A stretch of DNA of 64,000 nucleotides from Leifsonia tongyongensis (GTDB taxonomy: Bacteria > Actinomycetota > Actinomycetes > Actinomycetales > Microbacteriaceae): NCBI RefSeq assembly GCF_010686705.1, contig NZ_JAAGWY010000001.1:372001-436000 (forward strand). The letters run 5' to 3'. This document shows, in pieces, positions 1-64,000 of this stretch. Under the pieces are notes generated by a model. That model was not told where the DNA came from and did no database searches. It saw only the letters and a program-made list of their open reading frames with translations. How positions within the stretch are numbered: the stretch's first letter is position 1; every line of letters begins with the position of its first letter. The position numbers and the translations under genes are program-made.

Positions 1-2
1 TC

Positions 3-404
3 TACGGCCGCGCGCTTCTCAACGTGCTCACCGGCAGGGAGCAGAAATGGCACGTGACAGGCGCCGGCCGAGCGAGTTCGCCCTTCAATTTCATCATTCC
101 GCAGGTGCTGTTCTTCGTCTTCCTGGCACTGACATCGGTGGTGGCCATCTGGCGCGACGCCGACAACGGCGTGCTCACCCTCGCCACGGCCTGGAACGTT
201 ACGAACACGCTCATCCTGGGCGCGTTCGTGCTGACGGCAGCGCGGGAGGCGCGCCGCCTTGCGCATCCACGCACCGCGCCCGCAATCGCGCCGGTCGTGC
301 AGGAGACGCAGCGGATCACGGTGATCGCCCGGCCCGCTGGGTACGACCCAGGCGTCCCGGCCTCTGTCGGCGCCCCCCGACTTGCAACGGAGGCATCATC
401 ATGA
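3..404 (+). CDS. Processive glycosyltransferase (cellulose synthase-like GT2), C-terminal part
   Basis: The reading frame is open from the window edge and ends at 404, so only about 133 C-terminal residues are present. The visible part starts with a YGRALLNVLTGREQKWHVTG-type segment, which in GT2 cellulose-synthase-like enzymes follows the catalytic domain and carries residues near the translocation channel. Two hydrophobic helices follow (FNFIIPQVLFFVFLALTSVV and the segment around LILGAFVLTAA), then a polar tail. The stop overlaps the next start as ATGA, so the HlyD-like and GH81 genes are probably co-translated with it. The enzyme should polymerise a beta-glucan and push it through the membrane. 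The polymer is not shown by the sequence; the GH81 partner hints at a beta-1,3-glucan. Confidence 0.75.
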   Translation, partial: YGRALLNVLTGREQKWHVTGAGRASSPFNFIIPQVLFFVFLALTSVVAIWRDADNGVLTLATAWNVTNTLILGAFVLTAAREARRLAHPRTAPAIAPVVQETQRITVIARPAGYDPGVPASVGAPRLATEASS

Positions 405-1132
405 CGTGGGCGAACCGCTTCAAACTCCTGCTCGGACTGATCGTCGTCGTCGCCCTCGTCGCGACCTTCACCCTGGTGTTCAACCAGCGCCAGCAGCAGG
501 CGACCAGTACCTCCGCCACGATCGGAGCGCAGTCGTACCCGGTCGGCACCGACTACGGCGGCATCGTCACCCGGCAGTACGTGCAGGACGGCGACACGGT
601 GCAGAAGGGCCAGAAACTCTTCGACGTGCAGAGTCTCCGACTGCAGCAGGATGTGGCGGCCGGCACCATATCGGCGACCTCCGCCGCCTACCCCGTCTCG
701 CGCGACGGCACGGCGACCCTCGTCGCGACGGTGTCCGGCCGCATCGCATCGATCGACGTCGAGCAGGGAGCGTTCGCCCAGGCCGGCGCCGTTCTCGCTC
801 ACATCGACCGTTCGGATTCGCTCTACGTGAAGGCGAATTTCACCTTGACGCCGAGGGACTACGCCCGCATCAGCGACGGCGCGTCCGTGCAGATCCTGCT
901 TCCGAACCAGCGCACCGTCCAGGGGACGGTGGGAACGATCGAGGTGCAGACGGTGAACGGGTCGGCCCAGTCGACGATCCACGTCGTGAGCAGCCAGCTC
1001 GTCGAGGGTTCCGACAACGGCCTCGTCGCGCCCGGAACCCCGGTCGTCGCAACGCTTCACCTGCGCGACGACGGCATCCTCAGCGGACCGAGCGATGCGT
1101 TCGCGGAGCTTCTCCGGAAGATCGGACTGTGA
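401..1132 (+). CDS. HlyD-like membrane-anchored periplasmic adaptor protein
   Basis: The product has 243 residues with one N-terminal membrane helix (LLLGLIVVVALVATFTLVF) and an exported domain. The biotinyl-lipoyl-like hammerhead typical of HlyD/Alg44 adaptors is visible in two halves (YGGIVTRQYVQDGDTVQKGQKLFDV and ATVSGRIASIDVEQGAFAQAGAVLAHI), followed by a beta-barrel segment with a YARISDGASVQILLPNQ signature. ATG at 401 lies inside the preceding stop and has an ACGGAGG ribosome site eight bases upstream. The longer open frame upstream overlaps the glycosyltransferase and is unlikely. It probably couples polymer synthesis to export, as Alg44-type proteins do for alginate; that role is inferred from position and fold. 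Confidence 0.75.
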   Translation: MTWANRFKLLLGLIVVVALVATFTLVFNQRQQQATSTSATIGAQSYPVGTDYGGIVTRQYVQDGDTVQKGQKLFDVQSLRLQQDVAAGTISATSAAYPVSRDGTATLVATVSGRIASIDVEQGAFAQAGAVLAHIDRSDSLYVKANFTLTPRDYARISDGASVQILLPNQRTVQGTVGTIEVQTVNGSAQSTIHVVSSQLVEGSDNGLVAPGTPVVATLHLRDDGILSGPSDAFAELLRKIGL

Positions 1133-3165
1133 TGCGATTCCGGCGCAAGGCCGGCGCGCTGGCGGCGATCGTCGGACTGCTCGCTCTGACAGCGTGCCAG
1201 TCCGCCCACACGGAGCCACCTGCGGCGACGGTCGGCGCCTCGGCCGTCTTTCCCGACGCCCAGGTCAAGCCACTCGTGGGCGCGCTCCCCCAGCGAAGCG
1301 TCTCCCCGCCACCGGCGACGCGTCTCGCCTCGGGCCTGATCCCGCCCACGAACCGCTGGTATTCGGGCCTCGTCTTCGGCGCCAAGCCGCAACCGGTCTT
1401 TCCGCTCCCACTGTCGTTCGCGCTCACCGCCTCGGGGTTCGCGTTCGGCCTTCCCAGCGTCACGGCGAATCCAACGGTCATCGCAGGCGGCTACGCGCCG
1501 CAGGTCGCTCTGGATGCAGGCGCAGGCGGCGCCACCGTGACGGCCTACGACGACGTGTCCGTGACCCTCGAATTCCACACCGCATCCGGGGCGCGAATCG
1601 GTCACACCACCATCGCCGAGGGTTCCCCCCTCGTCGGTTTCACGGCCGACAGCCCCGTCACGCTCGCGTCGTCGGCCGCCTTCGCACCGGGCGCGGGCCT
1701 GACGGCCGACCGCTCTCTCGCCGTCGCGTCGATCGGCGGCCGGCAGTACGCCGCGCTCACCCCGACCGGCGCCTTCACGGAGTCCCGGAACCGCATGCGG
1801 CTGGCGCGCGGCCAGAGCATCGTCCTCTTCCCCGTTCCGACCGGATCGACCCCCGACAAGGTCGCCCAGGCGGTGAGCGGCCCACTCCTGTCCGTCTCGA
1901 CCGGCTATTCGACCGGGCCCGCCACCGCGACGACCGCCCTGGACTACCGCGCCGGCGGCGGGAGCACGGTCTTCGCGGCCCTTCCCACCCAGTCGCCGCT
2001 CGCCGCGGGAACCACCTGCGACCTGGGCCACTATGAGAGCATCTACGGCACCATGCGGCTGTGCTCCGGGCAACGCCTGGCGTGGTCGGTCCCGCTCGCC
2101 GCCGAGAACGGCGCGCTCCCGCTCGGCCGGCTCAGTGCATCCGACCGCCCCGCCGTCATCGCGCAGCTGCGACGCGACGCAGCTGCGACGACCCCTCTCC
2201 CCGCTGACTCCTACTTCGGCGGCAAGGCGCTCTACCGGATCGCGAACCTGCTCACCATCGCGCGCGCAGTCGGGGTCGCAGACGTCGCAGCCGCTCTGAA
2301 GACGCGGCTGGCCACCGCACTCCACGCGTGGAGCGACCCCAACGGCTGCGCGACCAGGCCGGCGCAGTGCTTCGTCTACGACCCGGCCATGCACGGGATC
2401 GTCGGCCTCGCCGCGTCGTTCGGCTCCGACCAGTTCAACGACCACCACTTCCACTACGGCTATTTCCTCTACGCGGCCGGCGTGCTCGCCGAAGCCGACC
2501 CGTCGAGCACGCGCGTTCTCGCTCCCGTGATCGACCTCCTCGCCGCCGACCTGGCCACGAGCGGCCCGAGCACGCTCTTCCCGCAGCGCCGCACGTTCGA
2601 CCCGTACACCGGGCACTCGTGGGCATCCGGTTTCTCGCCGTTCGCAGACGGCAACAACCAGGAGTCCAGTTCTGAGGCGGTGAACGCCTGGAACGGCCTC
2701 GCGCTGTGGGCGGATGCGTCAGGGAACGCTGCTCTGAAGACCGAAGCGCGATGGATGCTGTCCAGTGAGATCGCATCCGCCCGCTCCGACTGGGTCGCCG
2801 GGGATCTCGCGTCGTTCACGGGGTTCCAGCACGAGATCGTGTCCATCAACTGGGGCGGCAAGCGCGACTACGCAACCTGGTTCAGCCCCGACCCGAACGC
2901 GATGCTCGGCATCCAGCTCATCCCGATGAGCCCGGTTTCGACCTATCTCGCTGGCGACCCCGCCCGCATCAAGCGCAACGTCACCGAGGCGACACCGCAC
3001 GGCTTCGACGTGCAGTTCGGCGACTACCTCACGATGTACAGCGCACTGGCCGGGGGCTCGGAGCTCACGAAGGCCCGTGCCATGGCGAAAACGCTCGCCG
3101 CTACGGCGATCGACGACGCGGACTCGCGCACCTACCTGCTCGCCTGGCTGGCGACCCGAGGATGA
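1132..3165 (+). CDS. GH81 endo-beta-1,3-glucanase, lipoprotein
   Basis: The product has 677 residues. It opens with a lipoprotein signal (LLALTACQS, Cys about residue 22), so it should be anchored on the outer face of the membrane. GH81 hallmarks are visible: the N-terminal PPTNRWYSGLVFG segment, DHHFHYGYFLYAAG in the catalytic domain, and the GNNQESSSEAVNAW motif with the two conserved glutamates. GH81 enzymes invert and cleave internal beta-1,3-glucan bonds. The start ATG overlaps the previous stop (TGATG), which places it in the same operon as a glycan synthase and adaptor. A glucanase in a synthase operon could trim nascent polymer or degrade misplaced chains, as cellulase BcsZ does for cellulose. 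Substrate in this host is inferred. Confidence 0.88.
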   Translation: MRFRRKAGALAAIVGLLALTACQSAHTEPPAATVGASAVFPDAQVKPLVGALPQRSVSPPPATRLASGLIPPTNRWYSGLVFGAKPQPVFPLPLSFALTASGFAFGLPSVTANPTVIAGGYAPQVALDAGAGGATVTAYDDVSVTLEFHTASGARIGHTTIAEGSPLVGFTADSPVTLASSAAFAPGAGLTADRSLAVASIGGRQYAALTPTGAFTESRNRMRLARGQSIVLFPVPTGSTPDKVAQAVSGPLLSVSTGYSTGPATATTALDYRAGGGSTVFAALPTQSPLAAGTTCDLGHYESIYGTMRLCSGQRLAWSVPLAAENGALPLGRLSASDRPAVIAQLRRDAAATTPLPADSYFGGKALYRIANLLTIARAVGVADVAAALKTRLATALHAWSDPNGCATRPAQCFVYDPAMHGIVGLAASFGSDQFNDHHFHYGYFLYAAGVLAEADPSSTRVLAPVIDLLAADLATSGPSTLFPQRRTFDPYTGHSWASGFSPFADGNNQESSSEAVNAWNGLALWADASGNAALKTEARWMLSSEIASARSDWVAGDLASFTGFQHEIVSINWGGKRDYATWFSPDPNAMLGIQLIPMSPVSTYLAGDPARIKRNVTEATPHGFDVQFGDYLTMYSALAGGSELTKARAMAKTLAATAIDDADSRTYLLAWLATRG

Positions 3166-3182
3166 GGGGGCCCGGCGGTACG

Positions 3183-3818
3183 TCAGTTCAGGATGAACTG
3201 CTTGGTGGCCTGGGAGGCGATCCCGTCGACCGACGTGGCCAGGTGGTACGACGCTCCGCCGGCGGGAACGAGTGAGCGTTTCGCACTGCAGGTCGCCGGG
3301 TCGGAGCGGGTGCGGTCCCAGCCGATCGGGGCCTGCGACTTCACGGTCTTGCCCGGCTGAAGAAGGACCTCCGCGTCGATCGCGCCCGTCTGGCAGTCGG
3401 TGGACTTCCAGTACACCTCGGTGCCGCTCGTGATGGTGAATACCTGGGCCTTGGTGCCGGCGTCGAGTTTGCAGGCGTTCGGCCCGGTGTTCGTGATCGA
3501 GACCGACAGCTGCGGCATCTCTTCTGCGCCGTAGCTGGTCTTGTCGGTGATCGCCGCGACGGTGATGTTCGCAGGCTTGCAGGCGGCACCCGTCGCCGTC
3601 GTCGGATCGGTCGGGATGGTCGTGCTCTGCGGGTCGGCCGCGTGCCTCGACGCCGTGGTGGGCGGCGGGGTCGTAGGGGCACCGTTCGAGGCACCCGGGC
3701 GGACGACGATCAGGATGATGACGACGATGATGGCGAGCGCCGCGAGACCGACGACCAGGCGGCGGCGCCAGTACACCTTGCTCGGCTGGGGGCCGACCGG
3801 ATGCTTGAACGTCGACAT
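3183..3818 (-). CDS. Conserved membrane-anchored protein of unknown function
   Basis: The product has 211 residues: a short cytoplasmic head, one membrane helix (VVGLAALAIIVVIILIVV, about residues 26-43), a Pro/Thr-rich linker and an exported domain with four cysteines (ACKPAN, NACKLD, DCQTG, ATCSA) that could form two disulfides. The exported part looks like an all-beta, Ig-like domain (LSVSITNTGPNACKLDAG). I recognise no function; it resembles the many single-pass cell-surface proteins of Microbacteriaceae. It is convergent with the GH81 gene, with 17 bp between their ends. Confidence 0.7.
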   Translation of the reverse strand: MSTFKHPVGPQPSKVYWRRRLVVGLAALAIIVVIILIVVRPGASNGAPTTPPPTTASRHAADPQSTTIPTDPTTATGAACKPANITVAAITDKTSYGAEEMPQLSVSITNTGPNACKLDAGTKAQVFTITSGTEVYWKSTDCQTGAIDAEVLLQPGKTVKSQAPIGWDRTRSDPATCSAKRSLVPAGGASYHLATSVDGIASQATKQFILN

Positions 3819-3878
3819 GGCATCAGGGTAACCGCGTGAGCGCGGAAATCCGCGGCAAAACGCGGGATCGCGGGGCTT

Positions 3879-4394
3879 CTAGAGGTGTTTGAGCATCCGC
3901 GTGTTGCCGAGGGTGTTCGGCTTGACCCTGGCCAGGTCGAGGAACTCTGCGACACCCTCGTCGTGCGACCGGACCAGCTCGGCATAGACCTCAGGGTCGA
4001 CGGTCTCGTCGCCCATGTCGACGAACCCGTGCTTCGAGAAGAACTCCACCTCGAAGGTGAGGCAGAACAGGCGGCTGAGGCCGAGTTCGCGAGCGTCGTC
4101 CTCGAGCCGCGAAAGCAGGGCATGCCCGATTCCGGCGTGCAGCCACTCGTCGGCGACCGCGAGGGTGCGCACCTCGGCGAGGTCGCGCCACATGACATGC
4201 AGCGCACCGCATCCGACCAGCGTGCCGTCGTCGGTCTCGGCGACCCGGAACTCCTGCACCGACTCGTAGAACACCACCGCATCTTTGCCGAGCAGGATCC
4301 TTCGCTGGACCAGCGGGTCGACGAGGGCCTGGATAGCGGCTACGTCACTGGTGCGCGCCCGCCGCACGCGGATGCTCGTGGAAGTCAGGGTCAC
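3879..4394 (-). CDS. Amino-acid N-acetyltransferase (GNAT; ArgA-like short form)
   Basis: The product has 171 residues, a single GNAT domain. The acetyl-CoA loop reads EWLHAGIGHALLSRLEDDA (Q/RxxGxG/A type), with the preceding beta strand AEVRTLAV. The C-terminal segment LFCLTFEVEFFSKHGFVDMG is characteristic of the short acetyltransferases that make N-acetylglutamate for arginine synthesis in actinobacteria lacking the two-domain ArgA. The activity is assigned by family resemblance; another amino-acid acceptor is possible. It stands alone downstream of clpC, both leftward, with a terminator between them. Confidence 0.75.
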   Translation of the reverse strand: MTLTSTSIRVRRARTSDVAAIQALVDPLVQRRILLGKDAVVFYESVQEFRVAETDDGTLVGCGALHVMWRDLAEVRTLAVADEWLHAGIGHALLSRLEDDARELGLSRLFCLTFEVEFFSKHGFVDMGDETVDPEVYAELVRSHDEGVAEFLDLARVKPNTLGNTRMLKHL

Positions 4395-4485
4395 CCGTCA
4401 AGTCTAGGGCGGCGCTCGGGGCGCCTTGCAGGCCGCGGCTTGAGCCAAATCGGGGATTCAGCCGGGCTGAGACCACGATTCGCTG

Positions 4486-4537
4486 CAAGTCGGCTCCGTC
4501 GCCGGACGCGACAAGTCGGCTCCGTCGCAGGACGCGA
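4486..4537. repeat. 26-bp tandem duplication downstream of clpC
   Basis: Two adjacent 26-bp units (4486-4511 and 4512-4537) share CAAGTCGGCTCCGTCGC and GGACGCGA and differ at one base. They lie just beyond the clpC terminator. Confidence 0.8.
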
Positions 4538-4569
4538 AACGGGGCCGGCTCGTCAGAGCCGACCCCGTT
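4538..4569 (-). terminator. Rho-independent terminator of clpC
   Basis: A 14-bp stem (AACGGGGYCGGCTC paired with GAGCCGACCCCGTT, one G-U pair) closes on the tetraloop GTCA. On the minus strand a short T run follows. It sits 15 bp past the clpC stop. Confidence 0.75.
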
Positions 4570-4583
4570 CAGGGATTCGCGGA

Positions 4584-7112
4584 CTACTCGCCGCTGGCTG
4601 CAAGGTGGTCGGGCGTGATCGCACCAGCGCCGATGGCGGCGGCGGCGTTGATCCCCGCACCGATCGGCTCTGCGTGCTGCGACGTCGTGAACACGAACTC
4701 GCCGTCCTTGAAGTCGACGTGAACGTGGTCGCCGGCGTTCAGCTCACCCTGCAGGATGCGCTCGCTGAGGCGGTCCTCGATCTCGTGCTGCACCGCGCGA
4801 CGCAGGGGCCGCGCGCCGAGCGACGGGTCGAAGCCGACCTCGATCAGGCGCTCCTTGGCGGGCAGCGCGAGCTCGATGGTCATGTCGCGGTCCAGCAGGC
4901 GAACCGAGAGTCGCTTGATGAACAGGTCGACGATCTGCAGGAGCTCCGCCTTGTTGAGCTGCGGGAACACGATGACTTCGTCGACACGGTTCAGGAACTC
5001 GGGCTTGAAGTTCTTCCTCAGCTCGTCCTTCACCTTGCCGCTCATCCGGTCGTAGCCGGTCTGCGTGTCACCCTCGATCTGGAACCCGACGGGGCCGCCG
5101 GTGATGTCCTTGGTGCCGAGGTTGGTGGTCATGATGATCACGGTGTTCTTGAAGTCGACGACACGACCCTGGCCATCCGTCAGGCGTCCCTCCTCCAGGA
5201 TCTGGAGCAGGGAGTTGAAGATGTCCGGGTGTGCCTTCTCGATCTCGTCGAACAGCACGACGCTGAAGGGCTTGCGGCGCACTTTCTCGGTGAGCTGGCC
5301 GCCCTCTTCGAACCCGACGAACCCGGGAGGAGCACCGAACAGTCGCGAAACCGTGTGCTTCTCGCCGTACTCGCTCATGTCGAGGGAGATCATGGCCGAC
5401 TCGTCGTCGAACAGGAACTCGGCGAGCGCCTTGGCCAGCTCGGTCTTTCCGACACCGGTCGGGCCGGCGAAGATGAACGAACCGGAGGGGCGCTTCGGGT
5501 CCTTGAGGCCGGCGCGCGTGCGACGGATCGTCTTCGAGAGGGCCGCGATGGCCTCCTCCTGACCGATCACGCGCTCGTGCAGGGCCTTCTCCATGAACAC
5601 GAGGCGAGCGGACTCCTCCTCGGTGAGCTTGAAGACGGGGATGCCTGTGGCCTGCGCCAGCACCTCGGCGATGAGACCCTCATCGACCTCGGCCGATGTC
5701 TTGACGTCGCCACTGCGCCACTGCTTCTCGAGACGCAGACGCTCGCCGAGGAGGTTCTTCTCCTCGTCACGGAGGCTGGCCGCCTTCTCGAAGTCCTGGT
5801 CTTCGATCGCTGCTTCCTTCTGCGAACGAACGGCCGAGATCTTGTCGTCGAACTCGCGCAGCTCCGGCGGCGCCGACAGGATCGACAGGCGCAGGCGCGC
5901 GCCGGCCTCGTCGATCAGGTCGATGGCCTTGTCCGGAAGGAACCGGTCGCTGATGTAGCGGTCGGCGAGGTTCGCGGCTGCGACGATCGCGCCATCCGTG
6001 ATCGAGACCTTGTGGTGCGCCTCGTAGCGGTCACGCAGCCCCTTGAGGATGTTGATCGTGTGGGGCAGCGAGGGCTCAGCGACCTGGATGGGCTGGAAGC
6101 GGCGCTCGAGGGCCGCATCCTTCTCGAAGTGCTTACGGTACTCGTCGAGGGTGGTCGCCCCGATCGTCTGCAGCTCGCCGCGGGCGAGCAGCGGCTTCAG
6201 GATGCTGGCCGCATCGATCGCGCCCTCGGCTGCGCCCGCACCCACCAGGGTGTGGATCTCGTCGATGAACGTGATGATGTCGCCGCGTGTGCGGATCTCC
6301 TTGGTGACCTTCTTGAGGCGCTCCTCGAAGTCACCGCGGTAGCGGGAGCCTGCGATGAGCGAGCCGAGGTCGAGCGTGTAGAGCTGCTTGTCCTTCAGCG
6401 TCTCAGGAACGTCTCCGCGCACGATCGCCTGGGCGAGGCCCTCGACGACGGCGGTCTTGCCGACGCCGGGCTCACCGATCAGCACCGGGTTGTTCTTGGA
6501 ACGACGCGAGAGGATCTGCATGACCCGCTCGATCTCCTTCTCACGGCCGATCACGGGGTCGAGCTTGTTGTCGCGCGCAGCCTGCGTCAGGTTGCGGCCG
6601 AACTGGTCGAGGATCTGGCTGCCGGCCTGGGCTGCGGCCTGGTCGTTGCCGCCGACCTGCACCTGCTCCTTGCCCTGGTAGCCGCTCAGGAGCTGGATGA
6701 CCTGCTGGCGGACGCGGTTGAGGTCTGCGCCGAGCTTGACCAGGACCTGCGCTGCGACGCCCTCACCCTCGCGGATGAGGCCGAGCAGGATGTGCTCGGT
6801 GCCGATGTAGTTGTGGCCCAGCTGCAGTGCCTCGCGCAGCGAGAGCTCCAGCACCTTCTTGGCGCGCGGAGTGAACGGGATGTGCCCGGTCGGCTGCTGC
6901 TGGCCCTGGCCGATGATGTCCTGAACCTGCTCGCGCACGGCGTCCAGCGAGATACCGAGCGACTCGAGCGCCTTCGCCGCAACACCCTCACCCTCATGGA
7001 TCAGCCCCAGCAGGATGTGCTCGGTGCCGATGTAGTTGTGGTTGAGCATCTTGGCCTCTTCCTGGGCCAGGACGACGACACGGCGTGCTCTGTCGGTGAA
7101 TCTCTCGAACAT
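4584..7112 (-). CDS. clpC: ATP-dependent Clp protease ATP-binding subunit ClpC
   Basis: The product has 842 residues, the usual ClpC length. Domain order is complete: an N-terminal double Clp-N repeat ([13 protein letters not shown] occurs twice), AAA+ module 1 with Walker A GEPGVGKT, the UVR motif typical of ClpC ([14 protein letters not shown]), and AAA+ module 2 with Walker A GPTGVGKT and Walker [12 protein letters not shown]. It unfolds substrates and feeds them to ClpP, acting in protein quality control and stress responses. The gene is monocistronic, with its own terminator and a possible operator upstream. Confidence 0.97.
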
Positions 7113-7148
7113 GTTCTACTCCTCAAGCGCCATGGCAGGGTCGGCGCC

Positions 7149-7165
7149 GTTACAAAGAGAGTAAC
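7149..7165 (-). promoter_or_regulatory. Inverted repeat GTTAC-N7-GTAAC upstream of clpC
   Basis: A perfect 5-bp inverted repeat with a 7-base centre lies about 37 bp upstream of the clpC start. The spacing suits a dimeric regulator. GTTAC half-sites recall MtrA-type sites, but I cannot assign the regulator. Confidence 0.3.
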
Positions 7166-7240
7166 CAGCGGAAGAGCGCAATACTGCCCCTGTTCGCCGT
7201 GGGCGTTAAGGGAGTGCGCGGCTCTCAGGCGCCACGGAGG

Positions 7241-7681
7241 TCAGCCGCGCAGGCCGGGGAGCGTCAGCGTCGAGTCGGGCAGTTTGATGGTGACGTCCGA
7301 CGTCGTGGTCACCGAGCTCGGCGTCGCGAAGACGGTCGTGTGGGGCACATAGTCCTGCGTGCACACGCTGCCGGTGATCGGTGCGGGAGTCGCCTTCAGC
7401 TGGTTGCTCGCGATGGTCTCCACCGACGCGACGGTGGGCGGGCAGGTCGAGCTGCCGTAGAGCACGATCGCGAACTGCGCCCCGCCCTTCAGCCAGACGG
7501 CGTAGGCGGCGCCGCCTGCGCTGCTCGCGGGCGGGACAACGCCCTTCGGCTCCCCCTTGTAGTCGGTGACGGGATGCGACATCGAGGTCGAGCATCCGGC
7601 CAGCGCAGCCAGCACGACGAGCGCGCCGGCGATGCCGAGAATGGGGCGACGCCGGGCCTGCAGGGTGTTGAGCATGGTCAC
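7241..7681 (-). CDS. Small lipoprotein of unknown function
   Basis: The product has 146 residues from a GTG start; an ATG two codons in (7675) is an alternative. The N-terminus is a clear lipoprotein signal with lipobox ALAGC. The mature part carries two cysteines (STCPPT and SVCTQD) and a KGGAQFAIVLYGSSTCPP segment seen in small secreted actinobacterial proteins. No function is recognised. It is divergent from the pirin gene, the two start codons lying under 20 bp apart, so their promoters must be within each other's genes or very short. Confidence 0.7.
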   Translation of the reverse strand: MTMLNTLQARRRPILGIAGALVVLAALAGCSTSMSHPVTDYKGEPKGVVPPASSAGGAAYAVWLKGGAQFAIVLYGSSTCPPTVASVETIASNQLKATPAPITGSVCTQDYVPHTTVFATPSSVTTTSDVTIKLPDSTLTLPGLRG

Positions 7682-7699
7682 ATTCTAGGAAGCGGCACC

Positions 7700-8749
7700 A
7701 TGGATCGGCTGCGAACGTATGATGCTTTCGTGAGCAACCTGGAGCGGGATCCCGCGGAGGTCATCGCGGGCGGAACAGTCGACATCGCTGACGCGCGTTC
7801 GATCGAGGTGCTGCTTCCGCGGGAGGTTCCCCTGGGCGGCCCGCGGGCGATGAATGTGCGCCGAACGCTGCCCCAGCGCAAGCGTTCCCTCATCGGCGGA
7901 TGGTGCTTCGTCGACCACTACGGTCCGGAGGACGTGTCGGTGACCGGCGGGATGCAGGTGCCTCCGCATCCGCATACCGGGCTGCAAACGGTGAGCTGGC
8001 TCTTCGCCGGCGAGATCGAGCACCGCGACAGTGTGGGAAGTCACGCGATGATCCGGCCGGGCGAACTCAATCTGATGACCGCGGGTCACGGAATCAGCCA
8101 CTCGGAGGTGTCGACAGCGGCCACGACCACGCTGCACGGGGTGCAGCTCTGGGTGGCGTTGCCGTCGGCTTCGCGCGATGTGGCGCCGTTCTTCGAGCAT
8201 CACGTGCCTGCGCCTGTTCAGGTGGGGGATGCGGTGGCTCGGGTGTTCGTGGGGTCGCTCGCTGGGACAGCCCGGAGTGCGGTCGGCGGGGCCGGCGACG
8301 GCGCCGGCGCCGAGCCCACGGCGTTCAGCCCGCTGCTCGGTGCCCAGCTGGACATTCCGGCGGGTGCGTCGGTCACGCTGCCCCTCGACCCGTCGTTCGA
8401 GCACGGCGTCCTGGTGGATGCGGGCCCGGTCGACGTCGCGGGCGAGACGATCGCGGACTCCGAGCTCGCCTACCTTGGGCTGGGTACGGAGACTCTCGAG
8501 CTGCGAGCAGGCGAGGCGGATGCGCGCGTGCTGCTGCTCGGCGGCGAACCGCTCGGCGAGCAGATCGTCATGTGGTGGAACTTCATCGGGCGCTCGCACG
8601 AGGACGTGGTGCAGTTTCGCGCGGAATGGCAGCGCGACGTCATCGACGGCGAGGATCCGCACGGTCGTTTCGGTTCCATCCCGGACTTTCCCGGGTCGGC
8701 GCTGCCGGCCCCGGTTCTTCCCACGGTGCGCCTCAAGCCGCGCGGCTGA
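7700..8749 (+). CDS. Pirin family protein
   Basis: The product has 349 residues in a bicupin fold. The pirin metal site is visible as PPHPHTGLQTVSWLFAGEIEHRDS with the following GELNLMTAGHGISHSE. Pirins bind iron; some have quercetinase activity and others act as regulators, and the sequence does not say which. ATG at 7700 has an AGGA site 9 bases upstream; a GTG at 7731 is possible. A Gly/Ala-rich insert (GGAGDGAGAEP) separates the two halves. It is a single gene with no obvious partner. Confidence 0.85.
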   Translation: MDRLRTYDAFVSNLERDPAEVIAGGTVDIADARSIEVLLPREVPLGGPRAMNVRRTLPQRKRSLIGGWCFVDHYGPEDVSVTGGMQVPPHPHTGLQTVSWLFAGEIEHRDSVGSHAMIRPGELNLMTAGHGISHSEVSTAATTTLHGVQLWVALPSASRDVAPFFEHHVPAPVQVGDAVARVFVGSLAGTARSAVGGAGDGAGAEPTAFSPLLGAQLDIPAGASVTLPLDPSFEHGVLVDAGPVDVAGETIADSELAYLGLGTETLELRAGEADARVLLLGGEPLGEQIVMWWNFIGRSHEDVVQFRAEWQRDVIDGEDPHGRFGSIPDFPGSALPAPVLPTVRLKPRG

Positions 8750-8761
8750 CCGGTCGACGCC

Positions 8762-8879
8762 GTTCGTAATTCAGGAGTTCGTGGGGTGGATGCGACTCCC
8801 GAGCCGCCTGACGCGGAAAAATCCCTGATGGGATGTGCGACCGCGGCTCTCGCGCCCCCAAAACTCCTGAATTATGAAC
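8762..8879. repeat. 118-bp element bounded by 25-bp imperfect inverted repeats
   Basis: The left arm (8762-8786) and right arm (8855-8879) share TAATTCAGGAGTT on opposite strands, with about 21 of 25 positions matching. A second inner pair (CGAGCCGC at 8800-8807 and GCGGCTCTCG at 8843-8852) lets the element fold into one long hairpin. It carries no gene. It may be a MITE-like or REP-like element, or a structured terminator for the pirin gene. Confidence 0.65.
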
Positions 8880-8960
8880 CTGCGCCGTCCCATTTCGATG
8901 GCGACGAGCCCTCCACAATTTGCCAGCGCCCATAGTTGTCCACAGATTCGACGAGACAGA

Positions 8961-8978
8961 ACCGCGGAATTCCGCGGT
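8961..8978. repeat. Perfect 18-bp palindrome
   Basis: ACCGCGGAATTCCGCGGT is fully self-complementary. It lies 73 bp upstream of the vapB start and could be a second protein-binding site for the operon or a remnant of a mobile element end. Confidence 0.5.
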
Positions 8979-8998
8979 CCGACAGTCTGGGGTAACAA

Positions 8999-9035
8999 GG
9001 GATGCATGCAGCTGACACCTGATTGCATGCATCCC
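8999..9035 (+). promoter_or_regulatory. Operator-like inverted repeat of the vapBC operon
   Basis: GGGATGCATGCA (8999-9010) and TGCATGCATCCC (9024-9035) form a perfect 12-bp inverted repeat with a 13-base centre, ending 15 bp before the vapB start. VapB-VapC complexes usually bind such repeats to repress their own operon. A TACGAT box at 9039 could be the -10 element, which would make the transcript nearly leaderless. Confidence 0.65.
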
Positions 9036-9050
9036 GTCTACGATCGAACT

Positions 9051-9323
9051 ATGGGAGTAACAGTGCAAGTCAGAGACCTCGATCCGGATGTCGATGAGCG
9101 GCTCAAGGCCGCAGCGGTGGCGAAGGGCATTTCGTACTCCGAGTACCTCCGACGCGAATTGACACGAATTGCGGAGGGTCTCCGAATCGACGATCGGTGG
9201 GCCGCGCTTCAGGCACGAAACCGCGTGCGCCGCGCCGCGGCGCCGCAGCAACCCTTCGAGCCCACCGATATCGATTCGGACACCATCGTGGCCTGGATCC
9301 GGGAAGACCGGGATCGTCGATGA
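9051..9323 (+). CDS. VapB/FitA-like ribbon-helix-helix antitoxin
   Basis: The product has 90 residues. The N-terminal ribbon-helix-helix reads TVQVRDLDPDVDERLKAAAVAKGISYSEYLRRELTRIA, the MetJ/Arc type of FitA-like antitoxins. The C-terminal half (PFEPTDIDSDTIVAWIREDRD) is the acidic arm that normally enters the toxin active site. The stop overlaps the toxin start as ATGA. Together with the operator upstream this is a standard autoregulated type II module. Confidence 0.85.
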   Translation: MGVTVQVRDLDPDVDERLKAAAVAKGISYSEYLRRELTRIAEGLRIDDRWAALQARNRVRRAAAPQQPFEPTDIDSDTIVAWIREDRDRR

Positions 9324-9718
9324 GGGGCGCTGTCGTCGACAGCAGTGCGCTCTTCGACGTCCTGCTGCATGAAGGAGCGTCGGGGGTGAATGCGCACGAT
9401 CAACTCAGGGATCGAAGACTGTGCGCTCCCGAGCTGATCGCACCCGAGCTTCTGAGCGTCGCCCGCCGCATCGTCAGGCTGGACCCAGCTCTCCTACCCA
9501 AGGCGGAACGGCTCATCAGTGAGTACAACGCACTGAATGTCAGTCGCTTCCCCCACGACGATCTCCTCGAGACCGCGTGGGAGATCCGCCACACGGTATC
9601 GGCCTACGACGCGATGTACGTCACGCTTGCACGCGAACTCGATCTGCCGCTCCTCACGAAGGATCGCAAACTCCTCAATGCGGCACGCCGGCTGTGCGAG
9701 GTCGAGCTTCTCGCGTGA
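9320..9718 (+). CDS. VapC family PIN-domain toxin
   Basis: The product has 132 residues, the usual PIN length. The acidic metal-binding residues are present: Asp in AVVDSSALFDVLL, Glu in ELIAPELLSVAR, Asp in TVSAYDAMYVTLA and Asp in PLLTKDRKLL. VapC toxins are Mg-dependent ribonucleases, often cutting tRNA or rRNA loops; the target here is unknown. It is translated from an ATGA overlap with the antitoxin and is convergent with cls, the two stop codons abutting. Confidence 0.88.
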   Translation: MRGAVVDSSALFDVLLHEGASGVNAHDQLRDRRLCAPELIAPELLSVARRIVRLDPALLPKAERLISEYNALNVSRFPHDDLLETAWEIRHTVSAYDAMYVTLARELDLPLLTKDRKLLNAARRLCEVELLA

Positions 9719-11182
9719 CTACTGGAGGGCTGAGGTCAGCCGGGCGAGGTTGTCGAGCACCGTCGAGCGCAGGGGCTGCCGACTCCATTCCTCGAGAGTG
9801 AGCTCGCGGCTGTTCGCCCGATAGCCGTCCTCGACCTTCCGCATCGACTCGACGAACGCGCGGCCGCGAACCATCAGCGACACCTCCATGTTGAGCAGGA
9901 AGGAGCGCATGTCCATGTTGCTCGAACCGATCACCGCTACATCGTCGTCGATCGAGAAGTGCTTGGCATGCAGGATGTACGGCTTCTTGTACATCCAGAT
10001 CCGCACGCCCGCCTTGAGCAGCGCCTCGTAATACGAGCGCTGCGCGTGATACACAAGGGCCTGGTCGCCGATCTCCGAAACGAAGAGTTCGACCTTCAGG
10101 CCGCGCTGCGTAGCCGTGGTGATCGCCGTGAGCATGGCTTCGTCCGGTACGAAGTACGGGCTCGTGATGACGATGCGCTCCTGGGCGTAGTACAGCAGCG
10201 CGAGAAACAGCCGCAGGTTGTTCGCGCCTTCGAACCCGGGACCGCTCGGTACGACCTGGCAGTCGAGACTGTCCGGCGACGGCTCGATCGTGATCGGCTC
10301 GGTCTCACGCCGGAGAAGCTCGTCGGTCTCGCTGTACCAGTCGGTGATGAAGATCGCGTTGAGTCCGGCGACGATCGGCCCCTCGAGGCGCACCATCAGT
10401 TCCTGCCACTTGAGGCCCCGGCGGATGTTCGACCGTTTGTTGTAGCTGCGGTCGATCACGTTCTGCGAACCCATGAAGCCCACGGCACCGTCGAGGATCA
10501 GGAGCTTGCGGTGATTGCGCAGGTCGGGCCGCTGGTATTTGCCCTTGAGCGGCTGCACCGGGAGCATGAGCTGCCATTTCGCCCCCATCGCGGTGAGGCG
10601 TTTGATTGTGCGCTTGTAGTCCCGTGTCCGCAACGAGGCGATGTGGTCGAGCAGAACCCGAACGATCACGCCGCGTTCGACAGCCGCCTCGAGAGCGTCG
10701 AAGAACGGTGCGGTCGTCTGGTCGCACGTGAGGATGTAGAACTCGACGTGCACGTAGCGTCGTGCCTTGTTGATCTCCTCCGTCATCAGGTCGAGCGAGC
10801 TCTGGTAGTCGCCGTTCAGGGTCGCCGTGTTGCCGCCCACGAGCGGCATCGCCCCCAGGTTGCGATTGAGCTGGACGACCGACTCCAGCCACGGCGGCCA
10901 GGGATGCTCACGGCTGACCCGTTCCATCCCCTCGGTGCTCTCGATGATGAAGCTGTTGATCTCCGCCTGCTTCTCACGGCGCTTCTTCGGAAGCTTGTAG
11001 CTGCCGATGAGCAGGAAGAACAGCACGCCCAGGTACGGGATGAGGAAGATCGCGAGAAGCCAGGCTGTCGCGGAAGTCGGCTTGCGGTTGCGCGGGACCA
11101 CGATGACCGCGATGACACGGATGACGAAGTCCACGAACAGTGCCACGCCGACGATGATCGCCGTGAGGGTAGCAGCGTCCAT
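9719..11182 (-). CDS. cls: Cardiolipin synthase (phospholipase D family)
   Basis: The product has 487 residues. Two N-terminal membrane helices precede the catalytic part, which carries both HKD motifs: NHRKLLILDGAVGFMGS and LHAKHFSIDDDVAVIGSSNMD. Bacterial Cls enzymes join two phosphatidylglycerols, or related donors, to make cardiolipin on the membrane. Length and architecture are complete. It is a single gene read leftward. Confidence 0.93.
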   Translation of the reverse strand: MDAATLTAIIVGVALFVDFVIRVIAVIVVPRNRKPTSATAWLLAIFLIPYLGVLFFLLIGSYKLPKKRREKQAEINSFIIESTEGMERVSREHPWPPWLESVVQLNRNLGAMPLVGGNTATLNGDYQSSLDLMTEEINKARRYVHVEFYILTCDQTTAPFFDALEAAVERGVIVRVLLDHIASLRTRDYKRTIKRLTAMGAKWQLMLPVQPLKGKYQRPDLRNHRKLLILDGAVGFMGSQNVIDRSYNKRSNIRRGLKWQELMVRLEGPIVAGLNAIFITDWYSETDELLRRETEPITIEPSPDSLDCQVVPSGPGFEGANNLRLFLALLYYAQERIVITSPYFVPDEAMLTAITTATQRGLKVELFVSEIGDQALVYHAQRSYYEALLKAGVRIWMYKKPYILHAKHFSIDDDVAVIGSSNMDMRSFLLNMEVSLMVRGRAFVESMRKVEDGYRANSRELTLEEWSRQPLRSTVLDNLARLTSALQ

Positions 11183-11246
11183 CGGCGCTCATCCCCTCGC
11201 TCGTACGATGCGCCGCGAACCGGCGCTAACGCAACCGTACCGAACG

Positions 11247-11420
11247 CTATGGCTTCTGAGGCAGCCCGCGGCGAGCGCGTTCCTCGGCCTCCATGCGAGC
11301 GTAGGCTTTACGTTCGGTGCGGTCTGCACGCACGATCGACCGCATCACGAGCCAGAAAAGCAGCCCCACGAGAATGGTCGGGGCAAGCGACCACACGATG
11401 CCGGTCCAGAGTTCGTTCAT
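11247..11420 (-). CDS. Small single-pass membrane protein
   Basis: Starting at the ATG at 11420 gives 57 residues: MNELWTGIVWSLAPTILVGL, then the rest of one membrane helix, and a charged tail (RADRTERKAYARMEAEER) typical of small lysine/arginine-rich actinobacterial membrane proteins. The open frame extends upstream but that part overlaps the divergent gene and reads as noise. Function unknown. Confidence 0.6.
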   Translation of the reverse strand: MNELWTGIVWSLAPTILVGLLFWLVMRSIVRADRTERKAYARMEAEERARRGLPQKP

Positions 11421-11447
11421 AACCCGATAATGGTAACGCGCACATCT

Positions 11448-12348
11448 GTGAACGGAGTTCCCGACGCCTCCCCTCTCCACCTTCCTCACCACCTGGCAGT
11501 TCGACCCGGTCGCCTTCGCAGCCATCATCGTCGCCGGCGGCCTCTACCTCGCCGGCGTCGTCTCCCTGCGCATCCGGGGTCATCGCTGGCCGCTCAGGCC
11601 AACCCTGGGATTCTTCCTGCTCGGCCTCGGCTCCTACGCCTGGGTGTGCTTCGGCTTCCTCGGTGCGTACAGCTCCGAGCTGCGGTGGGCGTTCACCACA
11701 CGGATCGCTTTGCTGCTCTTCGCAGTCCCCGGCCTGATCAGCCTCGGAAAGCCGGTCGCTCTGACACGGATCGTCCTGAGCGGGCTACCGCGCCGCACCG
11801 TCGATCGCATGCTCCGCTCCTGGCCCGTGCGTCTCTTCGGCAATGCGATCTTCGCGCCCCTGTTCGCGTGCGCGGTCTTCCTCGTCTTCCTCACCCCGAT
11901 CGCCGCGGTGCTCCGCGACAGCACGTGGTCGGAGTGGACCATCACGGTGCTCGTGCCCCTTGCCGGGATGCTCATGGTGCTTCCGATGGCCACGCACACG
12001 ATCATCCGGACCAGCCTCTTCATCACGGCGGAATTCCTCTTCGCCTTCGTCGAACTCCTGCTGGATGCGGTGCCCGGCATCCTCCTGCGCCTGAACGACA
12101 CCGTGCTCGACCACGCACCCGCCGTGCTCGGAAAGCTTCCGCTCTGGTTCCCGAACGCTCTGCACGACCAGCATCTCTCGGGCGACTTCCTGTGGTTCAT
12201 CGCCGAGATCGCGGACGTGCCCGTGCTGATCATCCTCTTCATCCGCTGGACGCAGAGCGACCGGCGCGAGGCGAAAAGTCTCGACGAGCTGACCGACGAG
12301 CAGATGGAAGAGCTCACGCGCGAGCATTTGCGCGGCCCGCGCGCCTGA
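11448..12348 (+). CDS. CtaG-like cytochrome c oxidase assembly membrane protein, apparent frameshift near the start
   Basis: The clean frame runs from about 11452 to 12348 (298 codons) and encodes a polytopic protein with about seven helices of the caa3/CtaG type (STFLTTWQFDPVAFAAIIVA, then MLMVLPMATHTIIRTSLF and DFLWFIAEIADVPVLIILF). That frame has no ATG, GTG or TTG before 11644, which would remove the first helix. A GTG at 11448 (and an ATG at 11430) opens the neighbouring frame as VNGVPDAS; deleting one C from the run CCCC near 11470 would join VNGVPDAS to LSTFLTTWQF. I therefore place the gene from 11448 and treat it as frameshifted or mis-sequenced. CtaG-type proteins help copper insertion into oxidase. 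Confidence 0.65.
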
Positions 12349-12399
12349 TCGGGCCCTGCGCCTGATCAGCCCGCACCTGATCAGGCAGAGACCTGCGGC

Positions 12400-13920
12400 T
12401 CAGCCCTGCTTGACGAGCGGGAAGAGGATGGTCTCGCGGATGCCGAGACCCGTGAGCGCCATCAGCAGGCGGTCGATGCCCATTCCGAGACCGCCGGTGG
12501 GCGGCATGCCGAATTCGAGCGCACGCAGGAACTCCTCGTCGAGACGCATCGCCTCCAGGTCGCCGGCCGCAGCGAGCCGCGCCTGCTCGACGAAACGCTC
12601 GCGCTGCACCACGGGGTCGATCAGCTCGGAGTAGCCGGTTGCGAGCTCGAAGCCGCGCACGTAAAGGTCCCACTTCTCGACGACACCTTCGCGCGAGCGG
12701 TGGGCACGGACGAGCGGGCTGGTGTCCACCGGGAAGTCCATCACGAACGTCGGGCGGACGAGGTTGCCCTTGACGAAGTGCTCCCACAGCTCCTCGACGT
12801 ACTTGCCGGGAAGCGGGTGCTCGATCTCGATCCCCTCACGGGCGGCGATGGCACGCAGGTCTTCCACAGGTGTCGCCGGAGTGATCTCTTCGCCGACTGC
12901 CTCTGAAAGGCTGTCGTACATGCGAATCCGATCCCATTCACCGCCGAGGTCGTACTCGGTGCCGTCGGCCCACGTCACCGTGTGCGAACCCGCGATGTCG
13001 AAGGCTGCGTTCTGCACCAGCGTCTGTGTGAGCTCGGCGATCACGTTGTAGTCGCCGTACGCCTCGTACGACTCGAGCATGGCGAACTCGGGGGAGTGCG
13101 TGGAGTCGGCGCCTTCATTGCGGAAGTTGCGGTTGATCTCGAAGACACGGTCGATGCCGCCGACCACGGCGCGCTTCAGGTAGAGCTCCGGTGCGATCCG
13201 CAGGAAGAGCTCCGTGTCGAAGGCGTTCGAGTGGGTCACGAAGGGGCGGGCGGATGCACCGCCGTGCATGACCTGCAGCATCGGGGTCTCGACCTCGATG
13301 TAACCGCGGTCGGCGAAGGTCTTGCGCAGGCTGGCGACGACCTTCGACCGGTTGACGACGTTGAGGCGCGCCTGGTCGCGGGCGATGAGGTCGAGGTAGC
13401 GGCTGCGGACGCGGCTCTCTTCGCTCAGTTCGTTGTGCAGGTTCGGCAGGGGAAGGATCGCCTTGGAGGCGATCGTCCACTCGCGCACCATGACCGACAA
13501 TTCGCCGCGGCGGCTCGAGACGACTTCGCCGAAGACGAAGAGGTGGTCGCCGAGGTCGACGAGCTCCTTCCAGCGGGCGAGGGAGTCCTCACCCACTTCT
13601 GCGAGAGACACCATGACCTGGATGCGCGTCCCGTCGCCAGCCTGAAGGACGGCGAAGCACAGCTTGCCGGTGTTGCGGAGGTGCACGACACGACCGGCGA
13701 TTCCCACGTCGACGCCCGAGGTCTCGTCGGCCTGCAGGTGGCCGAACTCTTCGCGCACAGCGGGGATGGTGTGCGTCACCGGAACCGCGACGGGATAGGC
13801 TCCGCCGGCCGGAGAAGCCGCCTCCTCGATGAGGCGGGCACGCTTGCCCAGCCGGACCGCCTTCTGCTCGCTGACCTCGTCGTCAGTGAGTTCGGGCTCG
13901 TTCTGCTGGGTATCGGTCAT
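12400..13920 (-). CDS. lysS: Lysyl-tRNA synthetase, class II
   Basis: The product has 506 residues. An OB-fold anticodon-binding domain (VGIAGRVVHLRNTGKLCFAVLQ) precedes the class II core with motif 2 (RNFRNEGADSTHSPEFAMLE) and motif 3 (GLGMGIDRLLMALTG). It charges tRNA-Lys. It lies downstream of panC in the same direction with 43 bp between them, an association common in Actinobacteria. Confidence 0.97.
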   Translation of the reverse strand: MTDTQQNEPELTDDEVSEQKAVRLGKRARLIEEAASPAGGAYPVAVPVTHTIPAVREEFGHLQADETSGVDVGIAGRVVHLRNTGKLCFAVLQAGDGTRIQVMVSLAEVGEDSLARWKELVDLGDHLFVFGEVVSSRRGELSVMVREWTIASKAILPLPNLHNELSEESRVRSRYLDLIARDQARLNVVNRSKVVASLRKTFADRGYIEVETPMLQVMHGGASARPFVTHSNAFDTELFLRIAPELYLKRAVVGGIDRVFEINRNFRNEGADSTHSPEFAMLESYEAYGDYNVIAELTQTLVQNAAFDIAGSHTVTWADGTEYDLGGEWDRIRMYDSLSEAVGEEITPATPVEDLRAIAAREGIEIEHPLPGKYVEELWEHFVKGNLVRPTFVMDFPVDTSPLVRAHRSREGVVEKWDLYVRGFELATGYSELIDPVVQRERFVEQARLAAAGDLEAMRLDEEFLRALEFGMPPTGGLGMGIDRLLMALTGLGIRETILFPLVKQG

Positions 13921-13963
13921 GGCTGTCTTTCGCTCGGCGGCAGCGCTCTTGCCATCGCTCGGT

Positions 13964-14839
13964 CTAGGGGAAACTGATTCGCTCGTTGTCGATCAACCGG
14001 GTCCAACCCACACGCGCTGCGATCAGTGCGATCGCCGGCCCGTGGTGCCCCTCCCCGACGGGAAGGAACGTTTCCGGGTCGACGACAACGAGATAGTCCA
14101 GCTTAACGGCAGGCTCGGCGGCGATCACGGCACGGGCGGCCTCGAGCACCGCCTCCGCGCCCCTGTCGGCAACCGCGGAACCGGCGGCGAGCGCACCCGA
14201 CAGCGCGACGGCGGCGGCACGCCCCTCCGGGTCGAGGTACCGGTTGCGGCTGGAGAGCGCAAGGCCGTCGCTCTCGCGAACGGTGTCGACGACCGCGATC
14301 GTGATCGGCAGGTCGAGGTCGCGCACCATCCGGCCGACGAGGTGCACCTGCTGCGCATCCTTCTGCCCGAAGACGGCGACGTCAGGCGCAACGATGTGGA
14401 AGAGCTTCGCGACCACGGTGAGCATTCCGTCGAAGTGGCCCGGCCGCGATGCGCCCTCGTAAAGGCTCGCGATGGAGCCCGCCGTCACGCGCGTCTCGGC
14501 CGAACCCGTCGGGTACATCTCGTCCACCGACGGCGCGAACACGAAGTCCGCGAGCCCCTCGAGGCGCTGCACGTCGGCATCCAGGGTGCGCGGGTACCGG
14601 TCGAAGTCCTCGCCCGGCCCGAACTGCAGGGGGTTGACGAAGATCGAGACGACGACGATGCCACCGAGGTCACGCGCCTGCCGCACGAGCTGGAGGTGCC
14701 CTTCATGCAGGGCGCCCAGGGTCGGAACGAAGACGACGCGGGCGACCGGCGCATCCGAACTGCCTTCGCGACGAGCCCGCTCACGCGCTGACGCGACGAC
14801 CCGGCGCAGCGCGGCGATGGTGGTGACGACTTCTGGCAT
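13964..14839 (-). CDS. panC: Pantothenate synthetase
   Basis: From the ATG at 14839, preceded by GAGGGAA, the product has 291 residues. It shows the nucleotide-binding PTLGALHEGHLQLV (HIGH-like), FVNPLQFGPGEDFDRYPR, the VFGQKDAQQ segment and SSRNRYLD (KMSKS-equivalent). It condenses pantoate with beta-alanine using ATP. The longer open frame upstream enters the intergenic space and lacks family features. Pantothenate supply and lysS are linked here as in related genomes. Confidence 0.95.
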   Translation of the reverse strand: MPEVVTTIAALRRVVASARERARREGSSDAPVARVVFVPTLGALHEGHLQLVRQARDLGGIVVVSIFVNPLQFGPGEDFDRYPRTLDADVQRLEGLADFVFAPSVDEMYPTGSAETRVTAGSIASLYEGASRPGHFDGMLTVVAKLFHIVAPDVAVFGQKDAQQVHLVGRMVRDLDLPITIAVVDTVRESDGLALSSRNRYLDPEGRAAAVALSGALAAGSAVADRGAEAVLEAARAVIAAEPAVKLDYLVVVDPETFLPVGEGHHGPAIALIAARVGWTRLIDNERISFP

Positions 14840-14900
14840 CTGGTTCCCTCCAGCCGCCGCGCCCCGGCGGGTGCGCCGCGAAACGACCGGACTTTCGATG

Positions 14901-15959
14901 CTACTCGCCGCCGGCGGCCTCGACCGTCGCCACCAGCGCATCCCGGAACGCTTCCGGGTATTCGAGGTGCGGCGAGTGGCCGCAGTTCTCCAGCACGAGC
15001 TCCTGGAAGGTCCCGCCCGCCGCCGCATAGCTCTCGAAGACGGTGCGGGTCTGGGTGACCATGGGCTGGCGCGGTGCGACCTCGGAACCCGGCCAGCCGG
15101 GGATGACACCGATCTCACCCAGGTAGTTGATGTCGAAGAACGACGTGTCACTGACAATGACGTCATTCGCGCCGTGGATCCAGGTCAGCGGCGGCTTCGG
15201 TTCGAGGTCGACGATCGCCGAGAGGTTCAGGTATTTCGGCGCCATCGTGTTCAGCACTCCGCGCGATCCGGCGGCGAACCCCGGCCAGTTGTCGGACGCG
15301 ACGCCGTCACCGGGGTAGTTGTCGATCCCGACCGTGGTCGTCAGCATCGACTCGACCCAGATGTCCTCATGGTCGGAGACGAACCCGGGCAGCACGTAGG
15401 AGCTCGCGTAGACCGAACGCGGGGATGCGTCGGACTCGGACGACGTGTCGCCGCTCTCCAGGCGCGCGACGAAATCCGGGTTCACTCCCCCGCCACCGCA
15501 GCCCGCGTCGTCGTCGGTCAACCGCGAGCCGTCCGCAGCCGTTCCACCGAAGCCGTACGGCGACACCGGCGACTGCAGCGTGAGGCTGCGTACAGGGTGG
15601 TCGAGCGCATACTGCATCGCCACCCCGGCTCCCATGCTCCAGCCGACGACATGCACGCGGCCGAGACCGAGTTCGGCGATGACGCCGGCGACATCGTCGC
15701 TGAAATCGCGGAGCCCGCGGGTGGGGTCGACGGGAAGCGTCTCCGAATCGCCGAACCCGCGCAGGTCGACCGCGAACACCCGCCAGTGCTCGGGCATGGA
15801 GAGCATCGCATCCTGCCAGAACAGGGCGGACGACACGTTTCCGTGGATGAAGACGACGTCTGGACCGCCGTGCGCCGGGTCCCCGGCCCTCTCCAGGACG
15901 TTCGCTCGCAGGCGCGGCGTCTGAACGCTTCGTGAGGTGATGCCGTCGATCAGTGTCAT
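14901..15959 (-). CDS. Alpha/beta-hydrolase of unknown substrate
   Basis: From the ATG at 15959 (GGGAGA site upstream) the product has 352 residues. The oxyanion segment VVFIHGNVSSALFWQDAM, the nucleophile elbow VVGWSMGAGVAMQYAL (Ser in GWSMG) and the late His in ENCGHSPHLEYPE form a normal hydrolase triad. An insert rich in glycine (DDDAGCGGGGVNPDF) lies in the lid. The substrate cannot be read from sequence. It is divergent from the SDR gene and seems to belong with the two rightward genes as an inserted patch between panC and the folate operon. Confidence 0.8.
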   Translation of the reverse strand: MTLIDGITSRSVQTPRLRANVLERAGDPAHGGPDVVFIHGNVSSALFWQDAMLSMPEHWRVFAVDLRGFGDSETLPVDPTRGLRDFSDDVAGVIAELGLGRVHVVGWSMGAGVAMQYALDHPVRSLTLQSPVSPYGFGGTAADGSRLTDDDAGCGGGGVNPDFVARLESGDTSSESDASPRSVYASSYVLPGFVSDHEDIWVESMLTTTVGIDNYPGDGVASDNWPGFAAGSRGVLNTMAPKYLNLSAIVDLEPKPPLTWIHGANDVIVSDTSFFDINYLGEIGVIPGWPGSEVAPRQPMVTQTRTVFESYAAAGGTFQELVLENCGHSPHLEYPEAFRDALVATVEAAGGE

Positions 15960-16115
15960 CGTGCTCTCCCAACGTCGGTGTCCGCCGGCACACAGTGCCC
16001 AGGACGTTCGGCCCTGGGCGTGGCCGGTCCACCTTGACGGCACCGGCGCTGGTGGTTAGCGTACCTGTTACCCGAGCCGTGGGCGAGGGGTGCGCACACA
16101 TCGGACGGAGTGGTC

Positions 16116-16865
16116 GTGGGTGCTGGATTCGAAGGCCGTCGCGCCCTCGTGACGGGGGCGGCCAGCGGCATCGGTGAGGCGTGTGCGCGGGCACTGGCCG
16201 AACGTGGCGCGATCGTCGTGATCGCCGACCTGGACGGGGCAGCGGCCGAACGGGTCGCCGTTGACATCGGCGGCGAATCGTGGCACGTGGATCTCACGGA
16301 CACCGGGGCTCTCGCCACCCTGGCGCTCGACGTGGACATCCTGGTGAACAATGCGGGAATCCAGGTGGTGAGTCCGATCGAGCAGTTCGACACTGCCGCG
16401 TTCCATCGCATCCTGACCCTCATGCTCGAGGCACCGTTCCTCCTGATCCGCGCGGCCCTGCCGCACATGTACGAGCAGGGTTTCGGACGCATCGTCAACA
16501 TCTCGTCGGTGCACGGACTCCGCGCGTCCGAGTTCAAGTCGGCTTACGTCGCAGCGAAGCATGGTCTGGAGGGCCTGTCCAAGGTGGCAGCCCTCGAAGG
16601 GGCACCGCACGGCGTCACCAGTAACTGCGTGAATCCCGGCTACGTGCGCACGCCGCTCGTCGAGAAGCAGATCGCCGACCAGGCGCGCCTGCACGGCATC
16701 CCGGAGTCGCAGGTGGTCAGCGACGTGATGCTGGTGAACAGCGCGATCAAGCGGCTGGCCGAGCCGGCCGAGGTCGCCTCCCTCGTCTGCTGGCTTGCCG
16801 GCGAGGACGCGTCGCTGGTCACCGGCGCCTCGTACACGATGGACGGCGGATGGAGCGCACGATGA
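16116..16865 (+). CDS. Short-chain dehydrogenase, 3-hydroxybutyrate dehydrogenase-like
   Basis: The product has 249 residues. NAD(P)-binding TGAASGIGEA, NNAG, and the catalytic Ser-Tyr-Lys (NISSVHGLRASEFKSAY-VAAK) are present. Glu/Asp at the end of beta 2 (VVIADLDG) favours NAD. The long C-terminal part (TPLVEKQIADQARLHGIPE) matches D-3-hydroxybutyrate dehydrogenases. I prefer GTG 16116 over 16110 because GGACGGAG ends at 16110 and would overlap the earlier start. Its stop overlaps the next start (ATGA). Confidence 0.8.
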   Translation: MGAGFEGRRALVTGAASGIGEACARALAERGAIVVIADLDGAAAERVAVDIGGESWHVDLTDTGALATLALDVDILVNNAGIQVVSPIEQFDTAAFHRILTLMLEAPFLLIRAALPHMYEQGFGRIVNISSVHGLRASEFKSAYVAAKHGLEGLSKVAALEGAPHGVTSNCVNPGYVRTPLVEKQIADQARLHGIPESQVVSDVMLVNSAIKRLAEPAEVASLVCWLAGEDASLVTGASYTMDGGWSAR

Positions 16866-17749
16866 CATACCGAACGCTGGATGTGCCGGTCAGGGGCGGG
16901 ATGCTGCGGGTCGGCGAGTGGACTCCTGCGGACCCTGACGCCCCGGTCGTCGTCGCCGCGCATGGGATCACTGCTTCGCATCTCGCCTGGGCGACCATAG
17001 CGGATGCGCTTCCCGAGGTGCGTTTCGTCGCACCGGACCTGCGCGGCCGCGGCCGCAGCAATGGGCTGCCCGGGCCGTTCGGGATGGTGCAGCACGCCGA
17101 GGACCTTGCCGCAGTGAGCGAGCACCTCGGGCTCGACCGGGCCCTCGTCGTCGGCCATTCGATGGGCGGCTTCGTCGCGCTTGCGAGCGCGCACCTCTAC
17201 CCGGAGCGCTTCACCGGGCCCCTGCTCGTCGACGGCGGACTTCCGCTGCGCATCCCCGACGGCGTCACCCTCGATGAGTTGATGGCGTCCACCCTCGGCC
17301 CCGCCATGGCACGCCTGTCGATGACGTTCCCGGATCGCGCGGCCTACCTCGAGTTCTGGGGGCGGCACCCTGCTTTCGCTGCGAACTGGACCCAAGACGT
17401 CGTCGACTACGCGAACTACGATCTCGAAGGCACCGAGCCGAACCTCCGGCCGTCGACGTCGTACGACGCCGTCGCAGCCGACTCCGGTGACCAGTTCGGC
17501 GGAGGAGTGGTGGCCGACTCGCTGGCCGCCCTTACGCATCCTGTGCAGCTGCTCGTGGCGCCGCGCGGTTTCCTCGACGATCCGCCCGGCCTGTACGACA
17601 TCGCGGCACGGGAGCGTGCGCGCACCGATTACCCCTTCGTGCAGATCTCCGAGGTCGCCGATGTCAACCACTACACGATCGTCCTGAGCCCTCAGGGCGC
17701 CGATGCCGTCGTCGAAGCGTTGCGCGCCGAGCTGGCCGCGCTCAGCTGA
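16862..17749 (+). CDS. Alpha/beta-hydrolase
   Basis: From the ATG that overlaps the SDR stop, the product has 295 residues. HG oxyanion motif (VVAAHGITASHLAW), DLRGRGRS, nucleophile elbow VVGHSMGGFVALASA and the late His in VADVNHYTIVLSP give a complete triad. Coupling to a hydroxybutyrate-dehydrogenase-like enzyme suggests it opens an ester, perhaps a hydroxyalkanoate oligomer, but this is inference only. Confidence 0.85.
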   Translation: MTYRTLDVPVRGGMLRVGEWTPADPDAPVVVAAHGITASHLAWATIADALPEVRFVAPDLRGRGRSNGLPGPFGMVQHAEDLAAVSEHLGLDRALVVGHSMGGFVALASAHLYPERFTGPLLVDGGLPLRIPDGVTLDELMASTLGPAMARLSMTFPDRAAYLEFWGRHPAFAANWTQDVVDYANYDLEGTEPNLRPSTSYDAVAADSGDQFGGGVVADSLAALTHPVQLLVAPRGFLDDPPGLYDIAARERARTDYPFVQISEVADVNHYTIVLSPQGADAVVEALRAELAALS

Positions 17750-17784
17750 CGCCTGCGGGCCACTGCACCCGAGCGCAGGATGTA

Positions 17785-18534
17785 TCAGCCGAGCGGGTCC
17801 AGCGGGTCGTCGCGGCCGTCGAGAAGCACGTCCGGTCCGGCGGCGGGGGCGGATGCGCGCGACAGGGCGTTGTCGACGGCCGACCGCACGAGCGAGCTCA
17901 GGTACGAGCCCGGGTTCTCGAACCCGATGCCGCTGAGGATGCCGGTCGCCTGCTCCACGATCGCGCGCGAGAACGTGCTCGCGGTCGCGATGGCCTCGGC
18001 GTACGCCGCCCGGTCCTCCTCGGCGACGACGACCGGCTCCCCGCCCATCTCGACGACGAGCGCCTGCCCGATGGGCAGCACGGGAGCGGGCGCAGTGACG
18101 GCGAAGTAGGTCTCCTGGAGGCGCGCGATGTCGAGGCTCGTGCCGGTGAAGGCGAGCGCCGGATGCACGGCGAGCGGTATCGCGCCGGCCGCAGTCGCCG
18201 GCGCAAGAACCTCGACACCGAACCCGGGCGCCGTGTGCAGCACGATCTGCCCCGGCTGCCAGCTCCCTGTCGCAGCCAGACCGGCAACGAGCGACGGGAG
18301 TTCCGCATCGGGTACGGCCAGGATGACGAGCTCGCTTCGCTCGACGATGACTGGAATCTCGAGCACCGGCGCCCCCGGCAGGATGGCGTCGGCCCGTTCC
18401 CGGCTGCGCTCCGACACCGCGGAGATGCCGACGATCGCATGCCCGGCGCCGGCGAGCGCCGCACCCAGGACGGGTCCGACGTGGCCGGCCCCGATGATGC
18501 CGACTCCGAGGCGTCCTGCACGGCGCTCGATCAC
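17785..18534 (-). CDS. Rossmann-like / DUF2520 NADP-binding protein
   Basis: From the GTG at 18534 (overlapping the upstream stop as GTGA) the product has 249 residues. It starts with a Rossmann motif (VGIIGAGHVGPVLGAAL) and continues with the helical DUF2520 domain (AVHPALAFTGTSLDIARLQE and GFENPGSYLSSLVRSAVDN). Such genes often sit next to panC in Actinobacteria and look like ketopantoate-reductase relatives. A role in pantothenate synthesis is possible but unproven. Here three other genes separate it from panC. Confidence 0.8.
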   Translation of the reverse strand: MIERRAGRLGVGIIGAGHVGPVLGAALAGAGHAIVGISAVSERSRERADAILPGAPVLEIPVIVERSELVILAVPDAELPSLVAGLAATGSWQPGQIVLHTAPGFGVEVLAPATAAGAIPLAVHPALAFTGTSLDIARLQETYFAVTAPAPVLPIGQALVVEMGGEPVVVAEEDRAAYAEAIATASTFSRAIVEQATGILSGIGFENPGSYLSSLVRSAVDNALSRASAPAAGPDVLLDGRDDPLDPLG

Positions 18535-20096
18535 GAGGTCTCCCCTTCCGCCGAGCCGGCTGACTCGTTCCAGCGGTGGCTGCGGTCCGACCGCGCCGAC
18601 GAGATCGCTCCGGCCGCGACCGCGTCGAACAACTCCAGGCTGCGGTCGCGGTCGATCACCGCCAGCCTCGGATGCACAGGACCCGACACCGTGTGAAGGC
18701 GGGTCGACACGAGCCCGAGCATCCGGTCGAGGGGTCCCTGGTACAGCTCGAGGCTCTGCAGGCGCGCCAGCGGCACGATGGCGAGGCTCCGCCACAGGAA
18801 ACCACGCCGGAGGAGCACCACTCCATCGGTGAGTGCGTAGCCGGTGCGCTGCCATGAGAACGGCCGCAACCATGCCGCGCGCCGGGGTGCGCCGACGAAC
18901 CCGTCGCGGCCCCGCGAGGTCATGCCGGCGACGACGAGCTCCCGATGGGCCGGCGTGGCGAACTCCGGCAGGACGAGCGACAGCACCCGCGCCACGTCGT
19001 CGAGGTCGCCGACCGGAAGCATCGTCGTGTTGGGCTGGCCCGCCGCACCCTTCTCGGTCGAGTGACCCGCGGTGTCGATTCGGATCTGCCACCAGCCGAA
19101 CGGCCGCCACAGCAGCGGCTGCGAGACGTCCACAGCGTGGATGCGCCCGGGCGGCAGGGTTTCGTTGCTCGTGCTGAACAGGCCGAACCCGACGCGAACC
19201 CCATCCGGAGTCCCGGCGATGCTGTACCGCAGCGACTTCGTGAACCGCCGGATGTAGAAGCTGATCGACCCGATCAGCCCGGGAAGCACGACCAGCAGGA
19301 GCCACAGCCGGCCCGTCGCCGCGCCCGTCACCAGCCCGGCACCCACGAGCAGAAGGAAGATGGTGAAGCCGCTGAGGACGATCGACCCGATGAGTCGCAG
19401 CGGCGGGATCTTCACGACGGATTCCGGCGGCGCGAGACTCGGGTTCAGCTCGGGGGCGAGGAACTCGTTCACGCGTTGGTTCAGGATGTCGGCCACCCCG
19501 GCGACCCCCGTCGCGCGAGCGCCCTGCTGGATGTTCTCGGCCGCTTTCGCCCCCGAGGCGAGGCGCAGGATGTCGCCGCGGAGCCCATCCGCCAGCTGCG
19601 ACGACAGGTACGACAACTGCACGTTCGCGTCGTGCCCGGCCACACTGACCTCGAGCTTGGCGGCGCCGAAGACGCGCGCGATCACCGGCCGGACGACGTT
19701 GATGCCCTGGATGCGGTCGAGCCGCGCCTTGCGCTGCGTGCGGAACAGGATGCCGCTGCGGACCTCGACCGCGTCGTCACTGATGCGGAACGTGTGCATG
19801 CGCCACGAGAGGTAGAACCCGCCGATGCAGACGATGAGCACGATCGCGACACCGAGCAGCGCCCAGCCTTCGAGGCCACGGTTGTAGATCTCGTCGATGG
19901 GGTCGCCGCCGAAGTCGGGAGCGCCGATGAAGAAGCCGACCAGGCGCTCACGAAGGTTGGAGAGCACGACACCGAGCACGGCGATGAACACGATGCCGCC
20001 CTTGAGCAGGGGTGTCGCCGGATGGAGGCGGTGCCACTCGCCGTCGGTCAGGTGCTCGGCCGCCCGCTCCGCTGCGGACAGCCGCTCGCCGGTCAC
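18531..20096 (-). CDS. Membrane protein with repeated bacterial PH (bPH2/DUF304) domains, YdbT-like
   Basis: From GTG 20096 the product has 521 residues. Pairs of helices alternate with bPH2 domains: FRISDDAVEVRSGILFRTQRKARLDRIQGINVVRP, YSIAGTPDGVRVGFGLFSTSNETLPPGRIHAVDV and YALTDGVVLLRRGFLWRSLAIVPLARLQSLEL. The repeated pattern of a 'G-hh-F-R..h.hP..R-hQ.h' strand marks three domain copies. The Bacillus pair YdbS/YdbT has the same layout and affects peptide resistance; the biochemical role is unknown. Start and stop both overlap neighbours by 4 nt, so translation is coupled. Confidence 0.8.
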   Translation of the reverse strand: MTGERLSAAERAAEHLTDGEWHRLHPATPLLKGGIVFIAVLGVVLSNLRERLVGFFIGAPDFGGDPIDEIYNRGLEGWALLGVAIVLIVCIGGFYLSWRMHTFRISDDAVEVRSGILFRTQRKARLDRIQGINVVRPVIARVFGAAKLEVSVAGHDANVQLSYLSSQLADGLRGDILRLASGAKAAENIQQGARATGVAGVADILNQRVNEFLAPELNPSLAPPESVVKIPPLRLIGSIVLSGFTIFLLLVGAGLVTGAATGRLWLLLVVLPGLIGSISFYIRRFTKSLRYSIAGTPDGVRVGFGLFSTSNETLPPGRIHAVDVSQPLLWRPFGWWQIRIDTAGHSTEKGAAGQPNTTMLPVGDLDDVARVLSLVLPEFATPAHRELVVAGMTSRGRDGFVGAPRRAAWLRPFSWQRTGYALTDGVVLLRRGFLWRSLAIVPLARLQSLELYQGPLDRMLGLVSTRLHTVSGPVHPRLAVIDRDRSLELFDAVAAGAISSARSDRSHRWNESAGSAEGETS

Positions 20097-20578
20097 AGCC
20101 CCGCCCGGCGGCTCTCCGCCAGTTCCACCAGGCGGTCGCGCAGCTCGGCCGCGGTCTCTTCGGGAAGGCCCGGGATGGACACGTTCGTCGACGCCGCCGC
20201 CGTCACGAATTTGAGGTCGGCGAGGCCGAGCACGCGCCCCACCGGGCCGCGATTGATGTCGATCAGCTGCATCCGCCCGTATGGCACCGAGACGAAGCGC
20301 TGGAACATGATGCCGTGACGGAACAGGAGGTCGTCCTCGCGCAGCTGGTAGCCGATCGCCCGGGCGCGGCGCGGCGCGATGATCAGCTGGATGACCGTGA
20401 TGGCCACGATCACGATGAGAGCCACCCACGCCCACGACCACCCGGCGACCAGCCACAGGAATGTCGCGATGGCACTGAGGACGAGGCCGCTCACGAGGGA
20501 GCCGACGATCACCACAACGACATAGCGCGGCGCGACGCGCTTCCACTCGCCGACCGCGAGGTCAAGTCGCCCGGGCAT
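20093..20578 (-). CDS. Bacterial PH-domain membrane protein, YdbS-like
   Basis: The product has 161 residues: two membrane helices (VVVIVGSLVSGLVLSAIATF and a second at WAWVALIVIVAITVIQLII) then one bPH2 domain (YQLREDDLLFRHGIMFQRFVSVPYGRMQLIDI). It pairs with the longer bPH2 protein downstream, overlapping by 4 nt, and overlaps the DUF3180 gene upstream by 17 nt. Confidence 0.82.
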   Translation of the reverse strand: MPGRLDLAVGEWKRVAPRYVVVVIVGSLVSGLVLSAIATFLWLVAGWSWAWVALIVIVAITVIQLIIAPRRARAIGYQLREDDLLFRHGIMFQRFVSVPYGRMQLIDINRGPVGRVLGLADLKFVTAAASTNVSIPGLPEETAAELRDRLVELAESRRAGL

Positions 20579-21041
20579 GGTCTCCCTCCGGTTTCGTGTC
20601 GTCGTCCTCGGGAGGGAGGGTGCACAGGTATTCGGCGACGAGCCCTGCGGCGAGCAGGATGGCGGCGCCGACCGTGGCCGCGACCGCCTGCCAGATGGCC
20701 CCGGATGCGGGAAGCACCGACCTGCTCAGCAGGTATGCGAGCACGCCGATGCCCGAGCCGGTCAGCAGTGCACCGCTGAGGCTGCAGGCCTTCGCGAGCA
20801 CCGCGACGCGCATGGCCCGGAACGGATCGATCCTGGTGCGCGTCTTCGAATGCGTTGCCCGCCGGATCGGGATGGCGAAGGCGATGACGATGACAGCGAT
20901 CGCGACGAGCGTGATCGGCAACGACAGTGGCGGGATGAACACCGCGAGACCGGCGCCCGCAGCGCCGAGCTCGACGAGGAAGCCGATGACGAGCCCTGCG
21001 ACGCCGAGGCCGATGAGCGGTGTCGGTCGTGTGCGCTTCAC
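20562..21041 (-). CDS. DUF3180 membrane protein
   Basis: The product has 159 residues with four predicted helices (LIGLGVAGLVIGFLVELGA, LPITLVAIAVIVIAFAI, SLSGALLTGSGIGVLAYLL, AVAATVGAAILLAAGLVA) and an acidic C-terminus. This family regularly follows folK in Actinobacteria and has no known function. The start overlaps the folK stop by 4 nt. Confidence 0.85.
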   Translation of the reverse strand: MKRTRPTPLIGLGVAGLVIGFLVELGAAGAGLAVFIPPLSLPITLVAIAVIVIAFAIPIRRATHSKTRTRIDPFRAMRVAVLAKACSLSGALLTGSGIGVLAYLLSRSVLPASGAIWQAVAATVGAAILLAAGLVAEYLCTLPPEDDDTKPEGDHARAT

Positions 21042-21637
21042 CCGGCACCCCCGTCCTCGTCGGCTTCGAACTGTTCGGCGCGCGCGGCATGGTGCGTTGC
21101 GCCGCTGTCAGGATACGGCCGAACGTCGTCCGTGGTCGCAGCGAGGAGCACTGCGATCGGTCCGTGTCCGGCGAGTCGCGCATCCGGCCGGATGGAGTGC
21201 CACGGCGCGAGTACGAATCCACGCTCCCAGGCGCGCGGATGCGGGAGGGTCAGGCGATCGTCGTCCAGTTCGCGCCCGTCGTAGTCGATGATGTCGATGT
21301 CGAGGGTCCGGTCCCCCCAGCGCTCCTCTCTTACCCTCCCGTGACGCTGTTCGACGGCGTTCACGACGTCGAGCAGGTCGTGCGGGCCGAGCACGGTGTC
21401 GATCACCACGACGGCGTTCAGGTAGGCGGGCGCGTGATGGTCGACGCCCGTGAGCTTCAATGCGGGAGTCTCGACGAGCGGCGACAGCTGCTCGACGCGG
21501 ATGCCGGCAGCCGCATCCAGGTCGGCAACGGCCGCGCGGATCGTCGCCTCGCGATCACCCAGGTTGCTGCCCAGTGCAAGAACGGCGGGCACCGACGTGC
21601 GCATGCGCTGGGGGCGCGGATGGGATGGTGCGGTCAT
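21038..21637 (-). CDS. folK: 2-amino-4-hydroxy-6-hydroxymethyldihydropteridine pyrophosphokinase
   Basis: The product has 199 residues. LALGSNLGDREATIRAAV, the FLNAV-like AYLNAVVVIDT, and RWGDRTLDIDIIDYDG followed by LPHPRAWERGFVLAP are the HPPK signatures. It transfers pyrophosphate to the pterin, making the substrate of FolP. The last 40 residues form a variable acidic tail. It overlaps folB upstream and DUF3180 downstream by 4 nt each. Confidence 0.95.
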   Translation of the reverse strand: MTAPSHPRPQRMRTSVPAVLALGSNLGDREATIRAAVADLDAAAGIRVEQLSPLVETPALKLTGVDHHAPAYLNAVVVIDTVLGPHDLLDVVNAVEQRHGRVREERWGDRTLDIDIIDYDGRELDDDRLTLPHPRAWERGFVLAPWHSIRPDARLAGHGPIAVLLAATTDDVRPYPDSGATHHAARAEQFEADEDGGAG

Positions 21638-22020
21638 GCCCGCTCCCGCTCGATCGTGACCGACACGTCGGCGAACGGCACCTCGATGGGCGCGTTCGGC
21701 TTGTGCACGGTCACCCGGACGGCGTCGACCGGCGGATGCGCGAGAACGACCCCCGCGATCCGCTCGGCCAGAGTCTCGATGAGGTCGACGGGGTCGCGCC
21801 GCACGGCGTCCGCGACCTCGACCGCCAGCTCGCCGTAGTGGACCGTCGCTGCAACGTCGTCGGCGATCGCGGCGCGCGCGAGGTCGAACCAGGCCGTCAC
21901 GTCGACGACGAATTCCTGGCCCTGCTCGCGCTCGAACGCGTACACACCGTGGTTCGCGTGGATCCGCAGTCCGGTGAGCGTCATCGAGTCCGGTCCGCGC
22001 ATCCGGTCGTCGCTAGTCAT
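21634..22020 (-). CDS. folB: Dihydroneopterin aldolase
   Basis: From ATG 22020 the product has 128 residues. LTGLRIHANHGVYAFEREQGQEFVVDV contains the conserved His-Gly-Val-x-x-x-E, and LIETLAERIAGVVL and VRVTVHKPNAPI complete the family pattern. It converts dihydroneopterin to 6-hydroxymethyl-dihydropterin. The start overlaps the folP stop by 8 nt, with GGACGAG just upstream. An inner ATG (MTLTGLRI) is an alternative. Confidence 0.93.
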   Translation of the reverse strand: MTSDDRMRGPDSMTLTGLRIHANHGVYAFEREQGQEFVVDVTAWFDLARAAIADDVAATVHYGELAVEVADAVRRDPVDLIETLAERIAGVVLAHPPVDAVRVTVHKPNAPIEVPFADVSVTIERERA

Positions 22021-22819
22021 CTCGTCCAGCTTGCCACGCCTCGACGACGTCGAGCGCGAGGCGGGTGCCGGCGACATCATGAACGCGAACACCCCAGACC
22101 CCGGCCTGTGCGGCGAGGGCGCTGACGATGGCCGTGGGCTTGTCGCGATCCTGTGCGGGTGCGCCCTCGGGAAGGAGCGCGCCGAGGAATCTCTTGCGGG
22201 ACGCCCCGATCAGCACCGGATAGCCGAGCCCGACGAACTTCTCGAGGTTTCCGAGGACCTGCCAGTTGTGGCTCGCCTTCTTCGAGAAGCCGAGTCCGGG
22301 GTCGATGATGAGCTTCGCCGGGTCCACTCCCCTGTCGGTGAGGTCGGCGATGCGGGTGCGGAGCTCGGCGATGACCTCGGCAACGGTGTCGTCGTAGGTT
22401 GCGAGCGCATCCATCGAATCGCTCTGACCGCGCCAGTGCATGACCACATAGGTCAACCCGGTGTCGAGGACCGCCGCGGGCATGTCGGGGTCGGCGAGAC
22501 CACCGGACACGTCGTTGATGATGGCGGCGCCGGCATCCGCCGCCGCCCGCGCGGTCGACGCGTTCATCGTGTCGACGCTCACCCTGACCCCGAGGTCGGC
22601 GAGTTCGCGGATCACGGGGACGACCCGGGCCTGCTCCTCCACCGGGTCGACACGCACCGCACCCGGGCGGGTCGATTCGCCGCCCACATCGATCAGGTCG
22701 GCTCCCTCCTCGACGAGCGCGAGCGCGTGCTCGATCGCGGCGCCCGCCTCGAGGTAGAGACCGCCGTCGCTGAACGAGTCCGGCGTCACATTGAGGACGC
22801 CCATGACGAGGGTCTTCAC
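22013..22819 (-). CDS. folP: Dihydropteroate synthase
   Basis: From the GTG that overlaps the folE stop (GTGA) the product has 268 residues. Both PROSITE regions are present: MGVLNVTPDSFSDGG and DLIDVGGESTRPGA, followed by IINDVSGG, IIDPGLGFSKK and GASRKRFLG. It joins p-aminobenzoate to the pterin and is the sulfonamide target. It belongs to the folE-P-B-K operon. Confidence 0.96.
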   Translation of the reverse strand: MKTLVMGVLNVTPDSFSDGGLYLEAGAAIEHALALVEEGADLIDVGGESTRPGAVRVDPVEEQARVVPVIRELADLGVRVSVDTMNASTARAAADAGAAIINDVSGGLADPDMPAAVLDTGLTYVVMHWRGQSDSMDALATYDDTVAEVIAELRTRIADLTDRGVDPAKLIIDPGLGFSKKASHNWQVLGNLEKFVGLGYPVLIGASRKRFLGALLPEGAPAQDRDKPTAIVSALAAQAGVWGVRVHDVAGTRLALDVVEAWQAGRDD

Positions 22820-23391
22820 GCCACTCCGCGTCCGATCAGGGCCATCAGGCCGGCCCGGGCGACAGGGTCGGCCAGCTCGCCTCTGCTTGCGACCGTGACC
22901 GTGGTGCTCTCGGTCTGGCGCACGCCGCGCGCGGAGACGCACTGGTGCTGCGCGTCGAGGACCACGAGAACCCCCCTTGCGCCCAGACCGTCCTGCAGGG
23001 CGTCGGCGATCTCCTCTGTCAGGCGCTCCTGCAGCTGCGGCCGGGAGGCCAGCGTCTCCACGACACGTGGGATGCGCCCCAGGCCGACGACGCGCTCGTT
23101 GGGCAGGTAGGCGACATGGGCGACGCCGATGAAGGGGAGCAGGTGGTGTTCGCAGACGGAACGGAAGGCGATGTCCCTCAGCAGCACGGTCTCCGCGTCG
23201 TGTCCTTCGAGCGGGACACCTTCGCCGAGCTCCTGCGCCGGATCCTGGCCGAGGCCGGAGAAGAACTCCTCATACGCATCCGCCACGCGCGACGGAGTCG
23301 ACAGCAGGCCCGGACGCGAAGGATCCTCGCCGATGGCGGCGAGGATCTCAGCGACAGCGGCCTCGATGCGCGGACGATCGATTCCGGTCAT
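22816..23391 (-). CDS. folE: GTP cyclohydrolase I
   Basis: The product has 191 residues. Zinc ligands and active-site residues are visible in FRSVCEHHLLPFIG and QHQCVSARGV, and RIPRVVETLASRPQLQERL is the family helix. It opens GTP to dihydroneopterin triphosphate, the first folate step. It follows ftsH by 18 bp and overlaps folP by 4 nt. Confidence 0.97.
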   Translation of the reverse strand: MTGIDRPRIEAAVAEILAAIGEDPSRPGLLSTPSRVADAYEEFFSGLGQDPAQELGEGVPLEGHDAETVLLRDIAFRSVCEHHLLPFIGVAHVAYLPNERVVGLGRIPRVVETLASRPQLQERLTEEIADALQDGLGARGVLVVLDAQHQCVSARGVRQTESTTVTVASRGELADPVARAGLMALIGRGVA

Positions 23392-23409
23392 GCGCCCACC
23401 AGCCCCGGC

Positions 23410-25413
23410 CTACGCCGTGGCCGGCCGCGGCTTGCGAACAGGGGAACGCTTCGGCTTCGACGGCGGCTCTGAGTCGACGCCACCATCGACGGCGCCCGCA
23501 TCGATCGGAGCCTTCGCCGGGAAGGCGATGGGCGGAAGATCGGAGATCGGTCGCTTGTCGCTCGACAGCCACTGGGGACGCTCGGGGAGCTTGACCACGT
23601 CGGCGAAGATCTCGGCGATCTCGTTGTGGTCGAGGGTCTCATGCTCGAGCAGCTCCGCCGCGATGCGGTCGAGGATGGGGCGGTTGTTGTTCAGAACTTC
23701 CCACGCCTCGTCGTGCGCCTTCTCGAGAAGGGCACGAACCTCGGCGTCGACACGCTCGGCGATGCGCTCCGAGTAGTCGCGCTGGTGACCCATGTCGCGA
23801 CCCAGGAACATCTCACCCGACGACTGGCCCAGCTTGACGGAGCCGACCTCGGCGCTCATGCCGTACTCGGTGACCATCTTGCGGGCGATGGAGGTCGCCT
23901 TCTCGATGTCGTTCGACGCACCCGTGGTGGGGTCGTGGAACACGATCTCTTCGGCGACACGGCCGCCCATCGCATACGTCAGCTGGTCGAGCAGCTCGTT
24001 GCGGGTGATCGAGTACTTGTCTTCGAGCGGAAGCACCATCGTGTACCCGAGGGCGCGGCCACGGGGGAGGATCGTGATCTTCGTGACCGGGTCGGTGTAG
24101 CGCATCGCTGCTGCGGCGAGAGCGTGGCCACCTTCGTGGTACGCCGTCATCAGCTTCTCCTGGTCCTTCATGACGCGCGTGCGCTTCTGAGGGCCGGCGA
24201 TGACGCGGTCGACCGCCTCGTCGAGAGCACGGTTGTCGATGAGCTGGGCGTTGGAGCGTGCCGTCAGCAAAGCAGCCTCGTTCAGCACGTTCGCCAGGTC
24301 GGCGCCCGTGAAGCCGGGGGTCTTGCGTGCGAGGACTTCGAGGTCGACACCGGAAGCGAGCGGCTTGCCGCGGCCGTGCACCTCGAGGATCTTCTTGCGG
24401 CCGAGCAGGTCGGGAGCATCCACACCGATCTGGCGGTCGAAGCGACCCGGACGGAGGAGGGCGGGGTCGAGGATGTCGGGACGGTTGGTTGCAGCGATCA
24501 TGATGACGTTCGTCTTCACGTCGAAGCCGTCCATCTCGACGAGCAACTGGTTCAGGGTCTGCTCACGCTCGTCGTGCCCGCCGCCGAGGCCGGCGCCACG
24601 GTGGCGGCCCACCGCGTCGATCTCGTCGACGAAGATGATGGCCGGGGAGTTCTCCTTGGCCTGCTGGAACAGGTCGCGGACGCGGCTCGCGCCGACACCG
24701 ACGAACATCTCGACGAAGTCCGAACCGGAAATGGAATAGAAGGGGACGCCCGCCTCGCCGGCGACAGCGCGTGCGAGAAGCGTCTTGCCCGTTCCGGGAG
24801 GGCCGTACAGCAGCACGCCCTTCGGGATGCGGGCGCCGACCGCCTGGAACTTGGCCGGCTCCTTGAGGAAGTCCTTGATCTCCTGCAGCTCTTCGATCGC
24901 CTCGTCGCTGCCGGCCACGTCGTCGAAGGTGACCTTGGGGCTCTCCTTCGAGACGAGCTTCGCCTTCGACTTGCCGAACTGCATGACCTTGTTGCCGCCG
25001 CCCTGCATGCCGGAGAGCATGATCCAGAAGAACACGCCGATCAACAGCACGGGGAGGAGGAAGCCGAGCGCGGACAGCAGCCAGTTCGGCTGCGGAACCT
25101 CGTCGTTGAAGCCCTTCGACAGCTTGGCGTTGTCGACGGCCTGGACGACGTCGGCGCCGCGCGGCGTCACGTAGTAGAACTGCACCTGGCTGCCGAGCGT
25201 CGGGTCAGGGGTGGTGAGCGTCAGGTCGACGCGCTGTTCGCCGTCGACGATCTTGGCGCTGGCGACCTTGTCGTTCTGGAGGAGCTCGAGACCCTTCTGG
25301 GTCGAGATCTCCTTGAAGCCCGACATGGTGATGAGGCTCGAACCGATCCATACAGCGATGACGGCTAGCACGATGTAGAGGATCGGGCCCCGGAAGATCT
25401 TCTTGACGTTCAT
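23410..25413 (-). CDS. ftsH: ATP-dependent zinc metalloprotease FtsH
   Basis: From ATG 25413 the product has 667 residues. Two membrane helices flank a small outer domain; then AAA+ with Walker A GPPGTGKT, Walker [12 protein letters not shown] and the SRH region [19 protein letters not shown], and a zinc protease domain with AYHEGGHAL (HEGGH, the actinobacterial variant of HEAGH). The tail is Pro/Lys-rich. FtsH degrades membrane and short-lived cytosolic proteins. It is preceded by tilS and hpt. Confidence 0.97.
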
Positions 25414-25495
25414 GGTGAGGCAAGAGTATCGCTTCGGCGCTGAATGCCTGCTGCGTGTTCGCTGTCGGCGGGATCGGTACGTTTGCTCGTCAGGG

Positions 25496-26047
25496 TTACG
25501 TGTACACGCCAGGCGAAAGGATGCCCACACCGCGCAGATTGCGGTACTTCTCGTCGTAGTCGAGTCCGTAGCCGACGACGAACCGGTTCGGGATCTCGAA
25601 CCCGACGTACTTCACGTCGATGTCGACGCGCGCCGCCTCCGGCTTGCGCAGCAGCGTGCAGATCTCGACGGATGCCGGGCCGCGCGAGTTCAGGTTCGAC
25701 AGCAGCCACGAGAGCGTCAGCCCCGAGTCGATGATGTCTTCGACGATCAGCACGGTGCGACCGCTGAGATCGGTGTCGAGGTCTTTCAGGATGCGGACCA
25801 CACCGCTCGACTGCGTTCCCGAGCCGTACGAGCTCACCGCCATCCAGTCCATGGTGACGGGGATCTTCAGTTCGCGTGCGAGGTCGGCCATCACCATGAC
25901 AGCGCCTTTCAGCACGCCGACCAGCAGAACATCCGTGCCCGCATAGTCGGCTTCGATCGCTCGCGCGAGTTCGGCGATCCGGCTACGGATCTGCTCCTCA
26001 CTGATGAGAATCTCGGTCAGGTCGTCGGAAACGTCCGTGAGTTCCAT
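25496..26047 (-). CDS. hpt: Hypoxanthine phosphoribosyltransferase
   Basis: The product has 183 residues. The PRPP-binding loop [17 protein letters not shown], the [12 protein letters not shown] segment and the late [14 protein letters not shown] identify an HPRT. It salvages hypoxanthine and guanine. The trio tilS-hpt-ftsH is conserved across Gram-positive bacteria. Confidence 0.96.
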
Positions 26048-26077
26048 GGAGCGGTGCGATCCTTCGGGGTCGAGGCC

Positions 26078-27145
26078 TTATGCGGGGGTGAAGACGAGCA
26101 GCCCGTTCTGCCTGACAACTCTAACGCCTGGCAGGGTGAGTGCTTTCTGTCCGTGCCAGTCGGTGATCAGCTCGGCCACCGCGAGTGTGTGGACGCGTTC
26201 GAGCGAGACGCCGAACTCGTTCTGGACGACCAGGCGGATGATGCGCTGGCGGAGTGCCGGCGGGTCGGCTGCCAGGCCGCGTACGTCGAGTGCGACCGCG
26301 CCTTCGGCGTCCTGGCTGGTCAGTTCGAGCGCCCACTCGAGCGCGAGACCGTCGAGGGCGTCGGAGTCCTCGCGGAGCTGCTCGGCCGTGCGTGCGAGCG
26401 CCTCGGCGACGCCGGGACCGAGTTCGGCCTCGAGCACGGGCAGCACCGTGCTGCGCACCCGCACACGCGTGAATGACGGGTCGGTGTTGTGCGGGTCCTC
26501 CCAGGCCACGAGCCCGCTGTCGGCGCAGAACTGACGTGTGGTCAGGCGGCGGATGCCGAGAAGCGGCCGCAGGTACGGCCCGGTCTCGCGCGCCATCCCT
26601 CGCAGACTCGTCGGCCCCGACCCGCGCGCAAGGCCGAGCAGCACGGTCTCCGCCTGGTCGTCGAGCGTGTGGGCGAGCAGCACATGAGAGGCGCCGGTGT
26701 CGTCCATGGCACGCTCGAAGGCGGCATAGCGCGCGGCGCGCGCGGCCCCCTCGGGTCCGTCAGCGGATGCGGCCACCTCGACACGCACGACGACCACCGG
26801 ATCGAGATCGAGCGCCTTCGCCTGGGCGGCCGCGGCTTCCGCGACCTCAGCGGATCCGGCCTGGAGCCCGTGGTCGACGATGACCGCCCCCGCCCGAATA
26901 CCCGCGCGCGGCGCCTCGAAGGCCGTCGCCCCAGCGAGCGCGAGCGAATCCGCTCCACCGCTGAGCCCCACGAGGACGAGGACGCCGAAGCGCGGGTCGT
27001 CGTCCGCCTCGGCCGCCGCATCCGGTCCCTCGCCGTCGAGACCGGCCCCGTCGAGGCCGGAGAGAGCGTCGCGCACCGCACGACGCACATCCGCGATCGG
27101 TGGGGTGAGCCGCGGTCGTCTTTCCGGTGAACCACTGGCGTGCAT
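26078..27145 (-). CDS. tilS: tRNA(Ile)-lysidine synthetase
   Basis: The product has 355 residues. The PP-loop ATP pyrophosphatase motif [14 protein letters not shown] is followed by [20 protein letters not shown] and the LRPLLGIRR segment of TilS. It modifies C34 of tRNA-Ile(CAU) to lysidine, so it is essential in most bacteria. It is divergent from ppa with 44 bp between the start codons. An Ala/Asp/Glu-rich insert lies before the PP-loop. Confidence 0.95.
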
Positions 27146-27189
27146 CCACTAACGTTATTGGAGTCTTTTCAAACGAGGGAGAAAATCTC

Positions 27190-27684
27190 ATGGCCGAATA
27201 CGACGTCGTCGTTGAAATCCCCAAGGGAAGCCGCAACAAGTACGAGGTCGACCACGAGACCGGGCGCGTCTACCTCGACCGCGTGCTCTTCACGAGCTTC
27301 GTCTATCCGACCGACTACGGCTTCTTCGAGAACACCCTCGGACTCGACGGCGACCCGGTCGACGTGCTCGTGCTCCTCGAGTACCCGGTCTTCCCCGGCG
27401 TGGGCGTCAAGGTGCGGCCGGTCGGCGTGCTGAACATGAGCGACGAGGCAGGCAGCGACGCCAAAGTCATCGCCGTGCCCTACAAGGACCCGCGCTGGCA
27501 GCACATCCAGGACATCGACGACGTTCCGCAGCAGACGCGTGACGAGATCCAGCACTTCTTCGAGCACTACAAGGACCTCGAGCCCGGCAAGTGGGTCAAG
27601 CTCGAGGCCTGGGGCAACGCGGCCGAGGCGGAGGCCATCGTCGAAGCCGGCATCGCGAAACTCGCGGAAGAGGGCGGCCACTAG
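27190..27684 (+). CDS. ppa: Inorganic pyrophosphatase (family I)
   Basis: From ATG 27190 (GAGGGAGA upstream) the product has 164 residues. [25 protein letters not shown] is the family I signature with the metal-binding Asp residues, and AVPYKDPRW and [18 protein letters not shown] complete the active site. It hydrolyses PPi made by biosynthesis. The upstream extension of the frame into the tilS promoter is not needed. Confidence 0.96.
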
Positions 27685-27697
27685 CGCCAGCTCGGCT

Positions 27698-28041
27698 CGC
27701 CGCACACGTTTCGTCCCGTCGCACTAGGTCTACTTAGTGCCGTCGGTCGGAAGTAGTGCGGCGGCGCCGGCAGCGATAGAGGATGACGCGGCAGCGATAG
27801 GGGTGGCGCGCCCCGGCGCGACCGCACGTGCTGCGTCCGGCCGCACTCGTTTGTCGCGGGCGCACTCGTACAACGACGTGCGCTCGGAAAGAACACGTGC
27901 GGCTGGGATAGTCGGCTCAACAGACGACACGCGACGCGACGCGGTCCGACGCGGCGGCGAACGCACTCGCCGCATCCGGCCGCACTACTTTGCTCCGACC
28001 GCACTCGGTCTACATAGTGCGGTCGGTCGGAAGTAGTGCGG
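27698..28041. repeat. Three related long hairpins with 12-nt loops
   Basis: Hairpins at 27698-27763, 27841-27902 and 27980-28041 have arms of 27, 25 and 25 nt and loops of exactly 12 nt. Outer arm ends read CCGCAC / GTGCGG in all three, and loops 1 and 3 share GGTCTAC. Right arms 1 and 3 share GTCGGTCGGAAGTAGTGCGG. The array fills the gap between the convergent genes ppa and the NlpC/P60 gene and carries no credible ORF. It could act as a two-way terminator or be a repeat family. Confidence 0.75.
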
Positions 28042-28059
28042 CGAGACGGGAGAACGCGG

Positions 28060-29418
28060 TCAGGCGCTGGGGCGGATCACCTGGTACCAGGGGCTGCCCC
28101 AGACCGACTGGATCTTGACGACGTCGCCCTCGGTCGGTGCGGCGATCATCATGTCGCCGCCGATCGACATGCCCACGTGATAGAAGTTGCCCGGCCCGTC
28201 GCCCCAGAAGATGAGGTCGCCGGCCTGCCGCTGGCTGAACGGGACGACCTGTCCGCGAGCCGCCCCCGTGTACCACTGGTTGTTCACCGAGTGCGAGCCG
28301 ATGTAGAGACCGGCGTAGGCGTACGCCTTCATCGTCAGGCCTGAGCAGTCGTAGCCGCCCGGCCCCTCACCACCGAAGATGTACGGCTTGCCCAGCTGGG
28401 CGTAGGCGTAGTTGAGCGCTGTCTGGACGACGTTGCCGTTCGGGGGCGCGACATATCCGCCGCCACCGCCGCCTCCGCCACCGCCGCCTCCGCCACCGCC
28501 GCCGCCGCCCTGGTTCTGCTGCTGCGCCGCCTGCTGTGCCGCCTTCGCTGCCGCCGCGGCGGCCGCCGCGGCCGCTTCCTGCTGGCGCCGGATCGCCGCC
28601 TGGCGTGCCGCCTCCTCTGCAGCCTTGCGCTTCGCCTCGCCGACCAGGTACGCCTTCTCGACCTGGGTCGACGTGTTCTTCAGCGTGGCGAGCTGTGCGA
28701 CCAGCTCGGTCGACTTCGTCTGCTGGGTCACCAGTGCCGCCTGCGCCCGCGTCTGGGCAGCCTGCGCCGCTGCGAGCGCTTCGCTCGCCTTCTTGGCGAG
28801 CTTCTGACGCTCGACCTTCGCGACATTCGCCTGGTCGGTCAGCGCCGACGCCGTGTTCTTGTCCTTGGTCGCCGCGGCGAAAACATCCTGCGACTGCTGG
28901 GTCAGCTTGCTCATCGCGCCCAGCTGATAGAGCAGCTTGTCTGCGCTCGAGCCGTTGCCACCGCCGTTCAGAAACAGGTCGACCGAGATGTCGCCGCCGC
29001 TTCCGCTCTTGGCCAGGTGCGAGGCCAGGAGGCCCGCGCGCATCTGCGACGTCTTCGCTTTCGCTGCCGCAGCATCCGCCTGCTTCTTGAGGTCCGCAGC
29101 CTTCGTCGTCGCCGCCTCCAGCGCATCCTTCGCCTGGAAGTAGGCTTCAGCCGCCTTCTCGGAGTCGATGCGCGCCTGGTCGACGGCCGTCTGCAGGTTG
29201 GCGATCAGCTTGGTGATGTTCTCGATCATCGCCTGCTGGTTCGCGACGTTCTGCTTCGCCTGCTGCACGTCGTTCCACGACGGGTAGTTGTCGGCGAACG
29301 CCGGGGGCGCGATGATGCCGACGGATGCGGTGACCACACCCATGACGCCCGCACTGATCGCCGTGACCGGCCGCACACGCGACCGGTTTCCGTTCTGGTT
29401 GCCGCTCTGACTAGCCAA
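28060..29418 (-). CDS. Secreted NlpC/P60 peptidoglycan endopeptidase, RipA-like
   Basis: The product has 452 residues from a TTG start that overlaps the upstream stop by 8 nt. A signal peptide ends near APPAFAD; a long coiled-coil (about residues 45-290) leads into an Ala/Gln stretch and a run of 18 glycines, then the C40 peptidase domain with catalytic Cys (GGYDCSGLTM) and His (NFYHVGMSIGG). RipA-type enzymes cut D-Glu-mDAP-type bonds in peptide stems during cell separation; the coiled coil probably inhibits the catalytic domain. It shares the SYPSW-x-DVQ-AK N-terminal pattern with the neighbouring M23 protein, so the two probably arose by duplication of that domain and act together. Confidence 0.92.
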   Translation of the reverse strand: MASQSGNQNGNRSRVRPVTAISAGVMGVVTASVGIIAPPAFADNYPSWNDVQQAKQNVANQQAMIENITKLIANLQTAVDQARIDSEKAAEAYFQAKDALEAATTKAADLKKQADAAAAKAKTSQMRAGLLASHLAKSGSGGDISVDLFLNGGGNGSSADKLLYQLGAMSKLTQQSQDVFAAATKDKNTASALTDQANVAKVERQKLAKKASEALAAAQAAQTRAQAALVTQQTKSTELVAQLATLKNTSTQVEKAYLVGEAKRKAAEEAARQAAIRRQQEAAAAAAAAAAKAAQQAAQQQNQGGGGGGGGGGGGGGGGGGYVAPPNGNVVQTALNYAYAQLGKPYIFGGEGPGGYDCSGLTMKAYAYAGLYIGSHSVNNQWYTGAARGQVVPFSQRQAGDLIFWGDGPGNFYHVGMSIGGDMMIAAPTEGDVVKIQSVWGSPWYQVIRPSA

Positions 29419-30688
29419 GTGGTGCCTGCCTCTGTCTCATGAACGGGATGCCGTCGATCTTCACGCCGTTCACCCTCACCTCGTAATGGAGGTGGCATCC
29501 GGTGGATGCCCCCGTCGTGCCCACGCGAGCGATCGGCTGCCCTGCGCCGACGTGCTGGCCGACGCCGACGAGGATGCCGCCGTCGCGGATGTGCGCGTAG
29601 CCGGTGTCGATACCGCCGCCCACATCGATGCGGACGAAGTTGCCGTAACTGCCCAGCGGGCCCGCATAGATGACAGTTCCTTCGTGCGCAGCGTAGATGG
29701 GCGCGTTGCAGTATGCGCCGATGTCGATGCCCAGGTGGTACGTGCTGCCGATGCCGCCCGGAGAGGCGCGGGGCCCGAAGCCGTCGGTGATGGGGCCGGC
29801 CGCGGGAACCGCCCATCCCTGGGGTCCGACGTAGCCGCCGGGGAGACCGCCCGAACCTGCTGCAGCCGCTCGGCGCGCGGCCTCAGCGACCCCGGCCTGG
29901 TATCCGGCCACCGTCTTGGCGTACTTGTTGTTCAGCGCGGCGAGCTGCGCTCGCATGACGACCATCTGCGAGCGCTGCTCGGCGAGCTTGACCTGCGCCG
30001 CCTTCGCCGCCGCGGCCGCGAGCCTCTGCGCTTCAATGGCGGCGGCACGCAGTTTCTCGCGTACGCCCCGGGCCACGGCCGCGTCGTCGGCGAGCGCTTT
30101 GGCGGTGTTCTGGCTGGTCTTCGCCATCGCGTAGATGTCGCTCGACCGCTCGACCAGCTTCGTCATGCTGCCGAGGTCCGAGAGGAGCTGCTCCGGGCTG
30201 GTCGTCGTAGCGCCGTTGCCGCTGAGGAACAGGCTCGCCGTGAGGTCGCTGCCGCCGGTGCGGTACAGCTGGGCTGCCAGACGGCCGGCCTGGGTCGTCG
30301 CCGCTTCGGCCTTCGCCTTGCTCTCGTCGGCCTGCGCCTGGATCTGCTGCGCCTTGATGATGGCGTCGTCGAGCTTTGCCTCGGCGATCTCGAGCTCTTT
30401 GCCGCGCTTCACCAGGTCGGCCTGGGTCTGGGCGACCTGCGCCTTCAACTGGCCGATCAGGCTGTTGATACGCGCGACCTGCGCAGCAGTCGCGGACACG
30501 CTCGCCTTGGCGTTCTGCACGTCCTGCCAGCTGGGGTACGAGGTCGCGTAGGCGGGGGATACCGGGGATGCAATGGAGCCGACCGCGGCGATGGCCAGGA
30601 TAGCGACGAACGCGGCCCGCATGCGCCAGGGTCCGCGCGCGCGGAACCGGTACGGGGTCGTCCCTGGGGCCGGCTCAGTGCGTCTCAT
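29411..30688 (-). CDS. Secreted M23 family peptidoglycan endopeptidase with coiled-coil N-terminus
   Basis: From ATG 30688 (GAGGGAA upstream) the product has 425 residues. After a signal peptide (cleavage near SPAYAT) comes a coiled coil of about 230 residues, then a LytM/M23 domain: GFGPR, HLGIDIGAYCNAPIYAAHEG and the HLHYEV motif give the zinc ligands. Coiled-coil M23 proteins either cleave cross-links or activate other hydrolases. The zinc ligands look complete, so it is probably active. It is the first gene of the pair. Confidence 0.92.
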   Translation of the reverse strand: MRRTEPAPGTTPYRFRARGPWRMRAAFVAILAIAAVGSIASPVSPAYATSYPSWQDVQNAKASVSATAAQVARINSLIGQLKAQVAQTQADLVKRGKELEIAEAKLDDAIIKAQQIQAQADESKAKAEAATTQAGRLAAQLYRTGGSDLTASLFLSGNGATTTSPEQLLSDLGSMTKLVERSSDIYAMAKTSQNTAKALADDAAVARGVREKLRAAAIEAQRLAAAAAKAAQVKLAEQRSQMVVMRAQLAALNNKYAKTVAGYQAGVAEAARRAAAAGSGGLPGGYVGPQGWAVPAAGPITDGFGPRASPGGIGSTYHLGIDIGAYCNAPIYAAHEGTVIYAGPLGSYGNFVRIDVGGGIDTGYAHIRDGGILVGVGQHVGAGQPIARVGTTGASTGCHLHYEVRVNGVKIDGIPFMRQRQAPLG

Positions 30689-30984
30689 CGTTCCCTCGAA
30701 CCTGTCGCTCGTGTTCACATCCGTCACTCGTGCCACGTGATCAACTTTATTAACAGTAACAACGGACTCGTCCGATGCAATCGACCGCGCGACCCTCAAG
30801 GTGGGGTCCCACGGGAGCTGCCAAGCCAGAATGTAACCCGCTTGCAGGGCGATCCCGCGGAGATTTCGCGCCGGTCGCCGGATCGGCCTGGTCGGGCATC
30901 CGTTCGGTTTGGCATTTCGTCGCCGAGTCCGTATGCTTGTGCGTCGGTAGTAATGCGGTGCGTGTGAGCGGATTGCAGGTGCTC
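30689..30984 (-). other. Long leader and promoter region of the M23/NlpC operon
   Basis: About 300 bp precede the M23 start without a credible gene. On the minus strand it holds GGGTTACATTC near 30840, a GTTACTGTTAAT tract near 30750 and several short G/C-rich stems such as GGGACCCC. GTTAC repeats upstream of cell-wall hydrolases recall MtrA control, and c-di-AMP riboswitches are frequent at this position in Actinobacteria, but I could not match either consensus convincingly. Confidence 0.3.
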
Positions 30985-31060
30985 GGCCCCATCGTTTAGC
31001 GGCCTAGGACGCCGCCCTTTCACGGCGGTAGCACGGGTTCGAATCCCGTTGGGGTCACCA
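30985..31060 (+). tRNA. tRNA-Glu (TTC)
   Basis: The acceptor GGCCCCA pairs with TGGGGTC; anticodon TTC lies in CCTTTCACGG, and the T arm GGGTTCGAATCCC is standard. CCA is encoded. Confidence 0.95.
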
Positions 31061-31091
31061 CTACCGGTACAATTGAAAAGCTTCACATCGA

Positions 31092-31168
31092 GGCCCTGTA
31101 GCGCAGTTGGTTAGCGTGCCGCCCTGTCACGGCGGAGGTCGCGGGTTCAAGTCCCGTCAGGGTCGCCA
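31092..31168 (+). tRNA. tRNA-Asp (GTC)
   Basis: The acceptor GGCCCTG pairs with CAGGGTC; anticodon GTC at 31126-31128; T arm GGGTTCAAGTCCC. CCA is encoded. Confidence 0.95.
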
Positions 31169-31173
31169 AGGCG

Positions 31174-31201
31174 AGAAGCCCTTCCGCAAGGAAGGGCTTC
31201 T
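31174..31201 (+). terminator. Terminator after tRNA-Asp
   Basis: A perfect 12-bp stem (AGAAGCCCTTCC / GGAAGGGCTTCT) with the loop GCAA follows the tRNA by 5 bp. There is no long T tract. Confidence 0.75.
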
Positions 31202-31234
31202 GCCTAGAAGGCCTCTTCTTCGAAGCTGGCTTTC

Positions 31235-31307
31235 GGCTCTGTAGCTCAGTTGGTAGAGCGTTCGACTGAAAATCGAAAGGTCACCGGATCGATGCCGGTC
31301 GGAGCCA
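31235..31307 (+). tRNA. tRNA-Phe (GAA), probable integration site
   Basis: The acceptor GGCTCTG pairs with CGGAGCC; anticodon GAA at 31268-31270. CCA is not encoded, unlike in the two neighbours. An inward-facing tyrosine integrase starts 137 bp away, so the 3' end of this tRNA is the probable attB/attL of the island. Confidence 0.93.
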
Positions 31308-31310
31308 CTT

Positions 31311-31347
31311 GGCCATCTCCAGGCTTCTACTGGGGGTGGCCATTTTT
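31311..31347 (+). terminator. Terminator after tRNA-Phe
   Basis: GGCCATCTCCAG pairs with CTGGGGGTGGCC (two wobble pairs) around GCTTCTA and is followed by A and six T. It lies on the island side of the tRNA. Confidence 0.8.
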
Positions 31348-31443
31348 TGTCCTCCTACCAGGGATTTTACCTGCCAGTTCGCGACGCGTCTCCGTCTTGA
31401 CGGAGTTTCTAACAGTCGGCCACTCCGCACAAACCCCGCATAT

Positions 31444-32604
31444 TCAAATCAGGCCGTCGAGCCGTTGTCCCAGGACTTCTGCCGCCCGTGTCGATCCCTT
31501 GAGCGTGTTCATGTAGACATCCTGCGTCATCGACGGGTTCTCGTGACCGAGGTAGTCAGCGATCTCCGTTGCCGACAGACCCGCCTTGTCAAGGATCGTT
31601 GCCACGGTCTTGCGGAACGAGTGCGTATACAGGTCTGGATAGCCAAGATGATCGCGTCGATCCCGAATTTCACGCTGGGTGTTAGACGGGTCACGGAGTC
31701 TCATCAGAGGCGTGGGGAACAGCAGTGTGGTGAACTCCCCCAGCCGCTCATGCCGCCGACGAAGCAGGTCCATCGTTCTCGACGGAAGTGGAGTGACTCG
31801 TTCGGACTTCTCCGTCTTTGGAAATTCCTGTCGCACGACGCCCTTGCCATTCACTCGGACGTTGACGGCCACGACAGCGGCGGTCCCATCCTCAAAGTCG
31901 ACAGAGCTGACGTCGAGAGCGCACGCCTCGCCCACCCGCCAGCCGGAGGCGAGCATGAACTCGATCAGTTCGACGGTGTCCCACTTGTTCAAGTGAGCGT
32001 CAGCGCGCACTTTCGTCAAGAAGGAAGGGAGCTCGCCCAACGGGATGGCTTTTGCGGCACGCCGATTACCCTTGGGGCGGGAGATACGTTCGAGCTCACG
32101 GACAGGGTTTTTCTCGATGGCTCCGTTAATGACGGCCAACGACATCATGCCGCTCAGAGCCGAACGGCAATTCTTTGCCGCACCCGATCCGCTGTCCCTC
32201 TCGACGCCATTGATAAACCGCTGTAGCCGTGCGGGCTTGGCTTCTCCGAGGGCGAGGTCGCCGATCTTCGGCACAATGTGTGCAGTGACCGCATAGCCAT
32301 AGGTCTCCACCGTTCCGTCTGCCTTGCCGGCGTCCCGTTTGTGATCGAGGAACATCTGGGCGAGTACCCGCAACGTCGTGGTTGGCTTCAGCTCACCCGC
32401 CCAATCCTTCTCCGCCGTCGTGAGTGCCACCTTCAAGGCCGAGATGGCCCTGGCCTTACTCGGGCCATACTTTTCAACCTGGCGGGACTTCCCGTCGGAG
32501 AATCGATACCGCGTGCGTGCACGCCATTTGCCTACCTGCACCTCGGTGGCGTTAATGGTGCCGTACGTCCCGATCTCGGTCCTTGGTCGAGCCATCAGCG
32601 CCAC
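31444..32604 (-). CDS. Tyrosine-type site-specific integrase
   Basis: The product has 386 residues. An N-terminal SAM-like core-binding domain (TLRVLAQMFLDHKRDAGKADGTVETYGYAV) precedes the catalytic domain with Arg in LASGWRVGEACAL, His-x-x-Arg in YTHSFRKTVATIL, His in YLGHENPSMTQ and the nucleophile Tyr in DVYMN. It recombines attP with the tRNA-Phe end. The gene reads toward the tRNA, as in many actinobacterial integrative elements. Its start overlaps the XRE gene by 10 nt, so the regulator and integrase are co-transcribed. Confidence 0.93.
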   Translation of the reverse strand: MALMARPRTEIGTYGTINATEVQVGKWRARTRYRFSDGKSRQVEKYGPSKARAISALKVALTTAEKDWAGELKPTTTLRVLAQMFLDHKRDAGKADGTVETYGYAVTAHIVPKIGDLALGEAKPARLQRFINGVERDSGSGAAKNCRSALSGMMSLAVINGAIEKNPVRELERISRPKGNRRAAKAIPLGELPSFLTKVRADAHLNKWDTVELIEFMLASGWRVGEACALDVSSVDFEDGTAAVVAVNVRVNGKGVVRQEFPKTEKSERVTPLPSRTMDLLRRRHERLGEFTTLLFPTPLMRLRDPSNTQREIRDRRDHLGYPDLYTHSFRKTVATILDKAGLSATEIADYLGHENPSMTQDVYMNTLKGSTRAAEVLGQRLDGLI

Positions 32605-33326
32605 TCCTTCATCGATTCACGGAGCTCCTCAACAAGCACACGTGTGACTCGGCCGCGCGCTTGGGGCGAACTGTCGCGGCCAGCCCTTCTCAGGGATTCG
32701 TCTTCAAGTGAGCGCCCCCAGGCCTCCTTGGAGAGGCGCTGCAGTCTCGCAAGGGTGACGCCGAGCTTCTTTGCCGCGCGCTCCTCGGCCAGCGTGCCGG
32801 CACCGGCTCGTGCCGGCGAACCACTCCTCCGCTCCGGCGGCGTTTGAGACTGGTCGAGCAGCTGGGCCACTTGGTCGTTCTTCTCGGCATCTGTCATTTC
32901 TCGACCGCGCGCCTCCCGCATCCGATTCAGGACCTCCTCCTCGAGCTCTTCGTCCACCTCCGCGTCTTCGTCAGCGCGTGCGGGACTCAACGTCACCGGG
33001 GCTCCCGCAAGGACGGCGTCGATCCAGGAGCGGTTCAGCGGGCGCTGTGCGCCAGTAGCGAGTTCGATGACGCTCGCCTCTCCTAGGAGGCTCGACAGCG
33101 CGAGCGGTCGACCAAGTAGGTCACCCAGGGCAAGCGCTAGAAGAACGAGCGAAGGCAGCGTTAGGGACGCCTGGCCGCGTTCGATGTTGCTGACGCTACT
33201 TGCGCTCCAGCTCGCTCCATAGGAGCGGCCGGCGTGAGCGATCTGATCCAGGGTGATCCCATGCTCGCGGCGCACGTTCGAGACGAATGCGCCCACGGCG
33301 TCAGGGATGGTCACGGCAGTTTGCAT
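32595..33326 (-). CDS. XRE-family regulator with long helical C-terminus
   Basis: The product has 243 residues. The first 80 form an XRE HTH (VRREHGITLDQIAHAGRSYG, then SASSVSNIERGQASLTLPSLVLLALALGDLLG). The remaining 160 are charged and helical (EDAEVDEELEEEVLNRMREARG and LAEERAAKKLGVTLARLQRLSKEAWGRSLEDE), perhaps a second DNA-binding or dimer part. It is divergent from the excisionase-like gene; two TTACA/TGTAA sites in the 91-bp gap are probable operators. It is the likely master switch between integration and excision. Confidence 0.82.
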   Translation of the reverse strand: MQTAVTIPDAVGAFVSNVRREHGITLDQIAHAGRSYGASWSASSVSNIERGQASLTLPSLVLLALALGDLLGRPLALSSLLGEASVIELATGAQRPLNRSWIDAVLAGAPVTLSPARADEDAEVDEELEEEVLNRMREARGREMTDAEKNDQVAQLLDQSQTPPERRSGSPARAGAGTLAEERAAKKLGVTLARLQRLSKEAWGRSLEDESLRRAGRDSSPQARGRVTRVLVEELRESMKEWR

Positions 33327-33334
33327 GGTTACAG

Positions 33335-33401
33335 GTTACAGAACTTGTGAAAGATTCGCGATAGGGATTACTATCCATTTACAAGTTCCAGATTCTGTAA
33401 A
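33335..33401. promoter_or_regulatory. Paired operator sites between XRE regulator and excisionase-like gene
   Basis: Site 1 (33335-33351) reads TTACAGAACTTGTGAA. Site 2 (33378-33401) has TTTACAAGTTC and ATTCTGTAAA. Both are built from TTACA half-sites facing TGTAA/TGTGA, and GAACTTGT recurs inverted between them. This fits a divergent, repressor-controlled switch. Confidence 0.65.
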
Positions 33402-33417
33402 CCAAAGGAAACAAACA

Positions 33418-33627
33418 ATGACAACACAGGCTACGACGCCGCCATGCACGCTACTGACCGTGAAGGATTTGTCCGCTCAGACGGGAATGTCGATGTCGAC
33501 TATCTATCGCAAGAGATCGATCGGGGAATCTCTTCCCCGCGTCGTCAAGATTGGCAGCGTCCTGAGGTGGCGCCAGGCCGACATCGACGCATGGATAGAA
33601 GAGCAATTGGAGCCCGCGGCATCGTGA
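33418..33627 (+). CDS. Excisionase-like MerR-type HTH protein
   Basis: The product has 69 residues with an AAAGGA site 7 bases upstream. LLTVKDLSAQTGMSMSTIYRKRSIGESLPRVVKIGSVLRWRQADIDAWIEEQ is a winged HTH of the excisionase/AlpA family. Such proteins bend attachment-site DNA to favour excision. It is divergent from the XRE repressor, as expected for an early gene of the element. Confidence 0.8.
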   Translation: MTTQATTPPCTLLTVKDLSAQTGMSMSTIYRKRSIGESLPRVVKIGSVLRWRQADIDAWIEEQLEPAAS

Positions 33628-33653
33628 CCGCACCACGCATTGCCGACAAGCAA

Positions 33654-33679
33654 AACGCCTCGGCAGCTGCCGAGGCGTT
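33654..33679. terminator. Perfect 26-bp palindromic stem after the excisionase-like gene
   Basis: AACGCCTCGGCA and TGCCGAGGCGTT pair perfectly around a 2-base centre, 27 bp past the stop. It is followed by TTCTAC rather than a T run, so termination may be partial. Confidence 0.6.
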
Positions 33680-33742
33680 CTACACGATATCTACTTCCAA
33701 CCGACGAGTTGCAGCTCGTCAAGCGGCCGAAAGGACCTACCC

Positions 33743-35545
33743 ATGAATGTACTGGCAGATGCCGAGAGTGACAAGGACGGCGACACGGCGCCGCAGATCG
33801 CCGCTTCAGGCACCGTGACAATGGCGATGCCGCTGGGCAAGCGCTCCCGCGAGCAGATCTTCCGCGAGACTACTGAGACCTACCTAGCAACCCTCGGGGC
33901 GTTCGGCCATGCCTCCCTTCCCACGCCCGAGGAGCTGGAGCCCCAGCTCATGTCGAGGATCGAGGGAGAGTTCGCCATGGAAAATATGGCGTTCAGAGCG
34001 GACGGGGGTGCCGGCGGCCGCCTGATGAAACCGTCATCGCTGCCTCCCATTGCGATCGCGATGGCTATGCGGAAGCTGTTTCGAATTGTCGTCATCCGCC
34101 CTTCCGGCACCTCCGAGGGGGAGGCCCGAGCGCGGGGGATGCTTGCACGCTACGAGACGACCGGGCCCGACGAGGGACTGTACGTCGGCCGGCCCGAGTA
34201 CATGCGCTCGATTGTCAGGCGGTTCAGCTCCGGCATGTCCAAGGAAGGCGCGAAACTTGTGTTCGACCTCGTGCGGAGTCACGCAGACGCCGTCGAGCCC
34301 AATGACAACCCTGACTTGATAGCGGTGAACAATGGCATCTTCGACTTCGTGAAAAAGGAACTGATGCCGTTCTCGTCAGAGCACGTCTTCCTCTCCAAGG
34401 TGCGCACTAACTACGACCGCAACGCGGTGACGTCTCCAATCATCACCAATCCAGATGGGACCGAATGGGAGATAGTGCAATGGACCGTCGATCTGTTCGA
34501 CGACGCTGAGCGCACCCAGCTCCTCTGGGAGGTATTGAGCGCGTCGGTGCGACCGCTGGTGAGGTGGAATAAGGCTGTTTACCCGTTCGATGAGGATGGG
34601 GAGAACGGGAAAGGAACATTCCTCGTACTGGTTCGCTGTCTCGTCGGAGCTGGCTCCTGGGTGTCAATACCGATCGCAGACTTCGCGAATAAGTTCCAGC
34701 TCGCGCAGATTGTGAATAAGAGCCTGGTCGTCACCGATGAGAACGACGTGGGTTCCTTCAGCGACAAACTCGCAAACTACAAGGCAGTCATCACGGGCGA
34801 CGTCATCACTATCGAGGAGAAGTTCGAGAATCCATATTCGTACGTACCGCACGTGTTCGTGATCGAGTGCCTGAACTCGTTTCCCAAGGCTAAGGACACG
34901 TCGCGATCGCACTATCGGCGGCAATTATTCTGGCCCTTCTCGAAGTCTTTCACTGGAAGCGCCAACTCGAGCATCAAGGAGGACTACCTGACGCGCCGGG
35001 AGGTTCTCGAATACGTCCTCCATCGTGTGCTGCACGCCGAGCCGTTCTACAAGCTCTCGGAGCCCAAAGCGAGCCGCAAGGTTCTGGGAGAGTTCAAGAA
35101 CCTAAACGATCCGGTACGCGCGTGCTGGGAGGACATCGAGCACCAATTGATCTGGGACCTGGTTCCGACCGCCTTTCTTTACGAGCTCTACGTGGCATGG
35201 ACTGAACGGTATGCACCGAACGGCAAGGCAGTCGGCATTGGCGAGTTCGGCCGGCGAATTGGGGCAATCGTTCGAGAGACCGGACATTGGGAGCAGGGCA
35301 CCTACCGCCCCGGTACGCAGATGAACGAACCTGAACTGCTCATCGAGCGCTTCGACCTGCGGAACTGGATGAATCCCAGCTACACGGGCACCGATCCCTC
35401 GAAGCGGTGCCAGCCCAAGCTCTTGGAGCGTTATCGCGGCTTCAAACGGAGCGCTACCTGGGTCGCCAACGTTGACGACGATGACGATGACAGCGATCTC
35501 GATCGAGCGCTTGACGTCGATTGCGACCTGCCCGCGGCCGCATAA
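33743..35545 (+). CDS. Phage/plasmid primase-helicase of the P4/D5 type
   Basis: The product has 600 residues. The SF3 helicase part carries a Walker A variant GENGKGTF (about residue 287), Walker B-like SLVVTDEND and the D5-N segment AVNNGIFDFVKKELMPFS before it. The C-terminal about 130 residues form the winged-helix tail of D5 primases (IWDLVPTAFLYELYVAW then VGIGEFGRRIGAIVRETGHW). No archaeal-type primase domain is obvious at the N-terminus. It should unwind and help prime replication of the excised element; the iteron cluster immediately downstream may be its origin. The tail is acidic (VDDDDDDSDLD). Confidence 0.85.
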   Translation: MNVLADAESDKDGDTAPQIAASGTVTMAMPLGKRSREQIFRETTETYLATLGAFGHASLPTPEELEPQLMSRIEGEFAMENMAFRADGGAGGRLMKPSSLPPIAIAMAMRKLFRIVVIRPSGTSEGEARARGMLARYETTGPDEGLYVGRPEYMRSIVRRFSSGMSKEGAKLVFDLVRSHADAVEPNDNPDLIAVNNGIFDFVKKELMPFSSEHVFLSKVRTNYDRNAVTSPIITNPDGTEWEIVQWTVDLFDDAERTQLLWEVLSASVRPLVRWNKAVYPFDEDGENGKGTFLVLVRCLVGAGSWVSIPIADFANKFQLAQIVNKSLVVTDENDVGSFSDKLANYKAVITGDVITIEEKFENPYSYVPHVFVIECLNSFPKAKDTSRSHYRRQLFWPFSKSFTGSANSSIKEDYLTRREVLEYVLHRVLHAEPFYKLSEPKASRKVLGEFKNLNDPVRACWEDIEHQLIWDLVPTAFLYELYVAWTERYAPNGKAVGIGEFGRRIGAIVRETGHWEQGTYRPGTQMNEPELLIERFDLRNWMNPSYTGTDPSKRCQPKLLERYRGFKRSATWVANVDDDDDDSDLDRALDVDCDLPAAA

Positions 35546-35584
35546 GTCTGCGACCTGGCGAGCCTGCGCGGCTCGAGTTCAAAT

Positions 35585-35618
35585 GGCCGTCGGCCGGACA
35601 CTAGTCCGGCCGACGGCC
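35585..35618 (+). terminator. Terminator of the primase gene
   Basis: A perfect 14-bp stem (GGCCGTCGGCCGGA / TCCGGCCGACGGCC) closes a 6-base loop and is followed by TTCTTGTT. Confidence 0.85.
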
Positions 35619-35640
35619 TTCTTGTTGTCTGCACAAGCGC

Positions 35641-35931
35641 TGGAACAGACGGTGGCATCTGGGAACGCCCCACGAGCCTGCTGTTCCGGTGAGTGTTCCA
35701 CCGCTTTTCCACCTCTGACCAGGGAATATGGCACGAGTGGAACACTGGAACATCAAATTGCACCTGCAAGCTCGCCCTATGCACGCGCTGGCAGTAGTCG
35801 GGGGGATATTCAACTTAAGACTGCTTTTGGTGTTCCATGTGTTCCATTTATGAATATTTGCTGGTCAGAGGCATTTTTGCACGGAACAGACGCTGGAACC
35901 TACCTCGATTGAGTGTTCCAGGTGTGTTCCA
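35641..35931. repeat. TGTTCCA iteron cluster, candidate replication origin
   Basis: TGTTCCA or its complement TGGAACA occurs exactly at 35641, 35694, 35738, 35746, 35831, 35840, 35914 and 35925, with one-mismatch copies at 35682, 35882 and 35894. Close pairs are spaced 8, 9 and 11 bp. An A/T-rich stretch (TTTATGAATATTTG) lies at about 35846-35860. The region is otherwise gene-free and sits right after the primase-helicase. Confidence 0.7.
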
Positions 35932-35957
35932 CCACCATCGACTCATCCAGGGCCGAA

Positions 35958-36839
35958 CTACTCGTCAACATCACCGTCGATGAACGCCTCAACCGCCCGC
36001 CGCACCTCAGCGTGCCGATCCTCTCGGATCGCCAAAACGGGCGCTCGTTCGTCCAACAGCGGATTTGCACCGATGAACCAGCGACGTGCCACCTCGCGGC
36101 CCTCAGCCGCCTCGAGCGCAATCCAGACGTGATTCGCGAACTGCGCGCGAATCCAAACCTCGGGCGCCAGTGACGGCCACTCTGAGCCGACCCACTCGTT
36201 CGGCTGATCACGAGGCACACCCGTTAACGCCGCAACCAGCGTCACGCCCAAGGCATTGTTGAGTTGACGTACGACGTCTCGCTTCCGACGAGCCTCGTTA
36301 GTCAATCTCTGAATCCGTTCGGTCGAGCGCAGCAACTCAACCGCCAGGGCAACGGGCATGCCCTTCGGGATTGCTGGAGCGGCTCGCTCGAGTTCGTCAG
36401 GGTCCACCCAATAGCCAGGCCAGCCCGAGGGGTGGTTGGCCCGTTTGATCCAGGGTTGCTTGCCCTCCACAAGATTGTGTCGAACGAGGAGCTCAATCAC
36501 GCTTACCCGGGCCCCACCCGTATCTGCCCACAGCCGCAGGTTCGCGATCACCGTCTCGTTGGGGTCCTTGACGATCGCCTTGAAAAGCTCCCGCTGGTGC
36601 TCGTCGAACTCGAACTCGTTCGGTACGACGTGGGTTGAACCCGTGTCGTCCGACGACTCCGGGTGCTTGTACTGCCGTTCCATCCAGTAACCAAAGGAAC
36701 CCTGGCACTTAGCTCCGGCAGGGCCACCTGGGGCCTCGTGACGCGCAAGGTATCCGAGCTCGGGGACGGCTTCCGTCGCCTGCGTGAAGTCGATGATGGC
36801 AATACCCTGCCCGCAGACTGGACAAGTCCCCTGCTTCAT
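35958..36839 (-). CDS. Zinc-ribbon protein with Xre/MbcA/ParS-like C-terminal domain
   Basis: The product has 293 residues. The N-terminus has CPVCGQG and a further Cys in AKCQGSFGYW, a likely zinc ribbon. A middle winged-helix-like segment (ANLRLWADTGGARVSVIELLVRHNLV) precedes the ending: an HTH-like ALGVTLVAALTGV and then ARRWFIGANPLLDERAPVLAIRED. That ending recurs in two other island proteins (42688-43089 and 45585-45962) and resembles DUF2384 antitoxins, which normally neutralise RES toxins; no RES toxin is seen. Function unknown. Confidence 0.65.
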   Translation of the reverse strand: MKQGTCPVCGQGIAIIDFTQATEAVPELGYLARHEAPGGPAGAKCQGSFGYWMERQYKHPESSDDTGSTHVVPNEFEFDEHQRELFKAIVKDPNETVIANLRLWADTGGARVSVIELLVRHNLVEGKQPWIKRANHPSGWPGYWVDPDELERAAPAIPKGMPVALAVELLRSTERIQRLTNEARRKRDVVRQLNNALGVTLVAALTGVPRDQPNEWVGSEWPSLAPEVWIRAQFANHVWIALEAAEGREVARRWFIGANPLLDERAPVLAIREDRHAEVRRAVEAFIDGDVDE

Positions 36840-37078
36840 GGGCCGAGCCTAGCGGCCACGGAGGACAAGCTACCGGTCCACCACCCCCGGAGGCGTCCTA
36901 GGAGGAAGCACGATCCACATCCGAGGTGCGATGCCAGACAAGGCGGATCCGCGCCACGCAGGACGTACCGCGGGGCAGTCGCGGCAGGATATTCCGGCTA
37001 AAGGGACGTCCGCGAGCCGTACGAAATCCGTGGTTTTCCCGCTGATACTGTGGGGCCTTCATCTCAGATTGGAGACCG

Positions 37079-37492
37079 ATGGCACCGCGCCCCACCTCGC
37101 CCAGATTGATGCCGGCATGGGCGAATTTCATGCTCGCCGCTGCCGTCCCGTTGTTCTTCATCAGCTTCATCGGCGTGATGGTTTCCACTCAGGCCAGGGA
37201 GGACGAGTACGGGCACTATCTCGGTCCCGTGGCGCCGGGATGGGCCGGCTTCTTCGCCACGCTGCTCGTGCTGAGCCTCCTGAGCATCGTGATGGGGATC
37301 TTCGTCTTCTTCTTCCGGATGGCCTGGGTGGTCAACAAGGCGGCGAACATCGATCTGGAGCGACGCCTCGAGCGTCAGCGAATCGCGGCCGCGAAGTACC
37401 AGGAGTACAAGAACGCAAACGGCCCCGCCTACTGGCAGGGCCGTCTGGATCGGGCGAATGAGGAAGCCGCCCGCCGAGCGGCAGGCAACTAG
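37079..37492 (+). CDS. Two-helix membrane protein of unknown function
   Basis: The product has 137 residues with GGAGA upstream. Two membrane helices (ANFMLAAAVPLFFISFIGVMV and FFATLLVLSLLSIVMGIFVF) are joined by a short charged loop; the C-terminal 50 residues are polar and helical (LERRLERQRIAAAKYQEYKN). It may be transfer-related given its place before mobC, but nothing in it proves this. Confidence 0.65.
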   Translation: MAPRPTSPRLMPAWANFMLAAAVPLFFISFIGVMVSTQAREDEYGHYLGPVAPGWAGFFATLLVLSLLSIVMGIFVFFFRMAWVVNKAANIDLERRLERQRIAAAKYQEYKNANGPAYWQGRLDRANEEAARRAAGN

Positions 37493-38375
37493 ATCCTCAG
37501 CGCGTCAGGGTGTTTTCCTCCTCCGCCTCCTGTGCGGCAGTGACCGTCGGCTCCTCGCTGAGCTCCGGGAACCGTTCGGCGTTCCCGGTCGGAACCCCCA
37601 CCTCCCGCAGCTTCGGGGAAACGCTCCGTGCGGGGACAGCCCACGTTGCCGGCACGTAGTCGATGTTGGCAACGCTCTCTGCACGGAGCAGAAAGAGTCG
37701 TGTATTTAGAGCCCGGAGCCTGAGAAATGATTTCGGAAATGACTTTGGAAATCATTTCCGAAATGACATTCTTCCGTAGCGTGCGAACGGAAAGTTCCTG
37801 CCGATCTCGATGCGGCATCGTGCCTCACGAATTTGACCTCCCGCGGCAGAGATTCTCGAAACCTCTAGCCTCACTATTCGTCTGGGGATCAGATAGGCGA
37901 GTAGCGTCCGTGCGGGACTTCGATTCCGCATCGTTGTGAAGTCGACGAGCTGAGCTCCCCAGGCGCGCGAAGGCGCACCATGTGTGCACGCGAAAGCGAT
38001 AACCAGACGGCTTCGGGATGCACCCGCCCGCGTCGTCCGCCCCGGTTACCTGACAAGCTCAGCGCACGTTGGTAACCGATGCGAAGCGGAGCCGGAAGGG
38101 TCCGCAACGCGCACGACGAGACTCGTCCGCACCCTCGGTGCAGCGGGGTCTTGTCGTCTCGGAGGGGTGACCCACCAACGGTGGGGGGAGGTGCCAACCC
38201 TCCCCCGGGTGTCGGGCTGGAGGCCTGACCAAGCTGTTATCCGAAGACACGAGCGAAGCGATATGTCTGACAGATAAACTGCTTGCCGTACTTCTTGTAG
38301 GCTGGTACCACCCTCGCGGAGCGCGGGTAACACAGGACCAGGCTGCAAGAAGGACCGAGCGGAGGGGGCGGGCGG
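37493..38375. other. 883-bp gene-free region upstream of mobC, candidate oriT
   Basis: No ORF here has convincing composition. It holds a perfect 13-bp inverted repeat ATTTCGGAAATGA / TCATTTCCGAAAT (37730-37742 and 37752-37764), a TATGTCTGACAGATA near-palindrome near 38260 and an ACCCTCGCGGAGCGCGGGT hairpin near 38311. Origins of transfer usually lie next to mobC/relaxase genes and contain such repeats, so the nick site is probably here. Confidence 0.45.
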
Positions 38376-38894
38376 ATGACGCAGAACGATGAGGCGGGCG
38401 AAGCGACGCCGAAGCGTTCAAGGAAGAAGGCCGTCAACTTCGCGAAGCGCCGCACACTGCGATTCAGCGACGGCGAGGAACGAGTCGTCGACGACGTGCG
38501 GCGAGCCTTAGCCAAGTCCTCCGGACGCGACGTCGAAGACGTCTCCTTCAGCGAAGCTCTGCGGCTCATCATCACCAACAAGCCGGCCGTGGCCGATGTT
38601 GAAGCCAAGGCGCTCGCAATCGAGCGCAGCGGCACGGCATCAGCTGACTGGGGTCTCTACGCGATTTCCGATCGCCTCGCCTGGGAGCTGGGATATTTTC
38701 GGATCCATGTCGCTCGCATCGGTGGAAACCTGAACCAGATCGCCAAGCGTCTGAACATGGGCGACCCCGCGACCGCAGCCGAGATCTCCGAGGCGCTCGA
38801 GGGCGTCGCCGACATGCGAGTACTCCCCGACGAGATTGAACGGCGCATCGCGATCCTTGTCGGACATGGTCTCCCTCCTCGCGGAGCGGCGTAG
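38376..38894 (+). CDS. MobC-like mobilization accessory protein
   Basis: The product has 172 residues. The C-terminal half contains the MobC family motif (RIHVARIGGNLNQIAKRLNMG). The basic N-terminus (RSRKKAVNFAKRRTLRFSDGEE) probably binds DNA. MobC proteins open the oriT region and assist the relaxase. The relaxase start follows two bases after the stop, so the two are co-translated. Confidence 0.85.
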   Translation: MTQNDEAGEATPKRSRKKAVNFAKRRTLRFSDGEERVVDDVRRALAKSSGRDVEDVSFSEALRLIITNKPAVADVEAKALAIERSGTASADWGLYAISDRLAWELGYFRIHVARIGGNLNQIAKRLNMGDPATAAEISEALEGVADMRVLPDEIERRIAILVGHGLPPRGAA

Positions 38895-38896
38895 TC

Positions 38897-40414
38897 ATGG
38901 CCGTCGTTGTGGCGAGCTCAACCCGCATGGCGGATGCGCTCATCAACTACGCCCTCGACGACAAGCCCAACCAGCGCGGTGAGCGCTATGTGATGGCTTC
39001 CGGCGTCGGCGGGCTGCTCGTGTCCGTCGCCAAGGCCCAGATGCGTGATGTTCGCAAGAAGTGGGGCAAGGATCGACCGGGCGCCTTCGTTCAGGCCTAT
39101 CACGTCATCCAGAGCTTCGGGAAGCATGAGCTCCTGCCTGAGGATCCAGACTCCTGGATGACAGCGCAGACGCTGGGACGTGCCCTCGCCGAGGACCGCT
39201 TCCCCGGCCGGCAAACACTCGTAGTGACACAACGCGACGGCAAGACCGGGTGCCTCCACAACCACATCGTCGTCAACAGCATCGAGACCAGGACCGGCAA
39301 GAGCCTCAACAGCAGCATCGTCATGCATTCACGTCTCGTAGAAGCGCATGAGCGCGTCTTGGAGGCTGAAGGCTTCGAGCAGCGGGCTGACCTGAGGCGG
39401 GCGTTCTCCGACGCGCAGGACCGCCAGGAGCGCGGTGTACCTAGCGGGTTGCGACGAGCAGGATCGGTTGATGCCAGCGAACTTCACGAGTTCCAGCGCT
39501 ACTTGATCTGGGAAACGGAAAGCGCAGTTGCCGACGAGTATCGTCTCCCCCGCAATCCAGAGCCGTTCAGCGTTAACGTACTCAAAGGCTGCGCGCAACA
39601 GGCGATCGATGACCCAGCCTCGGTCGACTGGAAGTCCTTTGTAGACGCCGGCGTCAAGCATGGTGTCCGAATCGAGCAACGTGGCCAGAAGGGTCGAGGG
39701 ATCTCTTACGGAATGATGCGTGAGCAGCCGGATGGCACTCGTGCGGAGCCGTCTGCCAGCGATAGGCGCCGATCCACAACGCTTGGCGTCGAATATGAGA
39801 TGGACGCAGTCGAGCGCACCTGGGCGCAGAACATCGCGATGCAGCAAGCCCTAGTGGCGCCGGATCCGGTCGCCGCAGGGATCCATCTGAGTTCGGACGC
39901 AGCGACGCAGAAGCGCGGAACCGCCGAAGAACGGCTCCGCGCAGCGCTGGACGAGGTTGACCAGCTAACGAATGCAATGAGTCAGCGAATGATCGCGGAC
40001 TATCTCGCAGCCAAAAACTCGCATTCTGAGCCAGTGATTCCAACCCAAGTCCCAGATGATTCGAATGAAGCGGCTTCCACCCTGGAGAACGAGCCACTCG
40101 CGCCGCCCGTCGCTGAGGCAGAGACAATCGATCTCGAGGAGCCCGCGCCCGCCATGGTGGTGGAGTCCAGCCCATCCGAGGCTGTCGCCGCGGATCCAAA
40201 GAGACAAGCGGCGGCGACGCTTGAAGAGGATCTGCGGAAGATCAACCAACGGAACCGGCGCCTCGGCCTGCCGCTGGTATCACCTGAGGAGTTCAGCGCT
40301 AACCGCGCAATGTCCCCTGCGCAACGCAAGCGGAGACTCGAGCACCCTGAGTGGTTTGAAGAAGCGCAAGTCGATGACCAGCCCGGACTCACGGACCGCT
40401 TTTCGCTCGACTGA
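38897..40414 (+). CDS. MOB-P type relaxase (MobA/VirD2 family)
   Basis: The product has 505 residues. Motif I Tyr is probably in ALINYALDDK (residue 18); motif III is split as AFVQAYHVIQSF and TQRDGKTGCLHNHIVVNSI, giving the metal-binding histidines. The relaxase nicks oriT and leads the strand into the recipient. The C-terminal half is polar and Pro/Glu-rich without a visible helicase or primase domain. No type IV secretion genes are in the window, so the element must borrow a conjugation apparatus. Confidence 0.88.
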   Translation: MAVVVASSTRMADALINYALDDKPNQRGERYVMASGVGGLLVSVAKAQMRDVRKKWGKDRPGAFVQAYHVIQSFGKHELLPEDPDSWMTAQTLGRALAEDRFPGRQTLVVTQRDGKTGCLHNHIVVNSIETRTGKSLNSSIVMHSRLVEAHERVLEAEGFEQRADLRRAFSDAQDRQERGVPSGLRRAGSVDASELHEFQRYLIWETESAVADEYRLPRNPEPFSVNVLKGCAQQAIDDPASVDWKSFVDAGVKHGVRIEQRGQKGRGISYGMMREQPDGTRAEPSASDRRRSTTLGVEYEMDAVERTWAQNIAMQQALVAPDPVAAGIHLSSDAATQKRGTAEERLRAALDEVDQLTNAMSQRMIADYLAAKNSHSEPVIPTQVPDDSNEAASTLENEPLAPPVAEAETIDLEEPAPAMVVESSPSEAVAADPKRQAAATLEEDLRKINQRNRRLGLPLVSPEEFSANRAMSPAQRKRRLEHPEWFEEAQVDDQPGLTDRFSLD

Positions 40415-40431
40415 CAAGCGGCGACTTTTGT

Positions 40432-40687
40432 GGCCAGCAAACGGTCAGCCAGCGTCCAGCGGATGGCCAGAATATGGTCAGAATCTGGCCGCTGAAGCAT
40501 CTCGGCCAATTCGGTCGACACGTTGTCCAGCAAATGACCAGCTAGTGACCATCAGACGGTCAGCTGATGGTCAGACGACGCCCACTGTTGATCAAGAGTC
40601 CCTCTGGGCCGCGAGTGGTCAAAGTTTGTCCAGCAAACGGTCACAATTTGGCCAGTAAACGGTCACTTAACGCCCAGATGACGGCCA
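40432..40687. repeat. Array of about 22 GGYCA-type boxes with mostly 11-bp spacing
   Basis: Boxes of the form GGTCA, GGCCA, GTCCA or GACCA begin at 40432, 40443, 40454, 40465, 40476 and 40487, all 11 bp apart; then, after a few irregular steps, at 40525, 40536, 40547, 40558, 40569 and 40580, and again at 40617, 40628, 40639, 40650, 40661, 40672 and 40683. Bases after the box often read AGCAAAC or AGTAAAC. Eleven bp is about one helical turn, so all boxes face the same side. It lies just past the relaxase gene. Confidence 0.9.
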
Positions 40688-40725
40688 CAGCGGACCGGCT
40701 CGTGGTCACGGAATGGGGTCCGACA

Positions 40726-41298
40726 CTAATGACGACGGACTGACCCGAGCACGGGCTCCAGAAGTGCAAGTCCTGCTCCGATGGTCGCTCCCTCGATGAA
40801 CGATTCACCAAGGCGATGACTATATCGACGAAGCCGCGCGAGAAGCCGCTGAGGTTTGCTGGCTTGATGTGAGGGCAATCGCAACTGATCGCTGAACCAG
40901 GTGAGGGTCACTTCACCCTGATGCCATTCGGTCAGCTTGACCGCTGTTTGAATTCCGATGACCGCGGTGGCCTTGTCCGAGGACGCGGTCTGCATTTTCT
41001 GCGTCTGCTGGACCAACCATGCGCCGACTGCATGCTGATCCTTATCAAGTGCGAGGAGCAGTCTGGGGACCGCCAGGGAGAACTCGAAGTCAGGTCCGCG
41101 GGACCAGCGGAGTAGAGCCGGTCGCGCTAGGCCCCGCACCGAACGTTCCATGATCGAGAGCGCGTCCGCCACCATTGCCCGGCGTGAGTCAAGCCTTGCC
41201 GCGCGATCGCGACGTCGACTCTCGACGACGAAAAGGATGACGGTAACGAGAACGGTCAGGAAGGCAATCGAAATGCTGAGTGCCACGGGAATGTCCAT
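40726..41298 (-). CDS. Single-pass membrane protein of unknown function
   Basis: The product has 190 residues. One N-terminal helix (VALSISIAFLTVLVTVILFVV) is followed by an Arg-rich helical cytosolic part (ESRRRDRAARLDSRRAMVADAL) and a mixed domain ending in GESFIEGATIGAGLALLEPVLG. I recognise no family. It reads toward the 11-bp array. Confidence 0.6.
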   Translation of the reverse strand: MDIPVALSISIAFLTVLVTVILFVVESRRRDRAARLDSRRAMVADALSIMERSVRGLARPALLRWSRGPDFEFSLAVPRLLLALDKDQHAVGAWLVQQTQKMQTASSDKATAVIGIQTAVKLTEWHQGEVTLTWFSDQLRLPSHQASKPQRLLARLRRYSHRLGESFIEGATIGAGLALLEPVLGSVRRH

Positions 41299-41365
41299 GG
41301 TCGGAAGCTATCTGTAGGTGCAGACATCGCAAGGCAAGGGCATTGCCCCAGTGGGAGTGGCAATC

Positions 41366-42571
41366 TCAGCCGTGGATCAGTTTCTCGAGACCAGTCTCGT
41401 TCACGATGGTCACCCCATAGTCGCGCGCTTGCTTGGCCTTGCCTGACATCGAGTCGGGGTCTGCGGCTACCAGCAGTTTCGTCTTCTTGACGACGTTGTC
41501 CTTCACGACGAGTCCCATGCCCGTCAGAACCTGAGCCCACGCGTCCCGCGGCTTGCTCATTTCCCCGGTAAGCACAACGATGTCGCCTGGTGAAAGGTGG
41601 AAGCCGGAGCTGAGCACGAGCGCGTCAGTAGCTGGCGCGCGCGAAATCGCACCAGCGACTGAATCGGTGTCGATACCGAGGATTTCGCCAACCTCGCGGA
41701 TGTCTATGGCTTCGTCCGCCGTCACGATGTGGTCGGCCCATGCAGCAGTTACAAGTCCGTCGAAGTACGCGCGATGCGCAAGCCTGACGTCATCCGGCGT
41801 CAGGCCGAGAGTTGCCGCCAGGTCCAGCAGGGCAGAGCCTTCCGATATAGACACAACGCGGTCCAGCATCACCCGGTCGAGAAGCGCAAGGTAGTCAACG
41901 TTGAGGTGGCTCCCTATGCTCGAGGTTGTCAACGACCCAACGAGTTGAGAAACGAAGGACGGCTCAGGCTCGAACGTATTCGACCTGGGAACCCACGGCA
42001 CTGACGCGTCGACAGAATATGGTCCGTGGGGCGACGTCGACGCCAGCCAGGCCGCCCAGTACTGGCGGTCGGAAACGGCTCGCATGTATGCGTGAAGGAG
42101 TTCGGCGGTCGCGTACGCGTCTCCGCCGGCGCTGTGAGCATCGAGAAGTTCAACACCAGCGGCTAAACAACATTCAGCGAGTCGGCGATAGCCTGACCAG
42201 TGCTCGCTCATCCGCATCGTGCAGAACCACCGATCCGGTTCGGCAACGGACAGGCCCGCTTCGGCCATCTGGTAACCGAGGAACCGCGAATCGAAGGAGG
42301 CGTTGTGCGCGACCGGCACGCGGTCGTCGAGCAACTCCGCGATGCGTGGCGCTATGCGTTCGAAGATCGGCGCTCGAGCGGCGGCGGCAGCTGTGATCCC
42401 GTGGATGTGCTGAGGTCCCATGTCGCGCATCGGGTTCACGAGAGTCTCGTGGCGAGATTCGATCTCTCCGCCGGGTGACATGAGGACTATTCCCACTTCG
42501 ACGATCCGGTCGTGCTTCGTCGGGAACAGCCCAGTTGTCTCCAAGTCGACAACAGCGAAACCTTTACTCAT
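41366..42571 (-). CDS. DnaQ-like 3'-5' exonuclease with C-terminal BRCT domain
   Basis: From ATG 42571 (AGAGGA 11 bases upstream) the product has 401 residues. The DEDDh exonuclease residues are in VVDLETTGLF, AHNASFDSRFLG and LLDAHSAGGDAYATAELL. The middle contains a helical TerB-like segment (VRLAHRAYFDGLVTAAWADHIVTADEAI), and the C-terminal 80 residues form a BRCT domain (GDIVVLTGEMSKPRDAWAQVLTGMGLVV to YGVTIVNETGLEKLI). Similar proteins are annotated as DNA polymerase III epsilon-like. In an island it may process foreign or damaged DNA. Confidence 0.82.
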   Translation of the reverse strand: MSKGFAVVDLETTGLFPTKHDRIVEVGIVLMSPGGEIESRHETLVNPMRDMGPQHIHGITAAAAARAPIFERIAPRIAELLDDRVPVAHNASFDSRFLGYQMAEAGLSVAEPDRWFCTMRMSEHWSGYRRLAECCLAAGVELLDAHSAGGDAYATAELLHAYMRAVSDRQYWAAWLASTSPHGPYSVDASVPWVPRSNTFEPEPSFVSQLVGSLTTSSIGSHLNVDYLALLDRVMLDRVVSISEGSALLDLAATLGLTPDDVRLAHRAYFDGLVTAAWADHIVTADEAIDIREVGEILGIDTDSVAGAISRAPATDALVLSSGFHLSPGDIVVLTGEMSKPRDAWAQVLTGMGLVVKDNVVKKTKLLVAADPDSMSGKAKQARDYGVTIVNETGLEKLIHG

Positions 42572-42687
42572 ATTCAAATGCATCCTCTGATGGCGGTTGA
42601 CCAGCGCATGGCGATCCGACATAGATTCGCACGATGTTCGCGAGGGAAGTAGCCCCCAATAGGGCCGCGAGCCAGAGCGATCCCCGA

Positions 42688-43089
42688 TTAACTGATCATC
42701 GCGAATCGAGCAGCAACAAGTACATCGCTTGCCGCTTCGGGTGCTCGTTCTCTAAGGAAGCGCGAGGGCGATACGTCCCCAAGGAGCGGATTCATTCCTT
42801 TGAACCACGACTGGATCGTGACCGCGTCCCACCGTTCAAGAAGAATACCCAGCGCATGGAATGCCGTACGCAGACGAGCGTCGCTGTCTGCTGAGGGGAC
42901 AGCGCGGCCTTCCACCCAGGCTCCGACGACACTCGTTGTGCCCTCTCCCCCGATGTACGCGACGAGGCGCACACCAAGCACCTCCCTGCGACGCGTCGCG
43001 ATCTGAGCGATGGTGAGCTCTCGAGCTTCGTCGCCGGCACGACGCCACGACCCGTATTCGACAACGTCCATGTCGCTATGCTGCACCAT
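42688..43089 (-). CDS. HTH plus Xre/MbcA/ParS-like antitoxin-type protein (second of three)
   Basis: The product has 133 residues. An HTH-like region (IAQIATRRREVLGVRLVAYIGG) leads to ITIQSWFKGMNPLLGDVSPSRFLRE-type C-terminus (Trp-Phe-x-Gly-x-Asn-Pro-Leu-Leu). The same pattern ends the proteins at 35958-36839 and 45585-45962. It resembles DUF2384 antitoxins in layout. No toxin is adjacent; the rightward nuclease-fusion gene begins 179 bp beyond its start. Confidence 0.6.
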   Translation of the reverse strand: MVQHSDMDVVEYGSWRRAGDEARELTIAQIATRRREVLGVRLVAYIGGEGTTSVVGAWVEGRAVPSADSDARLRTAFHALGILLERWDAVTIQSWFKGMNPLLGDVSPSRFLRERAPEAASDVLVAARFAMIS

Positions 43090-43268
43090 CTGGAGTGGTC
43101 GTAGGCACGCTCTTCAACGGAATCAGGGCCGCGTCGCGACGCGAAAGAGGCTGCCGCACCAGCGCGACACGCCGGGGACTTTTCGTTCTTCCACGTATTC
43201 GAGAATTCGCGTTGAGGGGTCGCTCCCGTTACTCCGAGTTTGCCTGATTCGCGATTACGTTTCCGTGC

Positions 43269-44315
43269 ATGGAAAAAACTGGATCCGCCCACGAGCTGGG
43301 CGAAAACGGCAACTTTGAAGCTCGAGGCGACGGCCGCCGGCGGTTGACGATGACTTCACGACACCGACGACTCATCCGGTTAGAGAGGGATCTCGAAGAC
43401 GTCCTCGTGGCGAATCCGGAGCTTCTCGACGTGTTGATCATCGGCCGCCAGGTAAGGACGCCGAATGGCGCAATCGACCTGCTGGCCATCGATGCAACAG
43501 GGATCGTCCACATCATCGAGCTCAAGTTGGGCGACACCACGCCAAAGATCATCGCCCAGGTGCTGGACTACCACCACTGGTTGAAGGTTCAGAGCAGAGA
43601 CGAAATCATTCGGGTTGCCGCTCGCGCTCCCCTATACATGGACTTGCCGGCTGCGTTCGAAAAGTACTTCGGTCATCCGCTACCCGCCCCGATCAACCAT
43701 GCGCGAGTCATCACGATGGTCGCTGCATCTATCGATGCCAGAACGGGACGCAATATCCAGACCCTGAACGAAGAAAGATTCTCGATCCGAGCCTTCCGCT
43801 ATTTCGAGCAACGCGGCTCCGTCGGGCTCATTCCGCACGGCCACCCCGAGCAAGACATCCAGATCTCTGAAGTCGAAACGAGGCCAGTAGTGCTACCGGA
43901 ACGATCGACGCCGGCGGTTGCGGCGGTGTACCGGGCACGGGTCGACGCGGACATCCAACTGTTCTGGCAGATCTTCGCTGAGCGCTTCACCTGGACTTTC
44001 GTGCCATTCAGTTTCGTCTATGCGCTCTATGAACACTGGCACTATTCAGAATCAGCCCCAGTCAAACGCCTGCGCCCGTTTTCGATAGGGCAATTCGGCC
44101 GCCAGATGTCCGCACTGATCGCAGAATCCCACCAGTGGACGCGCCTTCGTCGCGCGCCCGAACAACTGATGGACTGCTACGAGCCGATGACAGCGGGATT
44201 GACGAATTGGACGCGCCCTGACGCTGAAAAGGTTGTGGTCGGGTATTTGAGGAACTCGATCCAAGAGCACGGCCATTCCGGTTGCTGCAAAGGCGATCTA
44301 CGGGCATTTGCGTAA
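43269..44315 (+). CDS. PD-(D/E)XK nuclease domain fused to a primase-type C-terminal domain
   Basis: The product has 348 residues. Residues 35-150 match a DUF91/NucS-like nuclease core (GAIDLLAIDATGIVHIIELKLGDTTPKI, with Asp70, Glu84 and Lys86 as the expected catalytic set). Residues about 235-310 (FTWTFVPFSFVYALYEHW then FSIGQFGRQMSALIAESHQW) closely follow the winged-helix tail of the island primase (IWDLVPTAFLYELYVAW, VGIGEFGRRIGAIVRETGHW). I know no standard family with this pairing. An inner start at 43350 is possible. The last 20 residues (HGHSGCCKGDLRAFA) look unnatural, so a frameshift near the end cannot be excluded. Confidence 0.65.
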   Translation: MEKTGSAHELGENGNFEARGDGRRRLTMTSRHRRLIRLERDLEDVLVANPELLDVLIIGRQVRTPNGAIDLLAIDATGIVHIIELKLGDTTPKIIAQVLDYHHWLKVQSRDEIIRVAARAPLYMDLPAAFEKYFGHPLPAPINHARVITMVAASIDARTGRNIQTLNEERFSIRAFRYFEQRGSVGLIPHGHPEQDIQISEVETRPVVLPERSTPAVAAVYRARVDADIQLFWQIFAERFTWTFVPFSFVYALYEHWHYSESAPVKRLRPFSIGQFGRQMSALIAESHQWTRLRRAPEQLMDCYEPMTAGLTNWTRPDAEKVVVGYLRNSIQEHGHSGCCKGDLRAFA

Positions 44316-44606
44316 CAAACGCGACAATGTTGTCGAAGCCCAACGACTCCTTCGCGAGGCGGCCGAGTATGTGCTCGCCCGGGCTTCGGATGGATCGAGG
44401 GAGCGGAGGGCCTCAGTTCTTCTTGAGCTTGATCGACGTGGTTGTGGGGAGGGCACTCAGGCTGACCCAGAGCGTCGAGACGCCGATGATCGGCGGCGAC
44501 TGGGGTCGATCTGCGGCACCGAAGAGGTCGCGAAACTACCGAGCAGCAAGAAATCCCCCGTCATCGATTGACCGACGCCAGGGACGACGTACCGGCCTGA
44601 GGGACT

Positions 44607-45206
44607 TCACTCCCCCGCACCAACCTCGTCATTCTGGATCTGGCTCGGTTCAGATGCACGGAGAGTGATCAGCAGCGCTGGAAGTTCCTCCACCGAGTAC
44701 AGCACCGAGCGGGCCTTTGAGCCCTCGGCTGGGCCCACGACTCCGCGCGTCTCAAGCAACCCCATGAGCTCGCCAGCCTTCGCGAAACCGACCCGAAGCT
44801 TCCGCTGCAGCATCGATGTCGATCCGAATTGAGTGGAGACCACCAGTTCAGCCGCCCTCGCCAGAAGTTCCTGGTCATCCGAGCTTCCGGTGCTAACGCG
44901 CTGATCTGCCGCTGGCCCCTCGACTCCGCGCAGGTTTGCCCTTGCACGATCGAGCTGGGCGTTCACGTCGGCAAGCTCCGCCTGAGCATGGCGTAGTCTC
45001 GCCTGCGACTCGATCTCAGCGGTGGAGATGGAGACCCGCGACGCGGTTGTCGGTGCCATGCGGCCGTTCCTGCACCGATCTGCGGCGCCCTGCGAGCGAT
45101 GCTGAATCGAGCAACCCGGATGCGTCCATACCATCGCACGACGACGACTGGTCAGCGGAATGTAGAACCGCAGCGGACCAATCCCGAACCGAAACCCGAC
45201 ACCCAT
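44607..45206 (-). CDS. DUF4236 plus stand-alone FtsK gamma domain protein
   Basis: From ATG 45206 the product has 199 residues. The N-terminus [20 protein letters not shown] matches the short DUF4236 pattern. A coiled segment follows ([30 protein letters not shown]), then a complete FtsK-gamma winged helix ([56 protein letters not shown], residues about 120-180). In FtsK this domain reads KOPS-like sequences and steers the motor; here there is no motor. It may mark or guard DNA orientation, or interfere with host FtsK. Function is inferred. Confidence 0.75.
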
Positions 45207-45249
45207 GAACACACGATATCGGCAGGGCGCTTCATCGAGGTCCCCAGCC

Positions 45250-45441
45250 TCAGTACGCGTGAGCCTGGCTGGCAACGATCGTCACGAGAACCGCGAATCC
45301 GACCAGCGCCCAGATGCCCACCCCGATGATCTTCGACCGCCGATCTTCCCGCTTCCGGTCGTAGCCGCCGACATCCTGTGCGCCTGGTCGCCGGGCCCTG
45401 CGCCACGACAGGAAATCCCGTGACCTGTGGGAGATCGACAT
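45250..45441 (-). CDS. Small tail-anchored membrane protein
   Basis: The ORF encodes 63 residues with a basic N-terminal half ([15 protein letters not shown]) and one C-terminal helix ([20 protein letters not shown]). The helix looks real, the ribosome site is weak. Function unknown. Confidence 0.4.
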
Positions 45442-45584
45442 CCTGGATCAGCGTATTCCGGACTCTGATTTCGTACACAGCGAACCGGAGGTTCAGTTGT
45501 CCGTAAGACGACTTCGCCACCCGGCATACGGGCGAAGTCGGACTCTCGACCAAGCGCAATCCGCTGGCCGGATCGGTCGATCCG

Positions 45585-45962
45585 TCACCCGCTGAAGCCG
45601 TCCTCGACCATCGCTGCTGCTGCAGCGGCGGCCTCCTTGAATCGGTTCTCGCGAATCGCGTCCACCGGGGTGTCGTAGTCCAGCAGCGGATTCGACCCGA
45701 TGAACCACATGCGTGCGACGTTCTCGCCCTCGGACGCCGCTATCGCGAGCCATTGAGTGTGCGCGAACTGCAGACGACGCACGGCTTCGGCCTGCGGCTC
45801 CGGACCATCAAGTTGAGCCCATCTGTAGGTGATCTTCGGGTCTTCACTGCCAGCCAGAGAAGCGACGAGAGTCGCGCCGAGCGCGGAGTTCAAACGTCGC
45901 GTGATCTCGCGGATTCCGATGTTCGCGGATAACGCATGCGCGTCACGAGTTGTAGTAGCCAT
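45585..45962 (-). CDS. HTH plus Xre/MbcA/ParS-like antitoxin-type protein (third of three)
   Basis: From ATG 45962 the product has 125 residues. IREITRRLNSALGATLVASLAGSEDPKITYRWA is an HTH, and ARMWFIGSNPLLDYDTPVDAIRENR is the shared C-terminal core. It is the shortest of the three related island proteins and probably shows the minimal unit. The 55-residue gene just upstream ends at 45965, two bases before this start codon, so they are co-translated. Confidence 0.65.
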   Translation of the reverse strand: MATTTRDAHALSANIGIREITRRLNSALGATLVASLAGSEDPKITYRWAQLDGPEPQAEAVRRLQFAHTQWLAIAASEGENVARMWFIGSNPLLDYDTPVDAIRENRFKEAAAAAAAMVEDGFSG

Positions 45963-45964
45963 AT

Positions 45965-46132
45965 TCACTCGCTTGACTGGTTTGCATCCGATTGCTCCCA
46001 CGCCTTCAGCAATTGCTCTCGCCAGCCCTTCGGCGGCGGCCACAGGACACCCCAAGCTGCGAGCGTCGCACGCGTCCACCCTCCAGCAGGAGTCCGCGCG
46101 GCGCTGACCTCATCAGGACTAGGCAACGTCAT
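45965..46132 (-). CDS. Small protein with GGWTRATLAAWGVLWPPPKGW motif
   Basis: From ATG 46132 the product has 55 residues. Its core, a GGWT-helix-WGV-WPPPKGW pattern rich in Trp and Pro, is far from random and recalls small proteins of actinobacterial phages and islands whose role is unknown. It is tightly linked to the antitoxin-like gene downstream. An upstream GTG at 46150 is possible. Confidence 0.55.
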   Translation of the reverse strand: MTLPSPDEVSAARTPAGGWTRATLAAWGVLWPPPKGWREQLLKAWEQSDANQSSE

Positions 46133-46149
46133 GCCTACAGTTTGGCGCA

Positions 46150-46358
46150 CTGCGCCGACACGCGTTTAGCCGCGCGCCGAGGTTCTCGTACGTACGGTGA
46201 TGCAGATGCATCTCGGGCTTCCCCGGTGCGCCGCAGACGAAGCACTCCTGCGGCATGCCAGATGTGAAGTAGCGCTGGCGGAGCGCTCACCACTCAGGCG
46301 ACTGGTTGTAGCTGCGATATCTCGCAGGCGACACCGTCCGCCCTGCTGGGTTCGCCAT
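46150..46358 (-). pseudogene. Decayed HNH endonuclease
   Basis: Reading the minus strand from ATG 46358 gives YRSYNQSPEW, an in-frame TGA, then LRQRYFTSGMPQECFVCGAP and MHLHHRTYENLGA. The CxxC and HLHH are the start of an HNH/McrA-type nuclease, but the second cysteine pair and final His are missing and the frame drifts after LGA. The TGA replaces an expected Arg codon. It looks like a dead nuclease gene upstream of the 55-residue gene. Confidence 0.6.
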
Positions 46359-46595
46359 GTCTCGACCCTAACGGCGGCGGTCCGGGAGCGGTTCGAATTC
46401 GTCCTCCCAGAATGCGTCGAAGCCCACTAGTCCGAACTCTTCCACCGTGCCCATTGGAGGTCACCGCGTTCGACCTCGGTTTTATCCTCCGGTGGTTGCT
46501 GATCGAAAAACCCAGTGCGGCGCCGCCGTTCGCCCCAGGTAGCAACCTGAAATGATCGAGGCTTCAGGTCGACGACCAGGTAGCTGCCCGAACTA

Positions 46596-47078
46596 TTGAG
46601 AGACCAGCGAGCTAGCCACTACGGTCAGCATGTGCTGATTCGTCGCGAGGGTTCTCTCGAGCGAAGCCCTGCCGCCACGATCGCCGCTGTTCTTGCGGCT
46701 CTCTACGCACTGGGGCTTCTCACACTTGCCGGTTCCCTGGTCGTCGATCGAATGTACGGGAACGACGTCATCGCTCACCTCAGGGGTTACGAGGTTCGCG
46801 GCTGGGCGTTCGTCGTGGTCGCCTGCATCGCGGGCGCACTGCTTCTGGCGTTCGGGACCATCGCTGTATGGCGCGGGCGCCGCGGATACACGGTGATCGC
46901 CCCGTTGGGCTTGATCGTCGTGATCGGCTGCATCGGAGAGCCGATCGACATCATCTCGGGAAACCCGTTAGGCGACAACCTCATCGGCCTGCTCATCATC
47001 GTTGCAGCAGCACTTCCCCTTGTGCTGCTTCTTCTGCCGAGAAGAGCAGCAGCCGCGACGGCACAACCCAGCGAATAG
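46596..47078 (+). CDS. Four-helix membrane protein of unknown function
   Basis: The ORF gives 160 residues from a TTG; a GTG at 46632 is as likely. Four helices are visible (IAAVLAALYALGLLTLAG, AFVVVACIAGALLLAFG, VIAPLGLIVVIGCIG, LIGLLIIVAAALPLVLLLL). No motif identifies a function. A terminator follows directly. Confidence 0.6.
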   Translation: MRDQRASHYGQHVLIRREGSLERSPAATIAAVLAALYALGLLTLAGSLVVDRMYGNDVIAHLRGYEVRGWAFVVVACIAGALLLAFGTIAVWRGRRGYTVIAPLGLIVVIGCIGEPIDIISGNPLGDNLIGLLIIVAAALPLVLLLLPRRAAAATAQPSE

Positions 47079-47081
47079 GAA

Positions 47082-47110
47082 GACCCCGAGGCGCGTAGGC
47101 GCTCGGGGTC
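47082..47110. terminator. Bidirectional terminator between 46596-47078 and the 36-residue gene
   Basis: GACCCCGAG and CTCGGGGTC form a 9-bp stem extended by GCG/CGC pairs; it starts 4 bp past the membrane-protein stop and 19 bp past the opposing stop. Confidence 0.7.
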
Positions 47111-47128
47111 ATCAGGTCGTGCGTGGTT

Positions 47129-47239
47129 TCAGACGAAGACGCGGCGGCCGTCTGAGTAGGTGAGCATGTAGTGGCCGTCGACGGTGTTGGAGACGAGGAC
47201 GTGCTCGCCGTCCTTGGTGACGTACATTCCTGGAGCCAT
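47129..47239 (-). CDS. 36-residue protein of unknown function
   Basis: ATG 47239 follows AAGGA at a good distance and opens MAPGMYVTKDGEHVLVSNTV, then HYMLTYSDGRRVFV. The hydrophobic/polar alternation suggests two or three beta hairpins. It is bracketed by terminators on both sides, so it is probably transcribed alone. No family recognised. Confidence 0.5.
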   Translation of the reverse strand: MAPGMYVTKDGEHVLVSNTVDGHYMLTYSDGRRVFV

Positions 47240-47362
47240 GATCGAGTCCTTCCTCGTCGAGGGATCGCGCCGTTGGGCGCTGTGCGATTTCGTGCAGAGG
47301 AGAAGCCCTCTTCTTCGCAGTTGTCCCGGAGACGGCTCTGCCGGCTCTGCTCAGGAACGAAA

Positions 47363-47397
47363 AGACCCCCGCCGCCGGTGAGGGCGAACGGGGGTCT
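47363..47397 (-). terminator. Terminator of the 47421-47798 gene
   Basis: AGACCCCCG and CGGGGGTCT pair around a 17-base centre with inner G/C pairs; on the minus strand it runs into TCTTTTC. Confidence 0.7.
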
Positions 47398-47420
47398 CGG
47401 TGGGTGTGGGACCAGCAATC

Positions 47421-47798
47421 TCAGCGGCCGAGATCCCTCCACGCGAGGTGCGAGTTCTCGATGACGAGTACGACCGACGGCTCGGATTTCGCATCGAGAC
47501 GAACCCGGTAACGATTTAGGGCCACCCAGGAGATCGCCCCGACCTCGAACGCGCCGACGTCAGGGATCGTCATGACGTCACCACGCCTGATGTACAGGTT
47601 CCCCGGGATCAGAGTGTCCGGAATGCGAGACGGCTCGTACAACGACGGTGTCTCAAGATAGATGACGGTGTCGTCGAATTTGATCCGGTACCGGCCGGGA
47701 CGTTCGTCTTTCCAGATCGATTCGATCGGTTTCGTCCACCTGTCGGGCACGGTGATGACGCCGCCCCTCAGCAGGTGCATGTTCGACTGTATCGGCAT
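47421..47798 (-). CDS. Internally duplicated beta-rich protein of unknown function
   Basis: The product has 125 residues in two matching halves. Half one: LLRGGVITVPDRW, then PGRYRIKFDD and VIYLETPS. Half two: YIRRGDVMTIPDVG, then LNRYRVRLDA and VVLVIENS. Each half looks like a small beta barrel. Sm-like or SH3-like folds are possible but not demonstrable by eye. It has its own terminator. Confidence 0.6.
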   Translation of the reverse strand: MPIQSNMHLLRGGVITVPDRWTKPIESIWKDERPGRYRIKFDDTVIYLETPSLYEPSRIPDTLIPGNLYIRRGDVMTIPDVGAFEVGAISWVALNRYRVRLDAKSEPSVVLVIENSHLAWRDLGR

Positions 47799-47964
47799 TC
47801 GTACCCCCCTGGATCAGACGCGCGTCTCGTCGACGCGCGGGATGAGCCTATCGCCGCGGTGGAGCTGGGGCGGGAAGGCGATGTCGGGTTAAGCGCAGAC
47901 TTCTGCCTCGAGCAGGTACCCGATCGGCTTACCGACCACTCCTCTCATTGGGTCCGAGTGATTA

Positions 47965-48068
47965 ACGACCCGATCATGCTTCTTGCTGGCGGTACTGCAT
48001 AGGCGGCAGTGCCTTTACGACCCGATCATGCTTCTTGCTGGCGGTACTGCATAGGCGGCAGTGCCTTT
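47965..48068. repeat. 52-bp perfect tandem duplication at the end of the type ISP gene
   Basis: Units 47965-48016 and 48017-48068 appear identical and both contain CGATCATGCTTCTTGCTGGC. The unit holds the last ten codons of the minus-strand gene, so its stop region is duplicated. Fifty-two is not a multiple of three. Perfect identity means a recent event. Confidence 0.9.
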
Positions 48069-51000
48069 ACGATCCGAACCGTCTCAATGCTGACGGTGAT
48101 GATTCGCTGGACGAGTTCGACGATGTAGACCGGGTTGCTGTGCTCGGCGCCCCAGTCGTTAGGGTCGTTCACTATCCCGGACGGTTTGTCGGTCTTCACC
48201 TGGTACCGTTCGAGGACCCAATCGAGGGCGGACCGGGAGCCGATCTTATACTCGTGGGCTTCCTCGGGGATCCCGGTGATCGTCAGGCTGTTTGTGACGC
48301 GGATAGTTGTGCGATCGAGGTTGCCCGGCTTGCCTCCGTACCGCATTTTCTCGACACGAAGGTCAGCTGGTACCGGGCTGCTGAAGTCCACAGGATAAAG
48401 CGCTGCAGTCTCGTATCCGAGGTGCAGCTCCGACAAGGCGCGGCCGGCGGCAGCGAACACGAAGAAATCGGCTGGGTCTGCCAATTCGGGAATGCGGGGC
48501 AGCATCTTCTTGAGATCAGCACCGAACTCGTTTCTGTACTGCTCAGAGTGCAGCAGTCCGTAGACGGCGAAGAACACGTCATCGGGGGTTACGCTCTGCC
48601 CGTAGAGCTCTCGGTACCGGCCTAGGGCAGTGCCCGAGATGTTGTCGGTCCGGGTGGGATCGTCCCCCTCGATGTCCAGCGTGGGTTGTCCTGTGGCTGC
48701 TGAGAAGGACGAACGCGGGAAGAATTGTCCGGCGCTCCCGGCACCCGTCACGTGGAGATCAGGGGTTTTGTCGACCATAAGCACGGAAAAGGGTACCACC
48801 GAGTTCATCCCGACGATGTACATCCCAAAGTTCTCATCCGTGGGAAAGACGCGACTAATCTGGCCAGAAACCTCATTGAACGTGTTGTCCCAGTAGAACC
48901 ACTGGGAGTTAAACGGCCTGTAAGCAGCCTGCCGAACTGAAGAGGCCGAGAACTCAGCCTGACTCCCGCGCTCAGCGGCGCGGCGGAGCTTCCTCGACCA
49001 GCTAATTTTTCCTGAACTTCCGGCCAGATCATCCCCTAGACCGGATGCCGCGTCATTGAATGCTTTGATTGTCGACAACATGCTGGCACGAAGCCTGTTC
49101 TTCGAATAGTTGTAGACCCAAGCGTCTCGCGCAGAAGTAACCCCCTGGACGCGGATGCCGAACAGCTCGTCGATGGAAGTTAGCGACCCGAACAACTCAG
49201 ACCGTTGGCTAATCCAGTCACCATGCTCATTCGGAGTGACATGTTCCCATGGAACTCCGTCGACGCCCTGGTACTGCTTGAGTAAGCCGAACTTCTGATC
49301 GCGGGTGAGGTAGTCGCCGATGTCGCGGTATTTGATGGTTCCGGTGGCAGGCCTGTCCGGGTTCTTCACCAGAAGCGATATGACGATGGTAGCCCTGCTC
49401 CCGGGACCGAACGTCTGCCCGCCTTCTTTGAGCGCTTGCTCGCCGGAGGTGCGCGTGTTGCCGCGGAGGTTGAGGATGTATAGCTCCGTAAACTCCTCCT
49501 CCAGCGTGAGCCGGAGGCCCGCGGCGGTGTTGCTGTCGAGGAAGCCGCCGTTAGTCACATAGGCCACGATGCCGCGGTCTTTGATTCGGTCAGACGCCCA
49601 CCTGATGGCTCGAATATACGAGTCGTAGAGGTTGTTCTTGTTTTGGCCTGTCGACCGCGCTGCATATGTACTAGCGATCCGCAGATCCAGCGACGGGTAC
49701 TTGAGGTTCTGGTTGTTGTCGTTCGCGGAATCTTGCCCGGATGAGTAGGGCGGGTTGCCTACGATGACGCGGATATCTAGAGCGTTCTGATCCTTGACTC
49801 GCTGGTTGTTGTCACCGAAGATGCCCTCGTCGTCGTACTTGTCGTCATCTTCCGAGGACTGAAACGTGTCCGTGAGTACGATGCCGGGGAACGCGACGTA
49901 TTCGCCGCCCTGCATTGAGTTGTATGTCGCTTCGATATTAACGGCGGCGACGTAGTACGCCAGCAGCACGATCTCGTTGGCGTGCAGCTCGTACCGGAAC
50001 TTCCGCGCCATGTCCTCGGGCTTGATTAGCCCCGACTGTAGGAGTCTGACGATGAAGGTGCCGGTTCCTGTGAAGGGATCCAGCACGTGCACGCCCTCAT
50101 CCGTCAGGCCGACTCCGAAGTGATCACGGGACAGCTCATCGGCGGAGCGCAAGATAAAGTCCACGATCTCGTTCGGCGTGTATACGATGCCGAGCCGCTC
50201 CGAGGTGTTCCTGAACGCGCCGGTGAAGAATTTCTCGTACAGTCGCTTGATAGTGGTCTGCTTGCCCGCGGCGTCAGTGATGCCTGTGACAGCACGCTGA
50301 ACGCCCGCATAAAAGTTGGTGAGGTCCGTTGTTTCGGTGTCGAGGTTCTGTTGCTCAAGCGCGTTCACCATGCCCTGCATGACCTGGGAGACAGGGTTGT
50401 GGTCGGAGAACGCATGCTCCGAGAAGAGGGCATCGAACACAGGCTGCGTGATTAGGTGCTGGGAGAGCATCTCGACCGCCTGCGCTTCGGTAATCGACGG
50501 ATTCAGGTTGTCCTGGAGCCCTTTCACGAACCGAGTGAACGCGGTCCGAAGGTCCGGGTTGGAGCCGTCAACGAGCCCGGTAATCCGCGTCATCTGGCGG
50601 CCGGCGATCTCAGCGACGTCTTTTGCCCAGTTCTCCCAATAGTCGCGTTCGCCTACCTTGTCGACGATCTTGGCGTAGATAGCGCTCTGCCAGTCCGCGC
50701 CGAGGATCGACATGTCCAGGGGAACCTGGGTAGAGTCGGGGGTGCCGCTTTCCGCCGGGGTGCCAGGCAGGCCGCTGTCGGACTGCCAGGTTGCGATGAC
50801 TGGTCCGTCACCGGTTCGAGCGTTGAGGTCGATCTGCTCGATCTTGGCCTCGAAGCGTTCGTCGTGAGCACGAAGCGCCCGTAACACGTCCCATACGACC
50901 TTGAACTTGCGGTTGTCGTTGAGGGCCTGCTCCGGTGTCTGGCCGGCCGGGATGGCGATTGGGAGAACGATGTAACCGTAATCCTTGTCCGGGGCCTTCC

Positions 51001-51193
51001 GCATGACACGGCCAACCGATTGCACAACGTCGACTTGGCTGTCGCGGGAGTTGAGGAAGATGACCGCGTCAAGCGACGGCACATCGACGCCCTCGGAAAG
51101 GCACCGAGCATTGGTCAAAATGCGCGCGACGTTGTCACCGCTAGTGTCGGCCTTCAGCCAGTCGAGATGTGCGTTCCGCTCCAGGACATTCAT
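48026..51193 (-). CDS. Type ISP restriction-modification protein, C-terminal fragment (helicase end, N6-adenine methylase, specificity domain)
   Basis: The ORF gives 1055 residues and begins inside the helicase: ARCLSEGVDVPSLDAVIFL (motif V) and VVQSVGRVMRK (motif VI). A helical coupler follows, then the methyltransferase with motif I VLDPFTGTGTF (about 370-380) and NPPY (480-483), and about 450 residues of target recognition. The true frame reads upstream as TLEARHVDGTMNVLERN, so ATG 51193 is not a natural start. One CT must be removed from ACACTCTGG (51219-51222 region) to join it to the upstream ORF. Modification might survive if this fragment is translated from the ATGA overlap. Confidence 0.88.
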   Translation of the reverse strand: MNVLERNAHLDWLKADTSGDNVARILTNARCLSEGVDVPSLDAVIFLNSRDSQVDVVQSVGRVMRKAPDKDYGYIVLPIAIPAGQTPEQALNDNRKFKVVWDVLRALRAHDERFEAKIEQIDLNARTGDGPVIATWQSDSGLPGTPAESGTPDSTQVPLDMSILGADWQSAIYAKIVDKVGERDYWENWAKDVAEIAGRQMTRITGLVDGSNPDLRTAFTRFVKGLQDNLNPSITEAQAVEMLSQHLITQPVFDALFSEHAFSDHNPVSQVMQGMVNALEQQNLDTETTDLTNFYAGVQRAVTGITDAAGKQTTIKRLYEKFFTGAFRNTSERLGIVYTPNEIVDFILRSADELSRDHFGVGLTDEGVHVLDPFTGTGTFIVRLLQSGLIKPEDMARKFRYELHANEIVLLAYYVAAVNIEATYNSMQGGEYVAFPGIVLTDTFQSSEDDDKYDDEGIFGDNNQRVKDQNALDIRVIVGNPPYSSGQDSANDNNQNLKYPSLDLRIASTYAARSTGQNKNNLYDSYIRAIRWASDRIKDRGIVAYVTNGGFLDSNTAAGLRLTLEEEFTELYILNLRGNTRTSGEQALKEGGQTFGPGSRATIVISLLVKNPDRPATGTIKYRDIGDYLTRDQKFGLLKQYQGVDGVPWEHVTPNEHGDWISQRSELFGSLTSIDELFGIRVQGVTSARDAWVYNYSKNRLRASMLSTIKAFNDAASGLGDDLAGSSGKISWSRKLRRAAERGSQAEFSASSVRQAAYRPFNSQWFYWDNTFNEVSGQISRVFPTDENFGMYIVGMNSVVPFSVLMVDKTPDLHVTGAGSAGQFFPRSSFSAATGQPTLDIEGDDPTRTDNISGTALGRYRELYGQSVTPDDVFFAVYGLLHSEQYRNEFGADLKKMLPRIPELADPADFFVFAAAGRALSELHLGYETAALYPVDFSSPVPADLRVEKMRYGGKPGNLDRTTIRVTNSLTITGIPEEAHEYKIGSRSALDWVLERYQVKTDKPSGIVNDPNDWGAEHSNPVYIVELVQRIITVSIETVRIVKALPPMQYRQQEA

Positions 51194-52755
51194 TGTCCCG
51201 TCAACGTGGCGTGCTTCCAGAGTGTACGCCTGTCGGTGTCGTCGATGCGGCGGCCGGCGAGGCTGTCGGGACGGACGCCGTCAACTCCGTCATACCCGTC
51301 GAGGAGCCTCTGGACGGCCTTGCTGTCCTTGATGGAACGCGAGAACGCGACCGCGCGACGAAGGGGCTGATGTGCGTTCGGCGCCGTGGTGTCGATTCCG
51401 TGGACGCCGCGCTTCGCGAGGCCGTTGTAGATGCCAACGATGCGGGCGGCGTCCGGAATGTTTAGCTCACCGTTCTGGGCGAACTCGTCCTGGAACGCGC
51501 TGCTGATCGAGTTCTCGTCGATGGTCAGGACAAGCACCCGGTAGTCGGCCAGGAGGTCGCGTTCAACGGCCTCGCCGAACCCCAGACGGTGGAATACCGG
51601 GCCGTACGTGGCCTGGTCGTCCATGGAAACCAGCACAGCTGCTTTGTCGTTGGCATCAGCTCGCACCGACTCGGCGTAGATCTTCGGCGTTGCTGTCATG
51701 TAGAGACGCCGCTTGGTCTTGATGGCCTCGTTAGAGTGAACTCGGAGGAACGAAGACTCGTCTTGTCCACTCAGCGTGAAGCCAGCAGTGCGGTGGGCTT
51801 CGTCGCAGATCACGAGATCGAACTCAGCAAGCCCTTCTGCCTGCGCCTTGGCGACCACGTCGATGGACTGGTACGTCGAGAAGAACACGGTCAGCCCGTC
51901 GGGCGTCTCGGCCTTTGGGACTTCCTGAAGCAGCTGAGCCGTCGACGTCGTTGCGGGATAGGCAAGGTCAGAAACCGTGAAGTCCTCGTTGGACTTGCGC
52001 ACCTTGGTGTCAGAGCAGATAGCAAACGCTCGCAACTCCATGGTGCGTTCCTGAGACCACTCACGGAGTGTCTGCGAGAGCAGTGCGATGGACGGCACAA
52101 GGAACAGTACCTTCCCGCCCGGGCCTGCAATGTTCTCGGCGATCCGGAGGCTCGTGAACGTCTTGCCGGTTCCGCAGGCCATGATCAACTTCCCCCGGTC
52201 GTGATCAATGAAGCCGGCCTGCACGTCGGATATTGCTTGCGCTTGGTGCTTCCGGAGCGTCTTGACCTTCGGCGGAGCCACCTCGTCCGGCCTGGCGAAC
52301 GAATAGGTCGACCAGTCAATGTCGGATTGATCAAAGTCGTCGACCCCAATCCGCGACGTAGTGATCTGCTGACCGTTCAACGCTTCCTCGGCGTGTTTGC
52401 CCCATTTGGCCGAAGTGGAAACGACGATCCGAGACGAGAAGGGATGTTTACCCGAGGCGGTGAAGAAGGAGTCGAGGTCGGACTTCTGCATCGTGTGCTC
52501 AGGCGCGTAGAACTTGCACTGGATGGCGCAGATTTCACCCGTGTGCCGTTCTCGAGCCACCAGGTCGATGCCTGTATCGACTTTCCCATCGCGACCGGGC
52601 CAGTCCTGCCACAGCCACACTTTGTCGAAAAGTGCCGTCCACTTCGGGTCCGTCGTCAGGAACGTCCGGGTTAGACGCTCAAGGAGAAGGCCTTTTGTGC
52701 GCTTATCGGGAGCGATGGCCGCATACTCGGCCAACAGGTCATGGATCGACGTCAT
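51190..52755 (-). CDS. Type ISP restriction-modification protein, N-terminal fragment (Mrr-like nuclease and helicase start)
   Basis: The ORF gives 521 residues. An Mrr-like PD-(D/E)XK nuclease is at the N-terminus (GIDLVARERHTGEICAIQCKFY with Asp64 and QxK 79-81). The SF2 helicase/translocase follows with Walker A ACGTGKT (193-199) and DEAH (318-321), and motif III TATPKIY. The frame breaks before motif V with WKHATLTGQ, out of phase with the downstream fragment. Type ISP enzymes need one polypeptide to translocate and cut, so cleavage is probably lost while the slip persists. Confidence 0.88.
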   Translation of the reverse strand: MTSIHDLLAEYAAIAPDKRTKGLLLERLTRTFLTTDPKWTALFDKVWLWQDWPGRDGKVDTGIDLVARERHTGEICAIQCKFYAPEHTMQKSDLDSFFTASGKHPFSSRIVVSTSAKWGKHAEEALNGQQITTSRIGVDDFDQSDIDWSTYSFARPDEVAPPKVKTLRKHQAQAISDVQAGFIDHDRGKLIMACGTGKTFTSLRIAENIAGPGGKVLFLVPSIALLSQTLREWSQERTMELRAFAICSDTKVRKSNEDFTVSDLAYPATTSTAQLLQEVPKAETPDGLTVFFSTYQSIDVVAKAQAEGLAEFDLVICDEAHRTAGFTLSGQDESSFLRVHSNEAIKTKRRLYMTATPKIYAESVRADANDKAAVLVSMDDQATYGPVFHRLGFGEAVERDLLADYRVLVLTIDENSISSAFQDEFAQNGELNIPDAARIVGIYNGLAKRGVHGIDTTAPNAHQPLRRAVAFSRSIKDSKAVQRLLDGYDGVDGVRPDSLAGRRIDDTDRRTLWKHATLTGQ

Positions 52756-53094
52756 TAGATTGGGCCCCTAGGAATGGATCGGCTTCAGGCGCAGGCGCGA
52801 AGATCAACAGAGCCGACTTTATCGGGTCCAGCAAGGCAGACCCGGACCCCACTCGACGCGTTCCCTCCCCATTGTCTGGCTCATCGTGGATTGGTGGCAT
52901 CCTTGCCTAGCGCCGAGGGCCGGCCACAATCGGATCCTGATTCGAGGGTATGAATCCGCTGCCTGGGCAGGCGCGATTCATCCGGGAACGAGGCCGGACC
53001 CGGGCCAAGATGTCCTTGCGGCTGCACGATCCGCCACGACCAGCTGGTAAGTGGGGCCATCACAACTTGCCCGAGCAGTGAGCTCCCATTCGAG
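52756..53094. other. Gene-free gap between the type ISP and HEPN loci
   Basis: In 339 bp I see no ORF with protein-like composition and no strong stem-loop. The promoter of the type ISP gene must be in its left part. Confidence 0.4.
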
Positions 53095-53937
53095 CTACTG
53101 GCGTCTCGCGGGTCGAACGACGGTACCGCATTCCGTGCACGCAAGGTCCTCAAACTTTCGCTGCCAGTTCCGGACGAAGCGTGAAGTAGCTCGTTCGTCC
53201 TCGTCGACAAGCCCGCCCGACGCCGCTTCAAGCACTTCTGTAACCTTGTCAACGAGGATCTGAATCATTCGCTGGGTCGCCAGCGGACTCGGTTCGATCG
53301 ATAGTGAGTGCACCTCGTGACGACCCAGAAAACTCGGGTTCGCCCGCCGAGACCAGTAGCCGATGAAGTAGTTGGTGTCGACTAGACCCTTCGCAAGTTC
53401 ATCAGAGGTGGGTGGGTGCCGCGGGATGGTGCGCATCAAGCTGCTGGCCAGACTGATCAGATCCTCTTCGGACCAAAAGCTGCCGTATCCGTGCGCATAC
53501 TGATCCCTGAACTGGGTGAGCGCGCGCATAGCTGTCGACGCGACGTTTACCTTCGTGGCGAAAACGGTTGCGAAGAAGTCTCGTGCCTCGTCACGGCTCC
53601 ATGCCTTGCCGTGAGTGTGGACAACGCCTTCAGAGTCGGTAAAAAACTCGCTGGCGATCTTTGCGAGAGTGAGCTCTGTGAGAGCGACCGCGCGAGAAAC
53701 GGTCATCATACCGACGTGGCGTGCTGCTGCGGCCGGATCAAGCTGCAACTCTTTCTCCGCCTCGTAGTACACGTCGCCGTAGTCGTGAGTCGCCGGGTCG
53801 AGCACGCCTGCGACTTTCTCAACGGCCTCGCTGTAGCGAGTTTCGACATCGCGCACGACGAACAGGTGAAGCTGCTTCACATGCTCCATCTCTCGGGTGA
53901 AGTCCCATTGAATGAGGTCGAACTGTTCAGGTATCAC
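53095..53937 (-). CDS. HEPN-domain protein with Rx4HxY motif (putative toxin RNase)
   Basis: The product has 280 residues, mostly helical. FRDQYAHGYGSF contains R144-x4-H149-x-Y151, the exact active motif of HEPN toxins whose tyrosine is AMPylated by an MNT partner. A C-terminal CTECG is a zinc-knuckle-like CxxC. It is the third gene of a minus-strand operon with a nucleotidyltransferase (54867-55439) and an unknown protein (53947-54870), 9 bp after the latter. HEPN toxins are ribonucleases; this one is longer than the usual 110-150 residues. Confidence 0.7.
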   Translation of the reverse strand: MIPEQFDLIQWDFTREMEHVKQLHLFVVRDVETRYSEAVEKVAGVLDPATHDYGDVYYEAEKELQLDPAAAARHVGMMTVSRAVALTELTLAKIASEFFTDSEGVVHTHGKAWSRDEARDFFATVFATKVNVASTAMRALTQFRDQYAHGYGSFWSEEDLISLASSLMRTIPRHPPTSDELAKGLVDTNYFIGYWSRRANPSFLGRHEVHSLSIEPSPLATQRMIQILVDKVTEVLEAASGGLVDEDERATSRFVRNWQRKFEDLACTECGTVVRPARRQ

Positions 53938-53946
53938 CGGGGCAGG

Positions 53947-54870
53947 CTATTGGTCAGCGCTCGGGAACAATGGGATGTCTCCGCCGTCGAAAAAGCCGAC
54001 AAACTCGTAACTCTCGCTCCCGGTTATCCCAACCTTGTCCGTCTGATAAGTCTTGGTAGCGTTGATCTGGACGAATTGACCGATCACGAACGAACCATCG
54101 GTAACCAGATCGACCGGAACGCGGATTCTAGGCTTGCGGTGTCCTGATTTGATCGTCACGTATCCGTCAGCGTCAAGCACAATTACATGTCCCGAAACGT
54201 ACTCAGACTCAGACTCGGGTTCTTTCGCGAACAAGGTGTCCAGCGCGTACCGTCGCCCGGCGACTGTCACAGAAGCAGATGAGACCTCGCCGGTTGGACT
54301 GTACCAACGGGTTGAAATATCCAAGCTCTGCTTATCCAGGGTATCGAGAAAGCGTCTCGCCGCTATAAGCAACCCCGGCTGGCTGAACCTGCTTTGTATT
54401 TCTTGCGCCGAAAGCTTCGACTCGATGGCCTTGTGAAGGCTTAGCACCGTCTCTATTGCGTGATCAGCGGCAGACCACACGGAAATCGCGCCGTCAGCGC
54501 CCTGCTCAATTTCTGGCCGAGCCGGCTCGAAATGAAAGACGACCGACCCGGCACTGAATCCGACGAGTCGAAGCCTCGCGTCGGGCGCGCCATCTCCCGC
54601 AGCGGCCCTGACCTCGCGTCCGAATGCTCCGATGACCTGTTCCGCCGTCGAGTCGTCTAGGGATGCCCCGGCAGTTTCCTCCCCAATGAGACGAACGACG
54701 ACTCTCGAAAGCCGTTCGCCGTTGGGGTCAAGTGCGGCGCTGCGCTCGTAGGCAGCTTGCTCAAAGAGGTCGTCAATGCTGCCCTCGGGTTCGTCCAACT
54801 CTTCGAACGCGCGCCGAGCCTCCTGGCGACGCTCTGAAGGGATGGAATTCAGGTAATCGCGTAGCTTCAA
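53947..54870 (-). CDS. Unknown protein between MNT-like and HEPN genes
   Basis: The product has 307 residues. The N-terminus is a short acidic helical part (LNSIPSERRQEARRAFEELDEPEGSIDDLFEQAAYERS). A mixed middle domain contains LRLVGFSAGSVVFHFEPARPE. The C-terminal 120 residues are beta-rich (YVSGHVIVLDADGYVTIKSG, VTDGSFVIGQFVQINATKTY) and could be an OB- or SH3-like fold. It overlaps the nucleotidyltransferase stop by 4 nt. No family recognised; operon position suggests a sensor or adaptor. Confidence 0.65.
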   Translation of the reverse strand: MKLRDYLNSIPSERRQEARRAFEELDEPEGSIDDLFEQAAYERSAALDPNGERLSRVVVRLIGEETAGASLDDSTAEQVIGAFGREVRAAAGDGAPDARLRLVGFSAGSVVFHFEPARPEIEQGADGAISVWSAADHAIETVLSLHKAIESKLSAQEIQSRFSQPGLLIAARRFLDTLDKQSLDISTRWYSPTGEVSSASVTVAGRRYALDTLFAKEPESESEYVSGHVIVLDADGYVTIKSGHRKPRIRVPVDLVTDGSFVIGQFVQINATKTYQTDKVGITGSESYEFVGFFDGGDIPLFPSADQ

Positions 54871-55439
54871 AACATCACCTCCAAGTAGCCTCTATCTGCC
54901 TTCACGGCCGGAGCTCTGGGAGCGCCTCTTACTGCCGGCGGCTTTCGCTGCCAAAAGTCATCTAACGCGCCAAGCTTGACGAGATACTGTGAGTCGTGCA
55001 GGTTCAACTTCTCAGTATGAAGAGTGGACGCTATAGACCTCCACGGCAATGGGAAGACCTGAACTCCATAGTGGGCTGACTGCTCGTCGCGGTGACGCAG
55101 TCCCGCCAGCTTGCGAAGCTCTCTCGAACCAGGCTTACCCTCCATGGCTGACATTGCGGCCGCGTCGTAGATGGCTGTCAGGTCGATATCGTTGGGCTCC
55201 TGCTCAGTGGTGATAAAGCTTCCGGAAAACCAGAGACCCATGAGAAGGTCAACTCCAGCCTTCTCTTGGGCCTCGTTCCAGCCTTCCAGATAGCGCTCCA
55301 GCCCATGCCAGAGGGTTTCCCGAACAGAACGGTGCGCAGCAACAAATGGGTCCACAAATGCACGCCGGATTTCGAAGAGGTCCGTCGCGTACCGTCCAGG
55401 GGGAATGCATCCTGACACAGGATCATGAGGAGGTATCAC
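54867..55439 (-). CDS. Minimal nucleotidyltransferase (MNT-like, DUF6932 type)
   Basis: The product has 190 residues. The nucleotidyltransferase motif is GLWFSGSFITTEQEPNDIDL: Gly73-Ser74 and Asp84-x-Asp86. A helix before it (VRETLWHGLERYLEGWNEAQ) and YLVKLGALDDFWQRKP after it fit a compact polymerase-beta fold. MNT antitoxins add AMP to the Rx4HxY tyrosine of HEPN toxins. It is the first gene of the operon. Confidence 0.7.
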   Translation of the reverse strand: MIPPHDPVSGCIPPGRYATDLFEIRRAFVDPFVAAHRSVRETLWHGLERYLEGWNEAQEKAGVDLLMGLWFSGSFITTEQEPNDIDLTAIYDAAAMSAMEGKPGSRELRKLAGLRHRDEQSAHYGVQVFPLPWRSIASTLHTEKLNLHDSQYLVKLGALDDFWQRKPPAVRGAPRAPAVKADRGYLEVMF

Positions 55440-55899
55440 TCCCTGAGCCTATTGCCCACGGCCAAGGCCGGCTCAGCCACTTTCGGGGGGCTCCCACGCG
55501 TTAGGTTATTCCGCGCGCGCTCGAGCACGGGCGAAGAGGGTCTCACGCCGAATAGTCACGATAAGTGTGATTATCGGGGGTAAAAAACCAGACTCTTGAA
55601 GTGAGATGAGGCTGATGCTGCTAACTGATTGACGCCGCCCACTGGAGCGTGGCGGGCTCGTCCCTGTCCCAGGAACCGACGTGATGGCTCTGCCGCCCGG
55701 CGAGAAGCTCGGGTAGGTCCTCTCGCCGAGGGCGTGGCTGGTTCCGCTCCCAGCAGAACTAAGGACTAGGAACGTTGTGCAGGACCATGCGAAAACGTTG
55801 AGCGGGACGCTCACGTGCCTCACAGTGCTCTGTTGACATCGATCCCGGGTTGGAGGATCGTACCGGATAAGTGGGCTTCTGGAAGGAAGGAAGCGGGAC
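55440..55899. other. 460-bp intergenic region between divergent MNT and Sdp-like operons
   Basis: No credible gene. A TTGACA box at 55833-55838 with GATCGT 17 bp on could drive the rightward operon. The leftward promoter is not obvious. Confidence 0.4.
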
Positions 55900-56751
55900 A
55901 TGCAGGGGGACATGCAGGGGGACACGCGTAGCCGACTCTCGCAAATCCATGCGGTATTCGACGAGCCTGGACTTGGTCGGCATATTGCTGCGATTAGAGC
56001 CGATGCGGGGCGCCGGGTCGCAAGCACACGGGCGCCAGACAGGGTTGTCACGGCGGCGAAGTTTAAGCACATTAGGGGATCTGACAATGCCCTGATGCCG
56101 ATCGAAGGCTCCATCATGATGTTTTGGGCCCGTCCGGGCTCAGACATCATCTCTAGGCTTGAAAAGGCGTACGCCAACGGTGAGCAGGCCCCGCTCCATG
56201 AGGTCAACGACATCATCGCTCGGCAGCTAGCAGACGAACCGATCCCGACATTGGATGCAGCTTCGGACGCGGTGCTGGCCAGCCCCATGCACTTCGATGT
56301 TCGGTACGGGACCAAGGTGCTGTCCCGCACATTAACTCTCCCGGAAGGCGCCGAGATCTGTCTGCTCGTCTTCCCCTATAACGGCGGTGACCTGAATGAA
56401 GAGGACTTCGCGCTCGACCAGTTTCACCGGGCCGGGGAGACAGTCGAGTTCCCGACGTTGCTCGTGAAGGTGCCCCCGAAGCTCTCCGAGGTTGAGCTTG
56501 AGGCGATCCGGGCGGTTCCCGCTGATCAAGTCGGCATCAACATCGGTGAGGCGAGTTGCTGTCCGGCGGTTACCGCGTTGGTCCTGATCGCCGTGGCTCT
56601 CGCGACTCACGCAGGCATCTGGCAGGAGATCGGAGACCAGATGAATAACGTGCGTCTGACCGAATCTCAGATCGCACGGCTCGGACCGATGGCGTCAGCG
56701 CAGGAACTCGTCGCCGTGCGGCGGGAGATCTTCGAGGCCCACGGAGTCTGA
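55900..56751 (+). CDS. Candidate precursor of an Sdp-like hydrophobic peptide toxin
   Basis: The product has 283 residues with a strong GGAAGGAAG site upstream. It has no signal peptide. Residues 213-240 (INIGEASCCPAVTALVLIAV and the rest of the hydrophobic stretch) form a hydrophobic segment next to a vicinal Cys-Cys (220-221), flanked by a charged helix (LSEVELEAIRAVPADQVG) and a polar tail. In SdpC a hydrophobic disulfide-bonded 42-residue segment is cut out of a longer precursor. The next two genes look like SdpA and SdpB, so this is the candidate toxin gene. No full-length similarity to SdpC is claimed. Confidence 0.5.
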   Translation: MQGDMQGDTRSRLSQIHAVFDEPGLGRHIAAIRADAGRRVASTRAPDRVVTAAKFKHIRGSDNALMPIEGSIMMFWARPGSDIISRLEKAYANGEQAPLHEVNDIIARQLADEPIPTLDAASDAVLASPMHFDVRYGTKVLSRTLTLPEGAEICLLVFPYNGGDLNEEDFALDQFHRAGETVEFPTLLVKVPPKLSEVELEAIRAVPADQVGINIGEASCCPAVTALVLIAVALATHAGIWQEIGDQMNNVRLTESQIARLGPMASAQELVAVRREIFEAHGV

Positions 56752-56754
56752 CGT

Positions 56755-57255
56755 TTGCCGACGCTCGACGTGGCCGTGGTGGCACTTCTCGCCGGGTTGC
56801 TAATCGCCACAGTGTTGTACGAGACAGGTCCGCGGTGGCGGGTCGTCCGGGCGCTCTTTCGGCTTGGGTTAGTGCCGCAATGGTCGTTCTTCGCACCGGC
56901 ACCCGGCACCCAGAACCTCTATCTCCTCTATAGAGATCTCACCGCCAATGGAGATGTGACGGTGTGGCGCGTCGTGCACGGTATGGATGAAAACCGGCCT
57001 CCGTGGAGTTTCGTGTGGAATCCACGTCGACGTATTCGGAAGGCGTTGCTCGATCTCATCCTGGCACTAGAGCTCGGGCGGGAGGAGATGGGGCCCGATG
57101 TACTAAAGCTGTCTACGCCGTACCTGCTCATCCTCAACCACCTTTCGCGCCTCCCCCGCCCACCCGGAGCGCTGGCGACCGAGTTCCTAGTCATGGTGAG
57201 TAATCCCAACCAATCGCCGCGAGTCGCCTTCCAGTCCGAACGGCATCGGCTGTGA
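56755..57255 (+). CDS. SdpA-like protein
   Basis: The product has 166 residues from a TTG three bases after the previous stop. An N-terminal helix (VAVVALLAGLLIATVLYE) is followed by LGLVPQWSFFAPAPGTQNLYLLYRDL, the pattern by which SdpA proteins are known (aromatic-rich W-S-F-F-x-P after the helix). Bacillus SdpA is of similar length and is needed, with SdpB, to mature the SDP toxin. Family call rests on length, helix, motif and context. Confidence 0.6.
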   Translation: MPTLDVAVVALLAGLLIATVLYETGPRWRVVRALFRLGLVPQWSFFAPAPGTQNLYLLYRDLTANGDVTVWRVVHGMDENRPPWSFVWNPRRRIRKALLDLILALELGREEMGPDVLKLSTPYLLILNHLSRLPRPPGALATEFLVMVSNPNQSPRVAFQSERHRL

Positions 57256-57262
57256 GCACAGT

Positions 57263-58099
57263 GTGATCGAGACGGTCGCGAGCGTGCCTGCGCAACTGGT
57301 CTCCATCGTGGCCTGCCTAGGGATCGCGCTGTCTGTGTCCGAGGAACTTGTGATGCGGCGGATCTACGCCGACGATGGGCTATTGAGTTGGCAGGTGCTG
57401 CGGGTGGCTCGACCGCGATCGGCTCTGCCGTTGGTGCAGGGGTGGATCGATCAGCTATTCCGGCCCCGTGCCTACGTCGGTCTTCTTGTGCTGAAGCTGG
57501 CGACGGCGCTCACGCTCCTCGCACTCAGCCTCTTTCATCCGGCTGCGCGACTCGCCGTCGGGCTGTTAGCAGGCGCCATGCTCGTGCATCTGCTGCTCAT
57601 GAAACGACGGTCGGTATATGGTCTCGACGGCGCCGATCAGATGTTCGCCGTTGTGTTTCTCGGACTTGCCGTGCACGAGCTGATGCCTCTCGGATCGCTC
57701 GGGTCGGCCGCCGGGCTTGCCTACGTCGGGGCGCAGAGCGTGCTCTCCTACCTGATTTCCGGAACCGCGAAGCTGAAGGGTCCGTCGTGGCGGGACGGTT
57801 CGGCGATCGCCGGGATAATGAGTACGAAGATCTACGGGAACCCCTCCGTCGCCGCCCTGCTCCACGGTCGATCCGCGTTCGGTCGACTCATCTGCTGGTC
57901 AGTGATTACCTTCGAGACCACGTTCGTCGCTGTGCTCTTCGTAGATCGCCCCGCCATGTGGGTCATGCTCGGGGTGGGCGTGCTCTTCCATGCCGGGATA
58001 GCCGTCTTTATGGGGCTCAACAGCTTCTTTATCGCGTTCGTCGCCACCTACCCGGCGGTGGCGTACCTCAATGCGCTCGTGCATCAGTTCTTGCATTAG
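57263..58099 (+). CDS. SdpB-like / HTTM-domain membrane protein
   Basis: The product has 278 residues with about seven helices. QLFRPRAYVGLLVLKLATAL, then SYLISGTAKLKGPSWRDGSAI and the late FMGLNSFFIAFVATYPAV match the HTTM/vitamin-K-carboxylase-like layout shared by SdpB proteins. GTG 57263 lies 7 bp after the SdpA-like stop. SdpB is required for SDP maturation, possibly through disulfide or processing chemistry. Together these three genes form one operon. Confidence 0.65.
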   Translation: MIETVASVPAQLVSIVACLGIALSVSEELVMRRIYADDGLLSWQVLRVARPRSALPLVQGWIDQLFRPRAYVGLLVLKLATALTLLALSLFHPAARLAVGLLAGAMLVHLLLMKRRSVYGLDGADQMFAVVFLGLAVHELMPLGSLGSAAGLAYVGAQSVLSYLISGTAKLKGPSWRDGSAIAGIMSTKIYGNPSVAALLHGRSAFGRLICWSVITFETTFVAVLFVDRPAMWVMLGVGVLFHAGIAVFMGLNSFFIAFVATYPAVAYLNALVHQFLH

Positions 58100-58425
58100 T
58101 CCTCTAACGTGATCGGACCGCGGAGACCCACGCGGACATCGCCGGGAGTCCGCGCCGAGATCTGTTTGCGTCTAGCCCGACCTGCGACGGACCGGCTCAG
58201 CGGGGATGACGTGGAAGTGCTCGTCCGTGAGCGCGCGGCCCGCGTTCGTGTTCCATGGGTCCGTGCGGCAACGACGGTGTTCACGATGCCGAGGATCGTC
58301 AGTACGGCAAGAACAGAGTCAAGCTGTGGTGAGCCCGTTCCGCGCTCAGGGGCGCGAAGTGTGGTGATGTCGGTGCCGAGCTCGGCGAGGAGTCTCGCAC
58401 GCGCCGGCAACTGCCTGGTGACCAT
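58096..58425 (-). CDS. Small membrane protein convergent with the SdpB-like gene
   Basis: ATG 58425 has a strong GGAAGGAA site 5 bases upstream. The product has 109 residues with one helix (LDSVLAVLTILGIVNTVVAA) and a long basic Ser/Thr/Arg tail. An immunity protein would be expected near an Sdp operon, but SdpI has several helices, so this is speculative. The end overlaps the SdpB-like gene by 4 nt. Confidence 0.4.
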   Translation of the reverse strand: MVTRQLPARARLLAELGTDITTLRAPERGTGSPQLDSVLAVLTILGIVNTVVAARTHGTRTRAARSRTSTSTSSPLSRSVAGRARRKQISARTPGDVRVGLRGPITLED

Positions 58426-58577
58426 TCGAGTTCCTTCCGATACGAGGGTCTGCGCCCGTGACTTGTGGCACCGCGGTCTGCTCGTAAATGAGGAGTTCTG
58501 GGTGCCCAGATTGGGCCGAACGGATACTGCCGAACGCACCCCAGATCCACTATCTTTTGGACAAGGGGGTGGCTCTG

Positions 58578-58919
58578 ATGAGCGCACTGATGAACGGGTT
58601 CGAGCAGCTCCAACGCCGACGGCGGCGAGTCGCATGGCTGGTGGTACTTGCATGCGTGGCCGGCGTCGGGACATGGCTCACCGGACCCATCGGCGCGATC
58701 ATGGCCTCGACGGGGAATGCGGCCGGCTGGGCGCTCCTTGTCGCCGGTGTCGTGCTGCTTGCGGTGACAGTCTTCGCGATCGTCGCGGCCGTGCGTCTCC
58801 GAGTGGTGCCACAGAGCCAGCCGGGTGCGGCGAACCCGCACTTCGACGAGCCGCAACCATCACCGGATCCGCGCGGCGGCTTCTCCATGAACGGCTCCCA
58901 AATCGGGGGTCGAATCTGA
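58578..58919 (+). CDS. Two-helix membrane protein
   Basis: From ATG 58578 (AAGGGGG upstream) the product has 113 residues. A basic N-terminus (LQRRRRRVAWLVVLACVAGV) and a second helix (AAGWALLVAGVVLLAVTVFA) precede a Pro-rich tail that ends GFSMNGSQIGGRI, lying inside a repeated DNA sequence. Function unknown. Confidence 0.5.
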   Translation: MSALMNGFEQLQRRRRRVAWLVVLACVAGVGTWLTGPIGAIMASTGNAAGWALLVAGVVLLAVTVFAIVAAVRLRVVPQSQPGAANPHFDEPQPSPDPRGGFSMNGSQIGGRI

Positions 58920-58937
58920 ACGGCTCCCAGATTGGGT
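58888..58937. repeat. Two copies of TGAACGGCTCCCA-RAT-YGGG, 29 bp apart
   Basis: Copies at 58888 and 58917 match at 18 of 20 bases; the first contains the last codons of the upstream gene. A related GCCCAGATTGGGC palindrome lies near 58503. Possibly a regulator site. Confidence 0.55.
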
Positions 58938-59353
58938 GGCATTAAGCAGCCCGGTTTTCTGTTCGAGAGTTGCTACTAGCCGACCGCGAGCAGTCGGCGC
59001 CCAGAGCCACCAATGTGCGCGATCAGGCGGCCCCACAATCGGCTTCGCCGGCGCGATCACGGCTGTCGCCGGCGCACTCACCACGGTGACGGCGATCCCT
59101 AAGGTCAACAGCTGGCTGGCGCTCATCGGCCTCGGGTCGGTGAAGAAGTCCGAGGCGCAGAGCATCCGACGGCCGTCACCCCGGCCGACCTGGATCAGCC
59201 CGCCGCGAGCGTCCCGCCCTCGTCCGTGTAGCGACGTAGCATCACCCCTCGAGCCCCCGGTCCACCTACGGGTGGGACAGGGCTACTTCGTGCGTTCTGA
59301 CGCACTCCGACCGCCCGTTAGGCTTCATTCGTCAACTTCTAAGGAGTCACACA
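58938..59353. other. 416-bp region without a confident gene
   Basis: Short frames on both strands encode hydrophobic stretches (plus: IGFAGAITAVAGALTTVTAI; minus: LLTLGIAVTVVSAPATAVIA), mirror images of the same bases. Neither has a good ribosome site. The right end carries AAGGAG for the next gene. Confidence 0.4.
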
Positions 59354-60574
59354 TTGTTCGCACTCGTCGTCTCGCTGGTCATCGGCGCCGTAATCGCGGG
59401 GCTGCTGTCCTGGCGGCTGCAGACCCTGTGGCCCACCGCTGTGTCGTACGTGCTGCACTCCATCGCTGCGATCGGCATCTACGCCCTACTCGGCCCGCTC
59501 GCCGTCCCTGACGCCGACCACTATCACAAGCAGGCAGTACAGCTCCTCAGCGGTGACTCGGAGCGCTCGGTCACGCCCGGCAAGGAACTCTTCACTTATC
59601 TACTGAGGTTGGTCTACTCGACGATCGGCATCCAGCCCGGCATCATCATCGCGCTGAACGTCCTCCTCGTCGCGGCAATCCCGACCATCGTCGGCCGGAC
59701 CGCGGCGGCGCTGAACATGCCAGTGCAGTTGACCACGTGGGCTGGGGCGTTGGTCCCCCAGACGTTCTTCTGGGGCGTCCTGCTCTTGCGCGAGAGCATG
59801 GTCTGGTTCGCCCTGCTCCTGGTCATTCTCGCCCTCGCGATGCTGTATGACGGTGCGCGGTGGGTGATCTGGCTCCCCGTGCTCGTGGGCGCACTCGTGC
59901 TGTTCACGTACCTGCGCGGCACGCTCGCGATCGTGCTTGCCGCGGCCGCGCTGATCGTGCTGCTGCTCATCGTGAAGTCGTGGAAGCTGACCCTCGGCAC
60001 GGCCGGCGCCCTCGGTGTCATCGCTCTGATCTTGCCCGGGTTCGCGTCGATCCTGGTCAAGTTTGGGAGCGACACCGACACGGCCGCTGCGCGCGTCAGC
60101 ACCACTACGAGCGACGCCGTCGCCAAGGCGTCGTCGATGGGCGCAGAGCACACGTCGTCCACGATCTTCCACGCGCCGCACGTCGGCGACGGCATCGTCA
60201 ACCTCGCAGTGACGAAGGCCGTCGGGCTGCTGAACTCGACGCTCGGCCCGCTGCCGTGGGACTTCGGCCGTGTCGGTCTGCCGTTCTTCGCGGACGGGCT
60301 GATCTGGGTCGTAGTGCTCGCTCTCGCGATCGTCGGGTGGGTATTCCTGAAGGACAAACGCTCGGCGTTCGTGCTGGTCATCCCCGCCGCGCTGATCCTG
60401 CTCGCGATGGGGTGGACGCTGTTCGAGTACGGCACCGTCATCCGCATGAGGCTGATGCCGCTGTTGATCCTGCTACCGCTCGCTGCGTCCGGCTTCCTGG
60501 TGTTCTGGCGCAAGATCCGCCGCCAGAACTCCGCGGTTGAGGGCTCGGCTAGCGAGCCAGCGCGTAGCGAGTGA
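59354..60574 (+). CDS. Polytopic membrane protein, possible polysaccharide polymerase or glycosyltransferase
   Basis: TTG 59354 follows AAGGAG by 7 bases. The product has 406 residues and about 10 helices. A short outer loop after helix 2 (VPDADHYHKQAVQLLSG) holds acidic and His residues, as in EpsG- or GT39-like enzymes. The gene ends 102 bp inside the convergent gene. Exact reaction unknown; the neighbour suggests capsule or exopolysaccharide work. Confidence 0.65.
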   Translation: MFALVVSLVIGAVIAGLLSWRLQTLWPTAVSYVLHSIAAIGIYALLGPLAVPDADHYHKQAVQLLSGDSERSVTPGKELFTYLLRLVYSTIGIQPGIIIALNVLLVAAIPTIVGRTAAALNMPVQLTTWAGALVPQTFFWGVLLLRESMVWFALLLVILALAMLYDGARWVIWLPVLVGALVLFTYLRGTLAIVLAAAALIVLLLIVKSWKLTLGTAGALGVIALILPGFASILVKFGSDTDTAAARVSTTTSDAVAKASSMGAEHTSSTIFHAPHVGDGIVNLAVTKAVGLLNSTLGPLPWDFGRVGLPFFADGLIWVVVLALAIVGWVFLKDKRSAFVLVIPAALILLAMGWTLFEYGTVIRMRLMPLLILLPLAASGFLVFWRKIRRQNSAVEGSASEPARSE

Positions 60575-61900
60575 TAGCGCGGCCACATAGACGATCATCG
60601 TCACGACGAGGGCGCTGTTGAGGCGCGTCGCAAACGGAGCGAGGAAGACGGTCGCGAGCAAGGCTGCTTGAATCCAAAACATGGTCTGCGACTCGTTCCG
60701 GCGGATGAACAGCCATCCGGCTAGCATCGCGTAGAGCAGGCTCCCGATGAGGACGCCCCCGAGCCGCAGGTCCTGGTAGTACGGCGCGAGCCAGGTGTAG
60801 ACGTTCGTCATGACGCCGGTGTCGATGAAGGGGCTGATGGGATCGACATGCGGGACGCCGGGCACGGCCTTCAGGACGAGACCGAACGTGCTCGCGCCCC
60901 AGGTCTGAGGTTCAGGGTCATAGTCCTTCCGCGGTTGAACCTCTGTCGCGTCGACCATCTGCAGGAAGGCGACGGTGCCGGCTGTGTAGTACTGGAAAGG
61001 CGCGGTGAGCCCGGTGCGCTCGAGCGGCTGCGACACGGCGCCACTCCAGATGGCCTGCTGGCCGCTCTTACCGAGCGCCCCGCCTACTCCTTGGAACGCC
61101 GCGAGTGCCACGATGCCGAGCAGCGCGACACTGGCAACGAGGCGGACAGGTCGCGGCGCCCGTGCCCAGAGCGCGGCGAGGTGGCCTCGTCGGGTGTTCT
61201 CCGGTGCGACTTGGCGCTCGGTGTACGGGCGGGAGATGTAGAGGGCACAGACGAGCAGTATCGCGATGAAGAGGTTGCTGCGCTGCAGCAAGGCAGCCAT
61301 GGTCCCGGCGACGACCACGAGGCCCACAATGCGCGTCGGTAGCTTGAACGGTCTGTCGAGTGCGGGGCCGTAGGCGAGGATCGCGAAGAGGACCGGGCCA
61401 AGGTACAGGAGGAGACGGGCCGGGAGCGGCATCGACTCGAGGTAGGAGACTCCGCCGTGCTGACCAGCCCTCCGGATGATGGACGGGTGCTCGAGGATCG
61501 TCGCCAGACCGAAGCGGAGCTGGAGGCTCACGAGGTAGGTGAGGAACGCGGCCGCGTAAAGGCCGAGCGCAACGAAGAATAGCGGCCTCGTCGTCAGATA
61601 GGTGGGCCGCGTCCTAAGCCAGCCGCGCGCCCGGATCGGGCGGCCGCGCGCGAGCAGCATCGAGATGATCGCGGCGCCGGCGTTGAATGCGACGAGGCCG
61701 GTGGCGAGAGTGGCCCACGCGAGCGTAGATGACGTCTTGTAATCGATCAGGTTCGTCCCGATCAGGGCGAGCGCGCCGGCCCAGATCGCGTTGTGCACGA
61801 CGGCGACGGTGAGCACGGGGCGTCCGATCGCGCGCACACCGAAGGTCAGGGCAACGAGGAGGGCGACCAGAGCAGCACACCAGATCAGATTGGGAAACAT
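60473..61900 (-). CDS. O-antigen/oligosaccharide repeat-unit polymerase-like membrane protein
   Basis: The product has 475 residues with about 12 helices and a large outer loop in the C-terminal half (QPLERTGLTAPFQYYTAGTVAFLQMVDATE then KDYDPEPQTWGASTFGLVLK). Wzy-like polymerases have this shape, and the loop carries the G-x-x-T-F-like segment seen in that family. It should join repeat units outside the membrane. It overlaps the convergent gene by 102 bp at the 3' ends. Confidence 0.75.
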   Translation of the reverse strand: MFPNLIWCAALVALLVALTFGVRAIGRPVLTVAVVHNAIWAGALALIGTNLIDYKTSSTLAWATLATGLVAFNAGAAIISMLLARGRPIRARGWLRTRPTYLTTRPLFFVALGLYAAAFLTYLVSLQLRFGLATILEHPSIIRRAGQHGGVSYLESMPLPARLLLYLGPVLFAILAYGPALDRPFKLPTRIVGLVVVAGTMAALLQRSNLFIAILLVCALYISRPYTERQVAPENTRRGHLAALWARAPRPVRLVASVALLGIVALAAFQGVGGALGKSGQQAIWSGAVSQPLERTGLTAPFQYYTAGTVAFLQMVDATEVQPRKDYDPEPQTWGASTFGLVLKAVPGVPHVDPISPFIDTGVMTNVYTWLAPYYQDLRLGGVLIGSLLYAMLAGWLFIRRNESQTMFWIQAALLATVFLAPFATRLNSALVVTMIVYVAALSLATRWLASRALNRGVLAADLAPEHQEAGRSER

Positions 61901-62080
61901 CGCTCACTGAGGTTACACGGTCTTGTCTGCCCGGGTTGCCCGTGACTGACCGCCCGAACGGGGGATATAGCCAGCGCAGCGGGCGCTCATCGTGACGCTG
62001 ACGAGCTCTGCCGCCGGTAGCTTCCTCCGATTCATCTCGTCGGCGTCGACGCGCTTGGACGCGAGCTGGCCACGCCAGGA

Positions 62081-62158
62081 CTAGTTGTAATTCCCCGTGA
62101 GGTTGTGAACGCGGGCTGATGGGGTTTGGCCGCCGATGCCGCTGTGGGGTCTGTGGTG
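62081..62158 (-). pseudogene. Remnant of an IS481-like transposase, C-terminal 25 codons
   Basis: The minus strand reads HHRPHSGIGGQTPSARVHNL then TGNYN and a stop. N-x-x-RPH-x-G-I-G-G is the end of DDE transposases of the IS481/IS3 type. Similarity stops abruptly upstream, so the rest is deleted. Confidence 0.75.
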
Positions 62159-62177
62159 ACCCTTCTATGTCTTCGCG

Positions 62178-62258
62178 TCAAGTCATGATGCCGTTGAGGT
62201 GGCGGAAGAGTCGGCGGCCGATGTAGCGCTGAGGTACCTGTGGATCTCGCGCCGGCTC
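62178..62258 (-). pseudogene. Remnant of a second transposase, possibly IS110-like
   Basis: The minus strand ends QRYIGRRLFRHLNGIMT plus stop, and one frame over and just upstream reads REIHRY. Adding one base joins them as REIHRYLQRYIGRRLFRHL, which recalls the REI-x-R-L-x-RY-x-x-R-x-x-x-x-L ending of IS110 transposases. Family assignment is tentative. Confidence 0.45.
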
Positions 62259-62335
62259 TTTTCTTCGGCGGTTGGGCGTTCGACGTAGGTTCGCGGTGTC
62301 GTATGCGATCCGGACCCGGGCAATCACGTCAAGTG

Positions 62336-62423
62336 CTCGGTCAAAGAGCGTCGACGGGAAGCACAAGGCCTACTGGGAACACCGATCGCGGTGAAGAAGG
62401 AAAAGGCTCCCAGCATGAAATAG
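62336..62423 (+). pseudogene. Decayed copy of the 3' end of the 63274-63760 gene
   Basis: The plus strand reads SKSVDGKHKAYW, and after restoring one lost G continues GTPIAVKKEKAPSMK and stop. The intact-looking gene ends FKSADGKHLTYWGTSTAVKREKALK. So a second copy existed and was broken, with transposase remnants on its left side. Confidence 0.7.
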
Positions 62424-62436
62424 GAGAGCGCCCCTG

Positions 62437-63012
62437 TCACTCGAACGCTGCGGCCGAGAGCACTACTATTGTGGGCGCGCCGAGCCGTTGTACCGCATCG
62501 GCGGGGGAAATCAAGTTCGTGTGACCCTGGGCAACGCGCGTGATTTCAAGCACGTTGCCCGTAGCGGTGTCTATGACCACTTGGACTTCCCCAATCACGG
62601 GAATGGGGACCCCTGGTGCACCCTTGAAACCTGCCTGCTGAACGTTCTCCGTGCACGTAACCAGGAGGAAGTCGTGCGACATCCCTTCGAGCGTGGTGTC
62701 CAAGGTTGTCACATCGGGCGACACCGCGTCCCAGACAGCTCTACCGGGCGCTCGAATCACGCTCACCGGCGTACCGGGCTTGGTTGCAAGTAATCTACCC
62801 ACCGCATTCACCATGTTCGACGTCTGGGTCTCGCCCGCAGGGACCCTTGCGTCGATCGCCGCGTCAGGCGATCGGTTCAGAGCAGGATTGACGGTCGCCG
62901 AAAATGAGGGGGCGGGAGCAGCTGCGCCCGCCGCAAGAGGTGCGCCGGTGAGGATGACGGCGAGGACTATTCCTGCGAGAACAGACGTGGAAGCCTTGCG
63001 CGAAATGTACAT
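62437..63012 (-). CDS. Secreted protein of unknown function
   Basis: The product has 191 residues with a signal peptide (STSVLAGIVLAVILTGAPLAAGAAAPA). The mature part is Val/Thr/Ala-rich with a single Cys (LLVTCTENVQ) and PVIGEVQVVIDTATGNVLEI, which looks like a beta hairpin. It lacks a recognisable motif. The decayed gene copy is convergent with it 13 bp away. Confidence 0.65.
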   Translation of the reverse strand: MYISRKASTSVLAGIVLAVILTGAPLAAGAAAPAPSFSATVNPALNRSPDAAIDARVPAGETQTSNMVNAVGRLLATKPGTPVSVIRAPGRAVWDAVSPDVTTLDTTLEGMSHDFLLVTCTENVQQAGFKGAPGVPIPVIGEVQVVIDTATGNVLEITRVAQGHTNLISPADAVQRLGAPTIVVLSAAAFE

Positions 63013-63273
63013 GAGGCTGCCTTCTGCTCAGTTGCGCATGAGGCTAGCGGAGCATCCTCGCTCTGTCTACTGCCCCTGCAACGGCGCCGACGGCAGCCAT
63101 CATTCACATGGGCTGAAACTAGAGCCATAGGAATGTAGTCAGGCGTTGGCGTCCGCAGGGATGTCCCCTCGCACTGGGGGCGAACCGGTTGTTCCCCGAC
63201 AGATAGCCTCAGGTTCAAGGCGCCGCCCGCGTGTGTGCAACTGCGGGGGCGGCTTGCTCTTCACGGGAGACAG

Positions 63274-63760
63274 ATGCGTCACTCGATCGCCATAGCTGCA
63301 CGGGTAGGCGTACGGACGGCGACTTACGGCGGGGGGACGAGACGATGCGGGAGGTTTCGTTGCGGCGCTGGCACTGGCAGCCCTTCTCGGTTTGACCGGC
63401 TGCATCGACGAAGGCATTACGCTCCCGAAAGGGACTTTGCCGCCCTGCCCAACGAGCCCGGCCTCTGCTACGCACGTCGAAGACTTGAGTGGCGAAACGT
63501 GCGATCTGACGGGCACAACCCTTGTCTTTCCGGACGGTCATACTCTTGCTGCTCCACCAGCCGGCGCGCTCACATCACAGGAAGTCTGTCACGCGAAAGA
63601 AGCTCCGAACCCAACTGGCCAGACTGTCTGCACCGGCACCTACTACGCCGGAAATCTCGGTGCATGGGGTGCCGTCGCCTGGTTCAAGAGCGCCGATGGA
63701 AAGCACTTGACTTACTGGGGAACCTCGACGGCCGTGAAGAGGGAGAAGGCGCTCAAATAA
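63274..63760 (+). CDS. Small lipoprotein with apparent frameshift in the signal peptide
   Basis: The mature frame includes LALAALLGLTGCIDEG, a clear lipobox, and runs to 63760, but no ATG, GTG or TTG precedes the lipobox helix in that frame (the only TTG is in GLTGC itself). ATG 63274 opens MRHSIAIAARVGVRTATYGG in the neighbouring frame; a one-base change in the GGGGGG run at 63331-63336 would join them. The mature protein has four cysteines and ends WFKSADGKHLTYWGTSTAVK. A broken copy lies at 62336-62423. Confidence 0.55.
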
Positions 63761-63811
63761 GCCGCGGATGCTTCAGGTGAGCGTCCCCAGGTGCAGCAAC
63801 CAGAAGTGTCT

Positions 63812-64000
63812 CTACGGGACGTCAGACGTGCGCCCGACTTGCCAGTCGACCTGCGACGGCGGCATGGCGATGAAAGGGGTACCGTCCGGAAGTACACCCG
63901 ACCGAGCTGGCGACGAGGAGACCTTGCCCGGATCGGCCAACGACACTTCGATGGTGCCCGACTCGTCGACGAGTCCGCTTTCAGGCGCCGACCCGAAGAA
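63812..64000 (-). CDS. Unknown protein, C-terminal part cut by the window edge
   Basis: The minus strand is open from the edge for 62 codons: SGLVDESGTIEVSLADPGKV, then VLPDGTPFIAMPPSQVDWQV and a stop after RTSDVP. Composition is protein-like. The start and most of the gene lie outside, so no function can be given. Confidence 0.45.
   Translation of the reverse strand, partial: FFGSAPESGLVDESGTIEVSLADPGKVSSSPARSGVLPDGTPFIAMPPSQVDWQVGRTSDVP

Follow-up and report, generated by a model that had tools for sequence, protein, structure and literature searches.

What does a long row of short direct repeats do directly behind the relaxase gene of an integrated, probably mobilizable element in Leifsonia tongyongensis, and which protein reads it? 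In the window (the whole stretch of 64,000 nucleotides analysed here, from a genome of 4.05 Mb in 8 contigs) the array occupies positions 40431-40708 of the + strand, beginning 17 bp 3' of the relaxase stop (40414), and comprises 23 direct boxes of the form [TC]GN[CT]C (YGNYC), all on the + strand. A preliminary description had given about 22 GGYCA boxes at 40432-40687; the array is real, at that location and directly 3' of the relaxase gene, while its extent runs slightly past the end given there, exact GGYCA is found in only 13 of the 23 boxes, and the core is the broader [TC]GN[CT]CA. The search pattern itself fixes the G at position 2 and the C at position 5 in all 23; the remaining positions have T or C at position 1 (13 and 10 boxes), G at position 3 (15), C or T at position 4 (13 and 10), a final A at position 6 (21) and G at position 7 (12). 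Three runs of exact 11-bp spacing, with 6, 6 and 7 boxes, make up most of the array, which is laid out as follows.

40431-40496, + strand: sub-array 1, six boxes at exact 11-bp spacing (TGGCCA, CGGTCA, CGTCCA, TGGCCA, TGGTCA, TGGCCG)
40503-40522, + strand: two off-phase boxes, CGGCCA at 40503 and CGGTCG at 40512
40524-40599, + strand: sub-array 2, six boxes at 11 bp (40524-40579), then TGATCA 10 bp on (40589)
40616-40692, + strand: sub-array 3, seven boxes at 11 bp (40616-40682)
40703-40708, + strand: final box TGGTCA, 21 bp past the preceding box

The spacing slips between and around the runs (17, 9, 12, 10, 27 and 21 bp) break the phase, so that the placement of every box on one face of the helix, as proposed in the preliminary description, holds within runs only; since the DNA helix has about 10.5 bp per turn, an 11-bp spacing drifts slowly even within one run. 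As 11 is not a multiple of 3, the array is not a coding repeat. The lag-11 autocorrelation against shuffled sequence that had been suggested as a check gave a clear answer: identity over 40427-40710 is 0.451 at lag 11 relative to a mean of 0.252 in 300 dinucleotide shuffles (z 7.5; z 6.9 at lag 22 and 3.6 at lag 33), a peak above every shuffle, with the highest identity at any lag from 5 to 44 among 2000 shuffles reaching 0.377. The array is the top lag-11 site of the whole 64-kb window. Within 320 bp 3' of the relaxase stop there are 23 YGNYC boxes (6.2 in shuffles) and 16 box pairs at exactly 11 bp (0.11 in shuffles; 0 of 3000 shuffles as high). Counted per 150 bp, such pairs number 11 in the array and at most 3 elsewhere in the window on either strand (150-bp stretches with 5 or 6 pairs overlap the array and were not counted as outside), and at most 2 in the 79.5 kb to the right of the window. 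A stacked-column scan places the array 2.8 sd above the null at period 11 and 3.4 sd at period 22. A BLAST-type search with the array DNA matched only the array itself. The box array is thus confirmed as a real feature.

The element around it runs, in order, from tRNA-Phe through a tyrosine integrase, an HTH gene, a D5/DUF5906 Rep, a 293-aa gene, an oriT-like block, mobC, the relaxase and the array to cargo that includes an exonuclease-BRCT protein, a NucS-like protein (below the Pfam cut-off) and an FtsK-gamma protein. The features that bear on the array are these, with relatives given by handles that are introduced below.

31444-32604, - strand: tyrosine integrase beside tRNA-Phe (31235-31308)
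33743-35545, + strand: D5/DUF5906 primase-helicase (Rep), disfavoured as array binder
38205-38319, + strand: oriT-like block 5' of mobC, conserved in G302, G128, L016 and L017 and partly in L065
38376-38894, + strand: mobC, accessory relaxosome protein and candidate array binder (Pfam MobC, E 1e-6, over the cut-off)
38897-40414, + strand: relaxase with MobA/VirD2-like nuclease domain (PF03432, E 2.1e-16)
44607-45275, - strand: FtsK-gamma-domain protein, disfavoured as array binder

The block is called oriT-like from its position and conservation alone; a box-like TGACCA at 38226 within it, which is TGACCG in L017 and not retained in L065, lends weak support to MobC as the binder. Part of the tRNA-Phe 3' region is repeated at G000:C1:512847-512904 (88% over 58 bp), some 110 kb further right, and an ORF resembling a serine recombinase sits in between; the island may be composite, and its extent on the right is approximate. 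A TraG/VirD4-type coupling-protein gene (PF12696, E 8e-27) on contig C5 of the same genome is a possible helper for the element.

Several further features were seen in the window. The protein encoded at 43269-44315 (+) joins a NucS-like part (below the Pfam cut-off) to a C-terminal part that matches the C-terminal domain of D5-type Reps, and might compete with Rep at the origin; G302 has a similar protein about 0.9 kb 3' of its array. A 12-bp unit, GAAATGATTTCG, is repeated 3.6 times at 37724-37766, in the interval from the Rep region to mobC, and is a possible operator or iteron. A 52-bp tandem repeat (47965-48097, 2.2-2.6 copies) overlaps the 3' end of a Type ISP restriction gene. The ORFs 35958-36839, 42688-43089 and 45585-46079, all on the - strand, have similar C-terminal domains (the first and third fall in one cluster, while the likeness of the second was judged by eye only), which we take to resemble MbcA/ParS-type antitoxin domains.

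The window MobC scores 29.6 bits against Pfam MobC (cut-off 23.2) and carries the motif IGGNLNQIAKRLN, of the LxxugxNlNQiaxxLn type found in RA3 MobC. Its N-terminus, with a strand-helix-helix pattern by eye and the sequence KRRTLRF, invariant across five close MobC members, looks like that of a ribbon-helix-helix (RHH) protein, the fold of ParR. Four of 12 MobC members gave a NikA-like match (best E 0.0027), and PcfF is a weak sequence match (E 0.55). The predicted structure is poor (mean pLDDT 66.7), and a fold search of this low-confidence model against solved structures in the PDB gave no match at E 0.001.

Relatives were sought by relaxase and by MobC. In the first family search the relaxase matched in 12 of 398 genomes including its own, the close matches being only G128 (61%) and G302 (55%), and a GTDB contig scan added three close loci, L016 and L018 (one element) and L017, both elements labelled Microbacterium. 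MobC was found in 1 of 7, 1 of 5, 3 of 54, 8 of 366 and 2 of 396 genomes, the last count including the source genome, which was also the sole match among a further 296 (cut-offs 1e-8, with 1e-12 for the 396-genome set and 1e-10 for the 296-genome set). Four scans of viral contigs found no relatives, a phage search with the window MobC had no match, and plasmid searches with the window MobC, the L069 MobC and the relaxases of L069 and L090 had none either; the window relaxase matched 623 plasmid records, mostly from Enterococcus, Staphylococcus and Lactococcus, all below 60% identity and none covering 80% of its length. Thirteen distinct MobC elements entered the comparison (window, G302, G128, L016, L017, L058, L059, L060, L061, L065, L067, L068 and L069). 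The L016 element recurs, 99.95% identical, as L018 and L064, which were set aside, as were L050-L052 for the same reason; L066, whose relaxase frame is split in two, nearly duplicates L065 (99.6%) and was dropped too. Elements were read in stretches of 14-39 kb. Ten remote-relaxase loci (L062, L063 and L084-L091) were counted separately; L062 and L063 have no match to the window MobC, and L084-L091 none to four MobC queries. L090 and L089 encode MobC- or NikA-like proteins despite this, so the other loci may have a MobC as well.

Arrays are present in 10 of the 13 MobC elements, with boxes that differ by MobC clade. In clade A (window, G302, L016 and L017) YGNYC boxes lie just 3' of the relaxase, and the motif derived from the window gives 7 pairs at lag 11 in G302 (0.20 in shuffles), 6 in L016 (0.16) and 4 in L017 (0.19), none of 3000 shuffles reaching these counts in any of the three. 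The arrays of L016 and L017 agree at 58.5% of 229 aligned bases, and by eye several box cores coincide while the spacers diverge. Clades B and C carry the array 5' of mobC, between rep and mobC. Clade B (L061, L067, L068 and L069) has boxes of the GAGACCACC (GAGAC), GNYC and GACRC types at 11 bp; clade C (L059 and L060) has two arrays of about 450 bp with boxes TGCCA and GGACA, whose commonest lags of 11, 21 and 32 correspond to about 10.5 bp per box. The GAGACCACC pairs of the L061 array (6513-6910 in the oriented stretch) belong to a larger repeat, present in five copies, whose period is exactly 94 bp, which suggests recent amplification. The comparison is small at 13 elements, and the clade B and C array stretches were picked after inspection, so that the independent tests are those of G302, L016 and L017 with the motif from the window and that of L068 with the motif from L069.

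Among the 10 remote-relaxase loci a long array is found in L090, whose relaxase falls below the Pfam cut-off (E 0.0057), and four 11-bp repeats lie just 5' of the Rep_OBD gene in L089. The L090 array begins 6 bp 3' of the relaxase stop and extends over about 490 bp of CTCGGTCGAAG-like units, with 29 CGGT and 17 lag-11 pairs (0.107 in shuffles, maximum 3 in 2000); the window YGNYC pattern, applied after this array had been seen, gives 8 pairs (0.56 in shuffles, maximum 5). The gene 5' of the L090 relaxase matches Pfam MobC and RHH_1, both over the cut-off, and its RHH part aligns to the N-terminus of the window MobC family (hhalign probability 73%, E 3e-5). In L085 the 4-mer score is slightly raised (27, control maximum 24), with no clear unit visible in the stretch.

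No array was found in the stretches examined of G128, L065/L066 and L058, all of which have MobC. The preliminary description had named lack of the array in otherwise conserved relatives as a refutation; this outcome is seen in part, in G128 and L065/L066, and G302, L016 and L017 keep the array. The MobC of G128 is 72% identical to that of the window and has the same KRRTLRF strand, yet the element has no array. L058, of clade B, shows a nominal YGNYC excess (9 pairs, 4.44 in shuffles, P 0.04) and was left out of the array count. At the place where the array would be expected in G128, about 150-230 bp past the relaxase stop, there is a 9-bp tandem repeat, CTTGCTTGC, in seven perfect copies. 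The L065 element (genome G1103) holds PRTase-CE and ORC-CDC6-like genes (10499-13244), presumably a conflict or defence pair.

Scans that did not use the motif gave a mixed picture. The arrays of G302, L016 and L017 escaped a 4-mer periodicity scan, whose top places in these elements lay elsewhere; on the same score L067 (23) ties one of five Markov maxima (23) and L068 (25) ties one control-lag maximum (25), and these two are counted as array-bearing because of their box tests (17 pairs versus 2.51 and 8 versus 0.09; 0 of 3000 shuffles). A single-base lag-11/22 scan found no better-scoring position elsewhere in the stretches of the window, G302 and L016, 30 in L017, and 112 in L064, where the copy of the L016 element was read in a longer stretch. 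The stacked-column scan was above the null only for the window and L069 (1.2 sd); the best period-11 places of G302, L016, L017 and G128 lay elsewhere and below the null maximum.

What travels with the boxes narrows the choice of binder. When ORFs of at least 80 aa were compared across stretches of 15-39 kb, the four clade-A array elements had only mobC and the relaxase in common, together with the oriT-like block. Integrases differ, being of the tyrosine type in L016 and the window, while those of G302 and L017 look by eye like serine recombinases; the cargo and a small gene, c3, which is absent from the window, vary, and the protein in the rep position is D5 in the window, G302 and L017 and an unrelated protein, c9, in L016. 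Among the elements compared, box type agrees more closely with MobC clade than with Rep type or host genus. L059 and L060 are sisters in the MobC tree (100/99), with arrays 90%, MobC 91% and relaxases 78% identical, while their D5 proteins are only 38.5% identical and stand on separate long branches at an open fork of the D5 tree. L016 and L069 have c9 in common (58%) and differ in their boxes. The window D5 groups with those of L058, L061 and L062, at a support (83/87) short of the level that the tool stars, and is 39% identical to that of L061 compared with 31-32% to those of G302 and L017, whose boxes the window matches. Given the linkage between array and mob genes, the agreement of box type with MobC clade could be hitch-hiking.

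These data bear directly on the explanation, which we consider doubtful, that the boxes form a replication origin, or iterons that set copy number, to which the D5-type helicase-primase (Rep) of the element would bind; they would then be comparable to the repeats of P4-type satellites. The occurrence of arrays goes with Rep no less closely than with MobC: D5 or c9 occupies the rep position in all 10 array-bearing elements and is absent from two of the three array-less ones (G128 and L065) in the stretches examined, a pattern with a chance of 3/78 (about 0.04) under random assignment, which is one of several tests and requires c9 to be a Rep. The latter is suggested by the position of c9 in L016 and L069 and by a Walker-A-like motif seen by eye, with no hit in Pfam or PHROG. 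The siting of clade B and C arrays between rep and mobC, the L089 repeats directly 5' of a Rep_OBD gene, and the D5 C-terminal domain in 43269-44315 and the G302 protein also fit such a role. However, Rep types differ within one box type, as in L016, where c9 accompanies boxes like those of D5 elements, and in L059/L060, where diverged D5 proteins accompany closely similar arrays; the window array is 5 kb from rep, and L058 has D5 without an array. The test of whether box type follows Rep type came out against it, on few elements and with c9 taken as a Rep, and binding by Rep is therefore disfavoured.

The same co-occurrence with Rep-bearing elements would suit a centromere-like stability site whose adaptor is not MobC but an unrecognised island or host protein, which we regard as unlikely. 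In the stretches of the four clade-A array elements no island gene other than mobC and the relaxase is shared, and a single host factor is disfavoured by the presence of different boxes within one genus, g85, which holds both the L016-element copies in G914, G986 and G1029 (99.97-100% identical over 3.5 kb) and L067-L069 (G874, G952 and G920). It is very unlikely that the array is an operator or promoter-proximal array for a neighbouring gene. A same-strand open frame does begin shortly 3' of the array in G302, L016 and L017, but the next frame in the window (40726-41298) is convergent, so that the array is not upstream of it, and the gene that comes after the array in G302 and in the window differs from the one in L016/L017. 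Finally, the FtsK-gamma protein had been named beside MobC as a possible binder, its gene being in the same island about 4 kb off, and TRS repeats are read by TraB-type translocases; such a role is highly improbable here. A cognate gamma protein does not accompany the array, there being no match in the stretches of the array-bearing G302, L016 and L017, nor in those of G128 and L018, and the gamma domain shows 62% identity to its counterpart in a larger FtsK-type frame of 953 aa elsewhere in the same genome, suggesting ordinary KOPS-type specificity.

We favour the reading, to which we assign a probability of roughly one half, that the array is a multimeric site bound by MobC that serves as a relaxosome accessory site, in the stability of the excised form, or in both. 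The array would be a cis-acting, multi-copy binding site belonging to the mobilization module, and MobC is its natural candidate binder in view of the mobC-relaxase operon, the NLNQIA motif and the RHH-like N-terminus with invariant KRRTLRF. Evidence for the proposal of MobC in the preliminary description is indirect (the shared mobC, relaxase and oriT-like block, and box type by clade), and the array-less G128, L065 and L058 stand against it. As an RHH-like accessory protein MobC would most likely bind the boxes to form a regular nucleoprotein row along the DNA, resembling TraM at sbm sites, ParR at parC and StbA, of another family, at the stbDRs. Together with the oriT-like block, which lies 2 kb upstream, this complex would either aid relaxosome assembly and docking on the coupling protein of a helper or keep the excised, replicating form stably inherited; the tie of the array to Rep-bearing elements may lean slightly towards the second role. 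The interpretation in the preliminary description is thus partly supported: of its three functions, centromere-like and oriT-accessory roles would both fit MobC, and replication control is disfavoured with Rep as binder, since Rep types vary within a box type.

Among the matches listed in a search of titles and abstract openings of open-licence PMC articles, no report of such arrays in actinobacterial mobilizable elements was found. Several known systems come close. One is that of R388, in which 9-bp direct repeats (stbDRs) spaced by 2 bp, and hence with an 11-bp period, lie beside mobility genes, are bound by the plasmid protein StbA and act on both stability and transfer, the motor-like StbB not being required for stability (PMC3098194). 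The window array shares the 11-bp period and the adjoining mob genes; it differs in that StbA is described as a homologue of TraK of RP4, not of MobC, and in that the stbDRs form two sets of five around a promoter whereas the window has 23 boxes 3' of the relaxase (PMC3098194). In ParR/parC systems an RHH protein forms a higher-order complex on direct repeats, of 10-11 bp in R1 and pB171 and of 17 or 20 bp at other ParR sites (PMC9426499). The repeats of the window are of like length, but the array is tied to mob genes and not placed upstream of a parM gene, and, as the preliminary description had remarked, no parM or parR is visible, neither giving a Pfam hit among the 20 window ORFs scanned. 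TraM, an RHH protein (PMC6514445), acts at several sites in the F oriT and is needed for efficient transfer, not for relaxosome formation (PMC12117103). The likeness here is to an RHH accessory protein with multiple sites, a role for which MobC is a candidate by sequence, while the three sbm sites are inside oriT (PMC12117103) and the window array is long and lies some 2 kb away from the oriT-like block. The RA3 MobC (176 aa), an RHH-superfamily DNA-binding dimer with the LxxugxNlNQiaxxLn motif, agrees with the window MobC in its mobC-relaxase operon beside oriT (in the window an oriT-like block), NlNQia motif and similar size, and the RHH-like N-terminus of the window MobC may place it in the same superfamily; the site of RA3 MobC is one imperfect palindrome within its own promoter, and the abstract mentions no array (PMC4175270). 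The partition proteins ParM and ParR of R1 are described as interacting with the relaxase TraI and stimulating it, so that one complex can serve both partition and transfer.

How actinobacterial mobilizable islands dock on their helpers or survive after excision has, to our knowledge, been little studied, and the recurrent, clade-specific array linked to mobC is a concrete and testable cis site in these elements. The natural MobC/box pairs, of at least three types, offer material for studying joint change in an accessory protein and its DNA site. A wider reading, tentative and rather improbable as it stands, is that these long helix-phased arrays are a general, hitherto undescribed cis element of actinobacterial mobilizable islands, on which MobC acts as a ParR/StbA-like adaptor that serves transfer and segregation and sets incompatibility. 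If this is true, the boxes would turn over together with MobC, and one complex would serve both the transfer and the segregation of the replicating excised form.
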